A stretch of DNA of 64,000 nt from Akanthomyces muscarius (taxonomy: Eukaryota > Ascomycota > Sordariomycetes > Hypocreales > Cordycipitaceae): assembly GCF_028009165.1 (NCBI RefSeq), contig NC_079242.1, forward strand, positions 248,001 to 312,000, in the 5' to 3' direction. The position numbers and the translations under genes were made by a program. The notes beneath the pieces are model-generated. The model did not search any database, was not told the origin of the DNA, and was given only the letters and a program-made list of their open reading frames with translations. The first letter of the stretch is position 1; the number at the start of each line of letters is the position of its first letter. Positions 1 through 64,000 of this stretch are shown in pieces.

Positions 1-274
1 CTGCGCAAATCATCTCAAGACGCACATAATACTTGGCGATGACCAGGGTGGCTCAGCGTACATCAGCGTTTCAAGGGACGAGGGGGTGTTTCGACTGCCC
101 AGCGCCTCGACCACTGCGCCCTTCTGTTACGACAGCTGGTATTTAGAGAAGAATGTCACTACGATGCGAGAATTAAATGTGCAACGCGAAACGACAAATA
201 CAAATGCGTATATACAACAGCTAAATTTGACGGTCGTGTTGTCGTCTGCCGCGCAACTTCATGCCCAAAATTCA

Positions 275-2815
275 CTAGTGGATTTTCTCCCCTTTGGCCA
301 ACACCTTGTAAGTGCAGCCCTTCCAGTCGCAAGTATTCTAGAAATTTTCCGTTAGCATTTACACACCGGAGTCCAACGCGCAGTTTATCTACCTTGTGAA
401 CCTCGGTTCCCCACCACTTAAAGTAGCTGGCGGCGCCGGTGTAGAAGATGGAGAAGAAAATCAGGATTCCCGCAATGGCCACGGAACAGTCCATGGCCGA
501 GCTGAGAATAAAGTTGTACTGCTTCCACCACTGCCTCTTGCGCTGCTTGATCCAGAGACCAAAGATGAGACCTACAATAACCCAGCTGCCATAGTTGGTA
601 CCGGATGCCGGAGGGATAAAGTTGAGACCACCGAGGAACAGTGGGATGTGGATCTGCTTGAGCCACTTGGTCTTAGGGAAAACGTAGTTTTTGAGGATGT
701 AGACGGCCGGTGGAAGCAGAGCACCGAGGAAGAAGAACCAGAGAAGATCACGGTACAGAGCGCCATTCGCAAAGAAGCGGCGTGGGCCGATGGCACCCCA
801 GACCATGCTGGTGTTGAAGTGGGTGCGGGAAAAGGGACACGTGAAACCGTTGTCGGCCTTGTTGGTGCAGATGTTGGGGATGTTGTTGAGAGCCCACTCT
901 AGGACAGCGACTTGACCGAGCGTGCCCATGATGATGCCGACAACCTGGACGGCAAAGAGCTTGCGCGGCGGAATATTGCAGTAGATTCCGAGCTTCAAAT
1001 CTTGCGCAAATGCGAGACCCTTGATACCAGAGATATAGCCAATGTTGAAGAACCAAATGTTAGCCAACACCTTGCCTTCCCAAATATATCCCGCAACAAG
1101 GCGACAGAAAATGTCAATCTGGATCTTGATGTTGGTGGTGGCATAAAGCCATGCGAGCGGAACAAAGAAGAAGGCGGAAATGATCATGGCCAGGAGAACG
1201 CCGTACCAATGCAACTGCACCGGGTAGTACTCGCAAGCAAAGATACCAACTCCGATGGAAACAAGAGTAGCAACTAGATACCACCATGTTGGCACTGTGC
1301 CGTACGCCTGCTCCTGGACGGTCTTTTCCGTCTTCGGAGCCAAGCGAAGGGTCACCGCCAGCGAGGAATTACAGAAACCTTCATAAATCTCGTGGCGCTT
1401 CTCGAGAATGAGCCACACGATGAGGGCCGATATACTAGCGAAGCAGAGGCCAAATGTGTTTAGGGCATAGGTGACTGGCAGATAGATTGGAGAGTAGTTG
1501 TGGTACTTGTTCAGGTCCAGCACAAAGCCGTCTTTCTTGTCAATGACCCTGGTGACATTATAGACCTTGCCGAGATTATCGTAGATTGAATTGGTCTGCA
1601 TTGGAAGGTAGGCAGTGAACCACGTGTTGCTGTAGTAAATGGCCGGGGTAACAATGTAGATCCAGAAGACCAGTGATGCGCCAATATTGATAATGGCCCA
1701 AGTCGGGATGACAAGTGGCGAGCCAATGTATGCAATTTGGGCCCCTGTAGTAAGTTAGCGCTAGTGAAACAGAGTAGGTCTCGGGAGAATAACTTGCAAT
1801 CAAATGTAAATGGCAAAAGACCAATACCGCTCTTCATGCCAAAGACTTGGTTGACCACGGCGTTCTTTGGCGCAATCCAGCAAACCCACGTGAAGTAGCC
1901 TAGCGCAGGAAAGATGAAGTCTGGGAACCAGTACCAGATGAACGAGACAGCAAATGCCATCAAGAAGAATCTGTATCTCGCTCTGTTGGAGATGCCGCTG
2001 GGGATTCTAGGCTCTGTTAGCTCTGGCTCCTTTGTTCCTGCATTCTGATTTACATACTCTGTAGTCTTGTACGTGTTTTCGACGGGATGCAGCGCCGAGT
2101 TTAGCGCCGTATTACCCAGCACACCCGGCCACATCAAGCGAGAAGGCTCGACAATGATTGAACGGGACAAGCCAGCAAGCGCAAAGCCAAAGAGCAGCGT
2201 CGCGAGCGTAATGGTAATCTCAAAGCCCCATCCGAGGTTGAGGCCGTAGAAGACGCGCTGCTCCGTCAGCACATCGGCGCTGAGACGGGTCAGGAAGCTC
2301 AGGTTGGCCAGGATGTAGATCAGAATATTCTCCTTGTAGTTGAACGGACCCGGGTTCAGGCTGTAACGTTCACCAAAGACGGTGAAGCCCCAGTCGGGCA
2401 CGACAAAGTGCCAGGCGCGGCCGACGGGGTAGGACAGCAGCTGAATCGCCGACTGCGACAGCGTGACGGCGGGGAAGCGAAACGTGAAGAGTGTGTTGAC
2501 GCCACTACCGATGAGGCAGAAAGCGATGCCAATCACCCACATGCGGATTGTGAGGCAGGGCATCTCAGGATCGTCCGGTCGGTGGCCGATGCCCGCGGCG
2601 ACGAGCGTCTCCTCGCGCGAGGGTGTCGAACTGGCGACTTTTGTGCAGCATGTCAGTCAGCGTTACCTAGTGCAATTGTGACTCCAACCTTGGAGGGAAA
2701 TACTGCTACAAAGCGACAGGAGAAACTTACTTGAAGGCGGACGGCCGACAGGGCTGTCGGATGAAGCCCGGCGCTCGCCGTCATCCTTGAAGCGAACCTC
2801 GACGGTGTCGGGCAT
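275..2815 (-). CDS. OPT-family oligopeptide transporter
   Basis: Plasma-membrane importer of small peptides, driven by protons in the characterised members of the family. Spliced exons are 2815-2731, 2637-1798, 1744-393 and 337-275, giving 779 residues, the usual length for fungal OPT proteins. Family signatures are visible: DDPEMPCLTIRMW before the first membrane helix, the NPGPFN block, the LLPFTFDW block (completed only by splicing), and a C-terminus with TCDWKGC. Many hydrophobic helices run through exons 2 and 3. The ATG at 2815 is chosen because it opens the exon that joins in frame to DDPEMP. The first acceptor is AAAAG rather than a pyrimidine-AG. The second intron (1797-1745) starts with GC, not GT. 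Single gene, no evident partner nearby. Family assignment is secure; the transported peptide is unknown. Confidence 0.93.
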
Positions 2816-4969
2816 GTTTTATTGCCAATGCTACTCAAGTATGCAGAACTAGAAAGAGACCACAGCTAGCAGAGGATGAGAGGAACAAGGACAGCAGACA
2901 GAAAGCGGGCACATGCAGAGGTAAATATGGCTGCGGCGTCCCCATCAGCGATTGATCTGATAAGATCAATATTTTCCCACATTCCCAAGTCGTCGTCGCA
3001 AACATTATCCCCAGTGGCGTCCACCTTCACCAGCCATTTCTCCATACGTTTTTTATCCCTCGGGTCCAATCTAAATGAGGCTCTGGCTCCCGCAAACCGA
3101 GGCCAACAATTGCCTGTTTGTGCCTTCTCGCACTTTTTTCGGGGGTTTGAGGGTGGTGTGGTGCCTGTGAATGCCTGTCCAACACCCTAGGCCGACGCGG
3201 AGCAACGACACTAACGAAAAGAACCCAGGGTTGCATGGTGGAGAAGGAACGAAAGAGATGATATCCACCTGGCAGGGTAATATTACTCTTGCTGCATGTA
3301 AGAGCGAGTCCGTGGGAAGAATGGCGCAGACGGAAAAGAGGAATAGAGTTTCGGTCAAAGCCTGGTGGTTCATCGCGTGATCAATAGTAAGCTTAAGCTG
3401 TAGGCGTTGCTCTCGTTCTTGTCGTGGCCAGCGCGCCGGAAAGCGAGATGATCTCGTACTACCGTCTTCCGCCCAGAGATCAGCCCGGAATCTTTACCGC
3501 CAGCCGAAGCTCCGAAGATTGCCTCCCTTGGCCGACGCGAGACAGGGCTCCTGCTCACGCCACTCAGCACGAAAATGGCAAAAACCGAATACTTGTTCCC
3601 GGAAACAAATATTGGCACAGCCACGCCGCTGTTGGCCATGGTTAGGTAACTGATTGGATTGATTTGATTTGATTGATTGATGGCTGATTATTACCGTCGG
3701 ACGCAGAAATGCCTCCGCCATCGCTCCACCATCCAACGGCCTTTTGCCCGCCAAGAAGAGCACATCACGCTGGGCGCTGTGGGAAGTTGGGAAAGAAGCC
3801 CCTCTTAACAATCCACAAGCCCCCATAAGTTGAGCCGAGTTCCGCGTTCAGAGGAGGCAGTGCTCGCCGTCTGTGGGCACAGGGTCGCGGCGGCGATCGG
3901 GTCCGTTCTCCCAGCAATTCTTTCTCGTACGAAAACCTCAGCGCCTTGCAAGAAACGGCCTATCATTGGCGTGGACGTCTTTGCGGGAATACAGAGGGAC
4001 GCACGAGAGGAGAGTGAAGTATCCTTGAAGTGAGCTTGGGCAAACAGCGCCGCGGAAATGAATAAATTGACCGAGACGCCCTACATCTAACTTGCAAGCC
4101 TTTGTCGGTAAAGACCACACCACCAAGACGAAAAACCAGGCTGGCGGTGGCGGGTCTCGCTGCACGCGAACGCGCCACTGGGATGGCCGACTGCAATGAA
4201 CAAGGCAAGCATATCGGCAATGCAAGCATCAAGCATAATAATACAAGTCATTTGATACTTTTCCATTTCGGAAGCGTTCTACTAGACCCCCCTCCCCCGT
4301 GCGCCCGTCGTAAAGATATCGGAAGCTGAAGAGAGTCAAATGTGGTCCTCGCTCGGCTCGCCGGCCCTGATCAGGAAGTTGCTTCTTTTCAATATGAGTA
4401 TGGATGGGGAAGGGTTCGGCCAACTTGGTTCCAGATCCCTGGGTTCCCCGCTGCCACGTTTTCCACACTGAACCGATAATCGCTTTACAGCAGAGCTGGG
4501 CAAGATTTCTGCCAATGAGCAGAAGAAAAGGAACAGATTTTGCTAGCCTAAGCTCATTTTCTAGCCTGGCCAAGTTTCATAATAGATGGCAGCTACATAT
4601 GCTAATGGCGCTGTTGCTATCCGGTATGAAGTGGCCGTAGGATAATAGAAAACGACAAGGTTCAACATCTACGCAATGCATGAGAGATCGGCTACAAGCG
4701 TCAAGACATCTTGCAGGTACGGAATAAGCCCTGCGCTATTAAGAGCTGAGATGTTTCTGAGGAGGATTCATTTTCGCCCAAGAACGGCCAATGCTAGGAT
4801 GATCAATAAAGAAAGAAGAAGAAAAGAACTTTTAGCTTCATCACCGCCAATCAATCCTGTATTTTGAGCTGTAACGCACTATCCGGGAACAGCAGCCAAA
4901 AGAAAGAGAGGGAGACATCTTGCACTCAGAACAAAGCAGGCTACATATGATTGATGCTCACCGCGTGGC
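2816..4969. other. Intergenic, no gene seen
   Basis: About 2.1 kb between two minus-strand genes. Open frames here are short, lack family motifs and do not join through plausible introns. The only structure noticed is a short GATT-rich run at 3651-3682. Confidence 0.6.
3651..3682. repeat. GATT-type microsatellite
   Basis: Imperfect run of TGATT/GATTT units in intergenic DNA. It is a simple repeat with no evident function. Confidence 0.7.
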
Positions 4970-6110
4970 TCATTTTAACGTATCTACCGGCCATCCACTC
5001 GTTCGGCAATTTACTTTACATGCCTCTGCCGGTCGCATGAATCTCATGAAAAACTCCTGAATGAGAGCACTTGCTTCGAGATGGGTTGGCTTGTCCAATG
5101 CTGCCAGCTGCGAAAAGTTAGGCCAAGGAGAGGCCCAGTCGTGCTCTGGTATAGAGTTAGCGTGAAGGTTCAAGTTGGCAGATACGGCTGTTTTGAAACT
5201 CACTCTGGTCATCAGTTTTGTAATGCTGCAGCACACCCTCCTGGCCCTTGCATGTCCAGCTGAGATGGTGCACATCGCCGTCGTACAAATCTTCCTGCTT
5301 GTTGGGGGTGTCACATTGATTCCGATCAGCCCATCGCTTCAACCTATCCAGCCCCCATGTTAGAGTGATCCCGTCAAGCACACACCGGTTCTGTGGGACA
5401 GTGACATACCAATTCGGGATGGATGGCTCAATGCCGCCTTCACCTTGGCCGCCGTTGTAACGCACCGACTCGTCTGCGCCACCGTGAAACTCCAGCACGG
5501 GCGTCGGCACCCGCGCGGGCTTGCAATTTTGGTGATTCTCGTCATTATTTGTGTAAAACGACCCAGATGCCGGTGCAAACGCCGCAAACTCGCCGCCGAC
5601 CGTGGCGTTGCACGCAATCGTGTCGACGAAGCCGCCGCCGCTCGACATACCCGTCGCGTAGATGCGCGCGCTGTCGACGCAGAAGTTGCTGCGCACGTCG
5701 GCCAGCAGATCCCACACAAACTGAAGGTCCTGGTCGACGCCCGCCACCGAGTAGTTGGCGCCCGCCCACGCGCCGCCGAGGCCGTTGGGGTAGACCATGA
5801 TCTTGTCGCTCGTGTACTTGGGCAGATCAAGCCCCGTGTCCGCCTCGAAGAAGAACCCGACGCTGCTGGATCCGTGGAAGCCCACAATCACGGGGTACCG
5901 GTGGTTCTTGTCGTAGCCATCGGGAACGTGCGCCAGGTAGCCGCGGTCCTGGCCGCCCGACTTGAGGCTGCGGATCTTGGGGAATGCGTTGAAGAGGTGA
6001 GTCTTGCCACAGCCAGAGGTGTCGCCGCCCATGTACGGCGCAGGTGCGGAGGCGGCCGCGGCCGCAGCCGCGGCGAAGCTGGCAAAGCCCAAGAGCGCTG
6101 ACGGCTGCAT
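4970..6110 (-). CDS. Secreted feruloyl-esterase-like / CE1 carbohydrate esterase
   Basis: Probable extracellular serine esterase of the feruloyl esterase C / PHB-depolymerase-like group, which release phenolic acids from plant cell-wall polysaccharide. Exons 6110-5410, 5343-5204 and 5145-4970 give 338 residues. An Ala-rich signal peptide covers residues 1 to about 24; an earlier in-frame ATG at 6215 would bury it behind a basic stretch, so 6110 is chosen. The mature protein starts with a GCGKTH block typical of this group. The nucleophile lies in TGMSSGGG (Ser about 156), an acidic residue in FHGGADESV, and the likely catalytic His in KHDW after the second splice. Both introns (66 and 58 nt) have CTAAC-type branch points and remove sequence that breaks homology. 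Substrate specificity within the family is not readable from the sequence. Confidence 0.87.
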
Positions 6111-7118
6111 GGCGGGCTGGTTTTCGCTCGTACGAGGTTGCGCCGTGTCACGTCTTTTGATAAAGCAGGTCGCTGGGCTATCCTGGCACAAACTCGGGGG
6201 AGACAAAATCAGCATCTGAATCTGAATGCCGGCTTCCTCTGAAGTTGTCTCATGCCTATCGAGCTAGTTGCCTGGCCCCTGCTGGCTCTCGGAGCTGCAT
6301 GCTGTTTTAGTGGTCACAATGTTGCATCGGCCCTCAGCTGATGGCGCCGATCCTTGGGGTTGCAGCGATTTGGTAGAATGACCAGTAAACATTGAGCATA
6401 CCAAAGTCTCCTTTGAAATATGCGTTTCCCAAACGCAGCGGCCCAAAACTTCATATTTGTATTTGTATCAGAATTTACTGAAATAAATGTGGTGGGTGAT
6501 GCTGGTTGAACATCGCCAAGTCTACGAAACGAGAGCTGAGTGTTGTGTCAGGAGCCTATGAGCCACCGTGGCCGCTCTGACGAAGATATCGAAGAGATGA
6601 ATGATTTCAGAGTTGGCTTCGTAATCTCGCAGCTATGTATGGCCAAAAATCATTATCATTCGGCTGCCAGCTTCATTTAAGCAAGGCCAGCGGCCCGCCG
6701 GGACTCAAACATGAACGGCTGCCGTCCAGTCTGCCAGTGCGAAGTTGCTAAACACCATGAACACGTAAAGTATTCCCCAGTCCAGCGTCAGATGATTAGT
6801 GTGCTACGATACTGTTTTATTGCAAAAGCGTGAGAGTTTTGGCATTGTACGGCGCGCTTGCCGTTGCGTCGAGCAATGTAGCTGTATGTGCCAGCACAAA
6901 GTTGCTTATCAGGACTACATGGCGCAGAACGGTCGAAAATTATTAACAGGCTACATCAGACACTTCAATACGTGCAGAAGGCGCAACTCTGTTCATTTAT
7001 TGTTCGAGGCTGGACTATGCTAGCTATTGCGCTTCTAGATCTTGATTCGCTGCGTTTGCGAGAACATCTGAAAACAGCTGTCTAGTTTCTCGCTCAATAA
7101 GCTTAATACAACTTAGTC
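6111..7118. other. Intergenic, no gene seen
   Basis: About 1 kb upstream of the esterase and downstream of the SDR gene. No convincing coding exon, RNA gene or repeat is visible. Confidence 0.6.
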
Positions 7119-8126
7119 TCATCGCTGTGTGTAAACACCCGTGCTGACTGCGTGATACCCCTTCTTGCCCACCTTGACGGTGAGCTCGCTCCGCCACTCC
7201 CTGCCCTCGCCCACCATCCTCACCGTCTCCGCAAACGTATACTTGGGCTTCCAACCGAGCTCGCGGACCGCCTTTGACGAGTCGTACACGCGATCGATGC
7301 GCTGCAAGTAGTCCCACCCCTGAGCCTGGAAGACGGCCTCCACGTCCGGTGCCACGGCTCGCAGCACGCTCGCCGGGTCGCGGTCCAATGCTGCGAGGGT
7401 TGCCGGGTCGCGTGGAAACGGCGGCGGCGCGCTGATAATGTACCGGCCCCAGCCAATGCTCTTGGCCTTGGCCATGCCGCAGACGCATGCGCTGACGATA
7501 TCCTCAAGGTCGCACCGGCGGTAGGACAGCTCCAGCACCTTGAGGTTGGCGTCGCCGAGCGCGTTGCGGCGATCGTCGTCATCATCCTCCTCGGGGAAGA
7601 AGCGGCTGGTGCGGAGAACGAGCACGGGAAGACCGGTCTGCTTCTGGACGAGGAAGCACATGTCTTCGGCGGCTACTTTGGTGACGCCGTAGATGTTCTT
7701 GGGCTGCGGCACCACAGACTCGTCAATCCATGCTGCCGGATTCCCAGGCTTCGGGCTCAGGGCAGTGCCAAAGGTGCTAGTGGTACTAAGGAACAGAAAA
7801 CTATCAATTTGGTTTCCTAGCCTGGCGGCTTCCTCGAGAAGGACGATGGTGCCGGTGATGTTGGTCTCCACGAATTGCTCCTTGGTGTGGCTGCCGACAT
7901 GCGGCTTGTGGAGCGTTGCCGCGTTAATAATGTGCTTAATGCTGCTTCCTTGCAAGAGGCTGTTGATGAATCTGCGGTCGCTTATGTTACCGACCGCGGT
8001 TGTGGTAGGTGATTCGAGAATGTCGATGCCGAAAGGCTTGAAACCGAGCCCAGGCAGGGCCAGCATGAGCGCGGTGCCGAGATGGCCGGCCGAGCCGGTA
8101 ACAAGGACGTTGTAGGTGGGATCCAT
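7119..8126 (-). CDS. NAD-dependent epimerase/dehydratase (extended SDR)
   Basis: Single-exon protein of 335 residues with the extended short-chain dehydrogenase fold. The NAD(P)-binding motif TGSAGHLG is at residues 10-17, acidic D35 lies near the end of beta-2, a STTS stretch at about 114-117 contains the catalytic Ser region, and Tyr146-xxx-Lys150 (YGVTK) completes the active site. The length and the late LEDIVSA and DSSKAVRELGW segments resemble UDP-sugar epimerases and related NAD-dependent sugar or steroid epimerases. Substrate is not determinable. The ATG at 8126 gives a Rossmann strand right at the N-terminus, as expected. A short Asp run (residues about 185-190) interrupts the middle of the protein. 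No linked pathway genes are seen. Confidence 0.88.
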   Translation of the reverse strand: MDPTYNVLVTGSAGHLGTALMLALPGLGFKPFGIDILESPTTTAVGNISDRRFINSLLQGSSIKHIINAATLHKPHVGSHTKEQFVETNITGTIVLLEEAARLGNQIDSFLFLSTTSTFGTALSPKPGNPAAWIDESVVPQPKNIYGVTKVAAEDMCFLVQKQTGLPVLVLRTSRFFPEEDDDDDRRNALGDANLKVLELSYRRCDLEDIVSACVCGMAKAKSIGWGRYIISAPPPFPRDPATLAALDRDPASVLRAVAPDVEAVFQAQGWDYLQRIDRVYDSSKAVRELGWKPKYTFAETVRMVGEGREWRSELTVKVGKKGYHAVSTGVYTQR

Positions 8127-8512
8127 GACTGTGCTTTCACCGTTTTTATTCCGCTACCAGCCCCTTAGTGTCTCCTTGTCGATACTTATAAGGAGATAGA
8201 ATTAGCCAGTGAGAGGCGTGGTTTAAGCTTAAAAGTTCTGCTCTAGCCAAACCACGCACCGGTGTGACTCAGTGGAGTGGTCTCCATCTCGGCGTGGCAA
8301 AAACTCAATTTCTGTGCAATCTGACCTCCGGAAATCGGGTAGCACGGGGAATGAGCAAGACACCGTCAGGGGGTGGGCGAAAAAAGGACGCCGGCGGCGG
8401 TTCCGTATAGTAAAAATAAGGGAATTAATGCAACGACAGAAGGAAAATGAGAAGAAGAATATAAAGAAAGTAAGGAATAATTATCCACTACTCCTGTCTA
8501 TGGTCGTGGAAT
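8127..8512. other. Intergenic gap between SDR gene and leucine-rich gene
   Basis: 386 bp containing the SDR promoter and the 3' flank of the gene upstream on the same strand. An A/G-rich stretch lies at about 8400-8480. No gene is seen. Confidence 0.55.
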
Positions 8513-10233
8513 CTATACATCGGAATCGGCTTCAAAGAATAGCACCGCTTCTGCCGACTCTGTCAACATGTTCATCTTGCGCACGACAGGCTCCAACTCT
8601 TCCGCCGACGCCGGAGCGGGTGTTGGCCACGTCGTCACAAAGGTCATGCGGCCGATGTTGATGTACTGCAGCGCCGGGCATGCCTTGGCCATCATCTTCG
8701 TCGCCATGATCGAGTGCTCCAGATGCCCAACTTTTTTAAACACTTGACTGTTAGTGGCTAGATGAACCTGTAGCACTCTAAGCCGCGAAAGCGTGGCGAG
8801 AACCTCGCAGAGGGCCGGCAGCGCGGCCTCGAGCTGCTCAAGCGTCGGCTGCATCGGTTGCGTCGATTGCGCCCGATCGTTGCCGGGTTCATCATCCAGC
8901 ATCAGATACAGCGCAAGGTGCGTCAGCCAGTCGCAGTTACTGACACATTTCAGGAGCGTTCCATAGTCACAGCCCTCCTCGGTTCTAGGGTAAGATAGCC
9001 GCAGCTGCGGTGCTCTGTTGAGCTTGGCCAGCTCATAGACATTGCGCCCGAGCTCGTTCTCATGCCAAAACCCGGCGCAGTCTGCGCGGAAGAAACTGCG
9101 GCCTGTTGTTACTTTTGTGATGCGGCGCCAGTTATCATACGCCAATTCGCCAATTGTGATGCTCCGTAGGTTCGGGGTCACCGCCGGGTCGCAGACCTCA
9201 AGCACATCCGGCTCGACAACAGCGAGGCCGTAGTCGCACTCGGTGACGTCGATTGTTTCCAGCGCCGACAGGTCAAATGCCTTGCGCAAAACATGGACCG
9301 TCGGCGTGTGCATCTGCTTGCCAAGACGCAGCGTCTTGAGTCGCACGCGACGCCCGTCCTCGCAGCGGGAGGCATAGTTCTCACACGCCTTCACGAGCGT
9401 GTCGTCGCACTCTTCATAGTACGCTGTTAGCTCGAGCTCCTCGAGGCCGCGGGCGTGAAGCATGAAAGAGGCAATGTACTTTGGCCAGTCTACGATTCCA
9501 TATTGCATTTCTAGCAGCTTCAGACTCTTCAGGGCCGAAAAGGACGACGGGCCACGGAAATAGGCGGGGTTCTCCGCGCGGGTTTTGTCGGCCACAATCA
9601 TCTCTGACTGGTCGTCGGCAGACATGTCGTGCAGTATGAGTGACTCCAACTTGGGCAGCTCCTCCATATCCCGCATCCACTTGTCGTCAAAGCTTGCGTA
9701 ATTGGTGCTTTGGAGCACAAGGTCAGCAGACAAGCTTCCACGAGGAGTGAGGGAGCGTGTCTGGCTGTGACGTACCAGTGTAAACGGGCTAAGTTGGGCA
9801 TCTTGTCGAATAGATCTGCAATCAAGGCTCGAAATCTTTTGAGATTGCCATGGTTTATGGAGTTTTTCTTTCTGCATGTGCCCGTATGGTCCAGGAATAC
9901 AATCTCCAGTGTCTTGGTGGCAGCGAGATGCTGACTCTGCGCTGCTTGCTGCAGCATGCGGAGGCTCGCAGCTGTGTCATCGGCATATTCCTCTACATGC
10001 ACGATGTTGTAGAGTACTCGTGAAAATACAGCATTGAAGGCCAGGTTAACGAGGCAAAGTGCATGGGCAGGGTAGTGGTGACGCGCGGCGTCCGTCTGCA
10101 CAAACTAGATTCTCCCTTGTCAGATCGACTAGCACAGGCGCTATTCCAGGGACACGCGCAAAGAAAAGCGTACCTCGTCTGCAAACAGTTCTAGGAACCA
10201 TGTTGCGTTCATGAGTTGCGAAGGGGTTGCCAT
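8513..10233 (-). CDS. Hypothetical leucine-rich protein
   Basis: No family recognised with confidence. Exons 10233-10174, 10104-9776 and about 9707-8513 give about 527 residues. The introns (69 and about 68 nt) end in CTAG and AAAG, and the joined frame is open throughout. The protein has spaced leucine blocks such as LPKLESLILHD, LEELELTAY and LRVLQVHL, which resemble the irregular leucine-rich repeats of fungal F-box/LRR proteins, but no clear F-box is seen at the N-terminus. No signal peptide or membrane helix. The start is the ATG at 10233, whose short exon joins in frame to a conserved-looking FVQTDAARHHYPAHA segment. Acidic, probably intracellular. It could be a degenerate F-box protein. 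Confidence 0.6.
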
Positions 10234-13200
10234 TATGCGTTTGCGAAGAAAATAGTTGTAAGCCGTAGGACAGAAATGCCAGCAACAAAATCAAGCCAAA
10301 TGGTTAGTCACCGTCTGGCGCGCTACATTTCGCTACCTCTGGTAACACTACCATCCACCAGCTTTCAGCAAAAGTTGTAGTTTGAAATCTACGACCGAAA
10401 GAGAAAAACAGATATTTCATCTACACAATTTTAATTTCCGGCTGGTGCCATCTGGCGGGCTTCATGAATGTTGTTGCCAGCAAAACGTCTCACCTGAATC
10501 TCACACTCTTCCGCCTTTCCAAACCAGGAGAGGCCGCAAAATGAGCATTCGCTTTGCCCAGTAGCCAGTTTGCCGCCCGACAATCCTGAATATCCTTGAT
10601 AAACATTGTTGTTGAGATTTCCCGATCGCTGCGCCAACCCCTCCGTCATCCCCGCGCTTTGCACCGCTGCGTGGACCCGATCTGTGACCGCGTCGGAAAA
10701 TCGATAATTTCGCTCAGGTGCACCTTACAGCCTTTGTATTGCCTTATGCCGTCTTTATCCCAGACTCGTTGCGCGGCCATGATAGCGTGCTGAGCGGCCC
10801 GCAGCGGCATGGCGTAGCGCTCGCTCAGATACCTAGATCAGGCCGGCTCCGCAACCCGACATGCTGGTGCGACATCTCGGTACATTTTTCGTGGTGTTTC
10901 ATTTCCTACAAAACGCAACGAGAGCAAACCCATTTCTTTTGAGAGGAATGAGCGGTATATTATCCATATATACTTTGCCGCGCAGCACAAAGTCCTATGT
11001 CTGTCATGCCTGATGCCCATGTGCGTCAATGGGAGAATTTGCAACGGGATTGCCAAGGTCAAGACTGTCATCCACCATTAGATAACCTTGACTGTATCGC
11101 CGCGAAAACGAAGACGATTATACAAGCAAGTCTGAAACCCTTGGCTCCATCGCAGCATTCGCTGGCATGTAGAAGACTGCTCAAAGAAGAGAGTCGGCAA
11201 GGAACATGGCTAGCAGACAGTATTCTGCGCAGGGCTTGTGTGACGGGGGGATGCATATGAGCATGGCCGAAGACTTCAATTAATCAAGTAAGCGTATCCA
11301 ATCACAGGTTGATGCAGTTCACAGCATGTCAGTAAAACGTCGCTCTGGTTGCACGAGTACACAATATAGCTTGAGGCGCAGCAGTGGTTTCGTAGCATGT
11401 CTGACTGACATCGTCCTCTTCCGTGAGGAATGTCCAAGATGGGGACTTGGAACGCAGCCTACAGGCAATAGGTACGTTGCAAGAGCACGTGTAAGTACGT
11501 CATTGCTTCAGATGGAGCTATGAGCCTCCGTCTTCCGCATTGTGGTGGACATTGCCTTTGTTCGAGTTCCCTCTGCTAGCTTGGGAGAGTGTGCATGTGC
11601 GACAAGCTCCACGTCGGGATATGATTAGCAAGCCAGGCAGGAAACACACAATGCCAGCATAATACTAAACCCTAAACAGGTTTGAAGTCCATTCTCAACC
11701 GCTGTCAGGAGGCGGCGTCTTGGGACGAAGCCTGCTGACTCGTCTGGGTTGTCCTATGCTGGAGCTTCTGCTTGTGCAGTTCACATCCAGGAAAATTGCA
11801 GGCCCTGTCCTCCACGCTGGCAGACACTAGGGATACCCAATACGAGGTTTCTCCCTGTGGCTTACGGGAAAATCTACAAGCCGCTGCCGACGTGTCGGCC
11901 CAGTGGATTTCGCCATGGGACGGAGAAATGAGATGAGAATAGAGACTCGCAGAGACGATTCGATCGACATGGACTTGGACGGATTCCTGTTCCGCGAGGA
12001 TGAATGATTATCAAATGCGTAAAGGTATCGAAGAATTCCAACAATGCATTGGAATGAAGCCGGAAAAAATAAGTCGATACTCTGACGGTCAAAGCCGAGC
12101 GTAGATATGATAGGCAGAGGGCCGCAACTACGGCAAGCCACAATTGCTGCGCTTGTCTAGCTCAGAGGGCTGAAGGTTCAATCGGGAGATGGGTCGTCGG
12201 AAATATAATGATGTCAGTGCAGAAGAGGTCCCTCCATGTCGTGACGCTCCGGAAAAGAAGATCCCGGCGTACGTTGATGGGTATGGGGATTCCCTGTTTG
12301 CCGTTTCTCGGCAGCACTCTCTTCTGAAGCAGTCGAGTTACAGAAATATGCTCTGAACGAACGCTGGACCAGCAGTAAGTCTAGTGACAAACGGCACTGC
12401 TTGCAATATCAGGACTGAAGGTGTGAACGAGAAACAACGTGCGCGAGTAGAGGGGCCGTCCAGACGCATGGCGATAGGAACCTCGGGCGGGATAATGGCA
12501 GCACCTCGATGGATGATGTAGTTGGTTCCGTGGCCATTGTTCGTTCGACGTCGTCGTGCTGGTGGTCCTTGCGGGACTCAGGGGCCAAAACAGGCCCGTT
12601 CTGCAGTGTCAAGAGCAAAGAACCTCGTATTCGACGAGGGCCCTCTGATGGAGCAGGAGACGGACTTAGCAAGGCGTCGGACGCGGGTTTGGATGGGGAA
12701 CGGGCATCGCAAGCCTCACCGGGGGTGGGGGATGGGGGGATGGACGAGGCAAAGGGAGGCGTCGGAAAAATTGCAGAGGAACAAGGCAGAAGTGGAGGCA
12801 TCGACAAGGCTATGCCGATTCATCCACCAACCGCGGCGCGCGGAGGATGCAGGCTGCATTAGTAGAATTGAATAGGAGGGTTACTTTTCTTACAACTAAT
12901 GCATTTTATCGACATTGATCAAAATATTATCTGCCTTATTGAAATGGTCGTGCATTCTCTGAGCTTCGATGGAAGCGGAACGCCTGAGTCGCCCAACGTC
13001 ATTATAGCGAGCTTCGTTACAGCGGTTTGTAGCGCTATTAGGGGCCATCTTGGAGCAATTTACGGGGCATTTTGGCCTAAGAATTGCCAAAAGGCGCCCC
13101 CAACAGCACTGTGTTTATGGCGTCGTTAGCAGTGAACCCCCCACTGGTCCTTGGCCCATTCATCCACCATCACCATCATCACCACCACCATCGACCTAAA

Positions 13201-13893
13201 GCTACGCTAAAATCACCGTCTTTCGCCGCCACCAGCTCGGCATTTCACCACTAGCCTGCGGAGCCATAGACGTCATATCGTAGCATCACCACCCATTTTG
13301 TTGATTGCGGCCTCGTATTGCCCAGCCACGGGCCCTCTGCTGCTGCTCTCGTCTCCATGAACCCGCTGTTGGGGATCTGGCTGACGCTTGGCAGTCATCA
13401 GCCTAGCAATGATGCTGCCGATGGAGCAACAATTCTGTCTTCCTGCCTCGACACCCAAATTTCCGCCCCGAAACGTGTTCTATCGTCTATTTCCGGCTGA
13501 GGAACCTGCTGCTCATTTTTGCTGTCGGCGCCGAAGCCGCGCCACCCTGGTCCCGTCCTCGTATACAGCCGGCCCCTGCCCTGCCGCTTGACAGCTCGTT
13601 CCCTGCAGAACGCATCTAGGAAGCGGACCAACTTCGTTTTCTCTACACGCTCTGTCTAATCGGGAGACTGAGTGCGAAGTGCCAAGCCGCTGACCATCCA
13701 TACCTCCCGCCGCCAACGTTGCCGTGCTATCCTTGATTCCACGATGCACACTTGTAAAAACCATATATAAACATCACTACTGTCCCTCTTCTCATCAGTC
13801 TTTTCACTCATCATCCAGCATCATCATCTCTCAACAAGCCACTCATCACCTTTTCCCAAGCAACTCCTTCACAAACCAACCAACTCCTTCAAA
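10234..13893. other. Gene-poor interval
   Basis: About 3.7 kb with no convincing gene. Open frames on both strands are short and compositionally random. Noted items are a telobox-like AAACCCTAAA at about 11667, a CAC/CAT-rich simple repeat at about 13160-13195, and the promoter of the secreted protein gene from about 13700. Confidence 0.55.
13763..13771 (+). promoter_or_regulatory. TATA box and CT-rich leader of the DUF7907-like gene
   Basis: A TATATAAAC element lies about 125 bp before the ATG at 13894. It is followed by a long C/T-rich, purine-poor leader with repeated TCATC, the usual layout of strongly expressed fungal genes. Confidence 0.55.
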
Positions 13894-14556
13894 ATGAAGT
13901 TCACCACCATCGCCAGCTCTATCCTCCTCAGCAGTCTCGCTGCCGCCGACGACATCCAGTCCAAGCCCTTCAAGCTTGTCCTCGACTCTGAGGACGGTAG
14001 CATCAACGGCAAGACCATCTCTTCCTGCCACTCCGGCGCTGCTATCGAGGGTCTTTGCATCGGTGAAAGCGCCCCCGACGCTTACAGCACCTACTACCTC
14101 AACACCACTCAGGGCAGCACTGGTAGCCCCGTTCAGGGCTACAGCGACTCTGGAAAGCTCGTCTGGAACCTCCCCGTTCGTAAGTCAAACTGCCCCAGCT
14201 TCACCTCATTAGCAGTCACTAACCTCTGTGGTTATATAGAGGGCCAGGCCGAGTCCGAGGCCATGGAGTTCTACTACGACCCTTCCACCAACGTCGCACA
14301 CCCTCTGTTTGAGCCTTCCTACACCGCCACCTACGTCGCTTTCAGCGACGAGGACAGCGAGATGGCCATCTTCAGCTACGTCGACGACACCGTCAACCCT
14401 CCCAAGGCCGGCCCCTTCAAGGCCCTCAAGCAGTGGTACGCCTGCACCACCTACTACAGCGGCTACAGCTACTTCACCCTCAACTGGGCTGTTGGCAACG
14501 GCAAGCCCCAGAACCCCAGCTGCGTCAAGACTGAGGTCAAGCGTGTCTTTGTTTAA
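13894..14556 (+). CDS. Small secreted protein, DUF7907-like
   Basis: Secreted protein of 200 residues. Exons are 13894-14179 and 14240-14556; the 60-nt intron has a CACTAAC branch point and a TATAG acceptor. It happens to be in frame, so reading through it would add false residues. A signal peptide covers residues 1 to about 18 (MKFTTIASSILLSSLAAA). The mature part has SKPFKLVL followed by an ISSCHSGAAIEGLC segment, which I associate with the DUF7907 family of ascomycete secreted proteins. There are four or five cysteines and many Tyr residues near the C-terminus (TTYYSGYSYFTLNW). Codon use is strongly biased to C-ending codons, and with the TATA box this suggests high expression. Biochemical role unknown. 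Confidence 0.83.
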   Translation: MKFTTIASSILLSSLAAADDIQSKPFKLVLDSEDGSINGKTISSCHSGAAIEGLCIGESAPDAYSTYYLNTTQGSTGSPVQGYSDSGKLVWNLPVRKSNCPSFTSLAVTNLCGYIEGQAESEAMEFYYDPSTNVAHPLFEPSYTATYVAFSDEDSEMAIFSYVDDTVNPPKAGPFKALKQWYACTTYYSGYSYFTLNWAVGNGKPQNPSCVKTEVKRVFV

Positions 14557-15678
14557 GCGCCGCATGATCTGGGAGTGCACCGAGAGGAAGACCTGCTGCG
14601 CAGAGCAAGTATTAATGGCAGCTGTGGGATATCGAACCATGTTTACATTTAATGAGCCATGTCGTTTATATCAATATTTTATAGCATATCTTGAAAACTG
14701 CATCTATCCGTGAATTTGTGGATATGCACACTACGTGTCTAAGGCGCGGAGCAGATTGCCGCTACTTTAATGGTCTAGCGTTGCTTGAACTAACTCGAAT
14801 GACCAGCTGAGATTTTCAGACAGCCGTTACACCATCAACTATCGTTTCAATTTTGTGCATGACCCGGTGCGTCTGCCGAGGCAAGGCTGATGATGTGAGG
14901 GAACACAACCCGAAGTCTGTGTAGTACTAAGTTTACTACTAAAAGGGATTCATAAATAATAGTAAGTAGAATTAGATAACTGCGCCATCTCATGTTCTGC
15001 AAATTACGGGAAACTTTTTCCACAGGCAGCGTAAGCGACATTGATGTCGACGATGAATACGGCGACACTGGCCAAGTGCGGGCTGATGTACATAAAAAGA
15101 CGTGCAACAATTTATTGCATATTTGAGAATCAGGCTTGCGCAACACTCGCACCGTCTCCGGCTGCATCCCTGTAAATTTCATGTTGCATCAGTAAATGGT
15201 ACCTTGCATGTACTAAAGCGAGGGCTCAGATCCCTCGGAACAGCTGTGCCATGTATCCAGGGTAACTAGTGGGAGCCGAAGGATGCGAACTACGGGAGCC
15301 ACCGTTCCAAAAGTTCCGCCCGCCCGCGCTCGCCAGTAGACGGGCTGACATTGTCGTCGCGAATTTAATCAGTGAATGTAGAATGTGTATGTATGTATTG
15401 TGTAGTATATGTACTTGTTCCCCTATGTACAGTGCAGCGCCGGCTATTCTAATGTTGAATGACATAGCTCGGGCCTGTGGGGAATTGGCATCACTCATCG
15501 CATGTATCGTGTAGTCCTCCATAAATCACTGTTGCTCTCGCAAATATGTGCTTCCCTCAGCCGGCGTGTAAATGGCCCGGTAGAACCTCGTTATAAATGG
15601 CTCAGAGATTACCATCCAAACAGAAGCGCTCAATCAAGCCCCCACGCATCATGTACGCAAAGAGATAACTATCATTTC
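14557..15678. other. Intergenic between convergent genes
   Basis: About 1.1 kb of 3' flanks of two convergent genes. A/T-rich stretches suit transcript ends. No gene, repeat or RNA is recognised. Confidence 0.6.
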
Positions 15679-16641
15679 CTACTTGTGAATGGTAATGGGG
15701 CTGGCAAGCCAGCTGTACCCGTCGTTGGCGAGAAAGAAGGCCTGGTATTGGCCCGAGGCCAGCTTGCTCGCGTCCACCTTCTTGACGCCGAGCGCGTCCG
15801 TGGCATACTCCCAGACCAGCGAGGCGCCGACGCCAGACTGGCTGTCGGGTCCTTGCCCGTAGGGCCAGATGCCGATCCAGTTCTTGGTAGCCGCACGCTG
15901 CGTCGTGTACTGAAAGGTGAAGCTGCCCGCGGCGTAGTCGACGGCGATGGCGCCCTTGAAGACGGCGTTGCCCTGGGCAAAGATCTGCGGCGAGGCCAGC
16001 GACTCGTACCCGTCGTTGGCGAGCAGGTACGCCTTGTACACGCCGTCGCCGAAGCCGTCGGTGGGGATCTCGACGGAGCCCTGGGCCTCGCCGGCGTACG
16101 CCCAGCGGACCGAGGCGCTGCCGTTGTTCGCGCCCGTGTCCGGCCCGCCGCCAGCCGCAAAGTAAATGCCGACCCAGTTGTTCTCATTGGGCTTGCTCGT
16201 GCTGTACTCGACGCGGATCGGGTACCCGCTGGTGGCCTTCACGGTGCCCGGGTAGGTCTTGTCGAGGGAGAACTGCACGGGCGCGCCCTGCCAGATGTAG
16301 GCGTCGCGGGCGAGAAAGTAGGCCTTGTAGTCGCCGCCGGGCAGGCCGTCGGTGGGGATGGTGACGGTGCCGTCGAGGCCGGACGCGTACGCCCATTTCA
16401 CCGAAGCCTTGGTGCCCTCCTGCTGGTTGTCCGGGCCGCCGCCGTCGACGGCCGGATAGATGCCGATCCAGTTCTTGTCGTTGGGCTGCGACGTCGAGTA
16501 CCGGATCGTCAGCGGACTCGTCGACTTGACCTCAATCGAGCCCGGGTAGCCAGAGGCGAACTGATTGCCCACGGCAGCAGCCTGCGCAGCGCCGGCAAAG
16601 GCCAGGACGCCGGCGACGGCCGCTCTGAAAAAGTTGACCAT
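15679..16641 (-). CDS. Secreted protein of three tandem ~96-residue repeats
   Basis: Intronless, 320 residues. A signal peptide spans residues 1 to about 22 (MVNFFRAAVAGVLAFAGAAQA). The rest is three diverged copies of one domain at about 30-126, 127-222 and 223-320. Each copy carries a Tyr/Ser/Thr strand, then NWIGIYP, NWVGIYF or NWIGIWP, then a GGGPD-like turn, then KWAYA, RWAYA or VWEYA, and ends with YKAYFLARDAY, YKAYLLANDGY or YQAFFLANDGY. The pattern suggests an all-beta, immunoglobulin-like module. The ATG at 16641 is used because it begins the signal peptide; frame open further upstream lacks coding character. Function not known. A surface or matrix adhesin or a carbohydrate-binding role is possible but unproven. 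Confidence 0.85.
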   Translation of the reverse strand: MVNFFRAAVAGVLAFAGAAQAAAVGNQFASGYPGSIEVKSTSPLTIRYSTSQPNDKNWIGIYPAVDGGGPDNQQEGTKASVKWAYASGLDGTVTIPTDGLPGGDYKAYFLARDAYIWQGAPVQFSLDKTYPGTVKATSGYPIRVEYSTSKPNENNWVGIYFAAGGGPDTGANNGSASVRWAYAGEAQGSVEIPTDGFGDGVYKAYLLANDGYESLASPQIFAQGNAVFKGAIAVDYAAGSFTFQYTTQRAATKNWIGIWPYGQGPDSQSGVGASLVWEYATDALGVKKVDASKLASGQYQAFFLANDGYSWLASPITIHK

Positions 16642-18391
16642 TGTGTTATGAGACGAGTTTGGTGGCCTGTGAGAACAAAGTGTTAGCTGCTGCTGGCGCG
16701 GGTGACCGAGCGGGGGTTGAGTGAGGGGGCCCTTACACGAGGAGGTGAGGTCCTTTTGTTGGACGAAGCTACTGAGTATGACGCAGTCACTGCGAAAAGC
16801 AATTATATTCACTCGTGCTCAGTTCCCGAACAAAGAACAGATGCGTGAGACAACTGAAAATGAGGCACTGGTAATTTCTTTGCGGGGGGGCCTTTTATAC
16901 ACTTATACAGGGGACCCATGCGGTGGTGTTGTCCAACAACCTGTGCATGTCACCCGGCATGTGCTCGCCGCGCCAAAATTCAAAATAAAATTAGTAAAAC
17001 CGAGGGAATAAAAAAACATTGAGGAAAAAACAGGAAGCAAACTTCCCATCCAACTTGCTCCCCCCAGAGCATCCTTGCGAGGGTTAGTGAGCTGGCCATC
17101 TGCCAAATGAGAGCCTTGGGACCACCGTCGTGGTGCATGAGTGGGTGGAGCAAGTGCTCTTCGGCAACAAAGAGGTTTCATGGCCCGATGGGCGGGCGGT
17201 GGGAAACTTCGCCTGAGCCACCCGCCCACGGGGTGAATCTTGGCTCTTGCATCTACTGGCAGGGACTGCGACCGCCCTCACGGGGCAAGCCCAGGCAAAC
17301 AGTTCGGAGCTAACAGCCCACTAACTAGGGCGAGCGATTTATGGTGTGGGGGAGGTGGCATAAGGGTAGGGTGGCATTGTCTTGGCTGCTTAGCCTGGTC
17401 CGATCCCCCCCCTCTTGTCCATTCATTGTTCTGCAAGACGCCACGGGGGCCTGATCAGACCTGCAACCTCAAAGTGTATCTGGTGGTCGGGTGCGCGTGC
17501 GCCTGGGCACGCAACCCCTGGCCTGCCACCTCTCTCTCGGTATCGAAAAGAGATGTCAGTCGTGTCGTTGTCGTAGGTTTTGTTTTTCGGCGCGTGGCAC
17601 ACCCGTCAACCGGGCGCCTGCAAGTGCCTCCGCAGTCTGTCCGTAGGCCGGTCCGCTGCGACCCGTCGCAAGTTGAACTCTGTCCCCCGAAAGTCGCACC
17701 AGGAAAAGAGAATTCGCCGCAAGGGAAATTGGCAAGGTGGGCGGTTTTGGGCCTGTTGGTTATTTTCGTGTGTTGGTTGTCCCTTGGGTTAGGGCTGGCC
17801 CAGGCCCAGGCCGATCCAGGTTCCGAGCACTTACAACACCAACAACGAGCCGAGGATGAATAACGTCTCGACCTACAGTACCATGTTACTCGCTGCTCGC
17901 CGGGTAGCTGCACCATACCAATTTTCGGACAAGGACAAATGCTCAGTTGGGTCCGTTAGGGCATTGTGCGATCGCGCCATCGTGCATGAAGTGCCAAGCT
18001 TATTCTTATCTGCACCCTATCTCAAAATCAGCAAAATCAACGAACTGCTACGCTTTATCCTTGCCGGGAAATCCCAGTGATCATTACTAGTTGTCCTGAT
18101 ACGTGCCACATGTAGCTAGTCACTACCTACAACCAGTAAGTTCCGCGACCACTGGTACAAAAGCTTATTCCATCAGAAACCTGTGGTAACTACATCATTT
18201 GTATTCGTTTTGTTTCACCATTCCACTCATCATTTCCCTTCATCGCTTGGTGTTCTCGGTTTTCTTATTCTCCTTGATTTTTATTTTGGTAATCTTCGTC
18301 TATTTTTCTGGTTCCTCTTCTTCAGCCCCAACGCACAGGCCAGCCTCGAAAATCTCTAGAAACGTGCTAACCCTGCACAGCTAATTTTCTC
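16642..18391. other. Intergenic, no gene seen
   Basis: About 1.75 kb. Holds the promoter of the three-repeat protein and the 3' flank of the next minus-strand gene. The G/C-rich part at 17100-17850 has long open frames without family features. A strongly pyrimidine-rich stretch lies at about 18200-18330. Confidence 0.55.
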
Positions 18392-19447
18392 TTACGCCTT
18401 CTTGCATTTGCTAGTAGCCTTAAGGCCAGACGGGCAGCCTGGCATGGCACTGATGCTGCTAGCGTGGTCACTTCCGCGGAAGGCGGCGATGGATCCGGAG
18501 CCAATTGTGCCTTTAATCTTGGAGTCGTAGATCTGAATCTCAACACCGTATGTGTTGCTCAAGTCGGGAAAGTAGCACTCAACATCTCGGTCCATCTGCT
18601 GATAGTCCGAACCCTTGTTGAGTAGATCCACGTCCTGCATATCGTTGAAACAATCGGTGTAGTCGATGCCGCCGTTCGAAAAGTACTCGTCGTTGTACGA
18701 CTCGCGCTTGCCAATGGTGCTGGGATCGCTCTTCTGGCCAAAACCAAGGGACATCACGGAATGGTCAACCTCGTGGGCCGTCAGCGTAAAGTGCATGCTG
18801 GTGTTGTGATGGTTGTACATGTGGAAGACGGGCCAGAGAGTACCCTCGGTCAGCTGAAGGCGGGCAAGCTTGGGATGGTGGTGAGCCATGAAACCGTCGA
18901 GGGCTACGGGCACCATGAACATCTGGCTCAGAGCCTCTTCAGCCTCCAGGACGGCGTCGCTGCGCTTCCAGCCGCCGATGGAGATGCCGTTCTGGGCCAG
19001 GCGGTCGTGGATGATCTTGACGGTCGAGGCGCCGTGCTTGGCCACGCCGATAAAGGTCGCGGCCGTGGAAATGGCGCCCCAAATGCACGTGGCGGCGTTA
19101 CCGGCGCTGCTGCTGAAACTCTTGCAGCTAGTCGCAAGACTGTAAAAGGCGAAGACCTGGTTGCCAGTCCACAGAGCGGCGCCGAGGAACCAGAAAGGGA
19201 ACCGCTTCGACAGTGTCTTGCCATCCTCGTTCTGGGCATGTAGCTGCTCTTCCAAGTAAGCACGATACTCGCGCTCTTTGCCGAGCTTAACGGCCATGTA
19301 GGCAACACCGAGGAAGGTCACACCGGTGAGAACGACAAGGGCGAACAAGAGCTTAACGGCACGCCGAAGGCGACGGTTGAAGCCGTTCATACTGACGGTC
19401 GAGACGTACTCCTCACCGTCAGGGAAAGCTTGGTATTCTGCACCCAT
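18392..19447 (-). CDS. Hypothetical signal-anchor membrane protein
   Basis: Intronless, 351 residues, family not recognised. A basic segment (RRLRRAVK, about residues 25-32) precedes a hydrophobic helix at about 33-53 (LLFALVVLTGVTFLGVAYMAV), typical of a type II signal anchor. A short charged region and two further moderately hydrophobic Gly/Ala-rich stretches follow at about 85-106 and 115-137. The C-terminal half is polar, with many His (HHHPKL, YNHHNTSMHF) and a DYTDCFNDMQDVD segment, and ends with Cys/Lys. The frame is well used, with third-position C/G preference. Likely in the secretory pathway or at a membrane. No linked genes help to infer a role. Confidence 0.7.
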   Translation of the reverse strand: MGAEYQAFPDGEEYVSTVSMNGFNRRLRRAVKLLFALVVLTGVTFLGVAYMAVKLGKEREYRAYLEEQLHAQNEDGKTLSKRFPFWFLGAALWTGNQVFAFYSLATSCKSFSSSAGNAATCIWGAISTAATFIGVAKHGASTVKIIHDRLAQNGISIGGWKRSDAVLEAEEALSQMFMVPVALDGFMAHHHPKLARLQLTEGTLWPVFHMYNHHNTSMHFTLTAHEVDHSVMSLGFGQKSDPSTIGKRESYNDEYFSNGGIDYTDCFNDMQDVDLLNKGSDYQQMDRDVECYFPDLSNTYGVEIQIYDSKIKGTIGSGSIAAFRGSDHASSISAMPGCPSGLKATSKCKKA

Positions 19448-20328
19448 CTTGAAGGACGAGAGAATTAGGGAAAAATAAGAGCAAGGAGAATAGTCGAGCC
19501 TAATTTAACTCGAGCTGTTGGCGAGGAGCTTTCATTTAGACGAGGTAGAATGCCAGCCTATACTTATACATTTTGCGCGCTCTATCAAACTTCTCCTTAG
19601 GTCTTTGATATCTTCTTGCAACTGCCGAGCACTTTGATTTAGTCTGAAGCTATTTTTTCTTACTCTTCTCGTTGTAAAAACCGCCGACTTTTGTCTGCTA
19701 TCCTTCTCTGTAGTCGCACCCACTTCGAGGCGCCCAGCCGGCACGATGCTGCCGTCCATTCTGCAATGCAGCGCCAAGGCAGTAAAATCTGACAGAGTTC
19801 TCTTTAACTAAGCCCTATCTGCAATGTAGCTGGAAGAAATGGTAATGCTCGCACCAAATCCATCGTGAGGGCGCACTGCCATGACGTCAGCCAAGGCGGC
19901 AAGCGGCACTTGCACGGAAATACTCCATTTCGCCCGCCCGGACATCCACCGGAAACACTATTCAGCCACCAGCTCACCAAGTGACGGAGATACTGTCGGG
20001 CTGGTGTGGAGCCTCATCATTTTCATTTTGGCATCTCATTGCAAACTGCCGTTCTTCGCCACGGTACACAGCATCTCCGGACTACCCACCGCTCCTTTGC
20101 CCTTTCTCGCTCACCCATGCGCAGTCATGTCATCATGTGAGTGATGTGTATACGCAAAACTTATGTGCAGGCAAATGAGGGTCAAACTAACATCTTGCAG
20201 TCTTTTACTCAAGGAAAACAGCAGACCCAACAGCATATCCGCTTCCGCCGTCGCTTGACCGAGAGCGCGTCTTGGGTCTCCTTCACAATGAAACACTTCT
20301 CCCGCGGATTCTTTGGCCAAACAGCGTA
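19448..20328. other. Intergenic, no gene seen
   Basis: Promoter region of the minus-strand membrane protein gene followed by non-coding sequence. No motif recognised. Confidence 0.5.
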
Positions 20329-20718
20329 ATGGAGAACAGACAGCAGACTTTATCTGGCCTGGAGGGTGTACTATCGGACACCTACCTCAATGTTTCTTTG
20401 TTAAAACTGGGAGACGGCGTAACCTGTGTTGAGAAACTCGGTGGCTTTACACTGACCGTGTCTTACAATATCATGGATAACGATGCACCAGGGGAGGACA
20501 GAGGCAAAACTCGCGGTCTGCAGCTACGGGAGGAGCGGTCTTTGCGCGCATTGCGGCCGATTGCTAGCTTCACTAAATTTAAGCCCGAGTCACCTGCTAA
20601 GACTCAAAATCTTTTGCGCTTTTTTGAAGCGTTTAGCAGGAATGGTGCCGATTCTATGGCTGCGCTAGAGAGCATCGCAATAGCAGATTCAAATATTGAC
20701 AAGCCAAAGTCGGATTAG
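20329..20718 (+). CDS. Doubtful small hypothetical protein
   Basis: ATG-initiated open frame of 129 residues, hydrophilic, with no signal peptide, no membrane helix and no recognisable motif. It has a somewhat protein-like composition (LNVSLLKLGDGVTCVEKLGG and a Lys/Arg-rich C-terminal half), but no supporting promoter, intron or family evidence. It may be a chance frame or the remnant of a larger gene. Confidence 0.25.
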   Translation: MENRQQTLSGLEGVLSDTYLNVSLLKLGDGVTCVEKLGGFTLTVSYNIMDNDAPGEDRGKTRGLQLREERSLRALRPIASFTKFKPESPAKTQNLLRFFEAFSRNGADSMAALESIAIADSNIDKPKSD

Positions 20719-21970
20719 CGCACGACTGGGTACTGTAATTGGAAAGTTCTTTAGACATGATACTGATAATCGGGATGTTTGTTTGCGCCAAGCGCTCGGT
20801 ATCAGCTACCTCACATAATGCATTCGAGTCAATGACAAGAGCAAGTCAGCTGCAACCTAAGCGTTCTTGGCTCTACAACGTTTAGAGGTGGTAGGGTCGC
20901 CAGTGACGAAATTTTTTCTTAAGCAGCCGTTATACAATAGACCCGGAATGGGTGTCTGTCCGTGCCAGACAGTTACGGTATCGCTGCGTGAAGGAAGAAC
21001 GAAGCGGAAGTGGTTAGACTCTAGGTGAGTAGAAATTCGGAAGAGATGCGTACAATGACTGAGTGAGAACTACCTAGTGAGCAAATGGCAGAAGAACTGA
21101 ATGTGTCTAGGGCAAATATCCGTAAAAGTATTTTTGTCACGCGGTCATGTTGCTTAGTAAAACGTTCGATGCCGATTACGCAAAAGTGAGGAAACGCGAA
21201 GGATGGCAAAGGACCAGGTTCCTGCTCTGCAGTCACAACTCGGGCTTAGTAACTATACAGACAACATGCAAAACAAATCAGCGGCTGACACAGGCTACAT
21301 TTATGACTTTGACTACTCATGGAGCTTTCCGCTATTTTGCATAGTTATTTTTTAGCATGAGAATCTTATTTCACCTCTTAGCTATACAAATTCGTGGCCG
21401 AGGTGGTGCGCATTCCCTCAGCGGCTGTATCGCCTCGATATGGAAAAGTCGAAGCTCATGTCGCGAAATGCCCATCGCCCCTTTTTTTACCTCTGTTCTC
21501 TAGTTAGGCGTCCACAAATGACTACCGAGGGCTGAAAAGCCACAACAAATCGAGGCTTGCCAGTGAGCCCTGCGCGAAACAGAAGGAAGGACAAAGATAC
21601 TGGCCCATGTCTCAGCCCTTCAATAGTAACCGTGTGGCTTCGGCGCCCATGGCGGTCGGCCTCGTAGCACCACAGCGCTGCAGCAATTTCAGCTGCAACG
21701 CCATCGCCGCGGATATTACTTCAAGTTGTTCATTTGGGTGGCATCGAGACTCCATGCGCGCCACCACGCCAACGATGTCAGCTGCCCTCTCCAAGTCTGT
21801 GAAAAAAAAAGTATATCTCTTCATCTCCTCGCAAAGAATAGTCACTCGTTTGTGACTGACTTATTCGTTCATCGCCATATAGAGTTTGTTAACTGGCTTC
21901 TCTTGCACAACTCTTAATCGGCTTTCCACACCACGGCTTTTGCACCGAAGGGTAAACGTCAACCAGACCG
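20719..21970. other. Intergenic, no gene seen
   Basis: About 1.25 kb, A/T-richer than the neighbours, without convincing coding potential or repeats. Confidence 0.5.
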
Positions 21971-23003
21971 ATGCCGTCGCAGAACAGTCAGACTTCATGC
22001 CCGGCCTATGTTAATGGCAGACAAGAAGCATGGCACAGACGCAGCAAACGCCTCGAGAAGTGGCTCAAAGTCTACTCAAGTAGCATCGGTGGGATCGCGC
22101 TGCTCAGTCTCACCGTGCTCGCCCTTGCTGCTACCAGTTTGGCACAAAAATCGCAGACAGTCAATGCGCTGAGAGGTATCCTGGCGTGGAACATTGTTCT
22201 GGTAAAATATGACCTCGCCCCCTTCTTTCTGGCCAGCTTTTGTAATTTTACATTAAACTGTAACAGCGATACGGCAAAGTAGGAACTTGCAAAGATGGAA
22301 AATAGCTGACACAATGGCGGGTCTCATAATGTAGTCCGCAGCGACCGTCGTCGCCGCACCGTTCATGGCCAAGCATGCTGCCGGGACACACCCGGTGCTT
22401 CTCAGCTTTGCGCACCTGTTTGCTATCGGCCTGTGGGGGTCTGCCTTTGCTCCTATCTTAACCGTTGGCTTGTGGTCTGGAAAAGAGGCCCAGTTCCGGC
22501 GGCGCTTTGAGGTCGGGCCAACCAGCGACGTGATCCAAGGCGCAATCGATGGCGGACCGCTTCTGGGATGTATGATCGGGGGTATTGTAAACACGTACGT
22601 TTAATTTAATTTTTTCTTTCTTTTTCAAGCTGTAAAGTCCCGATACTGGAGAAACAAAGTTCGTTTCGCCAAAGCTGGCTGCGACTTTGCCTCTACAAGC
22701 ATCTGGCCCCCCTGCTCCTACATTCCTCTCCGAAAATGCTATTTTTATTTTGTTATGCCTTTGAGAAAGAAAGGTGGCTTCCCATTATACTTAAAGTAAT
22801 CAGAACTGACACCAACACCTGTGGTTGTTATACAGATTGCTATTACTGTTTCAGGGTATATGGTTCTGCCTAGTACGCGCGCACTGTTGACTGCCGAGAA
22901 AGTGTCCTCAAAACTGCTGGACACCCGCGAAATGGTGGGCTACTCCCTGGGATGTTCCGCATGCCGTCGAAAAACTTCTCCGCAGAGCCTTTTAAGCGGT
23001 TGA
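21971..23003 (+). CDS. Putative four-TM membrane protein (three exons)
   Basis: Proposed spliced gene of 216 residues from exons 21971-22201, 22335-22586 and 22836-23003. Both junctions are phase 0. Splicing joins hydrophobic segments that are separately weak: GGIALLSLTVLALAATSLA; a helix formed across junction 1 (LAWNIVL then SAATVVAAPF); LLSFAHLFAIGLWGSAFAPI; and GPLLGCMIGGI joined to IAITVSGYMVL across junction 2. Intron 1 has a GCTGAC branch point and TAG acceptor; intron 2 is long (249 nt) with ACTGAC and CAG. A tetraspan or MARVEL-like membrane protein is one possibility, but no signature is seen. The gene could instead be a relic. RNA evidence would settle it. Confidence 0.38.
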
Positions 23004-24651
23004 TAGATACCTGAGGATTTACTGTCGCTAGGACGATCCTTTTTGTCCTTTATTGGAAATCATAATAGTAAATCAGATATTTATTTACCCTCAGCACTAT
23101 CAGTAGTTAGTTAGCGAATTCACATTGCAGTGCAAGTTAATATCAGGAGTAAGTCCTCTGCAACCCAACTCCTCCATGGACCATGGTAGGTTCTTAGCTG
23201 CTCTAAATGTGACATTGAAAACAACTTATCCTAAATTCGAATTGAATCGTCCAGCTAACATGGCCGCCAGATTTTATTCTCGGTCATTGCCTCTAGTGGA
23301 GGTGGCAAAGGATCCAGCAGCACTTGCCGTGGCCGAACCATCCGGCACTGACATGCGGTGCGAAATATGGCAACAGTGAGAGAGAAATGTCACGATTCAG
23401 TCAAAAATGATAACGCCGCGACTAGTTTTGTGGTTGAAGCCAAAATTACTGTGGTCACATTTCGGCAGTTGCCTCAAGCGCTCAGGTTCCGCGGCAGGCA
23501 GTGGCACGTTCGCTTGGAAACTGGACGCATCGAGTTTTAGGTTCCATTTGTAAGTATATAATGCTTTGCGCAGGAACACCTCTTCACCACCACATGCTAG
23601 TCGAAAAGTCACAAAAAAATCAGACCTATCTATCAAACGCCGTCGCGGTGGATTTGATCAGTTTGCGCAGTTTGGCTTCGCATTCTGGTCCAAGATAAGA
23701 ATGCAGCGGTATAGCCTTGTACTTACGGACGACAGGCATCGACTTTTGGCCAACGTGTGCCATGTTTGGCACAACATCACATCACAAGCACCCTCGGATC
23801 GGCGAGTCTTACCGAGCAATATTACTGTGGCAGCGACACAATAAAAATCGCCTGCAATATAGCAATAAAATAAAAATAATAGCGGTAGGTAATGAGCTGG
23901 TTTTCTTACCACAGCGCCATCAGAGGTGTTATTCAATAGTCCCAATGCAAGCGAATGTAGCCGGGATTGTACCTTTTAGAGGCATACCACGTCTGCACAG
24001 CTATATAAGACGCACGGTACGGCTGGTTTCTGTGCGTGTTTCTGGCCGCATGCGGTCCTGTACCCCTCTCAAGAATTTTGTTGAAGAACAGAGGCCGCTC
24101 CGGTTGGCTCGGGCTTCACTGGTAGCAGTAGCCCATCTCGGCTTCGCTAAGTATAGATGGACTCCGGGCAGAGCTACCCGCATCATCGTTCACTGCGAGC
24201 CAGCATGTCACCAAACCAGAATCTCGGCCGACTTGAGTAACAAGTCACGGGGCCGCCTTTTCAAGAAGAGTGCTGGTGTCGCTCCTTCACATGCAGATGC
24301 TCTGTATCATGATCTGTTTTTCATTTCTCAAATCGAGCAAGTGGTCGCGTGCGCAGTCGGACCGGATACAAGTTTCGAACAAGTGAATTTCGGCTTGTGC
24401 CAGTGGTAAATATGAGAGACTTGCTGCCAGCTGATGTGGGTTTGCAGTAGTGTGCAGACTGTCCAGGACACAAGCCTTCGCCCAACTCGGCTCGAGTGAC
24501 AGCCTCAATCAGATGCCGCCGCAGGGCTAGGAAGGAGTCAATAGTCACAAACAGTATTGAGAAGAGGTGTTTTCGATTATTATATAATGCACAGAGATCC
24601 ACTAGCATCTGTCGGCTCCCATGTGATCCTCGGCTCTGGCCCAGAGTGTCA
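23004..24651. other. Intergenic, no gene seen
   Basis: About 1.65 kb. A long plus-strand open frame covers 23717-24409 but is rich in Arg and has no motif, promoter or intron support. Nothing else is recognised. Confidence 0.5.
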
Positions 24652-25725
24652 CTATACCCTCAGCATGTCCGCATGGCCGTTTTCTTTCAACGTGCTGTGC
24701 ACCTGCTCCAAGACCGCAGCGTGAATGCTCGGCGGCGCCGCAACGAACCCAAAATTGCGCTCAAACTTGCGTCCCGCCATCCAATCGAGCGGCTTGCCGT
24801 CAATGTCGGTAATCTTGCCCCCCGTCTCCTCGTAGAGTAGCATGGCGCCCGCGTGGTCCCATATCTTGCCCAGCCGCTGCCGGCTCTTGTAGATCTGCAC
24901 CGTCGTATTGCCGAGTCCCATGGCGAGTACCGTCCAGCGCAGCACCCACGGCAATAGGTCGCAGCCCGGAAAGGCGATGCCCATACGCGCTGTGAGTTTC
25001 TCGTGTATGCCGGGCAGGATTGAATCGGCCATGTCGTGGCTCGTCACGAAGTTCAGGTCCTGGACACGATTGACAGATGGTTGTTGCTGTAGTCGGCGTG
25101 GCGTCACCTCTTGCGTTGCGCCATGCATCGGTCGGACCCATGCACCATGGCCCTTGACAGCGAAAGCAATGCATCCGCCGTTGGATGGGTCGATATCTGG
25201 GTTATTTATCGGCGCCTTGGCGTCCATCGATGTGTTGGGGCAGCCAACAGCACTGAACATCTGCTGTCCGTCGACCAGCAGCCCAATATTGATTGCATAG
25301 ACTTGGCCCATCATATAAGTCCTTGTGCCGTCGATGGGGTCGAAAACCCATGTTCTTGTGCGCTCCGGCACACCAGATCCACACAGATCAACAAGGTCGC
25401 AAAGCTGCTCTTTCGACCCAGGTACCTTTGTGAGTCCGTCGCGAGGCACTGTGCTTAGCAGCTCCCATACACGACTTAGAAGCGCCTCATTAGTTCGCAG
25501 ATGTGCTGCGTCCTCCTCGCCCACAAAATTGTCTTGCGGAAATGCTCCTTTGAAGGTTGCTGCGAGCAGCCCTTGCACTGCGAAATCGGCGACGGTGACG
25601 GGGCTCAGATCGTCCTTTTCAATTCCGGCCTTGTCCTGGACAGAAACAACAGTCTGACTCAGACTCGACGCTTTCTGCAAGACATCGAATGCAATTTCAA
25701 GCTCTTTTCGGTAATTGCTGTCCAT
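24652..25725 (-). CDS. 3'(2'),5'-bisphosphate nucleotidase (inositol monophosphatase superfamily)
   Basis: Mg-dependent, Li/Na-sensitive phosphatase that removes the 3' phosphate from PAP and PAPS, protecting sulfate assimilation and RNA processing (MET22/HAL2 type in yeast). Intronless, 357 residues, the expected family length. Metal-binding motifs are all present: GEED at 69-72, DPIDGT at 129-134 (in WVFDPIDGTRTY) and WDHAGA near residue 295. SPVTVADFAVQ near residue 41 fits the N-terminal family segment. The ATG at 25725 gives the short N-terminal helix seen in orthologues. It is divergently arranged with the OB-fold gene, sharing 232 bp of promoter. Cytosolic. The subgroup is inferred from overall length and the Gly-rich insertion pattern; a plain inositol phosphatase would be shorter. 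Confidence 0.9.
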   Translation of the reverse strand: MDSNYRKELEIAFDVLQKASSLSQTVVSVQDKAGIEKDDLSPVTVADFAVQGLLAATFKGAFPQDNFVGEEDAAHLRTNEALLSRVWELLSTVPRDGLTKVPGSKEQLCDLVDLCGSGVPERTRTWVFDPIDGTRTYMMGQVYAINIGLLVDGQQMFSAVGCPNTSMDAKAPINNPDIDPSNGGCIAFAVKGHGAWVRPMHGATQEVTPRRLQQQPSVNRVQDLNFVTSHDMADSILPGIHEKLTARMGIAFPGCDLLPWVLRWTVLAMGLGNTTVQIYKSRQRLGKIWDHAGAMLLYEETGGKITDIDGKPLDWMAGRKFERNFGFVAAPPSIHAAVLEQVHSTLKENGHADMLRV

Positions 25726-25957
25726 TTTGAAAATAATTTCGTCTCATGTACAATGCGAAATCGTCGACGACGCGACGTCATAAGGTAAAAGATGGTACCC
25801 CGATTGAGCGATTCGTATCCGCTATATGCATACATTGTCAACTCTCCAAACGGCACGCCGGCCAAGCTTGCGTTTGCACACTTGGTACTCGCAGCAGAAG
25901 AGTCGAAAATGCAAGATATCTGAAATTCCCAAATGAAGCAACCTTTATTTGGCGCGC
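25726..25957. promoter_or_regulatory. Shared divergent promoter
   Basis: 232 bp between the ATGs of the bisphosphate nucleotidase gene (minus) and the OB-fold gene (plus). Transcription of both must start here. No operator palindrome is recognised. Confidence 0.6.
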
Positions 25958-27115
25958 ATGGCCGAAACCGCGGCTCCGAGCGTCGATGCCAACGCCATCG
26001 CCACGGCGCCCGACCATGAAGCATTCACGCTCGTGCCCGTCATTCGAGATATACTGAGGACGCGGTACTGCGCTCCAGGCACCATTTTTCTCGTGGAGGG
26101 TGTCGACATTATTCCCGTGTCAAAGACGGGCCGCTGGCAGGCTGTCCGGCTTCTTCTGGGCGATGGTGAATTTTGTGTGCAGGCGCTCCTCAGCGCCGAC
26201 TGTCACCGGTTCGTGGAGACTGGCGAGGTCTCGACGGGCTTTTACATTAAGGTAGATCTGTTCGATCTGGAATTCGAGGTTACAGACCCGGAGGATCGTG
26301 CTGCCAATGGGAAAGCAGATCAGAAAATGGTCTTTCTCGCACTGCACAGTCTTACCACTATTGGATGGAACGACTCGTACCGCGAAATGATCAAGCAATA
26401 TAGAACCGAAGTGGTGATTCCTGACGCTGAGTCAACTCCTGGGAAGGATAAAGGCAAAGGGAAAGCGACACAAAGGACGCCCCGGTCATCGCCGACCGCT
26501 TTTGGTCCGGAAGTGGAGGAAGCGCCTGTTGCTGTCAAGCCGGAGCCAGCCTCGTCAGGATATGGTGACGACTTTGATATGGACGACGCTTTTGAGGACA
26601 TGGAAAAGATTGTATTTCCAAACTCAAGAAAAAAGAGCACGCCAAAGGTGACACCGTCATCGCGCGCACAGGGCCCAGTGGCGCTCCCTCGGGATTGGGC
26701 TGACCGCCAGACGCCGCTCAAGCTCACCACACTACACGCGATTCCGTCGCTACCGTATGCGCAAAATTGGACCTGCAATACCCTTGCCATTATAGTGTCA
26801 CTGTCACCGGTAGAAGCGTCATATCTGCCGCCGTATAAGCAGCGCACGGCGCGGCTGGCAGACCCCTCGACCGCGAAGCAGGTGCACCTGACCGTGTTTC
26901 TTGACCCCGAGTCGTTTAACCCTGCGATTGGTAGCGTTGTTCTTCTTACAGGTGTGAAGAACCATCGGTTTGACGGCGGCAGTCTAAAGAAGTATGCGAG
27001 CGATGCCAAGAATGGACGAGAATGGTGGTTCGAGGATCCCGTCGACATGACCTGGTGTGACGTGGCGGGCATCAAGGCATGGTGGAAGCAAATGGAGGGT
27101 CATTCTGATGAATGA
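25958..27115 (+). CDS. OB-fold, probable nucleic-acid-binding protein
   Basis: Intronless, 385 residues. The N-terminal region (about 20-135) resembles an RPA-like OB fold: GTIFLVEGVDIIPV, RWQAVRLLLGDGEFCVQALLS, then a STGFYIKVDLFDLEFEV strand pair. A low-complexity linker follows (Pro/Ser/Lys-rich, with an acidic GDDFDMDDAFEDMEK stretch at about 207-221). The C-terminal region (about 235-378) looks like a second OB-type beta domain ending in EWWFEDPVDMTWCDVAGIKAWW. Two OB folds joined by a disordered linker suggest binding of single-stranded DNA or RNA. Telomere or replication roles are possible but not shown. The ATG at 25958 is the first ATG in the open frame. Confidence 0.75.
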   Translation: MAETAAPSVDANAIATAPDHEAFTLVPVIRDILRTRYCAPGTIFLVEGVDIIPVSKTGRWQAVRLLLGDGEFCVQALLSADCHRFVETGEVSTGFYIKVDLFDLEFEVTDPEDRAANGKADQKMVFLALHSLTTIGWNDSYREMIKQYRTEVVIPDAESTPGKDKGKGKATQRTPRSSPTAFGPEVEEAPVAVKPEPASSGYGDDFDMDDAFEDMEKIVFPNSRKKSTPKVTPSSRAQGPVALPRDWADRQTPLKLTTLHAIPSLPYAQNWTCNTLAIIVSLSPVEASYLPPYKQRTARLADPSTAKQVHLTVFLDPESFNPAIGSVVLLTGVKNHRFDGGSLKKYASDAKNGREWWFEDPVDMTWCDVAGIKAWWKQMEGHSDE

Positions 27116-27816
27116 TGGTCTGATATAATCGCGGCAGTATTTTAATTACTGAACGTTATAGCGCACGCAGTATACATGTACATGTGTAGAGTTAGGACTG
27201 CATCTCCGTTTTGTTACATGGAGAGCTTGCGCCATTAGCGAAGATGAGGACTGCTGGGATTGTTAATTGAAGAAAGTCCCAAGATTATCATAAATAACTT
27301 CCGATTCGATCCGCTGCTTTTGAAAGACTGAACATTATCAATATTTGCCTGCTGGTTACGGACAAACAAGATGGTTGAATTACACTGGGTCAGCCAGACA
27401 AGACGCCAGGGCACACGTGCGCACATAGTGACTCTTGCACCCAAAAACTCGGATCCTCCCACGCTGTCAGCTGCCCTCTGCATCTCGGCCAGCGACATTC
27501 AGCCCACGGCTGCAGCAATCTGCGCAAGGACGCGCATGAGGTTGCATGCATACAAGCCATCGAGCCATCCGCTTTCGTGCGCGCACGAATATCGCTCACG
27601 CCCTAGACACCAGCCAGGGTCCGGTCCCTCCCCCACCACGAGCCGGCCTGCTGCCCAACCCCAAGGTGCCCATCCTCGCTCATAAGACGGGTGACGCAGC
27701 CAGCAGTCCGCTCCAGCTCTCAAAGTTCGCATTCAAACTTTACATCGTCTCATGCACCAACAATCACCCTATATAGCATATATAACCTCCAGTCTGAGCC
27801 CCATTTCTCGGTGTTG
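27116..27816. other. Intergenic between tandem plus-strand genes
   Basis: 700 bp holding the 3' flank of the OB-fold gene and the promoter of the F-box gene. A TATATAGCATATATAA stretch lies at about 27770-27785, 30-45 bp before the ATG at 27817. No gene seen. Confidence 0.55.
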
Positions 27817-29718
27817 ATGGAACTTGAAGGGTTGGATACACGCGAGAGGCAGCTGGCCATTGATGGCTTCCTCGGGAGCTTGTCGTCCTGGGATCTGCTC
27901 TACCTCCGACGACGCATGCACATCCACGAGACCCGCATCAAGCTTGCCTCGCTCGAAGATCTACCTGCTGAAATCATCATTTACATTTCGCAGTTTCTCG
28001 AACTCGAGGACCTGCTCACGTGCGCCAATGTGTGCCGCAGCTGGCACGCCGCGTGGACCTTTGGCGCCGTCACCGCGTCGGTGTGCTGTCGTTATTTTGC
28101 TGGCTTGACGGAGAAGCATGGCCTACCGCACTCGGACGGCCAGAGGCTGTTTTCTGCGAACGCGCGGCTGTACATTGACAAGTACCTACGGTGTCGCCCG
28201 AATGCGTACTTTTCATCGCGATGGTTCGTCGGCAGCAACGAGGCGCTGGGTGTCGATGATATGCGTGAGGACGCTTTTCACCAGTCCGAGTGTCTGGATT
28301 TTGGACTAGACAGCCCTCCGATGTGCTACGATGACGGCCTGCTAGCCTGGCAGCCGGAGGATAGTTATGTGGTTGTCAACGACCTCAGGACACTAGCCCG
28401 CAGCAGGTGTAGCTTCGGGGCAAGTCTTATCGCTGGTCGTAAGCTACATTTACAAACCTTGACGAAAAAGCTGATCGTCTTCCGCTCCATTGACTTGAAT
28501 GCGGGCAGTCAAGTTTGCCGTGAACTGTAAGTACCTTCAGTTCCACGCACTGATCGAGACTGTACTAACCCACTTGACAGCCAAATATGGAATCAACTAC
28601 GAGGCGAATGGAGGCGGCTCTCATTACCTGGCCGTTTCGCAAAATGCTATGCTCATGACAGCACGGTAATTGCCATTACCAGCAGTGGCGACGTTTTTCA
28701 CTGGTCCTGGGGTGGATCGACAGTAGATCTCCAAGCGACAGCCTCTGAGCTGACAGCTCCGCCGCGCGGATGTGTATCGTGTCTACAAAATGTGCCAGGG
28801 GCTGTGTTCCACCCAACTGATGATGGCGTATTTTTCCTCTCTTGGGTCTATAAACCTATGCCACTCGGTATGTCTTCACGGCAATTTCTTGTCGCTTACT
28901 GACTAACTTGAATTGCAGATACTCGCATTCACATCATTGTCGTAGTCAAATATAGCCAGGGCAAGCCCGTTCAAAGATACGAGACAACAGTCGCAAATCC
29001 GTCACGGACCGCAGACCCGTCTCATCCCTACTCGGACGGCATCTTGCGATTTTCATTACGATGCCAAAAGATGAACAATCATGGCCTTTACATGCTCGGC
29101 GTTGTGCAGACATGTCTCCACTTCCACGGGAGCAAGAGCACCCTGGCCGTGTCCCAGTGGAAGCTGCTGTGCTTCAATGTGCTCACCGAGACGTTTGTCC
29201 ACCGGGACTACGAGAAATGCCTCACCAGCCCCAAGTTCCACCGCCCGACCTGGGACTGGGCCGAGTGGCACAACATCCAGGCGTGGGATGACTACCTGGT
29301 GGTGCTGTGGCAGCCACGGCCGCACGTCATCCACGAGCCCTGTACATTTAGCGAACTGCTCCTGGCGACGGACAACATCGCATGCATCTCCAGCTCACAG
29401 CAGACTTTCAATGACATTATCCGCCCAAAGCGGTTTGAACCCGCGCTCACCATTGACACGTTTCACCAGCGTCGGTCTGGCGTCGCCAACCACGTCTTCA
29501 TGGACGACGACTTTATTATCTACGCGGCGCCTGACTCGATCCTCGTATCGACGTTCAGAGGCGCTCGGCATGTCACTATTCCGCCGCCCATGGACGGCAA
29601 TCCAATTAATGCACTCGCTAGTTTGCCAGCGCCAAGGCGGGCAGAGCCACCGCGGCCAGTACCGGCGTGGGACTGCGAAGTATACACAGCGCTCGAGGCA
29701 CCGCAGCTATATACTTAG
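27817..29718 (+). CDS. F-box domain protein
   Basis: Probable substrate receptor of an SCF ubiquitin ligase. Exons 27817-28526, 28581-28867 and 28919-29718 give 598 residues; both introns (54 and 51 nt) have CTAAC branch points and consensus sites. The F-box lies at about residues 45-90: LEDLPAEIIIYISQFLELEDLLTC, then ANVCRSWHAAW. The remaining 500 residues contain repeated short beta-like blocks with Trp/Asp (VIAITSSGDVFHWSWGG, GVFFLSWVYKPM, ILRFSLRCQKM), a pattern common in fungal F-box proteins with a propeller-like C-terminal part. No signal peptide. The target protein cannot be inferred. Confidence 0.85.
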
Positions 29719-30322
29719 CTCAAGGGACGCATTCAATAAAGTAAAATAATCTTAAAACAAAGCACTTCAGCCTCGTTATGCTTCTTTCTTTCCCTTTTCT
29801 CTTCCCTGGCGCTGAGGCGTACATACGCGCATGGTTACGCCCGCAGCTGCTAGAGCCCGTGATTCAGACGACGCGATTCTGAGACGCACGTTACTAGCAA
29901 AGGCGCATTTTGCAGACCCCAACCCCATGTTTCTGGTCAGTTGAGTGCCCCAGATAGAATGCCTCGAGTCGATATGAATCGACAAAATACAGTGCGATGA
30001 AAGAGTCTCTCGGTGCGTCGGCGCACTGCGCCTATCGAGGTTAGCGGCCCCAGGAGTCGAAACAGTACGCGAAACTCCCAACACCGGAAGCAGTTTCACG
30101 ATGTCAAATACAGCCTTACGACGCTGAAACTGGGATTTGCGGGCTAGTTGCTGTTCTTATTATGATTAAGCTCCCCGACACTGCCTGCGTCTGATCTTCT
30201 TTTTTTTCAGTCTTGTACTCTTATCTATTTCACTTCTTTCTTCATCGGCCGGCCCGGATTTCTTTATACTTTTTTGAGTCGTACGACTACCTTTTTTTTT
30301 AACCATCCAACGTTCCTTCACA
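29719..30322. other. Intergenic; promoter of the secreted hydrolase
   Basis: 604 bp. Directly before the ATG at 30323 is a T-rich and C/T-rich leader (30190-30320) with several T runs. No gene is recognised. Confidence 0.55.
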
Positions 30323-31637
30323 ATGTTTAAGTCGAGAAACTCGCTGCTAGCAGTGTTGTTTGCACTGGTGGTCCTCTGTCTGGCGTTTGCCGAGGCTGCT
30401 CCTCAGCGTAACAACGGCAATGGCAACAATGGCAACGGAAGCAATGGAAATGGTAACAATGGAAATGGTAACAATGGAAATGGTAACAATGGCAACGGCA
30501 AAAACAACAACGGCAATGGTGGCAACGGTGGCAAGAACGGCGGCCAAAAGCTCACTGCGCAGGAGAAGGCTGCGCAGAAGCCTGGTGGCATCTCCACTGC
30601 CAAAGATGGCTCTACTACGCTCGACATGACTGTCCAGATCAAGTAAGGAAGCCTACATCCACAACACAGACCACTGAATCAAGACTAATCAGTAACGCAG
30701 TAATCTTCCTATCCGCTTCAGAGTCAGCGCACCTGCCGACCAGTTCACCGCGGCGTCCGGCGTGCAGGGCGCACAAGCCGCCCCCAACACCGATGGCGCC
30801 ATTGGCATGAACGTGCTGCTTCACGGCGACGGTGGGCAGTCCTTCTTCGCATTCCCCAACGAGGGTGTCAACTCTAACCTTATGGGCGTCGCGGTGCTGG
30901 CCCCCGACCCGAACCTGAAATGGGGCGGCGCTGACCAGAACGGCGTGCAGCGGCCGCAGGGGGCCGAGCACTCCGCGGCCGTCAACGAGCTCATCACCAA
31001 CGTGCTCCCAGAGATGGTGACATTCAACAAGTCCAATGTCTTCTTCATGGGTGTCAGCGGCGGCTCGCTCACGCTCGCAGGCTTCTTCATGCCCGCCTTT
31101 ATGGGCAACTATCCCAACGCCGGCGTAATGCTCTCGTGCGGCGGGCTGGAGCCGCAGGTCCCGATTGCAGCCAATGCATCGGACGCACTGCAGAACACCA
31201 AGATTCACTTCCAGTCGACGCAGCAGGAGCTGGCGTCGCTGCAGGGCCTCATCCCCGCGACGATTAAGGCTTACGAGGCGGCGGGCCAGAAGGCCGGTCT
31301 GAGCGACAACCAGATTAACGCGCTGCAGACGGTGGACAATACCCCCAACGGAGGGCACTGTGCGTTTGACGGAAAAGACTTTGAGAGCGGCGTGCAGCTT
31401 CTCGCGGACAACTATGCAAACATCATGCTGGATGGCGGCAACGGGCAGCTGCAGGGCACCGGCGATGTGCTCAATGGCGTTGTTGGGAATGAGAATCTTC
31501 AGTTTTCCCAGGGCCAAGGCCAAGGCCAGGGAAAGAAACAGGGTCAGGGACAGAAACAGAGCCAGGGACAGAAACAGGGCCAGGGGCAGCAACAGGGCCA
31601 GGGGCAGCAACGGGGCCAGGGACAGGGACGCAATTAG
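30323..31637 (+). CDS. Secreted alpha/beta-hydrolase-like protein with Asn/Gly and Gln/Gly arms
   Basis: Exons 30323-30642 and 30701-31637 give 418 residues. The 58-nt intron has a GACTAATC branch point; the acceptor at 30700 restores the motif NNLPIRFRVSAPADQF, while a later AG at 30721 would delete it. A signal peptide spans residues 1 to about 25. Residues about 29-72 are an Asn/Gly repeat, and the last 50 residues are Gln/Gly/Lys repeats. Between them lies a hydrolase-like core: VLLHGDGGQSF, a nucleophile elbow GVSGGS, and a GGHCAF segment that could supply the catalytic His. Close relatives in insect-associated Hypocreales are, as I recall, often labelled 'cyclin-like F-box'; no cyclin or F-box is visible here. 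Probably extracellular or wall-associated. Confidence 0.8.
30410..30540 (+). repeat. Asn/Gly-coding minisatellite
   Basis: Imperfect tandem copies of an 18-bp unit (AATGGTAACAATGGAAAT type) within exon 1 of the secreted hydrolase gene. It encodes the NGNGNN arm and is likely to vary in copy number between strains. Confidence 0.8.
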
Positions 31638-32158
31638 GGAGGAAAGAGAACCGTCCCAAACGATTTAGCTCCGATTCACAATAGAACAATGGAATCTTTG
31701 TATTCGGAAAGGGCAGAAATATCGGAACATTATTTGCCGCCCAACAAGATTCAAGCTCACCGGCTGTTGCTGCCCAATGTAGGGTATCTCAACAGCGTAC
31801 TGCAACTTGCTTGCAACGCCCTGGTAGTTGTAAGCGCCAAAAGTCCATGTCTCAACCATCTCAACTAGAAGCTATAACGCGCTCAGGACAACGCCTCACC
31901 CGCGCTAACTCACAGTAGCGGCTGCCAACAAAGCACCTGTCAGCCCCAAGTTGAAGTTCTCTTCAGCCCTCCTCGGCGAGGCCCCAAACAGGAAAGGCGG
32001 GCAAGCCCATCTCACCTACATAATAGCCCAGCGCGTTGCCCCCTTATCAACAACTTTCAAGGATAGCGCAAGATCGTCTCCCTCTGCTCTTCAAACAGGA
32101 ATCTTCACCTAGAAAACAACATTCTCGACACTCAACCGTGAAAGGGAGAGGAAGAATC
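31638..32158. other. Intergenic, no gene seen
   Basis: 521 bp with the 3' flank of the hydrolase gene and the promoter of the next plus-strand gene. No feature recognised. Confidence 0.55.
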
Positions 32159-32765
32159 ATGGTTGAAAAACAGCAAGAGATGGGTACCGTTGTTTCGGAG
32201 CTGCGGCCCGCGCGAGTGTCGACAGATGCATCTTCCACTCCCAACCCGCCGCCACCGCAGCCGCTGTCGCATAACTTTATGCTTTTTGCTCTCGTCGTGC
32301 TGCTGCCTGTATCTGGAGCTGTTTTCGCTGCCATGTCGGTGAACCAAAGCTCCATAGGCAATGCGCAGTCTCAAACGGCCAACCAAATAGCGCTGCTCTC
32401 CTTGTGCTACGCCAATTCTGTAAGTCTGTCGCCGATGGCCCTTGTTCTTCCCCACAAGGCTGGGCACAGCCACCCGCAACGTCCGATTTAGTATATTAAT
32501 GATGAAGCAGTCTTCGTCGTTTTGTTCAGAGCTGCTGGGCCGAACCGACACCATCATCCCAGAGCTTGCTGAGAAGTTGTTCCACCATGCGCCTGCCGGC
32601 CAGTCCATGACTCTTTTGGATAGCGAGGGCGGTCGATCATTCTTATTCTCGTCCATTATTACTTTTTGGGTGTTTCTGGCGGCATCGGTGCTTTGCACCC
32701 TGTGGTACTCGATCGAGACGCTGTGGCGATGGCGACGGGCTCGGCAAGCAAGGGTAGCACACTGA
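32159..32765 (+). CDS. Small two-TM membrane protein of unknown function
   Basis: Exons 32159-32419 and 32511-32765 (phase 0, 91-nt intron, donor GTAAGT, acceptor GCAG) give 171 residues. A Ser/Pro-rich N-terminus (about 15-37) precedes a first hydrophobic helix (LFALVVLLPVSGAVFAAMSV, about 42-61). A loop with two Cys, Ser-rich around the splice junction, follows, then a second helix (FLFSSIITFWVFLAASVLCTL, about 130-150) and a basic tail (RWRRARQAR). This is a hairpin membrane protein with both ends probably cytosolic. No family is recognised. The intact frame across a well-formed intron supports it as a real gene. Confidence 0.65.
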
Positions 32766-33667
32766 ACATTGGGGATGCAGAGTTGTGTATCAATCAAGAA
32801 GATGCTTGCTAGCCAATCCTGGCGAATGGGGAGGTCTTCCGGTACGCTATGTATAAGTTATCGTTCTGCTGCAACGGCTTTCGAAAACATGAGCACAGGG
32901 TTGCAAGTTCGCAAAAGATGCCCAATTTAGCCCACCTCGAAGACTCTCTAGAGAGGTCTAAGGATGTGCTTAGAGAATCGGTGAAGGCTGCTACTGTCAG
33001 TCCAGCCTGAGAGATAGCCTTGGTCATGGTGAGAACTCCGATAATGCAATTAGAGCGACAACGCCGCGAACAGCGTCGTTGGTGTGACCAGTGCAGCATC
33101 AGAGAGCGGCGCTTCCGTTTCGGCCGGCATCAAGGGAAATGTAGGGACCGACTAATGAGAACAAACTTGCATTTTCGAGCGCAATGAATAAAGAATAAGA
33201 AAAAACATTGTCCCCCAAAGATAGAAACTGGCTTTTCGGATGGTCACTACAACCCTTGAGCGATATCTAACTTGGTGATGGCGCAGTTGCTCGGCGTGCC
33301 GCTCTTGGTCGCCGATGTGACACGACATTGTGATTCTTCAACCTCTGTCAAAAACGAATTTGAAGCAGAACGAATGAAACGGTGAGTGAGCGGCGTTGAC
33401 AGGTACCTGACAATGATAGTTTGCTATCACTTTAGAAGCATGGGCAAAATGTTGATGATGATGGTTGTTTTGTCGACATGGCCTCGAGTAACACCGCGAG
33501 TAGAAGCAATTTTTTGCGAGATTGACATTAAGTCGACATTCGTTAGCTAATCAACTTTTATATTAATCAACCCGAGGCGTTATGGTTTGCCTGGACCCGA
33601 TTCTCCAGAGTGAAGCTGTTCCTGTGCCTGTCCCCTGTAGCAGCCTGGAACTTCCCCGCACCAGCCC

Positions 33668-33705
33668 CATTCTAGCGCCAAAAGTCCATTCTAGCGCCAA
33701 AAGTC
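33668..33705. repeat. Perfect 19-bp tandem duplication
   Basis: The 19-mer CATTCTAGCGCCAAAAGTC occurs twice head to tail without a mismatch, upstream of the MCH1-like transporter. A recent small duplication. Confidence 0.9.
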
Positions 33706-33826
33706 CCTTCTTGTCGCCCACTCCAGGTAAAGCCGCAGCGGAATTACAGCGCCTCACCCGCTGGACGGGTACGCTGGCCGTGGCGGCGGCTGGCCCGGCA
33801 TGGGCTGCGACGGATCGGGTAGGTGA

Positions 33827-33853
33827 CAGTCACAGTCGCAGTCGCAGTCGCAG
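33827..33853. repeat. CAGTCG microsatellite
   Basis: About four copies of CAGTCG/CAGTCA in the leader region of the transporter gene. Confidence 0.8.
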
Positions 33854-34121
33854 CCATGGTCACGGCGGGCAATTACGTGATGCGAGCCATGGCCAGCGTG
33901 ACTCGACCCGGTGGTCATGCTGTCGCAAGCACCCACCGTTATCTTCCGTCTCTTCCATCTTTTCTCCATCTCTGCTTGTTTCTTTCTTGGTCCCGCCCGA
34001 CTCGGTTCAGCAAGTGTCTCTTGTTTTCTATTTTTTTTCCCGTCGCCTTCACGTTTATTTTCTTCTGCGCCAGCAAGCACAGCTCTCCAGTCGTCAGCCT
34101 TGTCCAGCGCCGAGGCCTAGC

Positions 34122-35879
34122 ATGGCCCCGTCCGACGACCGGCCTGCGGCGGCCACCAGCCAACGCAATGACGACCACGACGACAACCTGTCCACATATA
34201 CCGTCAGCGACGACGGCGTCTCTTTGTCCGACACGTCAGAGCGCCGGCGCCTGATCCGACGCAAAAAGAATGTCCGCACCATTGCCCTCGTCGTCGCCAC
34301 CCTCATGTCCCTGTGCGCCGGCTCCAACGCCGTCTTCTCGCTCTACGCGCCCAAGTTCCAATCCCGTCTGCGCTACACCCAGTTCCAGGTCAATGGAGTC
34401 GCCATCGGCAGCTCCGTCGCCCTGTACCTCCCCATCTCCGTCATGGGCTACGCCTGCGACCGAGCCGGGCCCGCGCCGCTGTCGCTCCTGGCCGCGCTGC
34501 TCTTCGCCACCGGCTACGGCACGGCCGCCACCCTCTACCGCAAGCTCGACATCGAATACAATGTTCTCGGGAAATCGCCCGAGCGCGGCAACGAGTGGTC
34601 CTATCCCCTCATGGTTTTTGCCTTTGTCTGCATCGGCGCCGGCACCTGCGCAATGTACATCTCCGCCGTCTCGACCTGCGCCAAGAACTTTGGCAAGGGC
34701 AAGTACAGAGGTCTCGCCCTGGCGCTGCCCATCACCGCATTTGGCATCAGTGGCATGTGGATCAGCCAGTGTGCCAGCCGGTTCTTGTACACCCTGCGGC
34801 CAGATGGCTCCAAGGGCGACGTGGACGTGTTCCGTTTCTTCATCTTCCTGGCCTTTCTCCTGTTGGCTGTCGGAGTTCTCGGCTTCTTTACCTTGCAGGT
34901 CGTAGACGAGCAAGACTTGATTGAGGAAGCCATCGAAGAGTTGGAGCAAAGCGGTCTTCTGGACGATCGCTCGCTACTTCGACGTGCGGAGAGGACCTAC
35001 GGAACGAACACTCCCGGCACGCCTGCGTCCCTCGAAAGCGCGCCGCTGCTTGCTGGTTCTTTTAGAGACGACGATGAAGCCAAGTGGAAGAAGAACTGGA
35101 TTCTCAACGCCGAGACCAGGAGGTTTCTGGCCGACCACACCATGTGGCCGTTTGCACTTGCTTTTCTGTTAATGGTCGGACCTGGCGAAGCATTCATCAA
35201 CAACCTCGGCACCATTATCGGGACGCTGTCTCCGCCTAGTACGGAAGGCTTTGGGAGCGAGACGTCGGCGGCTACCCATGTGTCCATCTTTGGTCTGACG
35301 AGCACCTTTGGCCGCATGTTGATTGGGACCATCACCGATCTGGTCGCCCCCGCACCACAAACGCAGCATGCCCAGCTACCCATTCATCGCACTTCGAGGC
35401 TGCAGCGATTTACCATTTCTCGCGTGGCATTCATGTTCTTCTTCGCCATGGCCATGTCCCTGGGCTTGGCATTCCTAGCCTCGGGCGCGGCGCAGAACCA
35501 TGCCGACCGCTTCTGGGTCGTCTCCGGCCTTGTCGGCGCTGGCTACGGTGCCATCTTCAGCCTGGCGCCTTTGATTGTCACAATCATCTGGGGCGTTGAA
35601 AATTTTGCCACCAACTTTGGTATCGTGACCACGCTGCCTGCCTTGGGCTCGACATTCTGGGGCCTCGTCTACGCTGCCGGCTATCAATCTGGTGCACACC
35701 AACCCGGCCAGCCGTCCGGGCCAAACGATGGTGGCGAGGATGAGCTTTTCTGCTATGGAAAGCGCTGCTATTCCGCCACCTTCTGGGGTGAAGCCATTAC
35801 CGTATGGGTCGCCTGCGCGCTGCTGCTTTGGGCTTGGCTGGGACCTGGTGGCTGGAGGAAGCGCGGTATCCTCATCTAA
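34122..35879 (+). CDS. MFS transporter, MCH1-like (monocarboxylate/nodulin-like)
   Basis: Membrane transporter of the major facilitator superfamily, MCH1 subgroup; yeast Mch1 is a vacuolar-membrane protein of unknown substrate. Intronless, 585 residues, about 12 hydrophobic helices in two groups separated by an acidic/Ser-rich loop (about 260-330, with EEAIEELEQSG and a TYGTNTPGTPAS stretch). The N-terminus is hydrophilic and acidic up to RRLIRRKKNVR, then helix 1 begins; helix 1 contains LCAGSNAVFSLYAPKFQ, typical of this subgroup. The ATG at 34122 is chosen because the 180 in-frame codons upstream encode low-complexity sequence and begin in promoter-like DNA. No metabolic partner gene adjoins it. 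Confidence 0.87.
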   Translation: MAPSDDRPAAATSQRNDDHDDNLSTYTVSDDGVSLSDTSERRRLIRRKKNVRTIALVVATLMSLCAGSNAVFSLYAPKFQSRLRYTQFQVNGVAIGSSVALYLPISVMGYACDRAGPAPLSLLAALLFATGYGTAATLYRKLDIEYNVLGKSPERGNEWSYPLMVFAFVCIGAGTCAMYISAVSTCAKNFGKGKYRGLALALPITAFGISGMWISQCASRFLYTLRPDGSKGDVDVFRFFIFLAFLLLAVGVLGFFTLQVVDEQDLIEEAIEELEQSGLLDDRSLLRRAERTYGTNTPGTPASLESAPLLAGSFRDDDEAKWKKNWILNAETRRFLADHTMWPFALAFLLMVGPGEAFINNLGTIIGTLSPPSTEGFGSETSAATHVSIFGLTSTFGRMLIGTITDLVAPAPQTQHAQLPIHRTSRLQRFTISRVAFMFFFAMAMSLGLAFLASGAAQNHADRFWVVSGLVGAGYGAIFSLAPLIVTIIWGVENFATNFGIVTTLPALGSTFWGLVYAAGYQSGAHQPGQPSGPNDGGEDELFCYGKRCYSATFWGEAITVWVACALLLWAWLGPGGWRKRGILI

Positions 35880-36318
35880 ACCCTCATGGCTCTCTTGTAC
35901 ATAGACGTTCTTTTCAACTTCATTCTCATACACCCTTGGTACTAGGGACATACACGCATGCATCACGACCGGAGTTTGGTAGATATGGGCTTCTCTGGTC
36001 GCCCCTCGGCGCACATTATAACATTTCAATTAGATTGTCATCTCAAATCGCATCAACTTATTTGTTCTGCGGACTTCCAATTGTTTGTAGCTTGTGAAAG
36101 GTAGCTGTGTTGCAGTGATCAATTAAACCTACACGTGATTTCGTACCATTTCGCGTCACAGCGACCGTTAGACTCGCGTCCACTCCACCTGTTCATTCAC
36201 CTGCCCGTTTGCCGTCCAGACGATTTGACGACCCAGCTGCACTGGCTGCAGTGCTTAAAAAGTCGTCAGTTAGCCTCAGTTGGTGGATTAGGGCTGTTTC
36301 TCAATAGAGGGTAGCAAA
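35880..36318. other. Intergenic; MRE11 promoter
   Basis: 439 bp between tandem plus-strand genes. No TATA box or repeat is evident. Confidence 0.55.
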
Positions 36319-38551
36319 ATGCCTGGATCTACTGGTGAGTAGCAAGCCGGCAACCACTCATTAGCCTCGTGGCGTGCGTTAACACAGCGTTAGATGCGCA
36401 TACGATTCGCATCCTGGTAGCGACGGATAACCATGTCGGGTTCGAAGAGCGAGATGCCATCCGCAAAGACGACAGCTGGCGGACTTTCGACGAAATTCTG
36501 ACTGTAGCCCGGACTGAAGATGTACGGACGCTCCACGATCCCTCACAGCCTTTGCTAACTTGTCACAGGTAGACATGGTCCTTTTGGCCGGAGACTTGTT
36601 CCACGATAACAAGCCCTCGCGAAAGTCGCTGTACCAGGTCATGCGAACCCTCCGACAAAATTGCCTTGGCATGAAGCCGTGCCCACTCGAATTTCTCTCC
36701 GACGCTGCGACCGTCTTCGAAGGCGCATTTCCCCACGTCAACTACGAAGACCCCGATATTAACATTTCGATTCCCGTGTTTTCCATCCACGGCAACCATG
36801 ACGACCCCTCTGGAGACGGAAATCTCTGCTCGCTCGATCTACTACAAGCCTGCGGGCTGCTCAATTACTACGGTCGGGTGGCGGAAGCCGACAATATCGA
36901 GGCACGGCCGATTCTGCTGCAAAAAGGCGAGACCAAGCTAGCGCTCTTTGGCTTGAGCAACGTCCGCGACGAGCGAATGTTTCGAACCTTTCGCGATCAC
37001 AAAGTCAAATGGTTCAAGCCCAGCGCCGAAACCGGAGACTGGTTCAACCTACTAGCTGTGCATCAAAACCACCATGCGCACACTGCCACTTCATATCTGC
37101 CTGAGAATGTGCTGCCGGACTGGATGAATCTGATTGTATGGGGTCACGAGCACGAGTGCTTGATTGATCCGACGCAGAATCCTGAAACTGGCTTCCACGT
37201 CATGCAGCCGGGTTCTTCCGTGGCGACATCACTTGTTCCCGGTGAAGCCGTTCAAAAGCACGTGGCCATTGTTAGCGTCACTGGGAAGGAGTTCAAGATG
37301 GAAAAGATTCCATTGAAAACAGTTCGGCCCTTTGTCACAAGAGAAATCATACTCAACCAGGATAAGCGCTTCAAAGGTTTGGATAAGAAAAAGGACAACA
37401 GGCAAGAGGTCACGCGCAGACTGATGGAGGTCGTGGAGGAAATGATTGAAGAGGCAAGTACAGAGTGGGAAGCTATCCAAACAGACCAGGAAGCTCTGGA
37501 AGAGAGGCCGCTACCGTTGATTCGTCTCAAGGTCGAGTACACAGCGCCAGAAGGCGGACTCTTTGAGTGCGAAAACCCGCAGCGATTTTCCAACCGATTC
37601 GTCGGCAAAGTGGCCAATACCAATGACGTGGTATACTTTTATCGCAAAAAGACGGTCCAGCGCAAGGCCACAGCCGATGCTCCCGCAGAGGTTATGGACA
37701 CTCTGGGGGACGATGGTGACATGGTCAAGGTTGACTCGCTGGTCCAGGACTTTCTTTCTGCACAGTCGCTCAAGGTTCTTCCGCAAGGGCCGTTTTCCGA
37801 AGCTGTGAACCAATTCGTTGCAAAGGACGATAAGCACGCGATGGAGTTGTTTGTTTCTGAGCACCTCACAGGCCAGGTAAAACAGATGCTCGGCCTCGAG
37901 TCTGACGACGAAGATCTGAACAGCGCCATGGAGATTTACAGAACAAGGGTGGAGCAGCAACTCGACAGAGGTGTGAAGCCGGTGTATGGAGAGCGACGTC
38001 GCGTACTCCGACCGAAGCCTGCAACGTGGGACAGTGATTTCGACGGAAATTGGGAAGAGGAGCCTGATGCATGGACATATGAGCCTGTCAGCGAGGTTAG
38101 CTTCCTCGCCGGCTCGGCGCCATCTCGAATCGCCGACTCGCTTCCGAATGAGGACGCGGCACCCGCAAAAACAACGCGGCGCGCCGCGGCAACAAAAAAG
38201 GCACCGGCGAAGAAGACGACGACAGCGAGGGGCCGTGGCCGCAAGGCGCCGCTGGTAGAGGAGGAGGAAGAAGAGGAAGATGTGCTGATGGAGTCGGACG
38301 AAGAGCCAGAACCCGCGCCGCCGCCGAAGCGAGCCACGCGAGCTGCGCCAGCAAAAAAGACCGCGGCGGCTCCCAAAAAGGCTGCTGCTACTAGGACATC
38401 TACGCGGGCGAAGCCGGCAACGCAAACGACACTGAATTTTTCGCAATCTGGGACTCAAGCTAAGGGCATTGAGATTAGCGACGATGAGATTTCAGACGAC
38501 GATGCGTTTGAGCCTGCGCCTCCGGTAGCGACGAGGTCAAGAAGGCGATGA
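36319..38551 (+). CDS. MRE11: DNA double-strand break repair nuclease MRE11
   Basis: Mn-dependent nuclease subunit of the MRN/MRX complex, nuclear, acting in break resection, telomere maintenance and checkpoint signalling with RAD50 and NBS1/XRS2. Exons 36319-36334 (only 16 nt), 36388-36521 and 36569-38551 give 710 residues. All phosphoesterase motifs are intact: LVATDNHVG, LLAGDLFHDN, IHGNHDDP, VHQNHHAH and WGHEHEC. The Mre11 DNA-binding domain follows (RPFVTREI to VGKVANTNDVVYF). The C-terminal 170 residues are disordered, with a GRGRGRK-like basic patch, an acidic run at EEEEEEE, Ala/Lys-rich repeats and a final SDDEISDDDAF acidic stretch, as in other fungal MRE11 tails. Both introns have CTAAC-type branch points. 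Confidence 0.96.
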
Positions 38552-38711
38552 GCATGGTGCTGCAGTTAATGATGCATGATAATTGAGCTGTCAAATGAAG
38601 TTGCTCGCTAAATTTGCAGTTCAAATGTCCAGCGCTAAAAAAAATATCCAGAAGAAATGCAGCGAGCGTGAATGATGATAATAGTAGATGTATAAAAGAC
38701 GGAACAAAAGC

Positions 38712-38720
38712 AAAAAAAAA
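38712..38720 (-). terminator. Pol III terminator of the tRNA gene
   Basis: Nine T residues on the minus strand about 32 nt beyond the tRNA 3' end, as expected for RNA polymerase III termination. Confidence 0.6.
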
Positions 38721-38752
38721 GAAGGGTTGCACTTCTAGGAAGTGTGGCGGAT

Positions 38753-38824
38753 CTCTCCCGCCGGGAATTGAACCCGGGTCTCAAGCGTGACAAGCTTGCA
38801 TACTGACCACTATACTACGGAAGA
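38753..38824 (-). tRNA. tRNA-Asp (anticodon GUC)
   Basis: 72 nt, no intron. The acceptor stem TCTTCCG pairs with CGGGAGA (one G-T wobble), with discriminator G. The D-arm region is GTATAGTGGTCAGTAT. The anticodon stem CAAGC/GCTTG encloses the loop TTGTCAC, giving anticodon GTC. The T-arm is CCGGG-TTCAATT-CCCGG. A-box (TAGTATAGTGG) and B-box (GGTTCAATTCC) promoter elements are intact. The CCA end is not encoded, as usual in nuclear genes. Confidence 0.97.
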
Positions 38825-39645
38825 TGTTACAGGCGTTGAGCGCCTGTCGTAGTGAGATCAGCTGGTTGAGAAACGGGGGCGTTATTGGTCATTATACAGG
38901 GTTGCGGGATTGATTTTTTTGTGCGTCTCCATTTAGGCGTTTCGGCAAGTGGGGCACCTAGTTCAGTGTGAGTCGCCAAAGCTCAGTGTGAGTCGAGGGA
39001 TGGATGTTATCAAAGCGCTGAAGAATCCAACTCGACAGATCATCTATATAATAGATGTATCGAAAGGTGCCATGTCCACATAGAGGAAAAGTCAACAGCG
39101 ATCCCTCTCTCTGCCCACTTCGACTCACAATGAGCCTGTGCGACTCAGCATGAGCAGCTGGGTCCCCGGGCGAGTGGGGCCGCCGGACCTGGAACGGCCG
39201 GATCGGATGGTCGCACGACGGGCTGTCAAGGGTTCAAGTACAACGCGAAGGAGAGGGGATTGTGCATCAGATGCAAAGAATTGCCAAGGTGTACTGACGG
39301 TGGGCAGTGAATCATGACAGAACTAGCGGGAAAATCGAACCATTTCTCGACTGTGCGTGTGCCAACTGCCGACCTTACCCCCGCGCCGGTACTGGTAATT
39401 TTTGCCCAATAAACCTTGCGGAAGCCACCGAGCTCCCCCCGCGCCACGAAGGCCGCTGGCTGCAGGTAACAAGCCGATTAAAAGACAAGAGCTCAACCCC
39501 TCCTCATCCTCATAGACGGCCGCCGTCCCGTGACTGACATCATACCTATTCATTCTCCAACTACTGCAGGCTGCACCATCCACCACCATTCTTCTCAGCT
39601 ATACTTTTTCTCAAAATATAGAGAAAGGCAGTCTTTCAAGTACAA
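38825..39645. other. Intergenic with a MITE-like element; nitrilase promoter
   Basis: About 820 bp between the tRNA gene and the nitrilase gene. It contains the inverted-repeat element described at 38962-39154. The remaining 490 bp before the ATG carry no recognised motif. Confidence 0.6.
38962..39154. mobile_element. MITE-like element with composite terminal inverted repeats
   Basis: 193 bp bounded by 34-bp ends, each made of two 14-bp boxes separated by 6 bp. The left end has TTCAGTGTGAGTCG and CTCAGTGTGAGTCG. The right end has CGACTCACAATGAG and CGACTCAGCATGAG, which are inverted and diverged copies of the same box. The interior is about 125 bp, non-coding, and includes a near-palindromic TCTATATAATAGA. 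No clear target-site duplication is seen. Proximity to a tRNA gene is common for such elements. It could also be a regulatory inverted repeat. Confidence 0.5.
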
Positions 39646-41004
39646 ATGGCAAGCAACACCATCCGCCTCGGCACCGCCTCCCCCGGCACGCAGGCCACCA
39701 AGGCCGCCACGCTGGAGCAGCTCGCCCTCCTCGCCCGCCGCGCCGCCTCGCAGCGCGTCGACCTGCTGCTCCTCCCCGAGGCCTACATTGGCGGCTACCC
39801 GCGCGGCACGCACTTTGGCAGCGTCATCGGCGAGCGCAGCCACGCCGGCCGCGAAGAGTACGCGCGCTACTTTGAGGCCGCCGTCGACCTCGGCGACACT
39901 ACCGGCGAGGGCGGCGGCGGCGCTGGCGATGCGTGGGTCAAGCGCCAGCTGGGTGGTGACGATTCGGAGGAGAGTAGGAGGGGAGATGGCACGCGCGAGG
40001 AGCTGGAGAGGATCGCGGCGGAAACGGGTGTTTTCCTGGTGGTTGGGCTGATTGAGCGCGCGGGCGGCACGTTGTACTGCGCGGTGGTGTATGTCTGCCC
40101 GCGGGAGGGCACGCTGGGCAAGCGCCGCAAGGTCATGCCGGTAAGTAGCATCTTCTCCCGCCCCGGCTCGCTCCTAGAATGACCATTGACACGCGTGTAC
40201 ACACAGACCGGCACAGAGCGCCTCTGCTGGGGCCAGGGCAGCCCCAGCACGCTCCGCGCCGTGTCCACCACCATCCGCGGCGTGCGCGTCAACCTCGCCG
40301 CCGCCATCTGCTGGGAAAACTACATGCCGCTGCTGCGGCAGGCGCTCTACGCGCAAAACGTCAACCTGTACCTCGCGCCCACCGCCGACAACCGCGACGC
40401 GTGGCTGGCGCTGATGCGCACCGTCGCCGTCGAGGGCCGCTGCTTCGTCGTGACCAGCAACATGTGTCAGCGCGACGACTCTCACGGCACTACCACCGCC
40501 ACCACTAACAACATGACTTCTGCTGCTGCTGCCGCCCCGCCTCCATCACGACGTCGCAACTCCACAATTACCGCCGAGGGGAATGAGATTGCGCTCCCTG
40601 CCGCTTCCGCGTCGTCAGGCAGCCCCTCCCGCCGCCGACGCAGATCCGTCTTTGACGTCGACGGGAACGAGATTGTCCTCTGCGATTCGACGACGCCGGA
40701 GCCGGCGGGACCACCCACTGCGGCGGCGGTAACGCCCGCCGTCAACGGAGACGTGACGCCCAGAAAGACGGCCGGGGTGGCGCCCGGGTGGCTGTCGCGC
40801 GGCGGATCGGCGATTGTCTCGCCGTACGGCGACGTGCTGGCCGGGCCTCAGTGGGAGGACAGCGAGGGCCTGATCTGGGAGGATGTGGACTTTCGCGAGT
40901 GCATCAAGGGCCGGCTGGACCTGGACGCCGCGGGGAGCTACTCGCGCAGTGACAGCTTCAAGTTTAGCGTCTCGGGGCTTAATCTCGATCCTCTGCCGTA
41001 CTGA
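39646..41004 (+). CDS. Nitrilase-family carbon-nitrogen hydrolase
   Basis: Hydrolase of nitriles or amides with a Glu-Lys-Cys triad. Exons 39646-40140 and 40207-41004 (phase 0, 66-nt intron) give 430 residues. Catalytic residues are visible: Glu45 in LLPEAYIGG, Lys in GKRRKVMP at the splice junction (about 162), and Cys200 in AAAICWENYMP. Between TSNMCQRDD and SRGGSAIVSPYGDVLAGP lies an extra low-complexity segment of about 100 residues (259-358), Ala/Ser/Arg/Pro-rich. It contains two related copies of an RRRxS...GNEI box. The C-terminus (GRLDLDAAGSYSRSDSFKF) matches fungal nitrilase-clade ends. Probably cytosolic; the substrate is not known. Exon 1 has extreme C-ending codon bias. Confidence 0.9.
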
Positions 41005-41754
41005 AGGGGCGAGATGAGGTCTTCGAGTAGCGGTGTGTTATTCTGCAGGAGTGATATTCTCGTGCTTCTTGTTTCATCTGGAGGGCGTGCATGTCTCTAG
41101 TTATACTTTTCAACATATGCCCCTAAGTCACCTGTGGCATAGCTTTCATCCTAGATAAATCAGACTGCAGAAAAATGATCATCTGTGTGGTTCAATCCGT
41201 CCGCAGATCTTCCCAATCTGTCCTGAAGTCGCCCGCTGGTCCTAGCTGTCTCGGGTAAGTAGGGAAAGCTCGTCGTCTCAGACATGAGCACAAAAGAAAG
41301 GGAAACGCTTCTGCATTCGGATCATCTTGCAGCTCTCCATGCATCGCCATAGTTCTCTGCTTCGGAGCTGTCCGTACCCGAGGCGCCCTTTAGGAATAGT
41401 TCCGCTCTCCAACTTCTGCATTCGGATTACCTTGCAACTCTCCACTCATCGACATAGTTCTCTGCTCTGGAGCTGTCGGTACCCGAGGCGCGCCCTTTAC
41501 GAATAGTTTCGCTCTCCAGCAGCTGAGTACCCCGCGGCCTGCTTGTCTCGCCAATGTTCAGCAGCATAAGCCGCACCGCATCAGCAGTGACGGCTGCGAG
41601 TCCAGACGAATGCTGGCGGCTATAATAATGGGGCTCCCAGTACTCATATCGGGCCGCTTCTTCTTTCTTTTCCCTTGCAAGCTTACCACTGCTTCTGCAC
41701 GACCGATATACTCCCAGCTCTCCACTGTCTCCAGACCAGCCCACCCGATTCAGT
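41005..41754. other. Intergenic with a tandem duplication; hydrophobin promoter
   Basis: 750 bp from the nitrilase stop to the first hydrophobin-like ATG. The main feature is the ~105-bp tandem duplication at 41308-41518. Confidence 0.6.
41308..41518. repeat. ~105-bp tandem duplication
   Basis: Two head-to-tail copies (41308-41412 and 41413-41518), each starting CTTCTGCATTCGGAT and ending near GCTCTCCA. They are about 85-90% identical by eye, with point changes and a 2-bp insertion in copy 2. Each copy has a GTACCCGAGGCG segment. Lies about 240 bp upstream of the first hydrophobin-like gene. Confidence 0.9.
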
Positions 41755-42093
41755 ATGCATTTCGCCGCCGTCGTCTCCATTGTCGCGGCCACCATTATGG
41801 CTGCCTCGCGGGTCTGCCCCGACGAAAGGCATGGCTACTCTGCGTGCTGCACTCTCAACCCCTCGACTGGGCGCTATCGCTGTCGCATCCGTGAGCTTAT
41901 GGCGTCATCCACTTACACCAAATTGAGGACATAATCAACTGACCGATGCTTTTTTTGTAATATAGTCTTGATCCCTCCTGAGGACATTGACACATTTGTT
42001 GGCGAATGTCGTGAGACGAATAGAGAAGCCAAATGCTGCCAAGGTCGCAGCCGCCTAGCAGAGTACACCTGCGTCGATCCCTCTACCGTTTAA
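41755..42093 (+). CDS. Divergent class II hydrophobin-like secreted protein (copy A)
   Basis: Exons 41755-41890 and 41966-42093 encode 87 residues, starting with a signal peptide (1 to about 20). Eight cysteines follow the class II hydrophobin plan: C21-x9-CC-x10-C-x16-C-x8-CC-x10-C81-x6. The known class II spacing is C-x9/10-CC-x11-C-x16-C-x8/9-CC-x10-C-x6/7. Segments such as PPEDIDTF and the GEC...CC...C half fit the family. The protein is unusually polar and Arg/Glu-rich for a hydrophobin, so surface activity may be altered. The 75-nt intron lies two codons after Cys4 in phase 1, the same place as in copies B and C. It may coat spores or hyphae, or act as a secreted Cys-rich effector. Confidence 0.8.
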
Positions 42094-42465
42094 CGAGCTA
42101 TTATTTCATGAAAAATTACAAATTATTATCTCAATAGTTTACTTTCCTTAACCTATTATACTATAGCTCTAAAAAGTACTTAGTAAAATGGTCCTTGAGC
42201 CTTGTGTGTTATTCAGTCTATTTACTAATTCCTCGACCGGTCTCGGGGGGCTTTTTGGCCTAGGGCTGTCTCGGGTGACGGCCAAGTGAGGGTGGCTCGT
42301 TGCGTCAGATATCTGCACGAAGAAAAATGAGACAAGCTCACCGCTCTACCAGACTAGTACGGATAGTCGGATCAATAAGAAGCCAGCCAGGGTATCGGCC
42401 TGGTTTCCTGTTTCGGGACGAGCCGCTCCCGAGCCGCCGTGATCGCTGGCCCCGTCTAGCATCAT
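42094..42465. other. Spacer between hydrophobin copies
   Basis: 372 bp. The first part, the 3' flank of copy A, is A/T-rich. The part just before 42466 may include decayed signal-peptide sequence of copy B (frames closed by stops). No other feature. Confidence 0.5.
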
Positions 42466-42739
42466 TGCCCGCGACATGCTTCTAACAGCCCTCTGCATCA
42501 GCGTTGCTGGTGGTGTAGGCCTTGACTGTCAAGTCCGTAAGTTCCCGAGATGCACATATGCCAATTCTACGGCACAAACGACCGACTTTCCTATTTCCTT
42601 CCACAATAAAGCTGCCCGCCCTGCCCGCGACTCTCCCGACTTTACCAACATATGCAAAGAGGGTGGTAAAATGCCCATATGCTACGTTAACCCGGGTAAC
42701 GGCGTGCGTGATTACCGTATTGGTCACGCCTACGATTAA
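42466..42739 (+). pseudogene. Decayed class II hydrophobin (copy B)
   Basis: From 42466 one frame reads CPRHASNSPL, the usual Cys1-x9 start of a class II hydrophobin. At about 42490 homology shifts to another frame, reading LCISVAGGVGLDC and, after a 75-nt intron (42537-42611), C-x16-C-x8-CY. The intron position and phase match copies A and C. The frameshift falls exactly where Cys2-Cys3 should be, so a small deletion there explains both the lost Cys and the shift. Cys7 is replaced by Tyr and Cys8 is absent. Upstream, the signal-peptide frame is closed by a stop. Alternatively, the ATG at 42476 could express a short 62-residue secreted peptide. Confidence 0.65.
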
Positions 42740-43584
42740 GCGTGCTGTTCTTTCATACAAACTTCCTCTTCTTTCGATAGACAAGTTACTTTCCAAGTCA
42801 AAGAAAATCGGCCTCCTTCTACTGTTTGTATCCCCCAGCTGGCGTACCCCACGTCTGCCCTGATCCTCAATTAGTTCCACAAGTGTGCGACAGGGTCCTT
42901 GGCTCGCGAATTGCCCCTATATAAGCGAGTTGCCAGTTGCGTTAGTCAGTATGCCCACAGTAAGTATGGTACATAGTTGGCTTAAGTAGGCTGCTGTTTC
43001 CCGCTCATTCTCTTAAGTAGCAGAGAGCTGAACGCGTTCCAATTGTCTTCTCGTGCCGCGCAAGTCAGGCTGCAAGAGACGCTAAATCACCAATGTATTT
43101 CGTAGGCCAAGGCTCGGCTACCTTTGTCCAGCCTGCCGGCTTTCTCTGTTCGTGCATTTCGTAACCCGCGGGGCTTGGCAGCTCCACAAGGCGAGGCTGG
43201 GAGGTCGATCACCACTGCGGTTGGCGATTCGAGCGGCATTCGCGCAGCTTATGTACGATGGCATCAGTGTCTTACAGAGGCAACGAGAATGGCGTGAATT
43301 TTCAGGGAAATGCGACGCTACGGCCGTCGTACGTCCGTGTTTATCCCCGACATAAGGTTGTGCTAGGATGAGCCAAGGCGTTAGTTGGCCATCAAAAGAA
43401 ACTATCCAGCAAGCTACCGAAATGCCAAGCCTAGAATGACGACGGAGCATGGGTTCTGATGCTTGGCGTAAACAGTGTATTTAAGGCATATAGTCAAAGT
43501 ATATATGCAGGAGCAGTATTCGACATACGTTCTCTCCCCTCATACCACATACCCCAGACGCTTAACCAGAATAATATCACAGTC
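42740..43584. other. Intergenic within the hydrophobin island
   Basis: 845 bp. A promoter-like CCTATATAAGCG occurs at about 42916, but no gene can be built behind it. No further hydrophobin remnant was recognised. Confidence 0.5.
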
Positions 43585-44549
43585 ATGCGACTCATACGGC
43601 AAGTCGCCGTCGCAGGCACCCTCGCCGCCCAACTCGTTCGACTAGCGTATGCCCAAAACAGCTCCTTGCCAGAGCATTGCGACCTCACAATTCAGCAAGC
43701 AGCCGCGGGCGGCTTTTTCAATTCCACGGGCACAGGCGAGATTCAATTCGCTCGACAGGATAGCCAACATCCGCTAGAGCCGTGGTACATGACGCAGACG
43801 TTGCACGTCACTCGCGACGAGAAAGACGCATGGCGCACGCAGTCGCTGACTGTCTTCCTCAGTGTGCCAGAGTCGTTTGTTGGCAGCGACGAGGCCAACA
43901 ATACTAATGTCTGCGCCTATCGTATGAGGGGGCTGAATGCAACGGCCCACGACGACGGCTCGTGCGACGAGCTCCTGAGCGACGATTGTCTCGACGCCAT
44001 AGACGACCTCCCTGCGATGCCAGACAGCGATGGCAACTGTCCGTCGGTCAACGTGCAGGATGCCTGTGGCCAGGGTTTTTTCCTCTCCACTGGTAAGTTT
44101 TTACATACTTTTTCCAGTTGCCGATCGGTGTAGATCCAAGGCTAAGTTGCGGTATCCTTGGCGTAGCTCGCCCCTTCAATTTTTCAAGCTCCGTGTGCTC
44201 CATTTCGGGCCTGTCCGGATCGGACCTACCCGACAACTACAGAACGTTTACGGGCATCGGAACCGTCACACTCTCACTCACTCCGGAGACTGATGACGAC
44301 CCATACGCCATGTACGACCTGCGCGTCCGCCAACCAGCCCCCGTTCTCATCAAGGCTCGTCTAGGGGCTTCGGGCTCCGTTGCCTACCAACAACAGAAGA
44401 TGTTATGCATTGCGCCAAACAAGGTTGTCGAAGGAAGCAGGCGGCCGGTAGGTGACTTTCCGCCGTCGAGCGCGAGCGGCGCGGAGAGACCGAGGACCAT
44501 GATGTTGGTGCTGGCCGTGTCGCTTGCTGTGGCTGGAGGCATGCTGTAG
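43585..44549 (+). CDS. Probable GPI-anchored secreted protein
   Basis: Exons 43585-44092 and 44167-44549 give 296 residues. The 74-nt intron has a GTAAGT donor and GTAG acceptor, and the junction restores a continuous frame (STARPFNFSSS). A signal peptide spans 1 to about 23 (ends LAYAQ). Several N-glycosylation sequons occur (NSS, NST, NNT, NAT, NFS). The ectodomain has about ten Cys. A Ser/Ala/Gly spacer leads to a final hydrophobic tail (MMLVLAVSLAVAGGML) typical of GPI attachment. Family not recognised. It is flanked by hydrophobin-like genes in the same orientation, which suggests a cell-surface role. It may be lineage-specific. Confidence 0.75.
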
Positions 44550-45535
44550 ACTATGTTATGAAGCTTGCCTTCTACGAGGACGTGGACAATATAGCCAAAT
44601 GATGCATTGTCAGCTCCGATGGCGATTATACCGCTTGCCGTGAGGCTACTTAAGCGTGTTGCTATTCTGTAGAAGGTTGCCTGCCTTTCGGTAAATAAGC
44701 TACTTTTAGAGTCCAGTGATAATGTTTATTTACTTCCATGTAAAGTTTGAGCCATGATAGAAGCTGAATCGCGTAGATCTTCTAAGAAATATTAGTATGT
44801 AATCTTTTCTATGCGTCTTATAAGTTCTATATCATGCTGCTCATTTCGGAGACGTACCGTTTAGCGGATGCTACTGGGCTTGGCTATCCTCGGATGACGT
44901 CCGAATAGGGCGACTTATCACCACAGATACCCTGCATGAAGGGAGGGGGAGAAAGGCCCTTCTCTTGCTTCTGTAGGTCCGGTTTGATCAACAACATATG
45001 TTAGATTAGCAAGGGTCTTCTTTCAGCTTTGTCCGTCCCCGAGATGTGATTGGCGACGCCTTGCCGTTCCGCTCTCCGGGGCTGAAATGCTCGAGGCTTC
45101 TCTCGGCGATGTGCAGCACAGCGCGAGTGACGAGAAAAAGCCCGAGGTTGGACGACATGAACCTCCTTTAGCTTCAGCTCCCACGCAAGGCTAAATCATT
45201 CAAGCATTTGATAGTATGAACATTGCGCTACAAGTAGAATTGTCAGTACTGACTAATATATAACGCGCTTTCATCTGGCTCGACAGAAATACAAGCGTGA
45301 GAGTTGGGCGTCGCGTCGGTCTTTTCTTTTATTTTGTATCCTCCTTGAGCAGCATTCTTAGGCAGCCTCAGGTGGCGCTGCGAGTGCATATAGGTGTCCC
45401 AGCTTATAATAACGGATTGCCACTGCAGTATTGCTTTAATCCTATCCCCATCGCTTCATCTTCCAGCTATCAGCGCTTTTGAGCACCGAAAGCTCGTCAA
45501 GTACCGATCTCCCATGCTGATAAACCTGATTGAGA
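44550..45535. other. Intergenic; promoter of hydrophobin copy C
   Basis: 986 bp, A/T-rich after the GPI-protein gene. A TATATAACGCG element lies at about 45257, roughly 280 bp before the copy C ATG. No other gene recognised. Confidence 0.5.
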
Positions 45536-45940
45536 ATGCAGTCCGCCGCCATTGCTGCCCTCTTCGCGATCGCTGTCGTCGCCGTCCCGGCTAGCCTCGC
45601 TGGCAGCAGCGTCTGCCGCGATCTTTTGTTCAAACTCCCTTTCTGCTGCGACGTCGACGTCTTGGGGAGGCCGGGCATCAACTGCGTCTACCGTGGGTTT
45701 TACCGCATGCGCCCACTTCACTTATCCCGATTCGATCAAAAAAAGCACTGACTTTTTTTATTATTTTTTCACAATATAGCTAGTGCTGACCCCCAGAAAT
45801 ATGCCGATTTTAGGATGGTATGTGGCAAGGTGAATAAGGAAGCACAATGCTGTGCCAGCAGCGAGCCCAGGCCGGGTTACTTGAGTCTTTTCTGTGTCAA
45901 GGCGTCCAAAGGCACTTTCTTCCACAAACACTTGACTTGA
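45536..45940 (+). CDS. Class II hydrophobin-like secreted protein (copy C)
   Basis: Exons 45536-45692 and 45780-45940 encode 105 residues. A signal peptide covers 1 to about 22 (Ala/Val-rich, ends ASLAG). The eight Cys follow C27-x9-C37C38-x11-C50-x16-C67-x8-C76C77-x13-C91, an almost exact class II hydrophobin spacing except for a longer last loop. CCDVDVLG after Cys3 is the classic family segment. The 87-nt intron has a GTGGGT donor and ATATAG acceptor, and lies two codons after Cys4 in phase 1, as in copies A and B. The Cys8 tail is Lys/His-rich and longer than normal. Expected to assemble at air-water or wall surfaces; its basic tail may change this. Confidence 0.85.
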
Positions 45941-46192
45941 GATCGGCACTAGTTTGTACATGGCCTTATTCAGATATTTGACGAAGACGGGACGTGTCAT
46001 CTCGTGATAAAATAGGCACTGCTAGTATGGTTTTCTATGCTTGAATGAAAGTCATTTAAACTACTTCATCTACACCTGTTGCAGCTCCTGAAAAAAAGTC
46101 CAAAAAATGAACATATATCATATTATATCGCCTGCTTAATGCCATGCTATCCTTCAAAAAACTCCGTATTAAATGCAATTCATGTCCCATGC

Positions 46193-47305
46193 TCACTCAG
46201 GAGACTCGTCGCTTGGTTGCTGCCTTTGGCACGGCCTCCATCCTTTCTCCGCCGCCTCAACAGCCTTGGCTTCCTCCTGCGTTTCCTTGCGCTGTCTCTC
46301 CAAGGCCGCCTGTGCGAGGACCTCGCGCCGGTTCAGACCGGCGGTGATGCTACCCGCAGCGGCGACACCGCCCTGGCCATCGCCGCCGAGGACGAACTCG
46401 CCCCCTGTCCAGCCGCCACCGTCTTCTTCCTCCTCGTCATCGTACGTTTGCTGGCCAGAGATGACGTAGCGCGACGTTTCTCCCACCGTGTGGCCTCCCG
46501 ACTTCCAGTCTGCGCTATCCACCTCGCGCTCGATGGTGTGGCACAGGTCCCAAAAGTTGCGATCGTGGTCGCTGTGGATATTATGTGCCAGCTCGTGGCA
46601 CAGCGTCTTGCGAATCGTCTTGTAGTCGCGGTAGCCGTCGTGCGCATCGGTTCGCAGCCGCAGCTCAATGACCTCGCCCTTATTGCGGTTGAGGCCGAGA
46701 ATTCTCGACGTGCCCTCGTGCGTGGACTGTGTATTCGACAAGGGCTCCATCTCCGTGAGCAGCGCAACGGTGTACTTGCGCTTCTTCATCGTCGCCTTGA
46801 TGCCGGGGTCCTCCTTGAGACGCATGAGCAAAGCCATGCTCCGCTCAGGCCGCGGCAGGCCCTGCAGGGGCTTGACTTGTAGAAAGGTGTATTTGGTATC
46901 ATCGGCGCTCACGGCTTGTTTTCTCTGGGTGCGTGCCTTGCCGCGGTTTGCTAGGCGCGCTGCGGCACGTTGCTTGATCCTCTCGCACATGCTCTGCACG
47001 GCCTGAACCTCACATGAGGCGGAGCCCATGAGCTTGAGCGTCTTGCCCTGAAGTTCGGTGAGGGCCATGTCAGGGTTCTTGAAGGGTGCTTTGAGCAGCG
47101 GGCCCTTGGGTACGAGGATCTTTTGGTTGGCCACGGGAATGTCGAGCGTCGCCTCGAGTTCTTCAAAGAGCTGGACGACGGTGGCGTCTGGGGGAAACTG
47201 CACGGCGCATGTCGTCTGGCGGTGGGAGATGTTGATGGTGATCCAGTCGCTCTCAGACTCGGCCTCTGAGGCGGCGGGGCTGCGTGGTCTCTTCTGGTCG
47301 GCCAT
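46193..47305 (-). CDS. Ubiquitin-like/WLM-domain metalloprotease (Wss1-related)
   Basis: Intronless, 370 residues. The N-terminal ubiquitin-like domain (about 20-95) includes ITINISHRQTTCAVQFPPDATV and ILVPKGPLLK. The WLM zinc-metalloprotease domain (about 145-275) has the active site HELAHNIHSDHD, i.e. HExxH plus a third His. This is the 'ubiquitin/metalloprotease fusion' type, related to Wss1/Spartan-like proteases that clear DNA-protein crosslinks; the nuclear repair role is inferred from the family. The C-terminal 90 residues contain an acidic stretch (DDEEEEDGGG) and a coiled, Glu/Arg-rich end. The ATG at 47305 is chosen since upstream in-frame sequence is promoter-like and lacks family residues. 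Confidence 0.9.
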   Translation of the reverse strand: MADQKRPRSPAASEAESESDWITINISHRQTTCAVQFPPDATVVQLFEELEATLDIPVANQKILVPKGPLLKAPFKNPDMALTELQGKTLKLMGSASCEVQAVQSMCERIKQRAAARLANRGKARTQRKQAVSADDTKYTFLQVKPLQGLPRPERSMALLMRLKEDPGIKATMKKRKYTVALLTEMEPLSNTQSTHEGTSRILGLNRNKGEVIELRLRTDAHDGYRDYKTIRKTLCHELAHNIHSDHDRNFWDLCHTIEREVDSADWKSGGHTVGETSRYVISGQQTYDDEEEEDGGGWTGGEFVLGGDGQGGVAAAGSITAGLNRREVLAQAALERQRKETQEEAKAVEAAEKGWRPCQRQQPSDESPE

Positions 47306-48096
47306 GGCTGTTGTTGCTCTCTGAGCAGGCCGTTGGTCGTTAGAGAGCGATTTTGTTTGATTGCTCGTCGATCTGGCGAGGATAGGCCGACGTAAGCTTA
47401 ATTGGAGGGCTGGTGTGACACGATTACAAATGCGTCGTTGTAAGTCCGCAGGCTGTGGTACTGAAGTGGAGTTTGGTTCGTCACCACAATCTGTGAATAT
47501 ATCGAGATGGGATCGTACAACTATGATGTCAATAGTGGGAGAGGCGAGGGACAATATATAGCTGGCTGCGGACGTGTCCAAGGGGCAAACTCGGGCTTTT
47601 CTGGGGATGCCAAGCCCAAGTATCTGAAGGGTTCGGGTTGTTTCGTCGGTGCTTTGTAATGACGTTTTCGCTGCTTAGGCATGCGCCACACGCGGCCTTG
47701 GGGCATTCGCTGGCGCTGGCCGCGGGAGTGAGGCGCAGCCCCAGCCACAGCCACTCACTAGCCACGGACCTCAGGCCAAAGTCCGACGGCGCGAGGCCAA
47801 TTTAAGTGGGTCTATCCGGCCAAAGGGAACAGGCAAAGACGGTCAATAGCCAATGAAGAGCGACTTCTAAAAATAAAAATTAAATCGAGATACTTTCTAG
47901 GAATTTCGATGGATTTGTTAGCAATTAATTCTCGCTCTGAACTAGTGTGCGGTTAAGATGTAAATGATAGGTTATCACAAAGCAAAGTTCGCCCGCCCAC
48001 CGCTCCAAACAAGTCATCTTCCGTCCCTTCAGGCAAGAGGTGGAAAACGCAAGACATACAAAGGAGAGGTGAGAAAGACTTCAAGGCGCACTTGCC
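47306..48096. other. Intergenic, no gene seen
   Basis: 791 bp holding the promoter of the WLM protease gene and the 3' flank of the HET gene. No structural feature recognised. Confidence 0.55.
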
Positions 48097-50064
48097 TTAA
48101 AGTAGCTTAATTTCTTCTAATGCTACACCGTTGTTCTGTAGCACGTCAATGGTGACGGCTTGGTACATTTCGGAGATGACCACGCTGTCTCCCGCACGCA
48201 CATGAGCTCCAGCCTCAGTGGCCGAATAGAGTCTCTCGATGCGCGGGTCGGATCGAAAAGGTCCGCCGCCCAGTATGCCAACGTATCCATAGCCGCCCTC
48301 CAGCGTGAGCCGCACTTCTCTCAGCCCCCAAATCGGACCCAGGAGTGCTTCGCCCGCCATGTTCGAAGCCACGAGCCCCGAGCCAATGACGCGAAATTTC
48401 GTCCCAGAGAAATGTCGAAGTATGATCGAATATCGGCAACCAGGCAGTGCAAAAAGCTGGTCACCTGCTTGCGCTGAGTTGATCACTGATCCAACACTAC
48501 CAGGCGAAGTCTTGATGAAGCACCGGCCCGTGCATCTCTCGCGAATGCACCTGGCAACCAGCGGGCTAATTTGAAGGGCAGATTGCTCCTTCATATCGTC
48601 TCCACCTTGTTCTCGGTCACTGGGTTGTAAGCTGCGTAAGAAGTGAAGAGCTTCCGCGATAGGCACGAGGCCATTAGCAGGGTCTACATCAAGTGGCCAG
48701 GTGGTTTCCAAGATCCCTTCCGGAAACAGGGCGAATGCAACTTCGGTCAAGGCATTCAAGTCCAGGACGAAATCTTTGGCTATCCACCTCAGCAGTTTCT
48801 GAACTGCCACGCAGACATCTTTGTCACTTGATGCTAGAGACAAGCCTAGATCAATTACGTCGGTAATGTCGGCGAATTTGCGACCCCAGCAAATTAGTTC
48901 ACCAGGACAATCTTGCCGGTACCGATTGCGCAGCAGACCTGAACTATGTCCCATTAAATTGGCATGCCCGACTCGTCTCGCGTGCCAATTTGGTACCCAG
49001 GACGGCAAGCCGCTCATGCCATTTGGCCATTCGCACGATCCAATCAAGTCTACGCCATCTTGCAGTTGGCGTATGCACACCTCCTCGTAAAGAACCGCTG
49101 CGGTGAACGAGGGTCGGTAGTTTGGGACCACGTCCAAGTTTGGTCGGCAAATCCTAAGTGCCGCGTAGATGCGATCCCGCGGGTCATGACAGTCACGATA
49201 GCGGATGGTTTCCATGGCTGACCCAAAGTCCAAAGCAAGATAAAACTTGGCCATCAGGAAGATGAGGATGTTGCCCCGCCGAGCCGACCAATTCCGCCGC
49301 AAAATTGCCGAATAAGAGTCATTATCAACGAAACAGCTTTGGTAGACAATGATGGCCGTCTGCAGGTGAACAAACGGCACGGATTGCGCGCCCCATTGAA
49401 TGACGGCAGTATCTGGATTGGCGAGACCGAGTTCCTGTAGCGTCCAGACACGGTCAAACCATGTATTAGACACGCCAAGGACGAGACTCTCTAAATCCTT
49501 CTCTGTGAAAGCCAGGTCCTTTGGCGGCGAGTCTCCAGTAGTCCAGGATAAAAGATCCTTGCGAAAGTTGTATCGGGCCATTTTTGCGAGTTTACTCAAA
49601 AGGGCAATACATGCATCGGTTCCACCAACTGCTGGCCCGAACCAGATCACCACGCGCTCAGCGAGCTCATAAATGGATCCCATGTGCGCTACCTGATGGC
49701 TCTTTTCGCATTCATCTTGTTGATTAATACATATCGCATCAATCCACAGAGTACGGACTGCCGATTCGCTCCGCAAGTGCTGCAGCGCGGATCGCAGATT
49801 TTCGCGGACAGTCAAATATCGCGGTGGCGCATTCGCCGGATCGCCGTTGTTCTTGACACAGATTCTCGGTTCATCTGGTAGCAATGGTCCCCAGACGTAG
49901 GACAGCGCCTCATATTTGGGCGAGTTGGATCCATTTCCCCAAATAGAAACAGACTCCAGCTCGACTTCAATGCTGTCGGCGAAAGCACCGGGTAACAGAT
50001 GCAGCAGTCGGGATGCGAAACAATTCGAGTTGGCTGCTAGCGGGAGGTGTGCATATGGAAGCAT
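48097..50064 (-). CDS. HET-domain (heterokaryon incompatibility) protein
   Basis: Intronless, 655 residues. The three HET-domain blocks are present in order: YEALSYVWG (about 51-59), TLWIDAICINQ (about 105-115) and VWTLQELGLA (about 205-215). The N-terminus YAHLPLAANSN...RLLHLLPG is typical of this class. The long C-terminal region lacks NACHT, ankyrin or WD repeats. HET proteins trigger cell death on non-self recognition in characterised cases; members of this large family mostly have no tested role. The ATG at 50064 is used; the frame extends further upstream only through a GTG. It neighbours a kinase relic, consistent with an accessory, fast-evolving region. Confidence 0.9.
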   Translation of the reverse strand: MLPYAHLPLAANSNCFASRLLHLLPGAFADSIEVELESVSIWGNGSNSPKYEALSYVWGPLLPDEPRICVKNNGDPANAPPRYLTVRENLRSALQHLRSESAVRTLWIDAICINQQDECEKSHQVAHMGSIYELAERVVIWFGPAVGGTDACIALLSKLAKMARYNFRKDLLSWTTGDSPPKDLAFTEKDLESLVLGVSNTWFDRVWTLQELGLANPDTAVIQWGAQSVPFVHLQTAIIVYQSCFVDNDSYSAILRRNWSARRGNILIFLMAKFYLALDFGSAMETIRYRDCHDPRDRIYAALRICRPNLDVVPNYRPSFTAAVLYEEVCIRQLQDGVDLIGSCEWPNGMSGLPSWVPNWHARRVGHANLMGHSSGLLRNRYRQDCPGELICWGRKFADITDVIDLGLSLASSDKDVCVAVQKLLRWIAKDFVLDLNALTEVAFALFPEGILETTWPLDVDPANGLVPIAEALHFLRSLQPSDREQGGDDMKEQSALQISPLVARCIRERCTGRCFIKTSPGSVGSVINSAQAGDQLFALPGCRYSIILRHFSGTKFRVIGSGLVASNMAGEALLGPIWGLREVRLTLEGGYGYVGILGGGPFRSDPRIERLYSATEAGAHVRAGDSVVISEMYQAVTIDVLQNNGVALEEIKLL

Positions 50065-50311
50065 GGTAATATTCTTGGCGTGGGCAATTGGAAACAAAAT
50101 GATTGAGCCTTTCTCGAGGGAATGTTGCACAACGTACTTGGTATTTATGAGTGCGGCGTAATTCTGCTGATGAGTAATAGGCTCAGCCTCATTTATCAGT
50201 GATGCCTCGGCTTAAAGGCGGCTTTTGTAGGTTGCGTTGTTTTGTCGACTTCAGCTCTCTTCATCACTATAGCCCCAGTCCCCTCATCGACGCTAGTTGC
50301 CCGTCAACGGC

Positions 50312-50843
50312 ATGAGATCGCTCCGGATCCCATCCCGTCCTTGGCGAGCACTTATACCACCTAACCCTTCAAAAAGCGGCGCCCATGTCGCCGAACTGTC
50401 GCCTACCAAGCTTTGCTCCTTCAGCTCAAGCGCAGCTATACCGGAAAAGGCACCATCGCAACGCTGCGAGGAATATGACTGGATTGAGGGTTTTGAGTAT
50501 GTTGAGAGATACGAAACTGGTGGTTATCACCCGGTGATGGTTGGGGACATCCGGAGCAAGCGATACCAGGTCGTTGACAAACTTGGTTATGGAGGCTATT
50601 CTACAGTTTGGCTGACGCGGGAATGCAGCAAGGGACATATGTCGCGCTCAAGATTGGGGTTGCAAATTCGCGGTTGCACGAGACCATCGTGTTGAAAAAG
50701 CTTTCTGCATACAATTGTTGCGATGCATGCTTTCGTACGATCCGCTACAACGTCCTACCGCCGACGAGGTGTTTGGGTCTGATTGGGTAGTGAAATGGGC
50801 AATGAATGACTTTGAGCGGAGCTGCAGCCGAGAGGAGAAATAA
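50312..50843 (+). pseudogene. SRPK-like protein kinase relic, internally deleted
   Basis: Two ends of an SR-protein-kinase-type gene with the middle missing. The first part has YETGGYHPVMVGDI then RYQVVDKLGYGGYSTVWLTRE, which is the SRPK N-terminal signature and glycine loop. A frameshift near 50620 then moves the match to TYVALKIGVANS with the ATP-binding Lys. From 50727 the sequence reads MLSYDPLQRPTADEVF...WVVKWA and stops at 50841-50843, which is the C-terminal end of such kinases. The HRD, DFG and APE regions, some 250 residues or more, are absent. It cannot encode an active kinase. Transcription is possible, since the frame starts at an ATG. Confidence 0.8.
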
Positions 50844-50924
50844 AACTAAAGGCTACTTGGTTAGGCACCGAATGCAACGCATTAATTTCTTTGGCCAGAT
50901 AGTAGCTGGACAAGGAGGGGTGCG

Positions 50925-50940
50925 CGGGTACTCGTACCCG
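50925..50940. promoter_or_regulatory. Palindromic operator 1 (CGGGTAC-TC-GTACCCG)
   Basis: Perfect 7-bp inverted arms with a 2-bp spacer, 165 bp before the ATG of the GAF gene. CGG-containing inverted repeats are the usual targets of Zn2Cys6 dimers; the nearby regulator at 56354-58839 is the obvious candidate. Confidence 0.8.
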
Positions 50941-51104
50941 ACAGGTGTCACACTCCGGTTTCTTGGGCTGGGATTCAAACATTTATTATTTAAGTATTGA
51001 CAAGTTCCTGGTATAAACATCTCTCTCTTGGCCAAGTCTCTTGAGACGCACAGGCTCAGACTCTGTTCTGTAGCTCCTCAGACTCCCGATCCCTGAACCT
51101 CAAT

Positions 51105-51695
51105 ATGTCGACATCCCCGCAACAAAGCAGTCGTGCCGAACAACACTTAACGTCACTGGCTCAGTTAGCTGCGAAATTGCACGCAAACAGCAACGATGCG
51201 GATCTTTGGCGTGCGCTCGACCGAACTCTAGACGAAGTCTTCGGACACGCTCTATTCACCGTCCTGGCCTTCACCAAGCAATCTGGCGCTACAAGGCTCT
51301 ACAGCACAAACACCAACTTGCACCCACTGGGAACAAGAAACAAATCGCCACCTGGCAATCATGAAAGAGTTCCTATCGGCAATGCACCTCCTCCGGCCGA
51401 CCGCGCTGCATGGGTGCAGCAGGTTTTGGTAGACGGTCAGATTTGGCGTGGGCAGGTGCGCGAGGATTTGAAGGCGGCATTCGAAGATTGGGAACAACTT
51501 TGGGAAGCAGACTTGGGGTCGGTTATGAACATTCCGATCCGTCTGAGTGGCTCCACGATAGGATCGCTCAACATTCTTGATGAGGAGCACAGGTACGACG
51601 CAGCTGAGTTTGAGCTGGGCATTCTGGTAGCACAATTGGTGGCAGCATTCGTTAACCGAGTAGCCAATGAGGCTGCAAAGAAAAAGACCATGTGA
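51105..51695 (+). CDS. GAF-domain protein
   Basis: Intronless, 196 residues, soluble. A GAF-type domain covers about residues 10-190: TSLAQLAAKLHANSNDADLW, a central RVPIGNAPPPADRAAWVQQVL, then MNIPIRLSGSTIGSLNILDEEHRYDAAE, which is the canonical closing strand-helix of GAF sensors. It is a stand-alone GAF protein of the type more common in bacteria, with no kinase, cyclase or methionine-sulfoxide-reductase partner domain. It carries one operator copy in its promoter and is convergent with the permease gene, so it probably belongs to the same regulon. It might bind the pathway's small molecule, but this is inference. Transfer from bacteria is possible and untested. Confidence 0.8.
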   Translation: MSTSPQQSSRAEQHLTSLAQLAAKLHANSNDADLWRALDRTLDEVFGHALFTVLAFTKQSGATRLYSTNTNLHPLGTRNKSPPGNHERVPIGNAPPPADRAAWVQQVLVDGQIWRGQVREDLKAAFEDWEQLWEADLGSVMNIPIRLSGSTIGSLNILDEEHRYDAAEFELGILVAQLVAAFVNRVANEAAKKKTM

Positions 51696-51860
51696 CGGCA
51701 GTTTTCGCTAGCTAACTAGTGACACTAAAATGACTTGATTTTCTGTGGCTGGCACGGACATCGTCTCTTCACTACCTTTAAAATAACTTCTGAAAAGTAA
51801 AGTCTGAACTGCAAATAGAACAATGAACCTAATAGCACATTTTTCCCATGTATATACTTC

Positions 51861-53806
51861 CTACAGAGAGTATCGGATGTGCTTGTTCTTCCAATCAGTT
51901 TCGTCGGCCACGCCTTGGCTTACAACCTCCTCAACAGCTAGCCCGGCCGAGTGGGCCTCGGTACCAAACTCTCGGTCGCGTTTCTTGTTCCAGAAAGCCA
52001 TGAGCTGTCTCATGGCTAGAACAATGGTGATGTTCAGAACAAAGCACGCAATCATGATGTTAAATGCGGTCTGGAAAGTGTCAGCATGACTTCAAAGAGT
52101 CCTTTGTGGGTAACATAGCAGGAAAACGTAGACTGACCTTGTAGCCCGGTGCTTCGTGCGGCAGAAAGGTAAGAGGGCCAATGATGTACCCTGTGCAGAA
52201 GCCGACGAAAAGCAATCCGCTTACTGTCGCTTTTTTTGTATGCCCTGTGATGTTGCTGGACACGAGACTAAGGATAGTAGGGAAGGCACTCGCATAGGCG
52301 CTGATCAGCCACAGCCCTCCGAGGCGGCTCAACTTTTCCGACTCTGGAAGCAGCTTGACCATAAGTGCACCTGCCAGGGAAATAAGATTGAGTAAAGCTA
52401 TTGACACGCATCGCGCGTTTTTGAAAGAGATCGACACGACCACGGTGAGGATGACAAAGAACAAGAGGAAGCCGCCTTGCGACATGGTGAGAAGCTGTGC
52501 CTGCAAGGTGCTATAGCCAAAACTTTTCAAGACAACACTTCCGAACTGCAAATGCACACTCGTTAGCTCTTCTTTTACACGTAGGGATGTGTTTGAACGG
52601 TGGCACATACCGCGGTCAGACCACCACCGGGAAGAGTGGTGAAAACACAGAGCAGGAAGAACAACCAGGATCGAGGGTCTACCAATGCTTCCTTCATCTG
52701 CTCGTTGTCCCATTTTCTGGTTTCGGTCGAGTGCCGTGCACCTTGCACACGGGCGAAAGCCAACTTTCTTTCCCTCTCATTCAGGAACCATGCGGTTTGA
52801 GGGTTATTCGGCAAAAGCCACCAGATAACCAGGCCCCAAATGAATGTGGCAGCTCCGAAAATAAGGAACAGAAACTGGCTCGGTAAGTTAGTTACGGACT
52901 GAGTCATTATCAACTGGAATGCTTCCCACGCAGCTTGACCTACCTGCCAGCTTTTGATCGAACTCTTGATGTGGGACATGGCATATGCAAGGATACCACC
53001 GAAGACATAGGCTACACTGGCTCCTCCGTACCACAGACCATGGCGTAGAGCATGTTCGGATGGCTTGTACCACATCGACGTGATGATTGTGAAACCAGGG
53101 TTGATTGCAGCTTCGAAAGCCCCCAAAAGAATTCGCAAAGCCGCAAGACTTCCAAAGTCATGGCCAGCGGCCATGGCCATTTGTATGCCCGCCCAGATAA
53201 GTCTATACGAGGCAAGCCAAATTAGCATTCCAAAATTTCCTATTCGGTGCGGCGTTGTTCCGAGGGGTACGCGTACACCGTTAACACCACAACTTTTGCC
53301 ACCGAGAACCTGACCAGCAGGAGCGAAGACAGAGGGCTCGCTACAAGAAATCCCACGTAGAAGAAGCTAGAAACCCAGGAGTATTGTGTTCCTACGAGTT
53401 TCTGTCGCAATGCGATTGTCAGTCATCGACATCGCTTGTCAAAACAGTGAGCTGCACTTACAGTGTCCGTAATTATACCCATGATCGCGGTGTAACCAAG
53501 AGATGTCTTGTCGAGGTATTGAAGGAGATAAAGGATGAACATGAGGGGCATCAAACTGTCGCGTTGTTAGTCTCAAGGACGGAGGTAAAGGCCTCTGCGG
53601 ATGTCTTCATTTCATTTGGAAGGGTGAAACTTTATGCAGTGGTAGCCAATAACTTACTGCAAGTCAATCTTCCAGACCAGCTTCTTCTCTTCTTCGGGAG
53701 TCATGGCCAGGAGCGAGCCTTCTCCTCCGGTACCGGCTTGATCAGTTGAGTAGGAAATCGAGGCCTTGGCCTCGACCATGGAGTTTTTCTCCTCGTTGGA
53801 AGACAT
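51861..53806 (-). CDS. Dal5-like MFS permease (allantoate/anion-cation symporter family)
   Basis: Importer of organic anions such as ureidosuccinate, nicotinate, dipeptides or carboxylates in characterised family members. Seven exons: 53806-53658, 53555-53462, 53401-53277, 53202-52944, 52874-52611, 52545-52138 and 52070-51861, giving 502 residues with intact frame. Family blocks are LMPLMFILYLLQYLDKTSLGY (helix 1), LLGAFEAAINPGFTIITSMWYKPSEHALR (split here: LLGAFEAAINPGF and TSMWYKPSEHALR) and SSNITGHTKKATVSG. About 12 helices. All six introns have consensus sites, several with CTAAC branch points. It is divergent from the amidohydrolase gene across a 713-bp region with three operator palindromes, suggesting co-induction by the Zn2Cys6 regulator. 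Confidence 0.92.
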
Positions 53807-54044
53807 GGAGAATCTCAAATGTCTGGCTTTGATGCCGGAGAGTTGCGAAGATGCTGGACCAGCGTGGGAGTTGCCTTTTTCTTTATACAAGACCTGGCCC
53901 CCCTTCAGAAGAAGAATCGGCTTGCGAGGCGTTTTTGTTGCCCAATAAAGTCGAAGTTGCGTATCTCAGAACTCTAAGATACCCACGATCTAGACCCCTA
54001 CGTGGTTTTCCACCCTCTGCTCAAAAACCTGGGGGAGCGGATCA

Positions 54045-54060
54045 CGGGTACTTGTACCCG
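54045..54060. promoter_or_regulatory. Palindromic operator 2 (CGGGTAC-TT-GTACCCG)
   Basis: Perfect copy of the 16-bp palindrome, 239 bp upstream of the permease ATG. Confidence 0.85.
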
Positions 54061-54109
54061 CTGGGATCCTCTCGTTGGCGATAGCATCAATCTGGGGTAA
54101 TCCACACGC

Positions 54110-54125
54110 CGGGTACAAGTACCCG
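54110..54125. promoter_or_regulatory. Palindromic operator 3 (CGGGTAC-AA-GTACCCG)
   Basis: Perfect copy centred 65 bp from operator 2. Confidence 0.85.
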
Positions 54126-54234
54126 AGCGCCGAAATGCTCAGCTTTCAGCCACTTCCCCGAATTTTACGTTCATTCGAGTCATGGGCAAGACGAATGATC
54201 CGGTTTTGGGACTGATAAGCTCCGTCAAACTAGT

Positions 54235-54250
54235 CGGGTACGAGTACCCG
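54235..54250. promoter_or_regulatory. Palindromic operator 4 (CGGGTAC-GA-GTACCCG)
   Basis: Perfect copy centred 125 bp from operator 3 and about 270 bp upstream of the amidohydrolase ATG. Confidence 0.85.
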
Positions 54251-54519
54251 AATTGGAGTTTATTTCCCAAGCTTACGTGCAGCCGTGTCCGGAGCTCACT
54301 TGCTCCAGCATCTCATAATTGAAAGAACTAGAAGATCAAGTAGGGCGCTCAATTTATATTTCTTTCCCCCGTTGCTTCTTTTACTTTTTTTCTCACCCCT
54401 GTAGATCTTTTCAAGGCTTCAGAACCAAGTCAACTCATATTTCCTCCCCCATTGCCTCTGCTAATTTCCCTTTTGACTTCTCTAAAAACGTTGGGAACTT
54501 CGATCATCATTTTCTTATC

Positions 54520-55863
54520 ATGACGGCAAAAACGAGACCCTCCGTGTTGTCAAATGAGGTTACCATTCCTTGGACGCTTCCTCCTCCGCCGAGATATATA
54601 CTGACGGGCGCCAATCTCATTGACCCAGTCCAAGGCAAGGTGCTGAGAAATGCGACAGTCCATCTTCATGGCGGCGTCGTGAAGTCTGTCAATGGCGATG
54701 CTAGTGAATGGGAGAGCGATTCGTCCGCGATCAAGATCGATCTGGCGGGGAAGTTCGTGTGCCCTGGCCTGATCGACTGCCATGTTCACCTGGTGGCAGT
54801 TCCCTCAGAGATGGGACTACAAGAGATGCAGGGTATGAACACGTCTGCTTCACTGTTGCGCCAACCCCAGGTATGCAGGTCCATGCTGGAGAGGGGATTC
54901 ACAACCGTGAGGGATTGTGGAGGTGCCCTGTATCCATTGAAACAGGCGATTGAGGAGAATGTGCATCCAGGACCACGACTATTCATTGCCGGTCACGCAT
55001 TATCCCAGACGGGCGGTCACGCAGACATGCGGGGGATCTCGGATGAGCACGAATGTTGCGGCGGAGCAACGCAGGCCGTGGGGCGGGTGATTGATGGCGT
55101 GCCTGACTGTTTAAAGTACACCAGAGAGGAGCTTCGCCAGGGAGCGGATTTCATCAAGATCATGGGTGGCGGAGGCGTCGCTAGTCCGACGGACCGCATC
55201 GAAAACATTCAGTTTTCAGACGAGGAAATTCGAGCCATCGTCACTGTCGCGACAAATGCAGGCACCTACGTGACCACGCATGCCTACACACCCCAGGCTA
55301 TTCAGCAAGCCCTGAAGCAAGGTGTGATGGGGGTTGAGCACGGCAATCTGATTGATGAAAAGACTGCGAAGCTCATGGCTGAGAAGGGGGCATTCCTTAC
55401 GCCTACCCTCATCACTTACGCCACAATGGCAAAGTTTGAGGGTTTCCTCCCGCCAGCCTCCGCAAAGAAGAACAAGGAGGTGCTGGAGAAGGGACTTCAC
55501 GCCATCAAAATTGCCGCCGACGCCGGTGTGACCATTTGCTTCGGCACGGATCTGCTTGGCAAGCTGCACTTCGCACAGTCCCGAGAGTTTGGTCTGCGCA
55601 GCCAGGTTCAGAGTTCCCTGGAGATCCTGCGGAGCGCGACCATCAACGCTGCTCGTATGCTCCGACAGGACAAGTTCCTGGGCCAGGTCTCTCCGGACTT
55701 CGCGGCTGACTTGTTGATCCTGAACGAGAACCCCCTGGAAGACATCAAGATCCTGGACGAGCCGGAGAAGCACGTGCTGGCAACAATCAAGGCTGGGCGC
55801 GTCCACGCATCGAGGTGGTCAAAAATGGCGACTGATTTGCACCGAGTTGACAACATTGCTTAG
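54520..55863 (+). CDS. Metal-dependent amidohydrolase, ochratoxinase/imidazolonepropionase-like
   Basis: Hydrolase of the amidohydrolase superfamily with a binuclear metal site. Intronless from the ATG at 54520, 447 residues. Visible metal ligands: His88 and His90 in CHVH, carbamylated Lys213 in FIKIMGGGG, His254 in TTHAYTP, His274 in VEHGN and Asp344 in FGTDLLG. The Lys-His-His-Asp spacing (41, 20, 70) is close to that of fungal ochratoxinase and bacterial relatives that cleave amide bonds of N-acyl amino acids or dipeptides. No signal peptide, so cytosolic; the Dal5-like permease would supply substrate. The frame continues upstream of this ATG, but that part is leader-like. The natural substrate is unknown. 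Confidence 0.9.
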   Translation: MTAKTRPSVLSNEVTIPWTLPPPPRYILTGANLIDPVQGKVLRNATVHLHGGVVKSVNGDASEWESDSSAIKIDLAGKFVCPGLIDCHVHLVAVPSEMGLQEMQGMNTSASLLRQPQVCRSMLERGFTTVRDCGGALYPLKQAIEENVHPGPRLFIAGHALSQTGGHADMRGISDEHECCGGATQAVGRVIDGVPDCLKYTREELRQGADFIKIMGGGGVASPTDRIENIQFSDEEIRAIVTVATNAGTYVTTHAYTPQAIQQALKQGVMGVEHGNLIDEKTAKLMAEKGAFLTPTLITYATMAKFEGFLPPASAKKNKEVLEKGLHAIKIAADAGVTICFGTDLLGKLHFAQSREFGLRSQVQSSLEILRSATINAARMLRQDKFLGQVSPDFAADLLILNENPLEDIKILDEPEKHVLATIKAGRVHASRWSKMATDLHRVDNIA

Positions 55864-56353
55864 TAGATAGACTAAAGGAAAAATACAAGTTCTCGCCGGA
55901 AATTCGCCAGCTGCGATTCTTTAGCATAAAACTTCGTTATAACCTTTGTGGACAGTAGAAACAAAAAGGTTCTTTCAGTGGTTGATTCCAGAGCTAAAGA
56001 TTCTCGGAAAAATGTAGTGACAACCTATTACATCAAGCAGTTGTCTCATAAAACTGGTGAAAGAGATGGGGTTTCGTACGGATACTTTACCCAGTTTGTA
56101 CTAACAGGTGGCTGACTTTGCCAAAACTCGCACGTGATCGCAACTTAATCCGTAATTGCGTTCCTAGCTCAGTTGAACCCCATTTCGCAAAGCCAAACTG
56201 AGGTCTTTCATCTGTGCAACATTTCCGCCTGACAACCAATGTTTGTCATCCTATGTAACCCTAACCCTATCAGGTCTTCGGGCAACCTCATCGGAGAAAT
56301 TATCATCGGTCACCACGTGTCAATGGAGAAATGATTTAGGCATCACACTCCTC
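55864..56353. other. Promoter region of the Zn2Cys6 regulator
   Basis: 490 bp between the amidohydrolase stop and the regulator ATG. It contains two telomere-type repeats at 56256-56270. No CGGGTAC palindrome is present, so simple autoregulation through that site is not indicated. Confidence 0.6.
56256..56270. repeat. Interstitial telomere-type repeat
   Basis: TAACCCTAACCCTAT, two units of the fungal telomere repeat (TTAGGG on the other strand), about 90 bp before the regulator ATG. Too short to be a telomere scar with certainty. Confidence 0.6.
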
Positions 56354-58839
56354 ATGAGCAGACTGCCCGAGTACACCATGCCTTTCCCACCCGCACGCCC
56401 ATCAAAGCGATACCGCCCGCACGTGCCTTTGGACAGACGCAAGAGGGCTGTACAAGCATGTATCTCCTGCCGAGATGGAAAGAAGAAGTGCGTTTTAACC
56501 GCAGTAAATCAGTGTCAAAATTGCACTCTTGCCGGCCAGACTTGCACTTTTAAACCGCTTCCCAAACCGCGCGAGGGCGGTCCTTCGCGGGATTCGCCAA
56601 AAGGCAACACGTCAGTTTCCGTCCCGTAGCCATCGAATGCTTGCGATACCTGCATCAGAAGTCCGTTCGCTAACCTGTCAACGGGTAGCCCGGATTGGGA
56701 GACAGTCGCGATGAACGTCTCTCGGAGCTTCCACGAAAGATTTCCTAGGAACAACGTAGATGCCAAGCAATTCTCAGTCATCTCACAGCTCTTTCAGGAG
56801 GCTGTCCATAAAAGCCAGCACGGGTTCGTGGCTGAGGACAGGAATTATGGCGGGGAGTCATCCACTTCTTTCCGCCAGGTCTCTGTACCTGTGGTCAACA
56901 ACGAGCCTCAGACCACTGGCTCATCAGCTATCGCAGCAATTGGTACGTATGGATAGCTCTGCAGATGTACCCCTTTCGTTAAAGTCGCGAATCAGAGAAC
57001 ACACCTTCGGCATCCCACGCCAGCTTTCTGGAGGCGATTTCCGATACAATCTCGCCGGTCAACGTCAGGCGCCACGATGTAAGTAGTTTTCCGGTGAAGT
57101 GAGAGCTCAAGGTTCGTTCTAAGAAGTTCCGGCTGACTTCTCTCCAAAGAATCATCCCCAATTAGACAGCCTCGCCACGGAGGAGACCGCATTAATGCTA
57201 GACACGGTTCTCGGCCACCTTCCGCCTTACGAGGATGCCCAGGTTCTTGTCGACGCGTTCTTCACATTTGTCGAGTCCAACTGGTACTATTTTGATGAGC
57301 AGTGGTTCCGGGACCTTCTCATGGAGGTTTATCGGAGCAGAGCTGCTGCGTCGCAGCCGAAGCAATGCACCATCATATGTCTTGTTTTCCTCGTGCTAGC
57401 TCTTGGGAGCTCTTTTAAGCACCTTTCCAAACCGGCCAGGTTGCTCGTTACCGATCGCGAAATTCCAGGCAGTGTCTCCTTCGCGCAAGCGATGAAACTG
57501 ATCCAGCAGGTAATCGCTGCGAACACCGTTGAAAGTACGATGTGCTGTCTTTTGATATCATTGTATCTTCTTGCAACCGAGGAAATCTCTCACCATCACA
57601 TATACCTGGGACTGGCCTTGAATCTAGCAGTTGGCCAATCGCTGCATCGTGAGGGGATACGCAACGACGAATCGCCTAGAGAGCGCGAGATGAAAGTCCG
57701 ACTGTTCTGGACCATCTATAGTATTGAACGGTGAGACTAGCAGAGAATAGATCGGGTGTTCTTGATACTAATCCCGCATTTAGTCAGACTTCTTATATAA
57801 TGGGGCTGCCAACGATACTGCGACTCGACGACATCACCGTCTCCTTGCCGCAAAAGAGACAAGATCTCGATAAAGACGGTTTACACCGTGTAGATCGACT
57901 TGTCGCATACACTAAGTTGACCATAGTGCTGGACGAGATTACCGCTGCTGGGTATGTGGTAGATTGGTGTTCTAATTTGGAATGACACTGCTGACATGGG
58001 TTCATAGCCCCATTGAACAAAGCTCTTCGACATATAACTGGGCTTGCTCCAAGCTAGAAACATCGAGGCAGTCGATTCCAGCCTATTTGCTCACAGCCCA
58101 GGAGTCATCATTTAGACCAAACGCGCATCTCAACATCTTGTATAACATGATTTGGGTGACTATTGGCCGCGGAGCATTGTTGCGTCTCGTTCGTGGACGC
58201 CTTCATCCTTTGGCTACTGATACTATAGGGTTAGGGGATGATGGAATGCAACTCCGATCTGAGGAATTAGCACAACGATGTACAAAGGCAGCCACGACGG
58301 TCACTGAGTGGATCGTCCAGTTACAGAGCCGTAACCTTCTGGCCAGGTTCTCCTTTACGGACTTGCATACATGCAGCTCAGCTGTCATTGTTCTGCTTTT
58401 GAACGCTTTTCTTTGTCCAGCTGATCACCAACTATCAGCTGTTACCCGTGGCATAGATGCCCTACACTTCATGGCCGACGGCAGCACGTTGGCGATGAAT
58501 GCGCTGCGGCTTGTTGAACGCCTGCAACAGGGGATTTATCAAGCTACTGGGCTTGCTAACACAGAAACCATTCCTAGCCAGGAGCCATCACTTGTGCCGC
58601 CCCTTGGTCCGCACTTCTCACATGACAGTACGCTTGGAGTTGACCAGGACACTTTGTCCGGTGTGCCTCTGAATGACAGTATCGGCAATAACGCCACCTC
58701 CGACGTTACGCCACCTGATTTAAGTCTATTCACGGATCTGGAGCCATTTTTTCTTGAACATTCTGATCAAGATCTCAACTTGTTCGGATTTGACGGCTTT
58801 GGATCCACGTTTGACCTAGACAGTTTAATGCAAAACTGA
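56354..58839 (+). CDS. Zn2Cys6 transcription factor with fungal-specific regulatory domain
   Basis: Nuclear transcription factor, probable pathway-specific activator of the adjoining GAF, permease and amidohydrolase genes. Six exons: 56354-56610, 56689-56942, 56996-57078, 57150-57730, 57784-57951 and 58008-58839; 724 residues in one intact frame. The zinc cluster is near residues 36-70: ACISCRDGKKKC...CQNCTLAGQTC, with basic flanks (RRKRAVQ). The fungal_trans region spans about 200-450 (LVDAFFTFVESNWYYFDEQWF, LGLALNLAVGQSLHREG, RLFWTIYSIER, then MGLPTILRLDDI after splicing). The last 100 residues are acidic, with DLSLFTDLEPFF and FGFDGFGSTFDLDS, a likely activation domain. Another in-frame ATG lies eight codons downstream. 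Confidence 0.9.
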
Positions 58840-59471
58840 AGAGGCGAGGCAGCACGGCATTATCCTATTCGTGAGAAGCGGGTTGTCTCATGATTTCAGT
58901 ATCCTTACACGGAGAACTCACAGATGTTCTAGTTTCTGAATCAATACCGGTAGTTTTGTCCCTAGAAGGCTAGCCGTCTGACGTGCCAAAAGTGCTACCG
59001 ATGGTAATATTGACCTTTTCCTTCTCCTTGAGCCCCTGCAGTAGCACAGGCCACCCCTGGCCGGCAGCCGCTCTGACGCTAACCACATCTGGCAAAGCTC
59101 TGCAATCCACTGCGGCGCCGCCTGTAACTTCTTCCAAGGCCACTGAAAGGAACGCTGAAACCAGGCCACTCATCCACTTTAGCTCGTCCCGCCCTGGACC
59201 TGAGCAATGACGCTGCATCGGCAGGCGAGGGCGCCATCTTCCAATGAGCTCGCTAGCGCGTGTCGTGTCCTTTTTGCTTTCATCTCGTTCTCGACTCCCT
59301 TTCATCCTTTCTGCGCAAACCCCCCCATCGACAGCTGCCTCGAGTCGCCGCCCATTTTGAATTTCCCACGCGAGCACTCGATTCCCGCTCGATCCCGCTC
59401 GACTCTCCCGAATTTCGATACATTGTTTACTACTCGAGTGACGAGGGGCGCAAGCTTCCAGCTCTTCCGCA
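58840..59471. other. Intergenic, no gene seen
   Basis: 632 bp between the regulator stop and the KDEL receptor gene. C/T-rich leader from about 59270. No other feature recognised. Confidence 0.55.
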
Positions 59472-60308
59472 ATGACGCTCAACATCTTCCGCCTCGCTGG
59501 TGCGCTAGACCCCATCCCACCACGGCGACATTTTCAAACACTCCTGGTAATGCTAACATGAAGACCAGCGGATTTCTCGCATCTGGGTAGTATCTTTATT
59601 CTGCTGCACAAGATGGTGCAGTTAAATGTGCGTATTTGCGCCGTTGCCGAGCTTCATCGCGTACCGTTGGCTAACCACATCCAAACAGAGCTGCTCCGGC
59701 ATCTCGTTCAAGTCGCAAGCTCTCTACCTCATGGTCTACGTGACGAGATACCTCGGTATGTCTCCCCTCGCTGCCTCGAACTGCATTGGCTAACCATTGG
59801 CCGATTTCCTGCAGATCTCTTCGCCACCAACAGCTTGTACAACTTTGTCTTCAAGATCCTCTTCATCGGCTCCCAGGGCTACATCATCTACCTCATGACC
59901 AATGCGTACAAGCCCACCAACGACCCCAACGTCGACACTTTCAAGGTCCAGTATCTCCTCGGCGGCGCCGCTCTCATGGCTCTCATCTTCCCCGTCCGCT
60001 ACACTGTTATGGAGATGCTCTGGGCCTTTTCCATCTGGCTCGAGTCCGTTGCCATCCTGCCCCAGCTCTTCATGCTGCAGCGCACCGGCGAGGCCGAGAC
60101 CATCACCACCCACTATCTCTTTGCCCTCGGCAGCTACCGCGCCCTCTACATTCCCAACTGGATCTACCGCTACTTTGCCGAGCCCAACCACAAGCCCGAC
60201 TGGATTGCCATTATCGCCGGCCTGATCCAGACCGTTCTGTACAGCGATTTCTTCTACGTCTACTACACCAAGGTTCTCAAGGGCAAGAAGTTCAAGCTGC
60301 CCGTCTAA
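59472..60308 (+). CDS. ERD2: ER lumen protein-retaining (HDEL/KDEL) receptor
   Basis: Golgi/ER membrane receptor that returns HDEL/KDEL proteins to the ER in COPI vesicles. Four exons: 59472-59499, 59569-59627, 59689-59755 and 59815-60308, giving 215 residues, the standard length, with seven hydrophobic helices. Family segments after splicing: NIFRLAADFSHLGSIFILLHK, then SCSGISFKSQALYL, VYVTRYLDLF, and the C-terminal YSDFFYVYYTKVLKGKKFKLPV with its Lys-rich retrieval tail. All introns are 59-69 nt; those at 59500 and 59628 start GTGCGY. The splice-defined start gives MTLNIFRL. Confidence 0.96.
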
Positions 60309-60869
60309 ACGACTTTTATACTCCAGTCGATCTTGGGGCGGGCAATCAGGTTGCACTAACATGCCCTGAATCCAGCACTTCAAGATGATGGGAAAGCAGC
60401 TACATTATACGAGACACTCGAGACAGTCGACAAAATTTGCAAAATATCGCTCTTCATCCGCAACACTTGATTGCACTTTATAGACGGCGTTTGGGGGACT
60501 TATTTGCTTGGACAAGGTCGCTCTGGACACGCCATGATGCGCAGGAAAGATTGTGGCAACGCAGCACGAGGGGACGGGATGGACAACAAAAGCAACTCCA
60601 AGTTTACGATTTAGAAGCTTATGCTTGATAATGAATACCAAAAAATTAAAAAGATTAAAAAAAATTCATCAATGGTGTATCCCTTGCATTTCACCGTTTG
60701 CACCAGAGCCGCGCCCGTTGACGGTCACGTGAAGGCCTTTGCATCGCCCGCGTGAGACCCTGGTTGAACATTATCAGAAGCCAACATCATCTCGACCACA
60801 ACCTACCTGCACGCACTTTTTTCTGGCCATCTCCATCAGAAAAACAAGGTGTGCATCTCATAATCCCAA
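60309..60869. other. Intergenic, TAF10 promoter
   Basis: 561 bp between tandem plus-strand genes. An A-rich stretch (60640-60670) separates the ERD2 3' end from the TAF10 promoter. No gene recognised. Confidence 0.55.
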
Positions 60870-61529
60870 ATGGCCAGCGACGCCCCCGACAACAGCCAGC
60901 AGCCGCCCGAGGCCCCCAACGGCCCGGTTGACGGCCCTACACAGCTCCCTGCTGGCGCCGAGGCGAAGTTGGCGTCACCCAAGGATACGTCGCTGCGCGA
61001 GTTCCTCAACAAGGTGGACGACTGCGCGCCAATTGTACGTTCTTTTCTTACTTTCTCCAGAAATACCTTCACCCCTTGTCTTTTTTGCTAATGCGCTGAC
61101 CTTGATGGCAATCTTTAGATCCCCGACGCCGTCACGCAATACTACATGACCAAGGCCGGCCTTCCACCACCCCCCCAGACGGACCAGCGCCTGGCGCGGC
61201 TCCTCGCGCTCGCGACACAGAAATTCATCGCCGACATCGCCGCCGACGCGTATCAGTACAGCCGCATCCGGGCGAGCAGCAACACAAACGCCAACAACCC
61301 GATGGGCTCGCTCGGCGCCGCCGCGGGGTTCCCCATCCCGGGCCAGCAGGCGGGCCAGCCGGGCAACAAGGACCAGGGCAAGGGCGCGCCGCTGGGCATC
61401 CAGCGGCCGGGCTTTGGTGGCGGCGGGCAGGGCGGCAGCCAGAACAGGACGGTGCTGACCATGGAGGACCTGGGCATGGCGGTGGGCGAGTACGGCGTGA
61501 ACGTGAAGCGCAGCGAGTTTTACCGATAA
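60870..61529 (+). CDS. TAF10: TAF10, TFIID/SAGA subunit
   Basis: Histone-fold subunit shared by TFIID and SAGA, nuclear. Exons 60870-61034 and 61119-61529 (phase 0, 84-nt intron with CTGAC branch point) give 191 residues. The core follows the family: [16 protein letters not shown] joined to [15 protein letters not shown], then [26 protein letters not shown]. As in other fungi, a disordered Gly/Gln/Asn-rich insertion (about 115-160) separates it from the last helix, [26 protein letters not shown]. The N-terminus is a Pro/Ala-rich disordered tail. Confidence 0.94.
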
Positions 61530-61875
61530 AGGGCGTGGACTTGGCGGAGAAGGGTCGGCTTCCTGCTCTTTTTTTCTTCGGGACTACACATGGACTACAA
61601 ATTTTGGGTTTGGGATAATAAGGAATCGGCGTTTTTGGTGTTGGGATTTGGCTGCTCGGGAAACACTACCCGCATGAAATGAAGCTGCAATGGGGCAATT
61701 TGCTTCTCTCGTACTTGTCACCATAGAATAAGACTGGTTTTCCAAACAATTGGACACGGTTTCTTTGCTGGTCATTATGTATTCGTATTGATACAGTTGT
61801 GGTATTTGTACAGTGCGACACATCACCCTGCTGTCGCAGTTCCTCCCTTTCGCCTCGTTCGGTTTTGCGCTTCCT
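61530..61875. other. Intergenic between convergent genes
   Basis: 346 bp of 3' flanks of TAF10 and RSM19. T-rich sequence after the TAF10 stop. No gene recognised. Confidence 0.6.
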
Positions 61876-62336
61876 TTATTTCTTGCCGTAAATGTTCGGT
61901 TTCCGCGTCCTGTGTCAATCCCGGTTAGCCCTCACACTCCCACACACACTTCTTCCCCAGGATATACGTACGGCGCAAACTCGCCCAGCTTGTGCCCGAC
62001 CATGTCTTCCGTTATCGACACTACGAGGTAGTCCTTGCCGTTGTGAATCTCAAATTTAAGCCCGACAAAGTTGGGCAGGATGGTGGCGGAACGGGCCTGT
62101 GTGCGCACGGGAGGCACCTTGTCGCCGGCCTTTTTGGGCCACACAATGGGCAGACTGCGAGGCGATCGCGGGTTAGGGAGTTTAGTTTTTCGGGGGAGAG
62201 GCACTTGGTTCTTACGGGACGAGGTTGGGCCCTGTAATCGTTCTGGTTAGTGTCGTAGGAAAATGGAGAGCAATCGGGGAGAATGTTTCTTACCCTTCCA
62301 TACGGAGCGCTTCAGGAGCAATCTTGTGGGTTGCAT
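61876..62336 (-). CDS. RSM19: Mitochondrial small-subunit ribosomal protein uS19m
   Basis: uS19 homologue of the mitochondrial ribosome. Four exons: 62336-62294, 62231-62216 (a 16-nt microexon), 62154-61972 and 61909-61876, giving 91 residues. Without the small exons the protein would lack both ends. Spliced sequence starts [17 protein letters not shown], continues [15 protein letters not shown], and has the family core [20 protein letters not shown] and [14 protein letters not shown], ending IYGKK. The introns are 61-62 nt, with donors GTAAGA, GTAAGA and GTACGT. The N-terminus is basic, as expected for mitochondrial import. Confidence 0.93.
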
Positions 62337-63358
62337 TGTGACTGATTTGGGACTGGACAGCTGGTGAGGCCTGCAAGCTGGAATCGACTTCGGCGCCACT
62401 TGCAGGTAAGGTTGAAGGTCACGTGACGCCGCGGCTCTTCCGCGTTGCCTCACTCGGCGCAAGCTGCTATATGAAAAAAGAATGGTACAAACGACTGCGC
62501 GTCGATTTGGGATATTTATTGTCATTTGATTATTCTACATTTTTGTTGATGGTGCTGTGTGTTTGACTGATAAGCCTCGGTCGCTTCCTGACAACTCAAG
62601 TAAGCAGAATAACACTCGATAGTAAAGCATTGTTCAGCAAACAATGTGCAAATATCAGTCAGACAAACCACAAAATACAACAAAGACACTGACAAAGAAT
62701 CATTACTAAAATTCGGTGGATTAGCACTCTTTCCTGCGTGCAAACCCAAAAAGTTCAAATCTAATCATGCCTGCAGGGTGAACACTAAACGCTGCCATCA
62801 CGTGGGGTAGCGGCAATGACTGGTAACAATGCCGTGTAGATGAACAGCAGCGTTTGCGTTGAGCAACGTATCCATGCAGTTGTTATCCGTGAGACACGTA
62901 GAATTGCATGGCACGAAAGTGACTGCACGAGAAAGAAAAGACCATCATTGTATCACACAACATGCTCGCCGTGTCCGTTGGCGTAATTGATAGCGCGGGC
63001 TGCGACGCCCCTGTTGCCACGCCGGCTTCTGGACCCTTTGAGGTCGCTCCACTGCGCCGTCGCCAAGTTCCCCCCAAAGCCCGCTGCAAGAAGCCACCTC
63101 AACCAACAAAACCGCAGCCGAACTGTCTTTTGATCCATTTGCTTTGCATAGGTGGCCAATATCGCATCCATCGAGGATCCCACCAACTCATCATCGGCGC
63201 AAGCGTTTCTCGACGCCCGCAGCGCTGATAAATATTTAATCGCTTCCTACCTACGCAGTTCGACCGAGGATACACACACACGCTCGCCCTCCACGCATCA
63301 AAAAGACGACATCCGCAGACGCACAATCACACCCAGCAACATAAATACATAGATAGAT
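62337..63358. other. Divergent promoter region of RSM19 and the J-protein gene
   Basis: 1022 bp between divergent ATGs. Both promoters lie here. A/T-rich in 62450-62760, with no gene or repeat recognised. Confidence 0.55.
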
Positions 63359-64000
63359 ATGCCAGACGCAAAGGCCTCGGGGGCCGATACGGGCGGCGGC
63401 GCTCGCGCGCGCGATCACAACCAGGGCAACCAGGGCCGCTCCTACACGGTCGAGCAAAAAGCGGCGGTGCTGCGCATCCGACGGTGCAACGCCACGTCGT
63501 TTTACGAGATTCTCGACATTGAGTCGGTGCGCAAGACGTGCACCGAGGGGGAGATCAAAAAGGCGTACCGCAAGCAGTCTCTGCTGACGCACCCGGACAA
63601 GAACGGCCATGAACACGCCGACGAGGCTTTCAAGATGGTCAGCCGCGCGTTTGGCGTGCTCGGCGACAAGGAGAAGCGCGAAAAGTACGACCGCTACGGC
63701 ACCGATCCGGACAGCCGCTTCGCCAGCGCGCAGGCGCAGAACCCCTTTTCCGGATTCGCTTCACGACAGCCGTCGGGTGGACGACAGGGCGGCCCCATGG
63801 GCGGCGGCGGCGGCTGGGATGACGATATCAGCCCCGAAGAGATGTTTGCGCGATTCTTTGGCGGCGGCGGCGGCGGTTTCGGAGGATTTGGCGGCGGCGG
63901 AGGTACGGCTGACTGACTGAACTCTGCTTTTCTCACCAGACTTGTGCTAACATACAACCTTTGCAGTCTTTGACACAGGTCCGCAGTTTGTCTTCAACTT
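63359..64000 (+). CDS. J-domain co-chaperone, membrane Hlj1/DNAJB12-like (partial)
   Basis: Truncated by the window end. Exon 1 is 63359-63902, the intron 63903-63966 (donor GTACGG, acceptor TTGCAG), and exon 2 begins at 63967. Residues about 45-115 form a J domain: TSFYEILDIE, the HPDKN catalytic loop (LLTHPDKNGHEHADEAF) and FGVLGDKEKREKYDRYG. The preceding YTVEQKAAVLRIRRC helix is typical of ER-membrane J proteins such as Hlj1 and DNAJB12, which recruit Hsp70 for ER-associated degradation. A Gly-rich segment follows (about 145-185), interrupted by DISPEEMFARFF. The expected C-terminal membrane helix lies outside the window, so the membrane call is by homology. Confidence 0.88.

Follow-up and report, generated by a model that had tools for sequence, protein, structure and literature searches.

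The genomes of filamentous fungi carry genes for hundreds of Zn2Cys6 regulators, most of which have no known site or target. Herein, a 64,000-nucleotide stretch of DNA from the insect-killing fungus Akanthomyces muscarius (Hypocreales; the window) raises the question of what four copies of one 16-bp palindrome, CGGGTACNNGTACCCG, do in front of three clustered genes, and which protein reads them. At this locus the site, the targets, and the regulator can be proposed together from the sequence. The palindromes are probably operators for a homodimer of the Zn2Cys6 protein of the same cluster, which would control how a dipeptide or an N-acyl amino acid is taken up and hydrolysed.

Table 1 Features of the cluster and their positions in the window.
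Feature	Position	Strand	Basis or remark
Operator 1 (putative), CGGGTACTCGTACCCG	50925..50940	.	Exact match, 164 bp upstream of GAF ATG
GAF-domain gene, 196 aa, intronless	51105..51695	+	GAF_2 profile, homologues, structure model
MFS permease, anion:cation symporter type, 502 aa, 7 exons	51861..53806	-	Splice model, intact
Operator 2 (putative), CGGGTACTTGTACCCG	54045..54060	.	Exact match; divergent promoter
Operator 3 (putative), CGGGTACAAGTACCCG	54110..54125	.	Exact match; operator 2 on the opposite strand
Operator 4 (putative), CGGGTACGAGTACCCG	54235..54250	.	Exact match; operator 1 on the opposite strand
Amidohydrolase, 447 aa, intronless, prolidase-like (COG1228 type)	54520..55863	+	Amidohydro_1, 154 bits
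Zn2Cys6 regulator, 734 aa, 6 exons	56354..58839	+	Splice model; proposed binder of the four operators

Exact copies of the palindrome in the genome

The A. muscarius assembly (36,193,312 bases in 12 contigs) contains four exact copies of CGGGTACNNGTACCCG, all within 3.3 kb at this locus. The first-pass annotation had placed all four copies exactly, with perfect 7-bp arms. Its statement that the window holds no other copy with the 2-bp spacing was borne out, as none was found with up to two mismatches allowed. It had also named a genome-wide scan in which the palindrome might prove frequent and unlinked to these genes. The scan found every exact copy at the named genes, which supports its reading of a dimeric operator that marks a regulon. 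One detail has to be corrected. The arms are identical, but the 2-bp centers (TC, TT, AA, and GA at 50925, 54045, 54110, and 54235) do not vary freely, because TC/GA and TT/AA are the same sequences on opposite strands. All four sites therefore read CGGGTACTYGTACCCG when they are co-oriented.

When the arms were allowed to stand 0-24 bases apart, six places were found in the genome. Four are the sites described above; the other two, with spacers of 0 and 22 bases, lie at unrelated places. The 2-bp spacing is the only one to occur more than once, and the reversed control pattern gave 15 places. With up to two mismatches, the genome holds 130 places, made up of 4 exact, 12 one-mismatch, and 114 two-mismatch sites. 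The reversed control gave 402 places, which means that the relaxed motif shows no enrichment.

Three of the sites lie in the 713-bp divergent promoter between the permease and the amidohydrolase, 238, 303, and 428 bases from the permease ATG and 459, 394, and 269 bases from the amidohydrolase ATG, respectively. All four sites have inverted CGG triplets 10 bp apart (CGG-N10-CCG). No description of the site or of the gene cluster was found in literature titles and abstracts among the matches listed. The words CGGGTAC or GTACCCG occur singly or a few times in papers among the matches listed.

Protein products of the cluster

The closest solved relatives of the amidohydrolase are 3mkv (334 bits) and 3feq/3N2C (325 bits); ochratoxinase (4c5y, 156 bits) was rejected as the closest relative. 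H88, H90, K213, H254, H274, and D344 are invariant in 12 fungal sequences and align with 3mkv and 3feq. We take the HxH, Lys, His, His, and Asp of COG1228 prolidases to be the metal ligands. The Xaa-Pro dipeptidase equivalog NF051886 matched with 242 bits, under its cutoff of 500. By similarity, the product of the enzyme could be proline or some other amino acid.

One exon of the permease matches MFS_1. Its best subfamily profile is TIGR00893 (E 4e-56, 190.7 bits, below the cutoff of 395), whose anion:cation symporter permeases presumably correspond to TC 2.A.1.14. An apparent frame break had suggested a pseudogene; this was rejected, as an intron with GTACGC/GTATAG ends removes the break and leaves the model open.

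The GAF protein is encoded once in the A. muscarius genome, and 15 homologues were found. The GAF_2 match (28.5 bits) falls just below the cutoff of 28.6. The predicted structure is GAF-like with moderate confidence (mean pLDDT 69.4), and its structural matches are general GAF sensor domains, which indicate no ligand. Free methionine-R-sulfoxide reductase is a GAF enzyme with catalytic cysteines. This function was rejected here, as the protein contains no Cys and no column that is invariant across 13 sequences is a cysteine.

The regulator carries the Zn2Cys6 motif CX2CX6CX5-12CX2CX6-8C (CISCRDGKKKCVLTAVNQCQNCTLAGQTC). Zn_clus was matched on a single piece (24.2 bits, cutoff 21), and the Fungal_trans middle homology region on one exon (49.6 bits, cutoff 23). 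A search of solved structures with the first exon listed two matches, LAC9 (E 0.11) and the activator of the ethanol regulon (E 0.2), neither of which is a Put3 chain.

Linkage of the genes in other fungi

Judging by locus tags and contigs, homologues of the GAF protein and the amidohydrolase are linked in six fungal genomes or contigs: Fusarium lateritium (ACHAPJ_006645/006643), two Chaetothyriales (DV738_g2185/g2184 and DV735_g2168/g2167), Penicillium pancosmium, one metagenomic contig of 5,227 bp, and Paecilomyces lecythidis, the last taken from contigs of equal size. Such linkage is visible for 6 of the 15 GAF homologues, and the others could not be judged. Beauveria is named among the regulator and amidohydrolase homologues, but among none of the 15 GAF matches.

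Similarly, the locus tags place the regulator and amidohydrolase homologues next to each other in Fusarium xylarioides (H9Q72_011819/011820) and Fonsecaea erecta (AYL99_09556/09557), and in P. pancosmium both lie on one 16,007-bp contig. Linkage is visible for 3 of the 16 regulator homologues; the remaining 13 could not be judged. The adjoining homologues in three genomes support the earlier proposal that the nearby Zn2Cys6 gene encodes the regulator.

Possible traces of the site in relatives and at paralogues

Two metagenomic amidohydrolases, P0009 and P0019, have long N-terminal extensions that resemble translated promoter, and they are the only two with such extensions among the 120 amidohydrolases listed. 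The two extensions carry RVQVP and GYVYP, peptides encoded by the palindrome. All 21 occurrences of these patterns in the open frames of the window fall at the four sites, and none of the other 149 fetched proteins contains them. The chance of finding the patterns in both proteins is about 4e-7. The site deduced for P0019 would have the center GT rather than TY and would lie 292 nt upstream, close to the 285 nt between the start of operator 4 and the amidohydrolase ATG. For both proteins the reading rests on peptide sequence and assumes an unspliced extension; conservation of the palindrome in relatives is supported only indirectly. The viral contigs that were searched for relatives contained none.

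Within the genome, a one-mismatch site (C1:6952750) stands 140 bp before the closest amidohydrolase paralogue (55% identical). The probability that such a site arises by chance is about 2e-4 at a single given gene and 8e-4 when all five paralogues are considered. It retains only one of the two CGG triplets. The fetched upstream stretches of the other four paralogues hold no site at up to three mismatches.

As for further targets, C1:6952750 is the only one of the 12 one-mismatch sites to precede a related gene, and the remainder were rejected. Five of 11 one-mismatch loci (L007, L009, L012, L014, and L015) lie within stop-free stretches of at least 345 codons. A Pfam scan covered nine proteins at seven of the 12 one-mismatch places and one at the place with the 22-bp spacer, with L007, L009, L011, and L014 left out. 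It returned a P-type ATPase, a glycosyl hydrolase, a Ybp2-like protein, and weak histidine phosphatase and phosphorylase matches, but nothing related.

Which factor reads the palindrome

The strongest competing explanation, which we consider unlikely, keeps the palindrome as a genuine operator and assigns it to a different factor encoded elsewhere, either another Zn2Cys6 protein or a repressor, with the adjacent regulator acting elsewhere or indirectly. No CGG-N10-CCG was found in the regulator's own promoter, so autoregulation through the palindrome is not seen, and the one-mismatch site on contig C1 lies in trans; both fit such a factor. However, a global factor would act at other loci as well, whereas every exact copy is here, and the linkage of regulator and amidohydrolase homologues in three other genomes also speaks for the cluster's own protein.

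It is far less probable that the palindromes are what is left of a small repeat element, or that they are structural and spread by local duplication, as the tight clustering of four copies with identical arms might suggest. When the 15-base flanks of the four sites were compared by eye, they showed no similarity, which makes a copied element unlikely. Moreover, the genome has no other exact copy, and peptide traces of the same word precede orthologous genes in two other fungi.

Chance is statistically excluded and has a negligible probability, with 0.195 copies expected from base composition in 36.2 Mb versus four observed within 3.3 kb, and no exact match in 100 dinucleotide-preserving shuffles of the window (mean 0.12 at up to two mismatches).

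Proposed regulon

The palindrome would be the operator of a small pathway-specific regulon, bound as CGGGTACTYGTACCCG by a homodimer of the adjacent Zn2Cys6 protein. Each zinc cluster would read a terminal CGG, and contacts that reach into the spacer would read the GTAC inside each arm. Through the three operators of the divergent promoter, the regulator would switch on, rather than repress, the permease and the amidohydrolase together, and the single operator before the GAF gene would add this gene as a third part. The permease would import an organic anion, such as a dipeptide, an N-acyl amino acid, or a similar amide, and the amidohydrolase would cleave it. The regulator probably responds to this substrate, or to a product of it, as its inducer. 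The weaker variant site on contig C1 may bring a second amidohydrolase into the regulon. If true, the locus would neatly illustrate a regulator that is encoded within its cluster and has a nearly unique operator, and it would offer a way to approach a GAF protein found alongside this amidohydrolase family in both bacteria and fungi.

A wider reading is put forward tentatively. The GAF protein might be a dedicated partner of the amidohydrolase, a subunit that senses a ligand or controls activity, in both bacteria and fungi. In fungi, the pair would have come under a new dimeric operator, and the Zn2Cys6 activator encoded in the cluster would control the paralogous amidohydrolase elsewhere in the genome as well. 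The cross-kingdom partnership is the less expected part. If this holds, the pair would represent an undescribed catabolic module shared between kingdoms.

Comparison with known systems

The bacterial counterparts were seen among the 80 amidohydrolase loci kept. A GAF homologue is present in 17 of them and adjacent in 16, where it is 27-34% identical and lies no more than 204 bp from the amidohydrolase match, in the same orientation. These pairs, in Bradyrhizobium and others, resemble the fungal cluster, and one SAR116 locus (L023) has amidohydrolase, GAF, and MFS genes in a row, the same gene types as here. Unlike here, the bacterial neighbors tested for domains are LysR and AraC regulators (L031) and hydantoinase A/B (L023), not Zn2Cys6 proteins.

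The prolidases Sgx9260b (3MKV) and Sgx9260c (3FEQ/3N2C), which belong to the amidohydrolase superfamily and to peptidase family M38, share their metal-ligand positions with the fungal amidohydrolase. Sgx9260 prolidases hydrolyse Xaa-Pro dipeptides and N-acyl-prolines (PMC11511702). Unlike them, the fungal enzyme belongs to a regulated cluster, and its NF051886 match is below the cutoff.

FUR1 of Trichoderma reesei, also of the Hypocreales, is a metabolic core-regulon regulator with the site CCGACGG and a core regulon of 42 genes (PMC12370193). A short defined site before core targets would be common to both systems. The site here is different, and the proposed regulon would comprise three genes plus possibly one more, versus 42.

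The closest parallel in site architecture is Put3, the proline-utilisation activator of Saccharomyces cerevisiae. It is of the Zn2Cys6 class, its site is CGG(N10)CCG with the same spacing and orientation of the triplets, and it contacts spacer DNA besides the triplets (PMC5729217). The 7-bp arms here would fit these spacer contacts. The first-pass annotation had not recognised the site; this exact palindrome differs from Put3 in the perfectly palindromic GTAC in both arms of CGGGTACNNGTACCCG. Its geometry, however, is the published one of Put3, which makes the site more familiar than that annotation implied. The regulator here, unlike Put3, is embedded in a cluster of transporter and hydrolase genes.

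Distribution of the palindrome in the genome

The palindrome CGGGTAC-NN-GTACCCG was found in four copies at 50925, 54045, 54110, and 54235, exactly as the first-pass annotation had described. Its statement that the window holds no other copy was borne out, and allowing two mismatches added none. A scan of the whole A. muscarius assembly (36,193,312 bases, 12 contigs), which that annotation had proposed, found the exact palindrome only four times against 0.195 expected from base composition, and all four copies are in the window's cluster. The window occupies C2:248001-312000 of this assembly. With up to two mismatches, the palindrome matched 130 places in the whole assembly and the reversed control 402. 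This indicates a background without enrichment, with the signal limited to the exact sites. When the arms were spaced by 0-24 bp, six places were found in the genome: the four window sites plus single places with spacings of 0 and 22 bp. The reversed control gave 15. The centers had been described as variable; the four dinucleotides are as listed (TC, TT, AA, GA), but they are not free, since reading all sites in one orientation gives TC, TT, TT, and TC and thus the consensus CGGGTACTYGTACCCG. The observation holds: the palindrome clearly exceeds the chance expectation and, within this genome, is nearly exclusive to a single gene cluster.

Genes of the cluster

Three of the proposed operators are located within the 713 bp separating the permease and amidohydrolase ATGs, and the fourth is 164 bp upstream of the GAF ATG.

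The four cluster genes, all regulon candidates, and their left neighbor
Feature	Coordinates	Strand	Product	Exons	Remark
HET-domain (heterokaryon incompatibility) gene	48097-50130	-			domain match; left of sites, beside cluster
GAF protein	51105-51695		196 aa		regulon candidate
MFS permease	53806 to 51861	-	502 aa	7	splice model from this analysis
Amidohydrolase	54520-55863		447 aa	intronless	regulon candidate
Zn2Cys6 protein	56354-58839		734 aa	6	splice model from this analysis

The regulator matched Zn_clus (24.2 bits, cutoff 21) and Fungal_trans (49.6 bits, cutoff 23), and the permease matched MFS_1 (56.9 bits, cutoff 33.4), each scored on a single gene piece. The top NCBIfam match of the permease was TIGR00893 at 190.7 bits, under its cutoff of 395. 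The GAF protein scored 28.5 bits with GAF_2, marginally below the cutoff of 28.6. The amidohydrolase matched Amidohydro_1 with 154 bits, and its nearest solved structures were the prolidases 3mkv (334 bits) and 3feq (325 bits), compared with 156 bits for ochratoxinase; it remained under the NCBIfam Xaa-Pro dipeptidase cutoff (242 vs 500 bits). The substrates of 3mkv and 3feq are described in a review as Xaa-Pro dipeptides and N-acyl-prolines (PMC11511702).

The public amidohydrolase model LMH87_003207 (P0001, 422 aa) lacks 25 residues, VCRSMLERGFTTVRDCGGALYPLKQ, of this open reading frame. The stretch is open in the DNA and includes positions invariant among relatives, and its omission is probably a false annotated intron. 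Directly left of the first proposed operator, a 60-residue stretch (50480-50659) matched SRPK2 (E 5e-11), and the domain scan gave it no Pfam match; it is apparently a truncated leftover from the N-terminus of an SRPK-like protein kinase.

A near-match before an amidohydrolase paralogue

Five further amidohydrolase matches were found in the A. muscarius genome. The closest paralogue (55% identical, C1:6952990) is preceded by CGCGTACGGGTACCCG, one of 12 one-mismatch palindromes genome-wide, in a 366-bp intergenic gap and 140 bp from the ATG. The chance of such a site within 500 bp of one given gene is about 2e-4, and about 8e-4 for any of the five paralogues. The mismatch destroys one of the two CGG triplets, which counts against the site. 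The other four paralogues showed no site at up to three mismatches within the stretches fetched. At the paralogue locus (L103), a CGG-N10-CCG sequence, CGGGCTTGCTACCCCG (4736-4751), runs into the beginning of the one-mismatch palindrome (4750-4765).

Possible peptide traces of the palindrome before orthologues

Only two of the 120 amidohydrolases listed, the metagenomic proteins P0009 (81% identical) and P0019 (74% identical), carry an N-terminal extension of more than 40 residues ahead of the conserved PRY motif. The extension of P0009 contains ...TDRVQVPVRK... and that of P0019 contains ...GCGYVYPTC..., and translation of CGGGTACNNGTACCCG gives RV[LPHQR]VP in frame 1 and GYxYP in frame 2. 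The three frame patterns occurred in none of the remaining 149 fetched proteins (151 proteins and 66,185 residues in total). A Markov null built from the window gave 50 pattern matches per 5.78 million residues; at that rate, both extensions would carry a pattern by chance with a probability of about 4e-7. In the positive control, these patterns turned up 21 times in the window's open frames, every time at one of the four sites. If codon choice and an intronless extension are assumed, the palindrome would start 292 nt upstream of the ATG in P0019, compared with 285 nt in the window by our own count, and 126 nt upstream in P0009. The center deduced for P0019 is GT, not TY.

Gene linkage in other fungi

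Linkage outside A. muscarius was judged from locus tags and contig sizes of homologous proteins, starting from 16 regulator and 15 GAF homologues, for the genomes and the metagenomic contig given below. Regulator and amidohydrolase homologues are adjacent in Fusarium xylarioides (H9Q72_011819/011820) and Fonsecaea erecta (AYL99_09556/09557), and in Penicillium pancosmium they share a 16,007-bp contig that also carries the GAF homologue. GAF and amidohydrolase tags are neighbors in two Chaetothyriales genomes (DV738_g2185/g2184 and DV735_g2168/g2167) and separated by one gene in F. lateritium (ACHAPJ_006645 and 006643). The same two homologues occur together on a metagenomic 5,227-bp contig, and their linkage in Paecilomyces lecythidis was taken from equal size of the longest contig. 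GAF and regulator homologues share a 1,558,046-bp contig in Talaromyces proteolyticus. Among the 15 GAF homologues, none is named Beauveria and F. lateritium is the only named Fusarium; the cluster may therefore be able to do without its GAF gene.

The Beauveria bassiana regulator homologue P0123 is named 'putative transporter' at its source, and its start lies in a different reading frame from the zinc cluster.

The GAF companion in bacteria

Prokaryote genomes were scanned with the fungal amidohydrolase alignment; 579 loci were confirmed, of which the 80 best, each with a prokaryotic title, were kept. A GAF homologue (27-34% identical) was present in 17 of these 80, by title 13 Bradyrhizobium and otherwise Paracidovorax, SAR116, Amycolatopsis, and Allokutzneria. 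In 16 of the 17 it lies on the same strand as the amidohydrolase match and no more than 204 bp from it; at locus L074 the distance is 1,477 bp. At locus L031, the GAF protein scored 28.5 bits with GAF_2, and LysR and AraC regulators are close by. The SAR116 locus (L023) has an MFS gene next after the GAF gene, and within 2180-8966 hydantoinase A and B genes diverge on the other strand from the amidohydrolase, GAF, and MFS genes. This gene set hints at a hydantoin- or lactam-derived N-acyl amino acid as the possible substrate. For the window's GAF protein, the predicted fold (moderate confidence, mean pLDDT 69.4) was closest to sensor GAF domains from sigma-54 regulators and histidine kinases. 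The bacterial loci argue that the GAF gene, odd-looking among catabolic genes, has long accompanied the amidohydrolase family.

Proposed mechanism and comparison with known systems

The cleanest reading is that a homodimer of the cluster-borne Zn2Cys6 protein would bind CGG-N10-CCG. The gene set suggests that an imported amide substrate would activate it. The basic segment RPHVPLDRRKRAVQAC, immediately N-terminal to the zinc cluster and similar among several regulator homologues, is a candidate for spacer contacts. The proposal is amenable to a simple test. The yeast proline-utilization activator Put3 is described as recognizing CGG(N10)CCG and, unlike Gal4 and Ppr1, as contacting DNA between the half-sites (PMC5729217). 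Put3-like spacer contacts could account for the invariant GTAC of the A. muscarius sites. The palindrome and its gene set would represent a pathway-specific Zn2Cys6 regulon of a kind already known, with binding and the direction of regulation as predictions.
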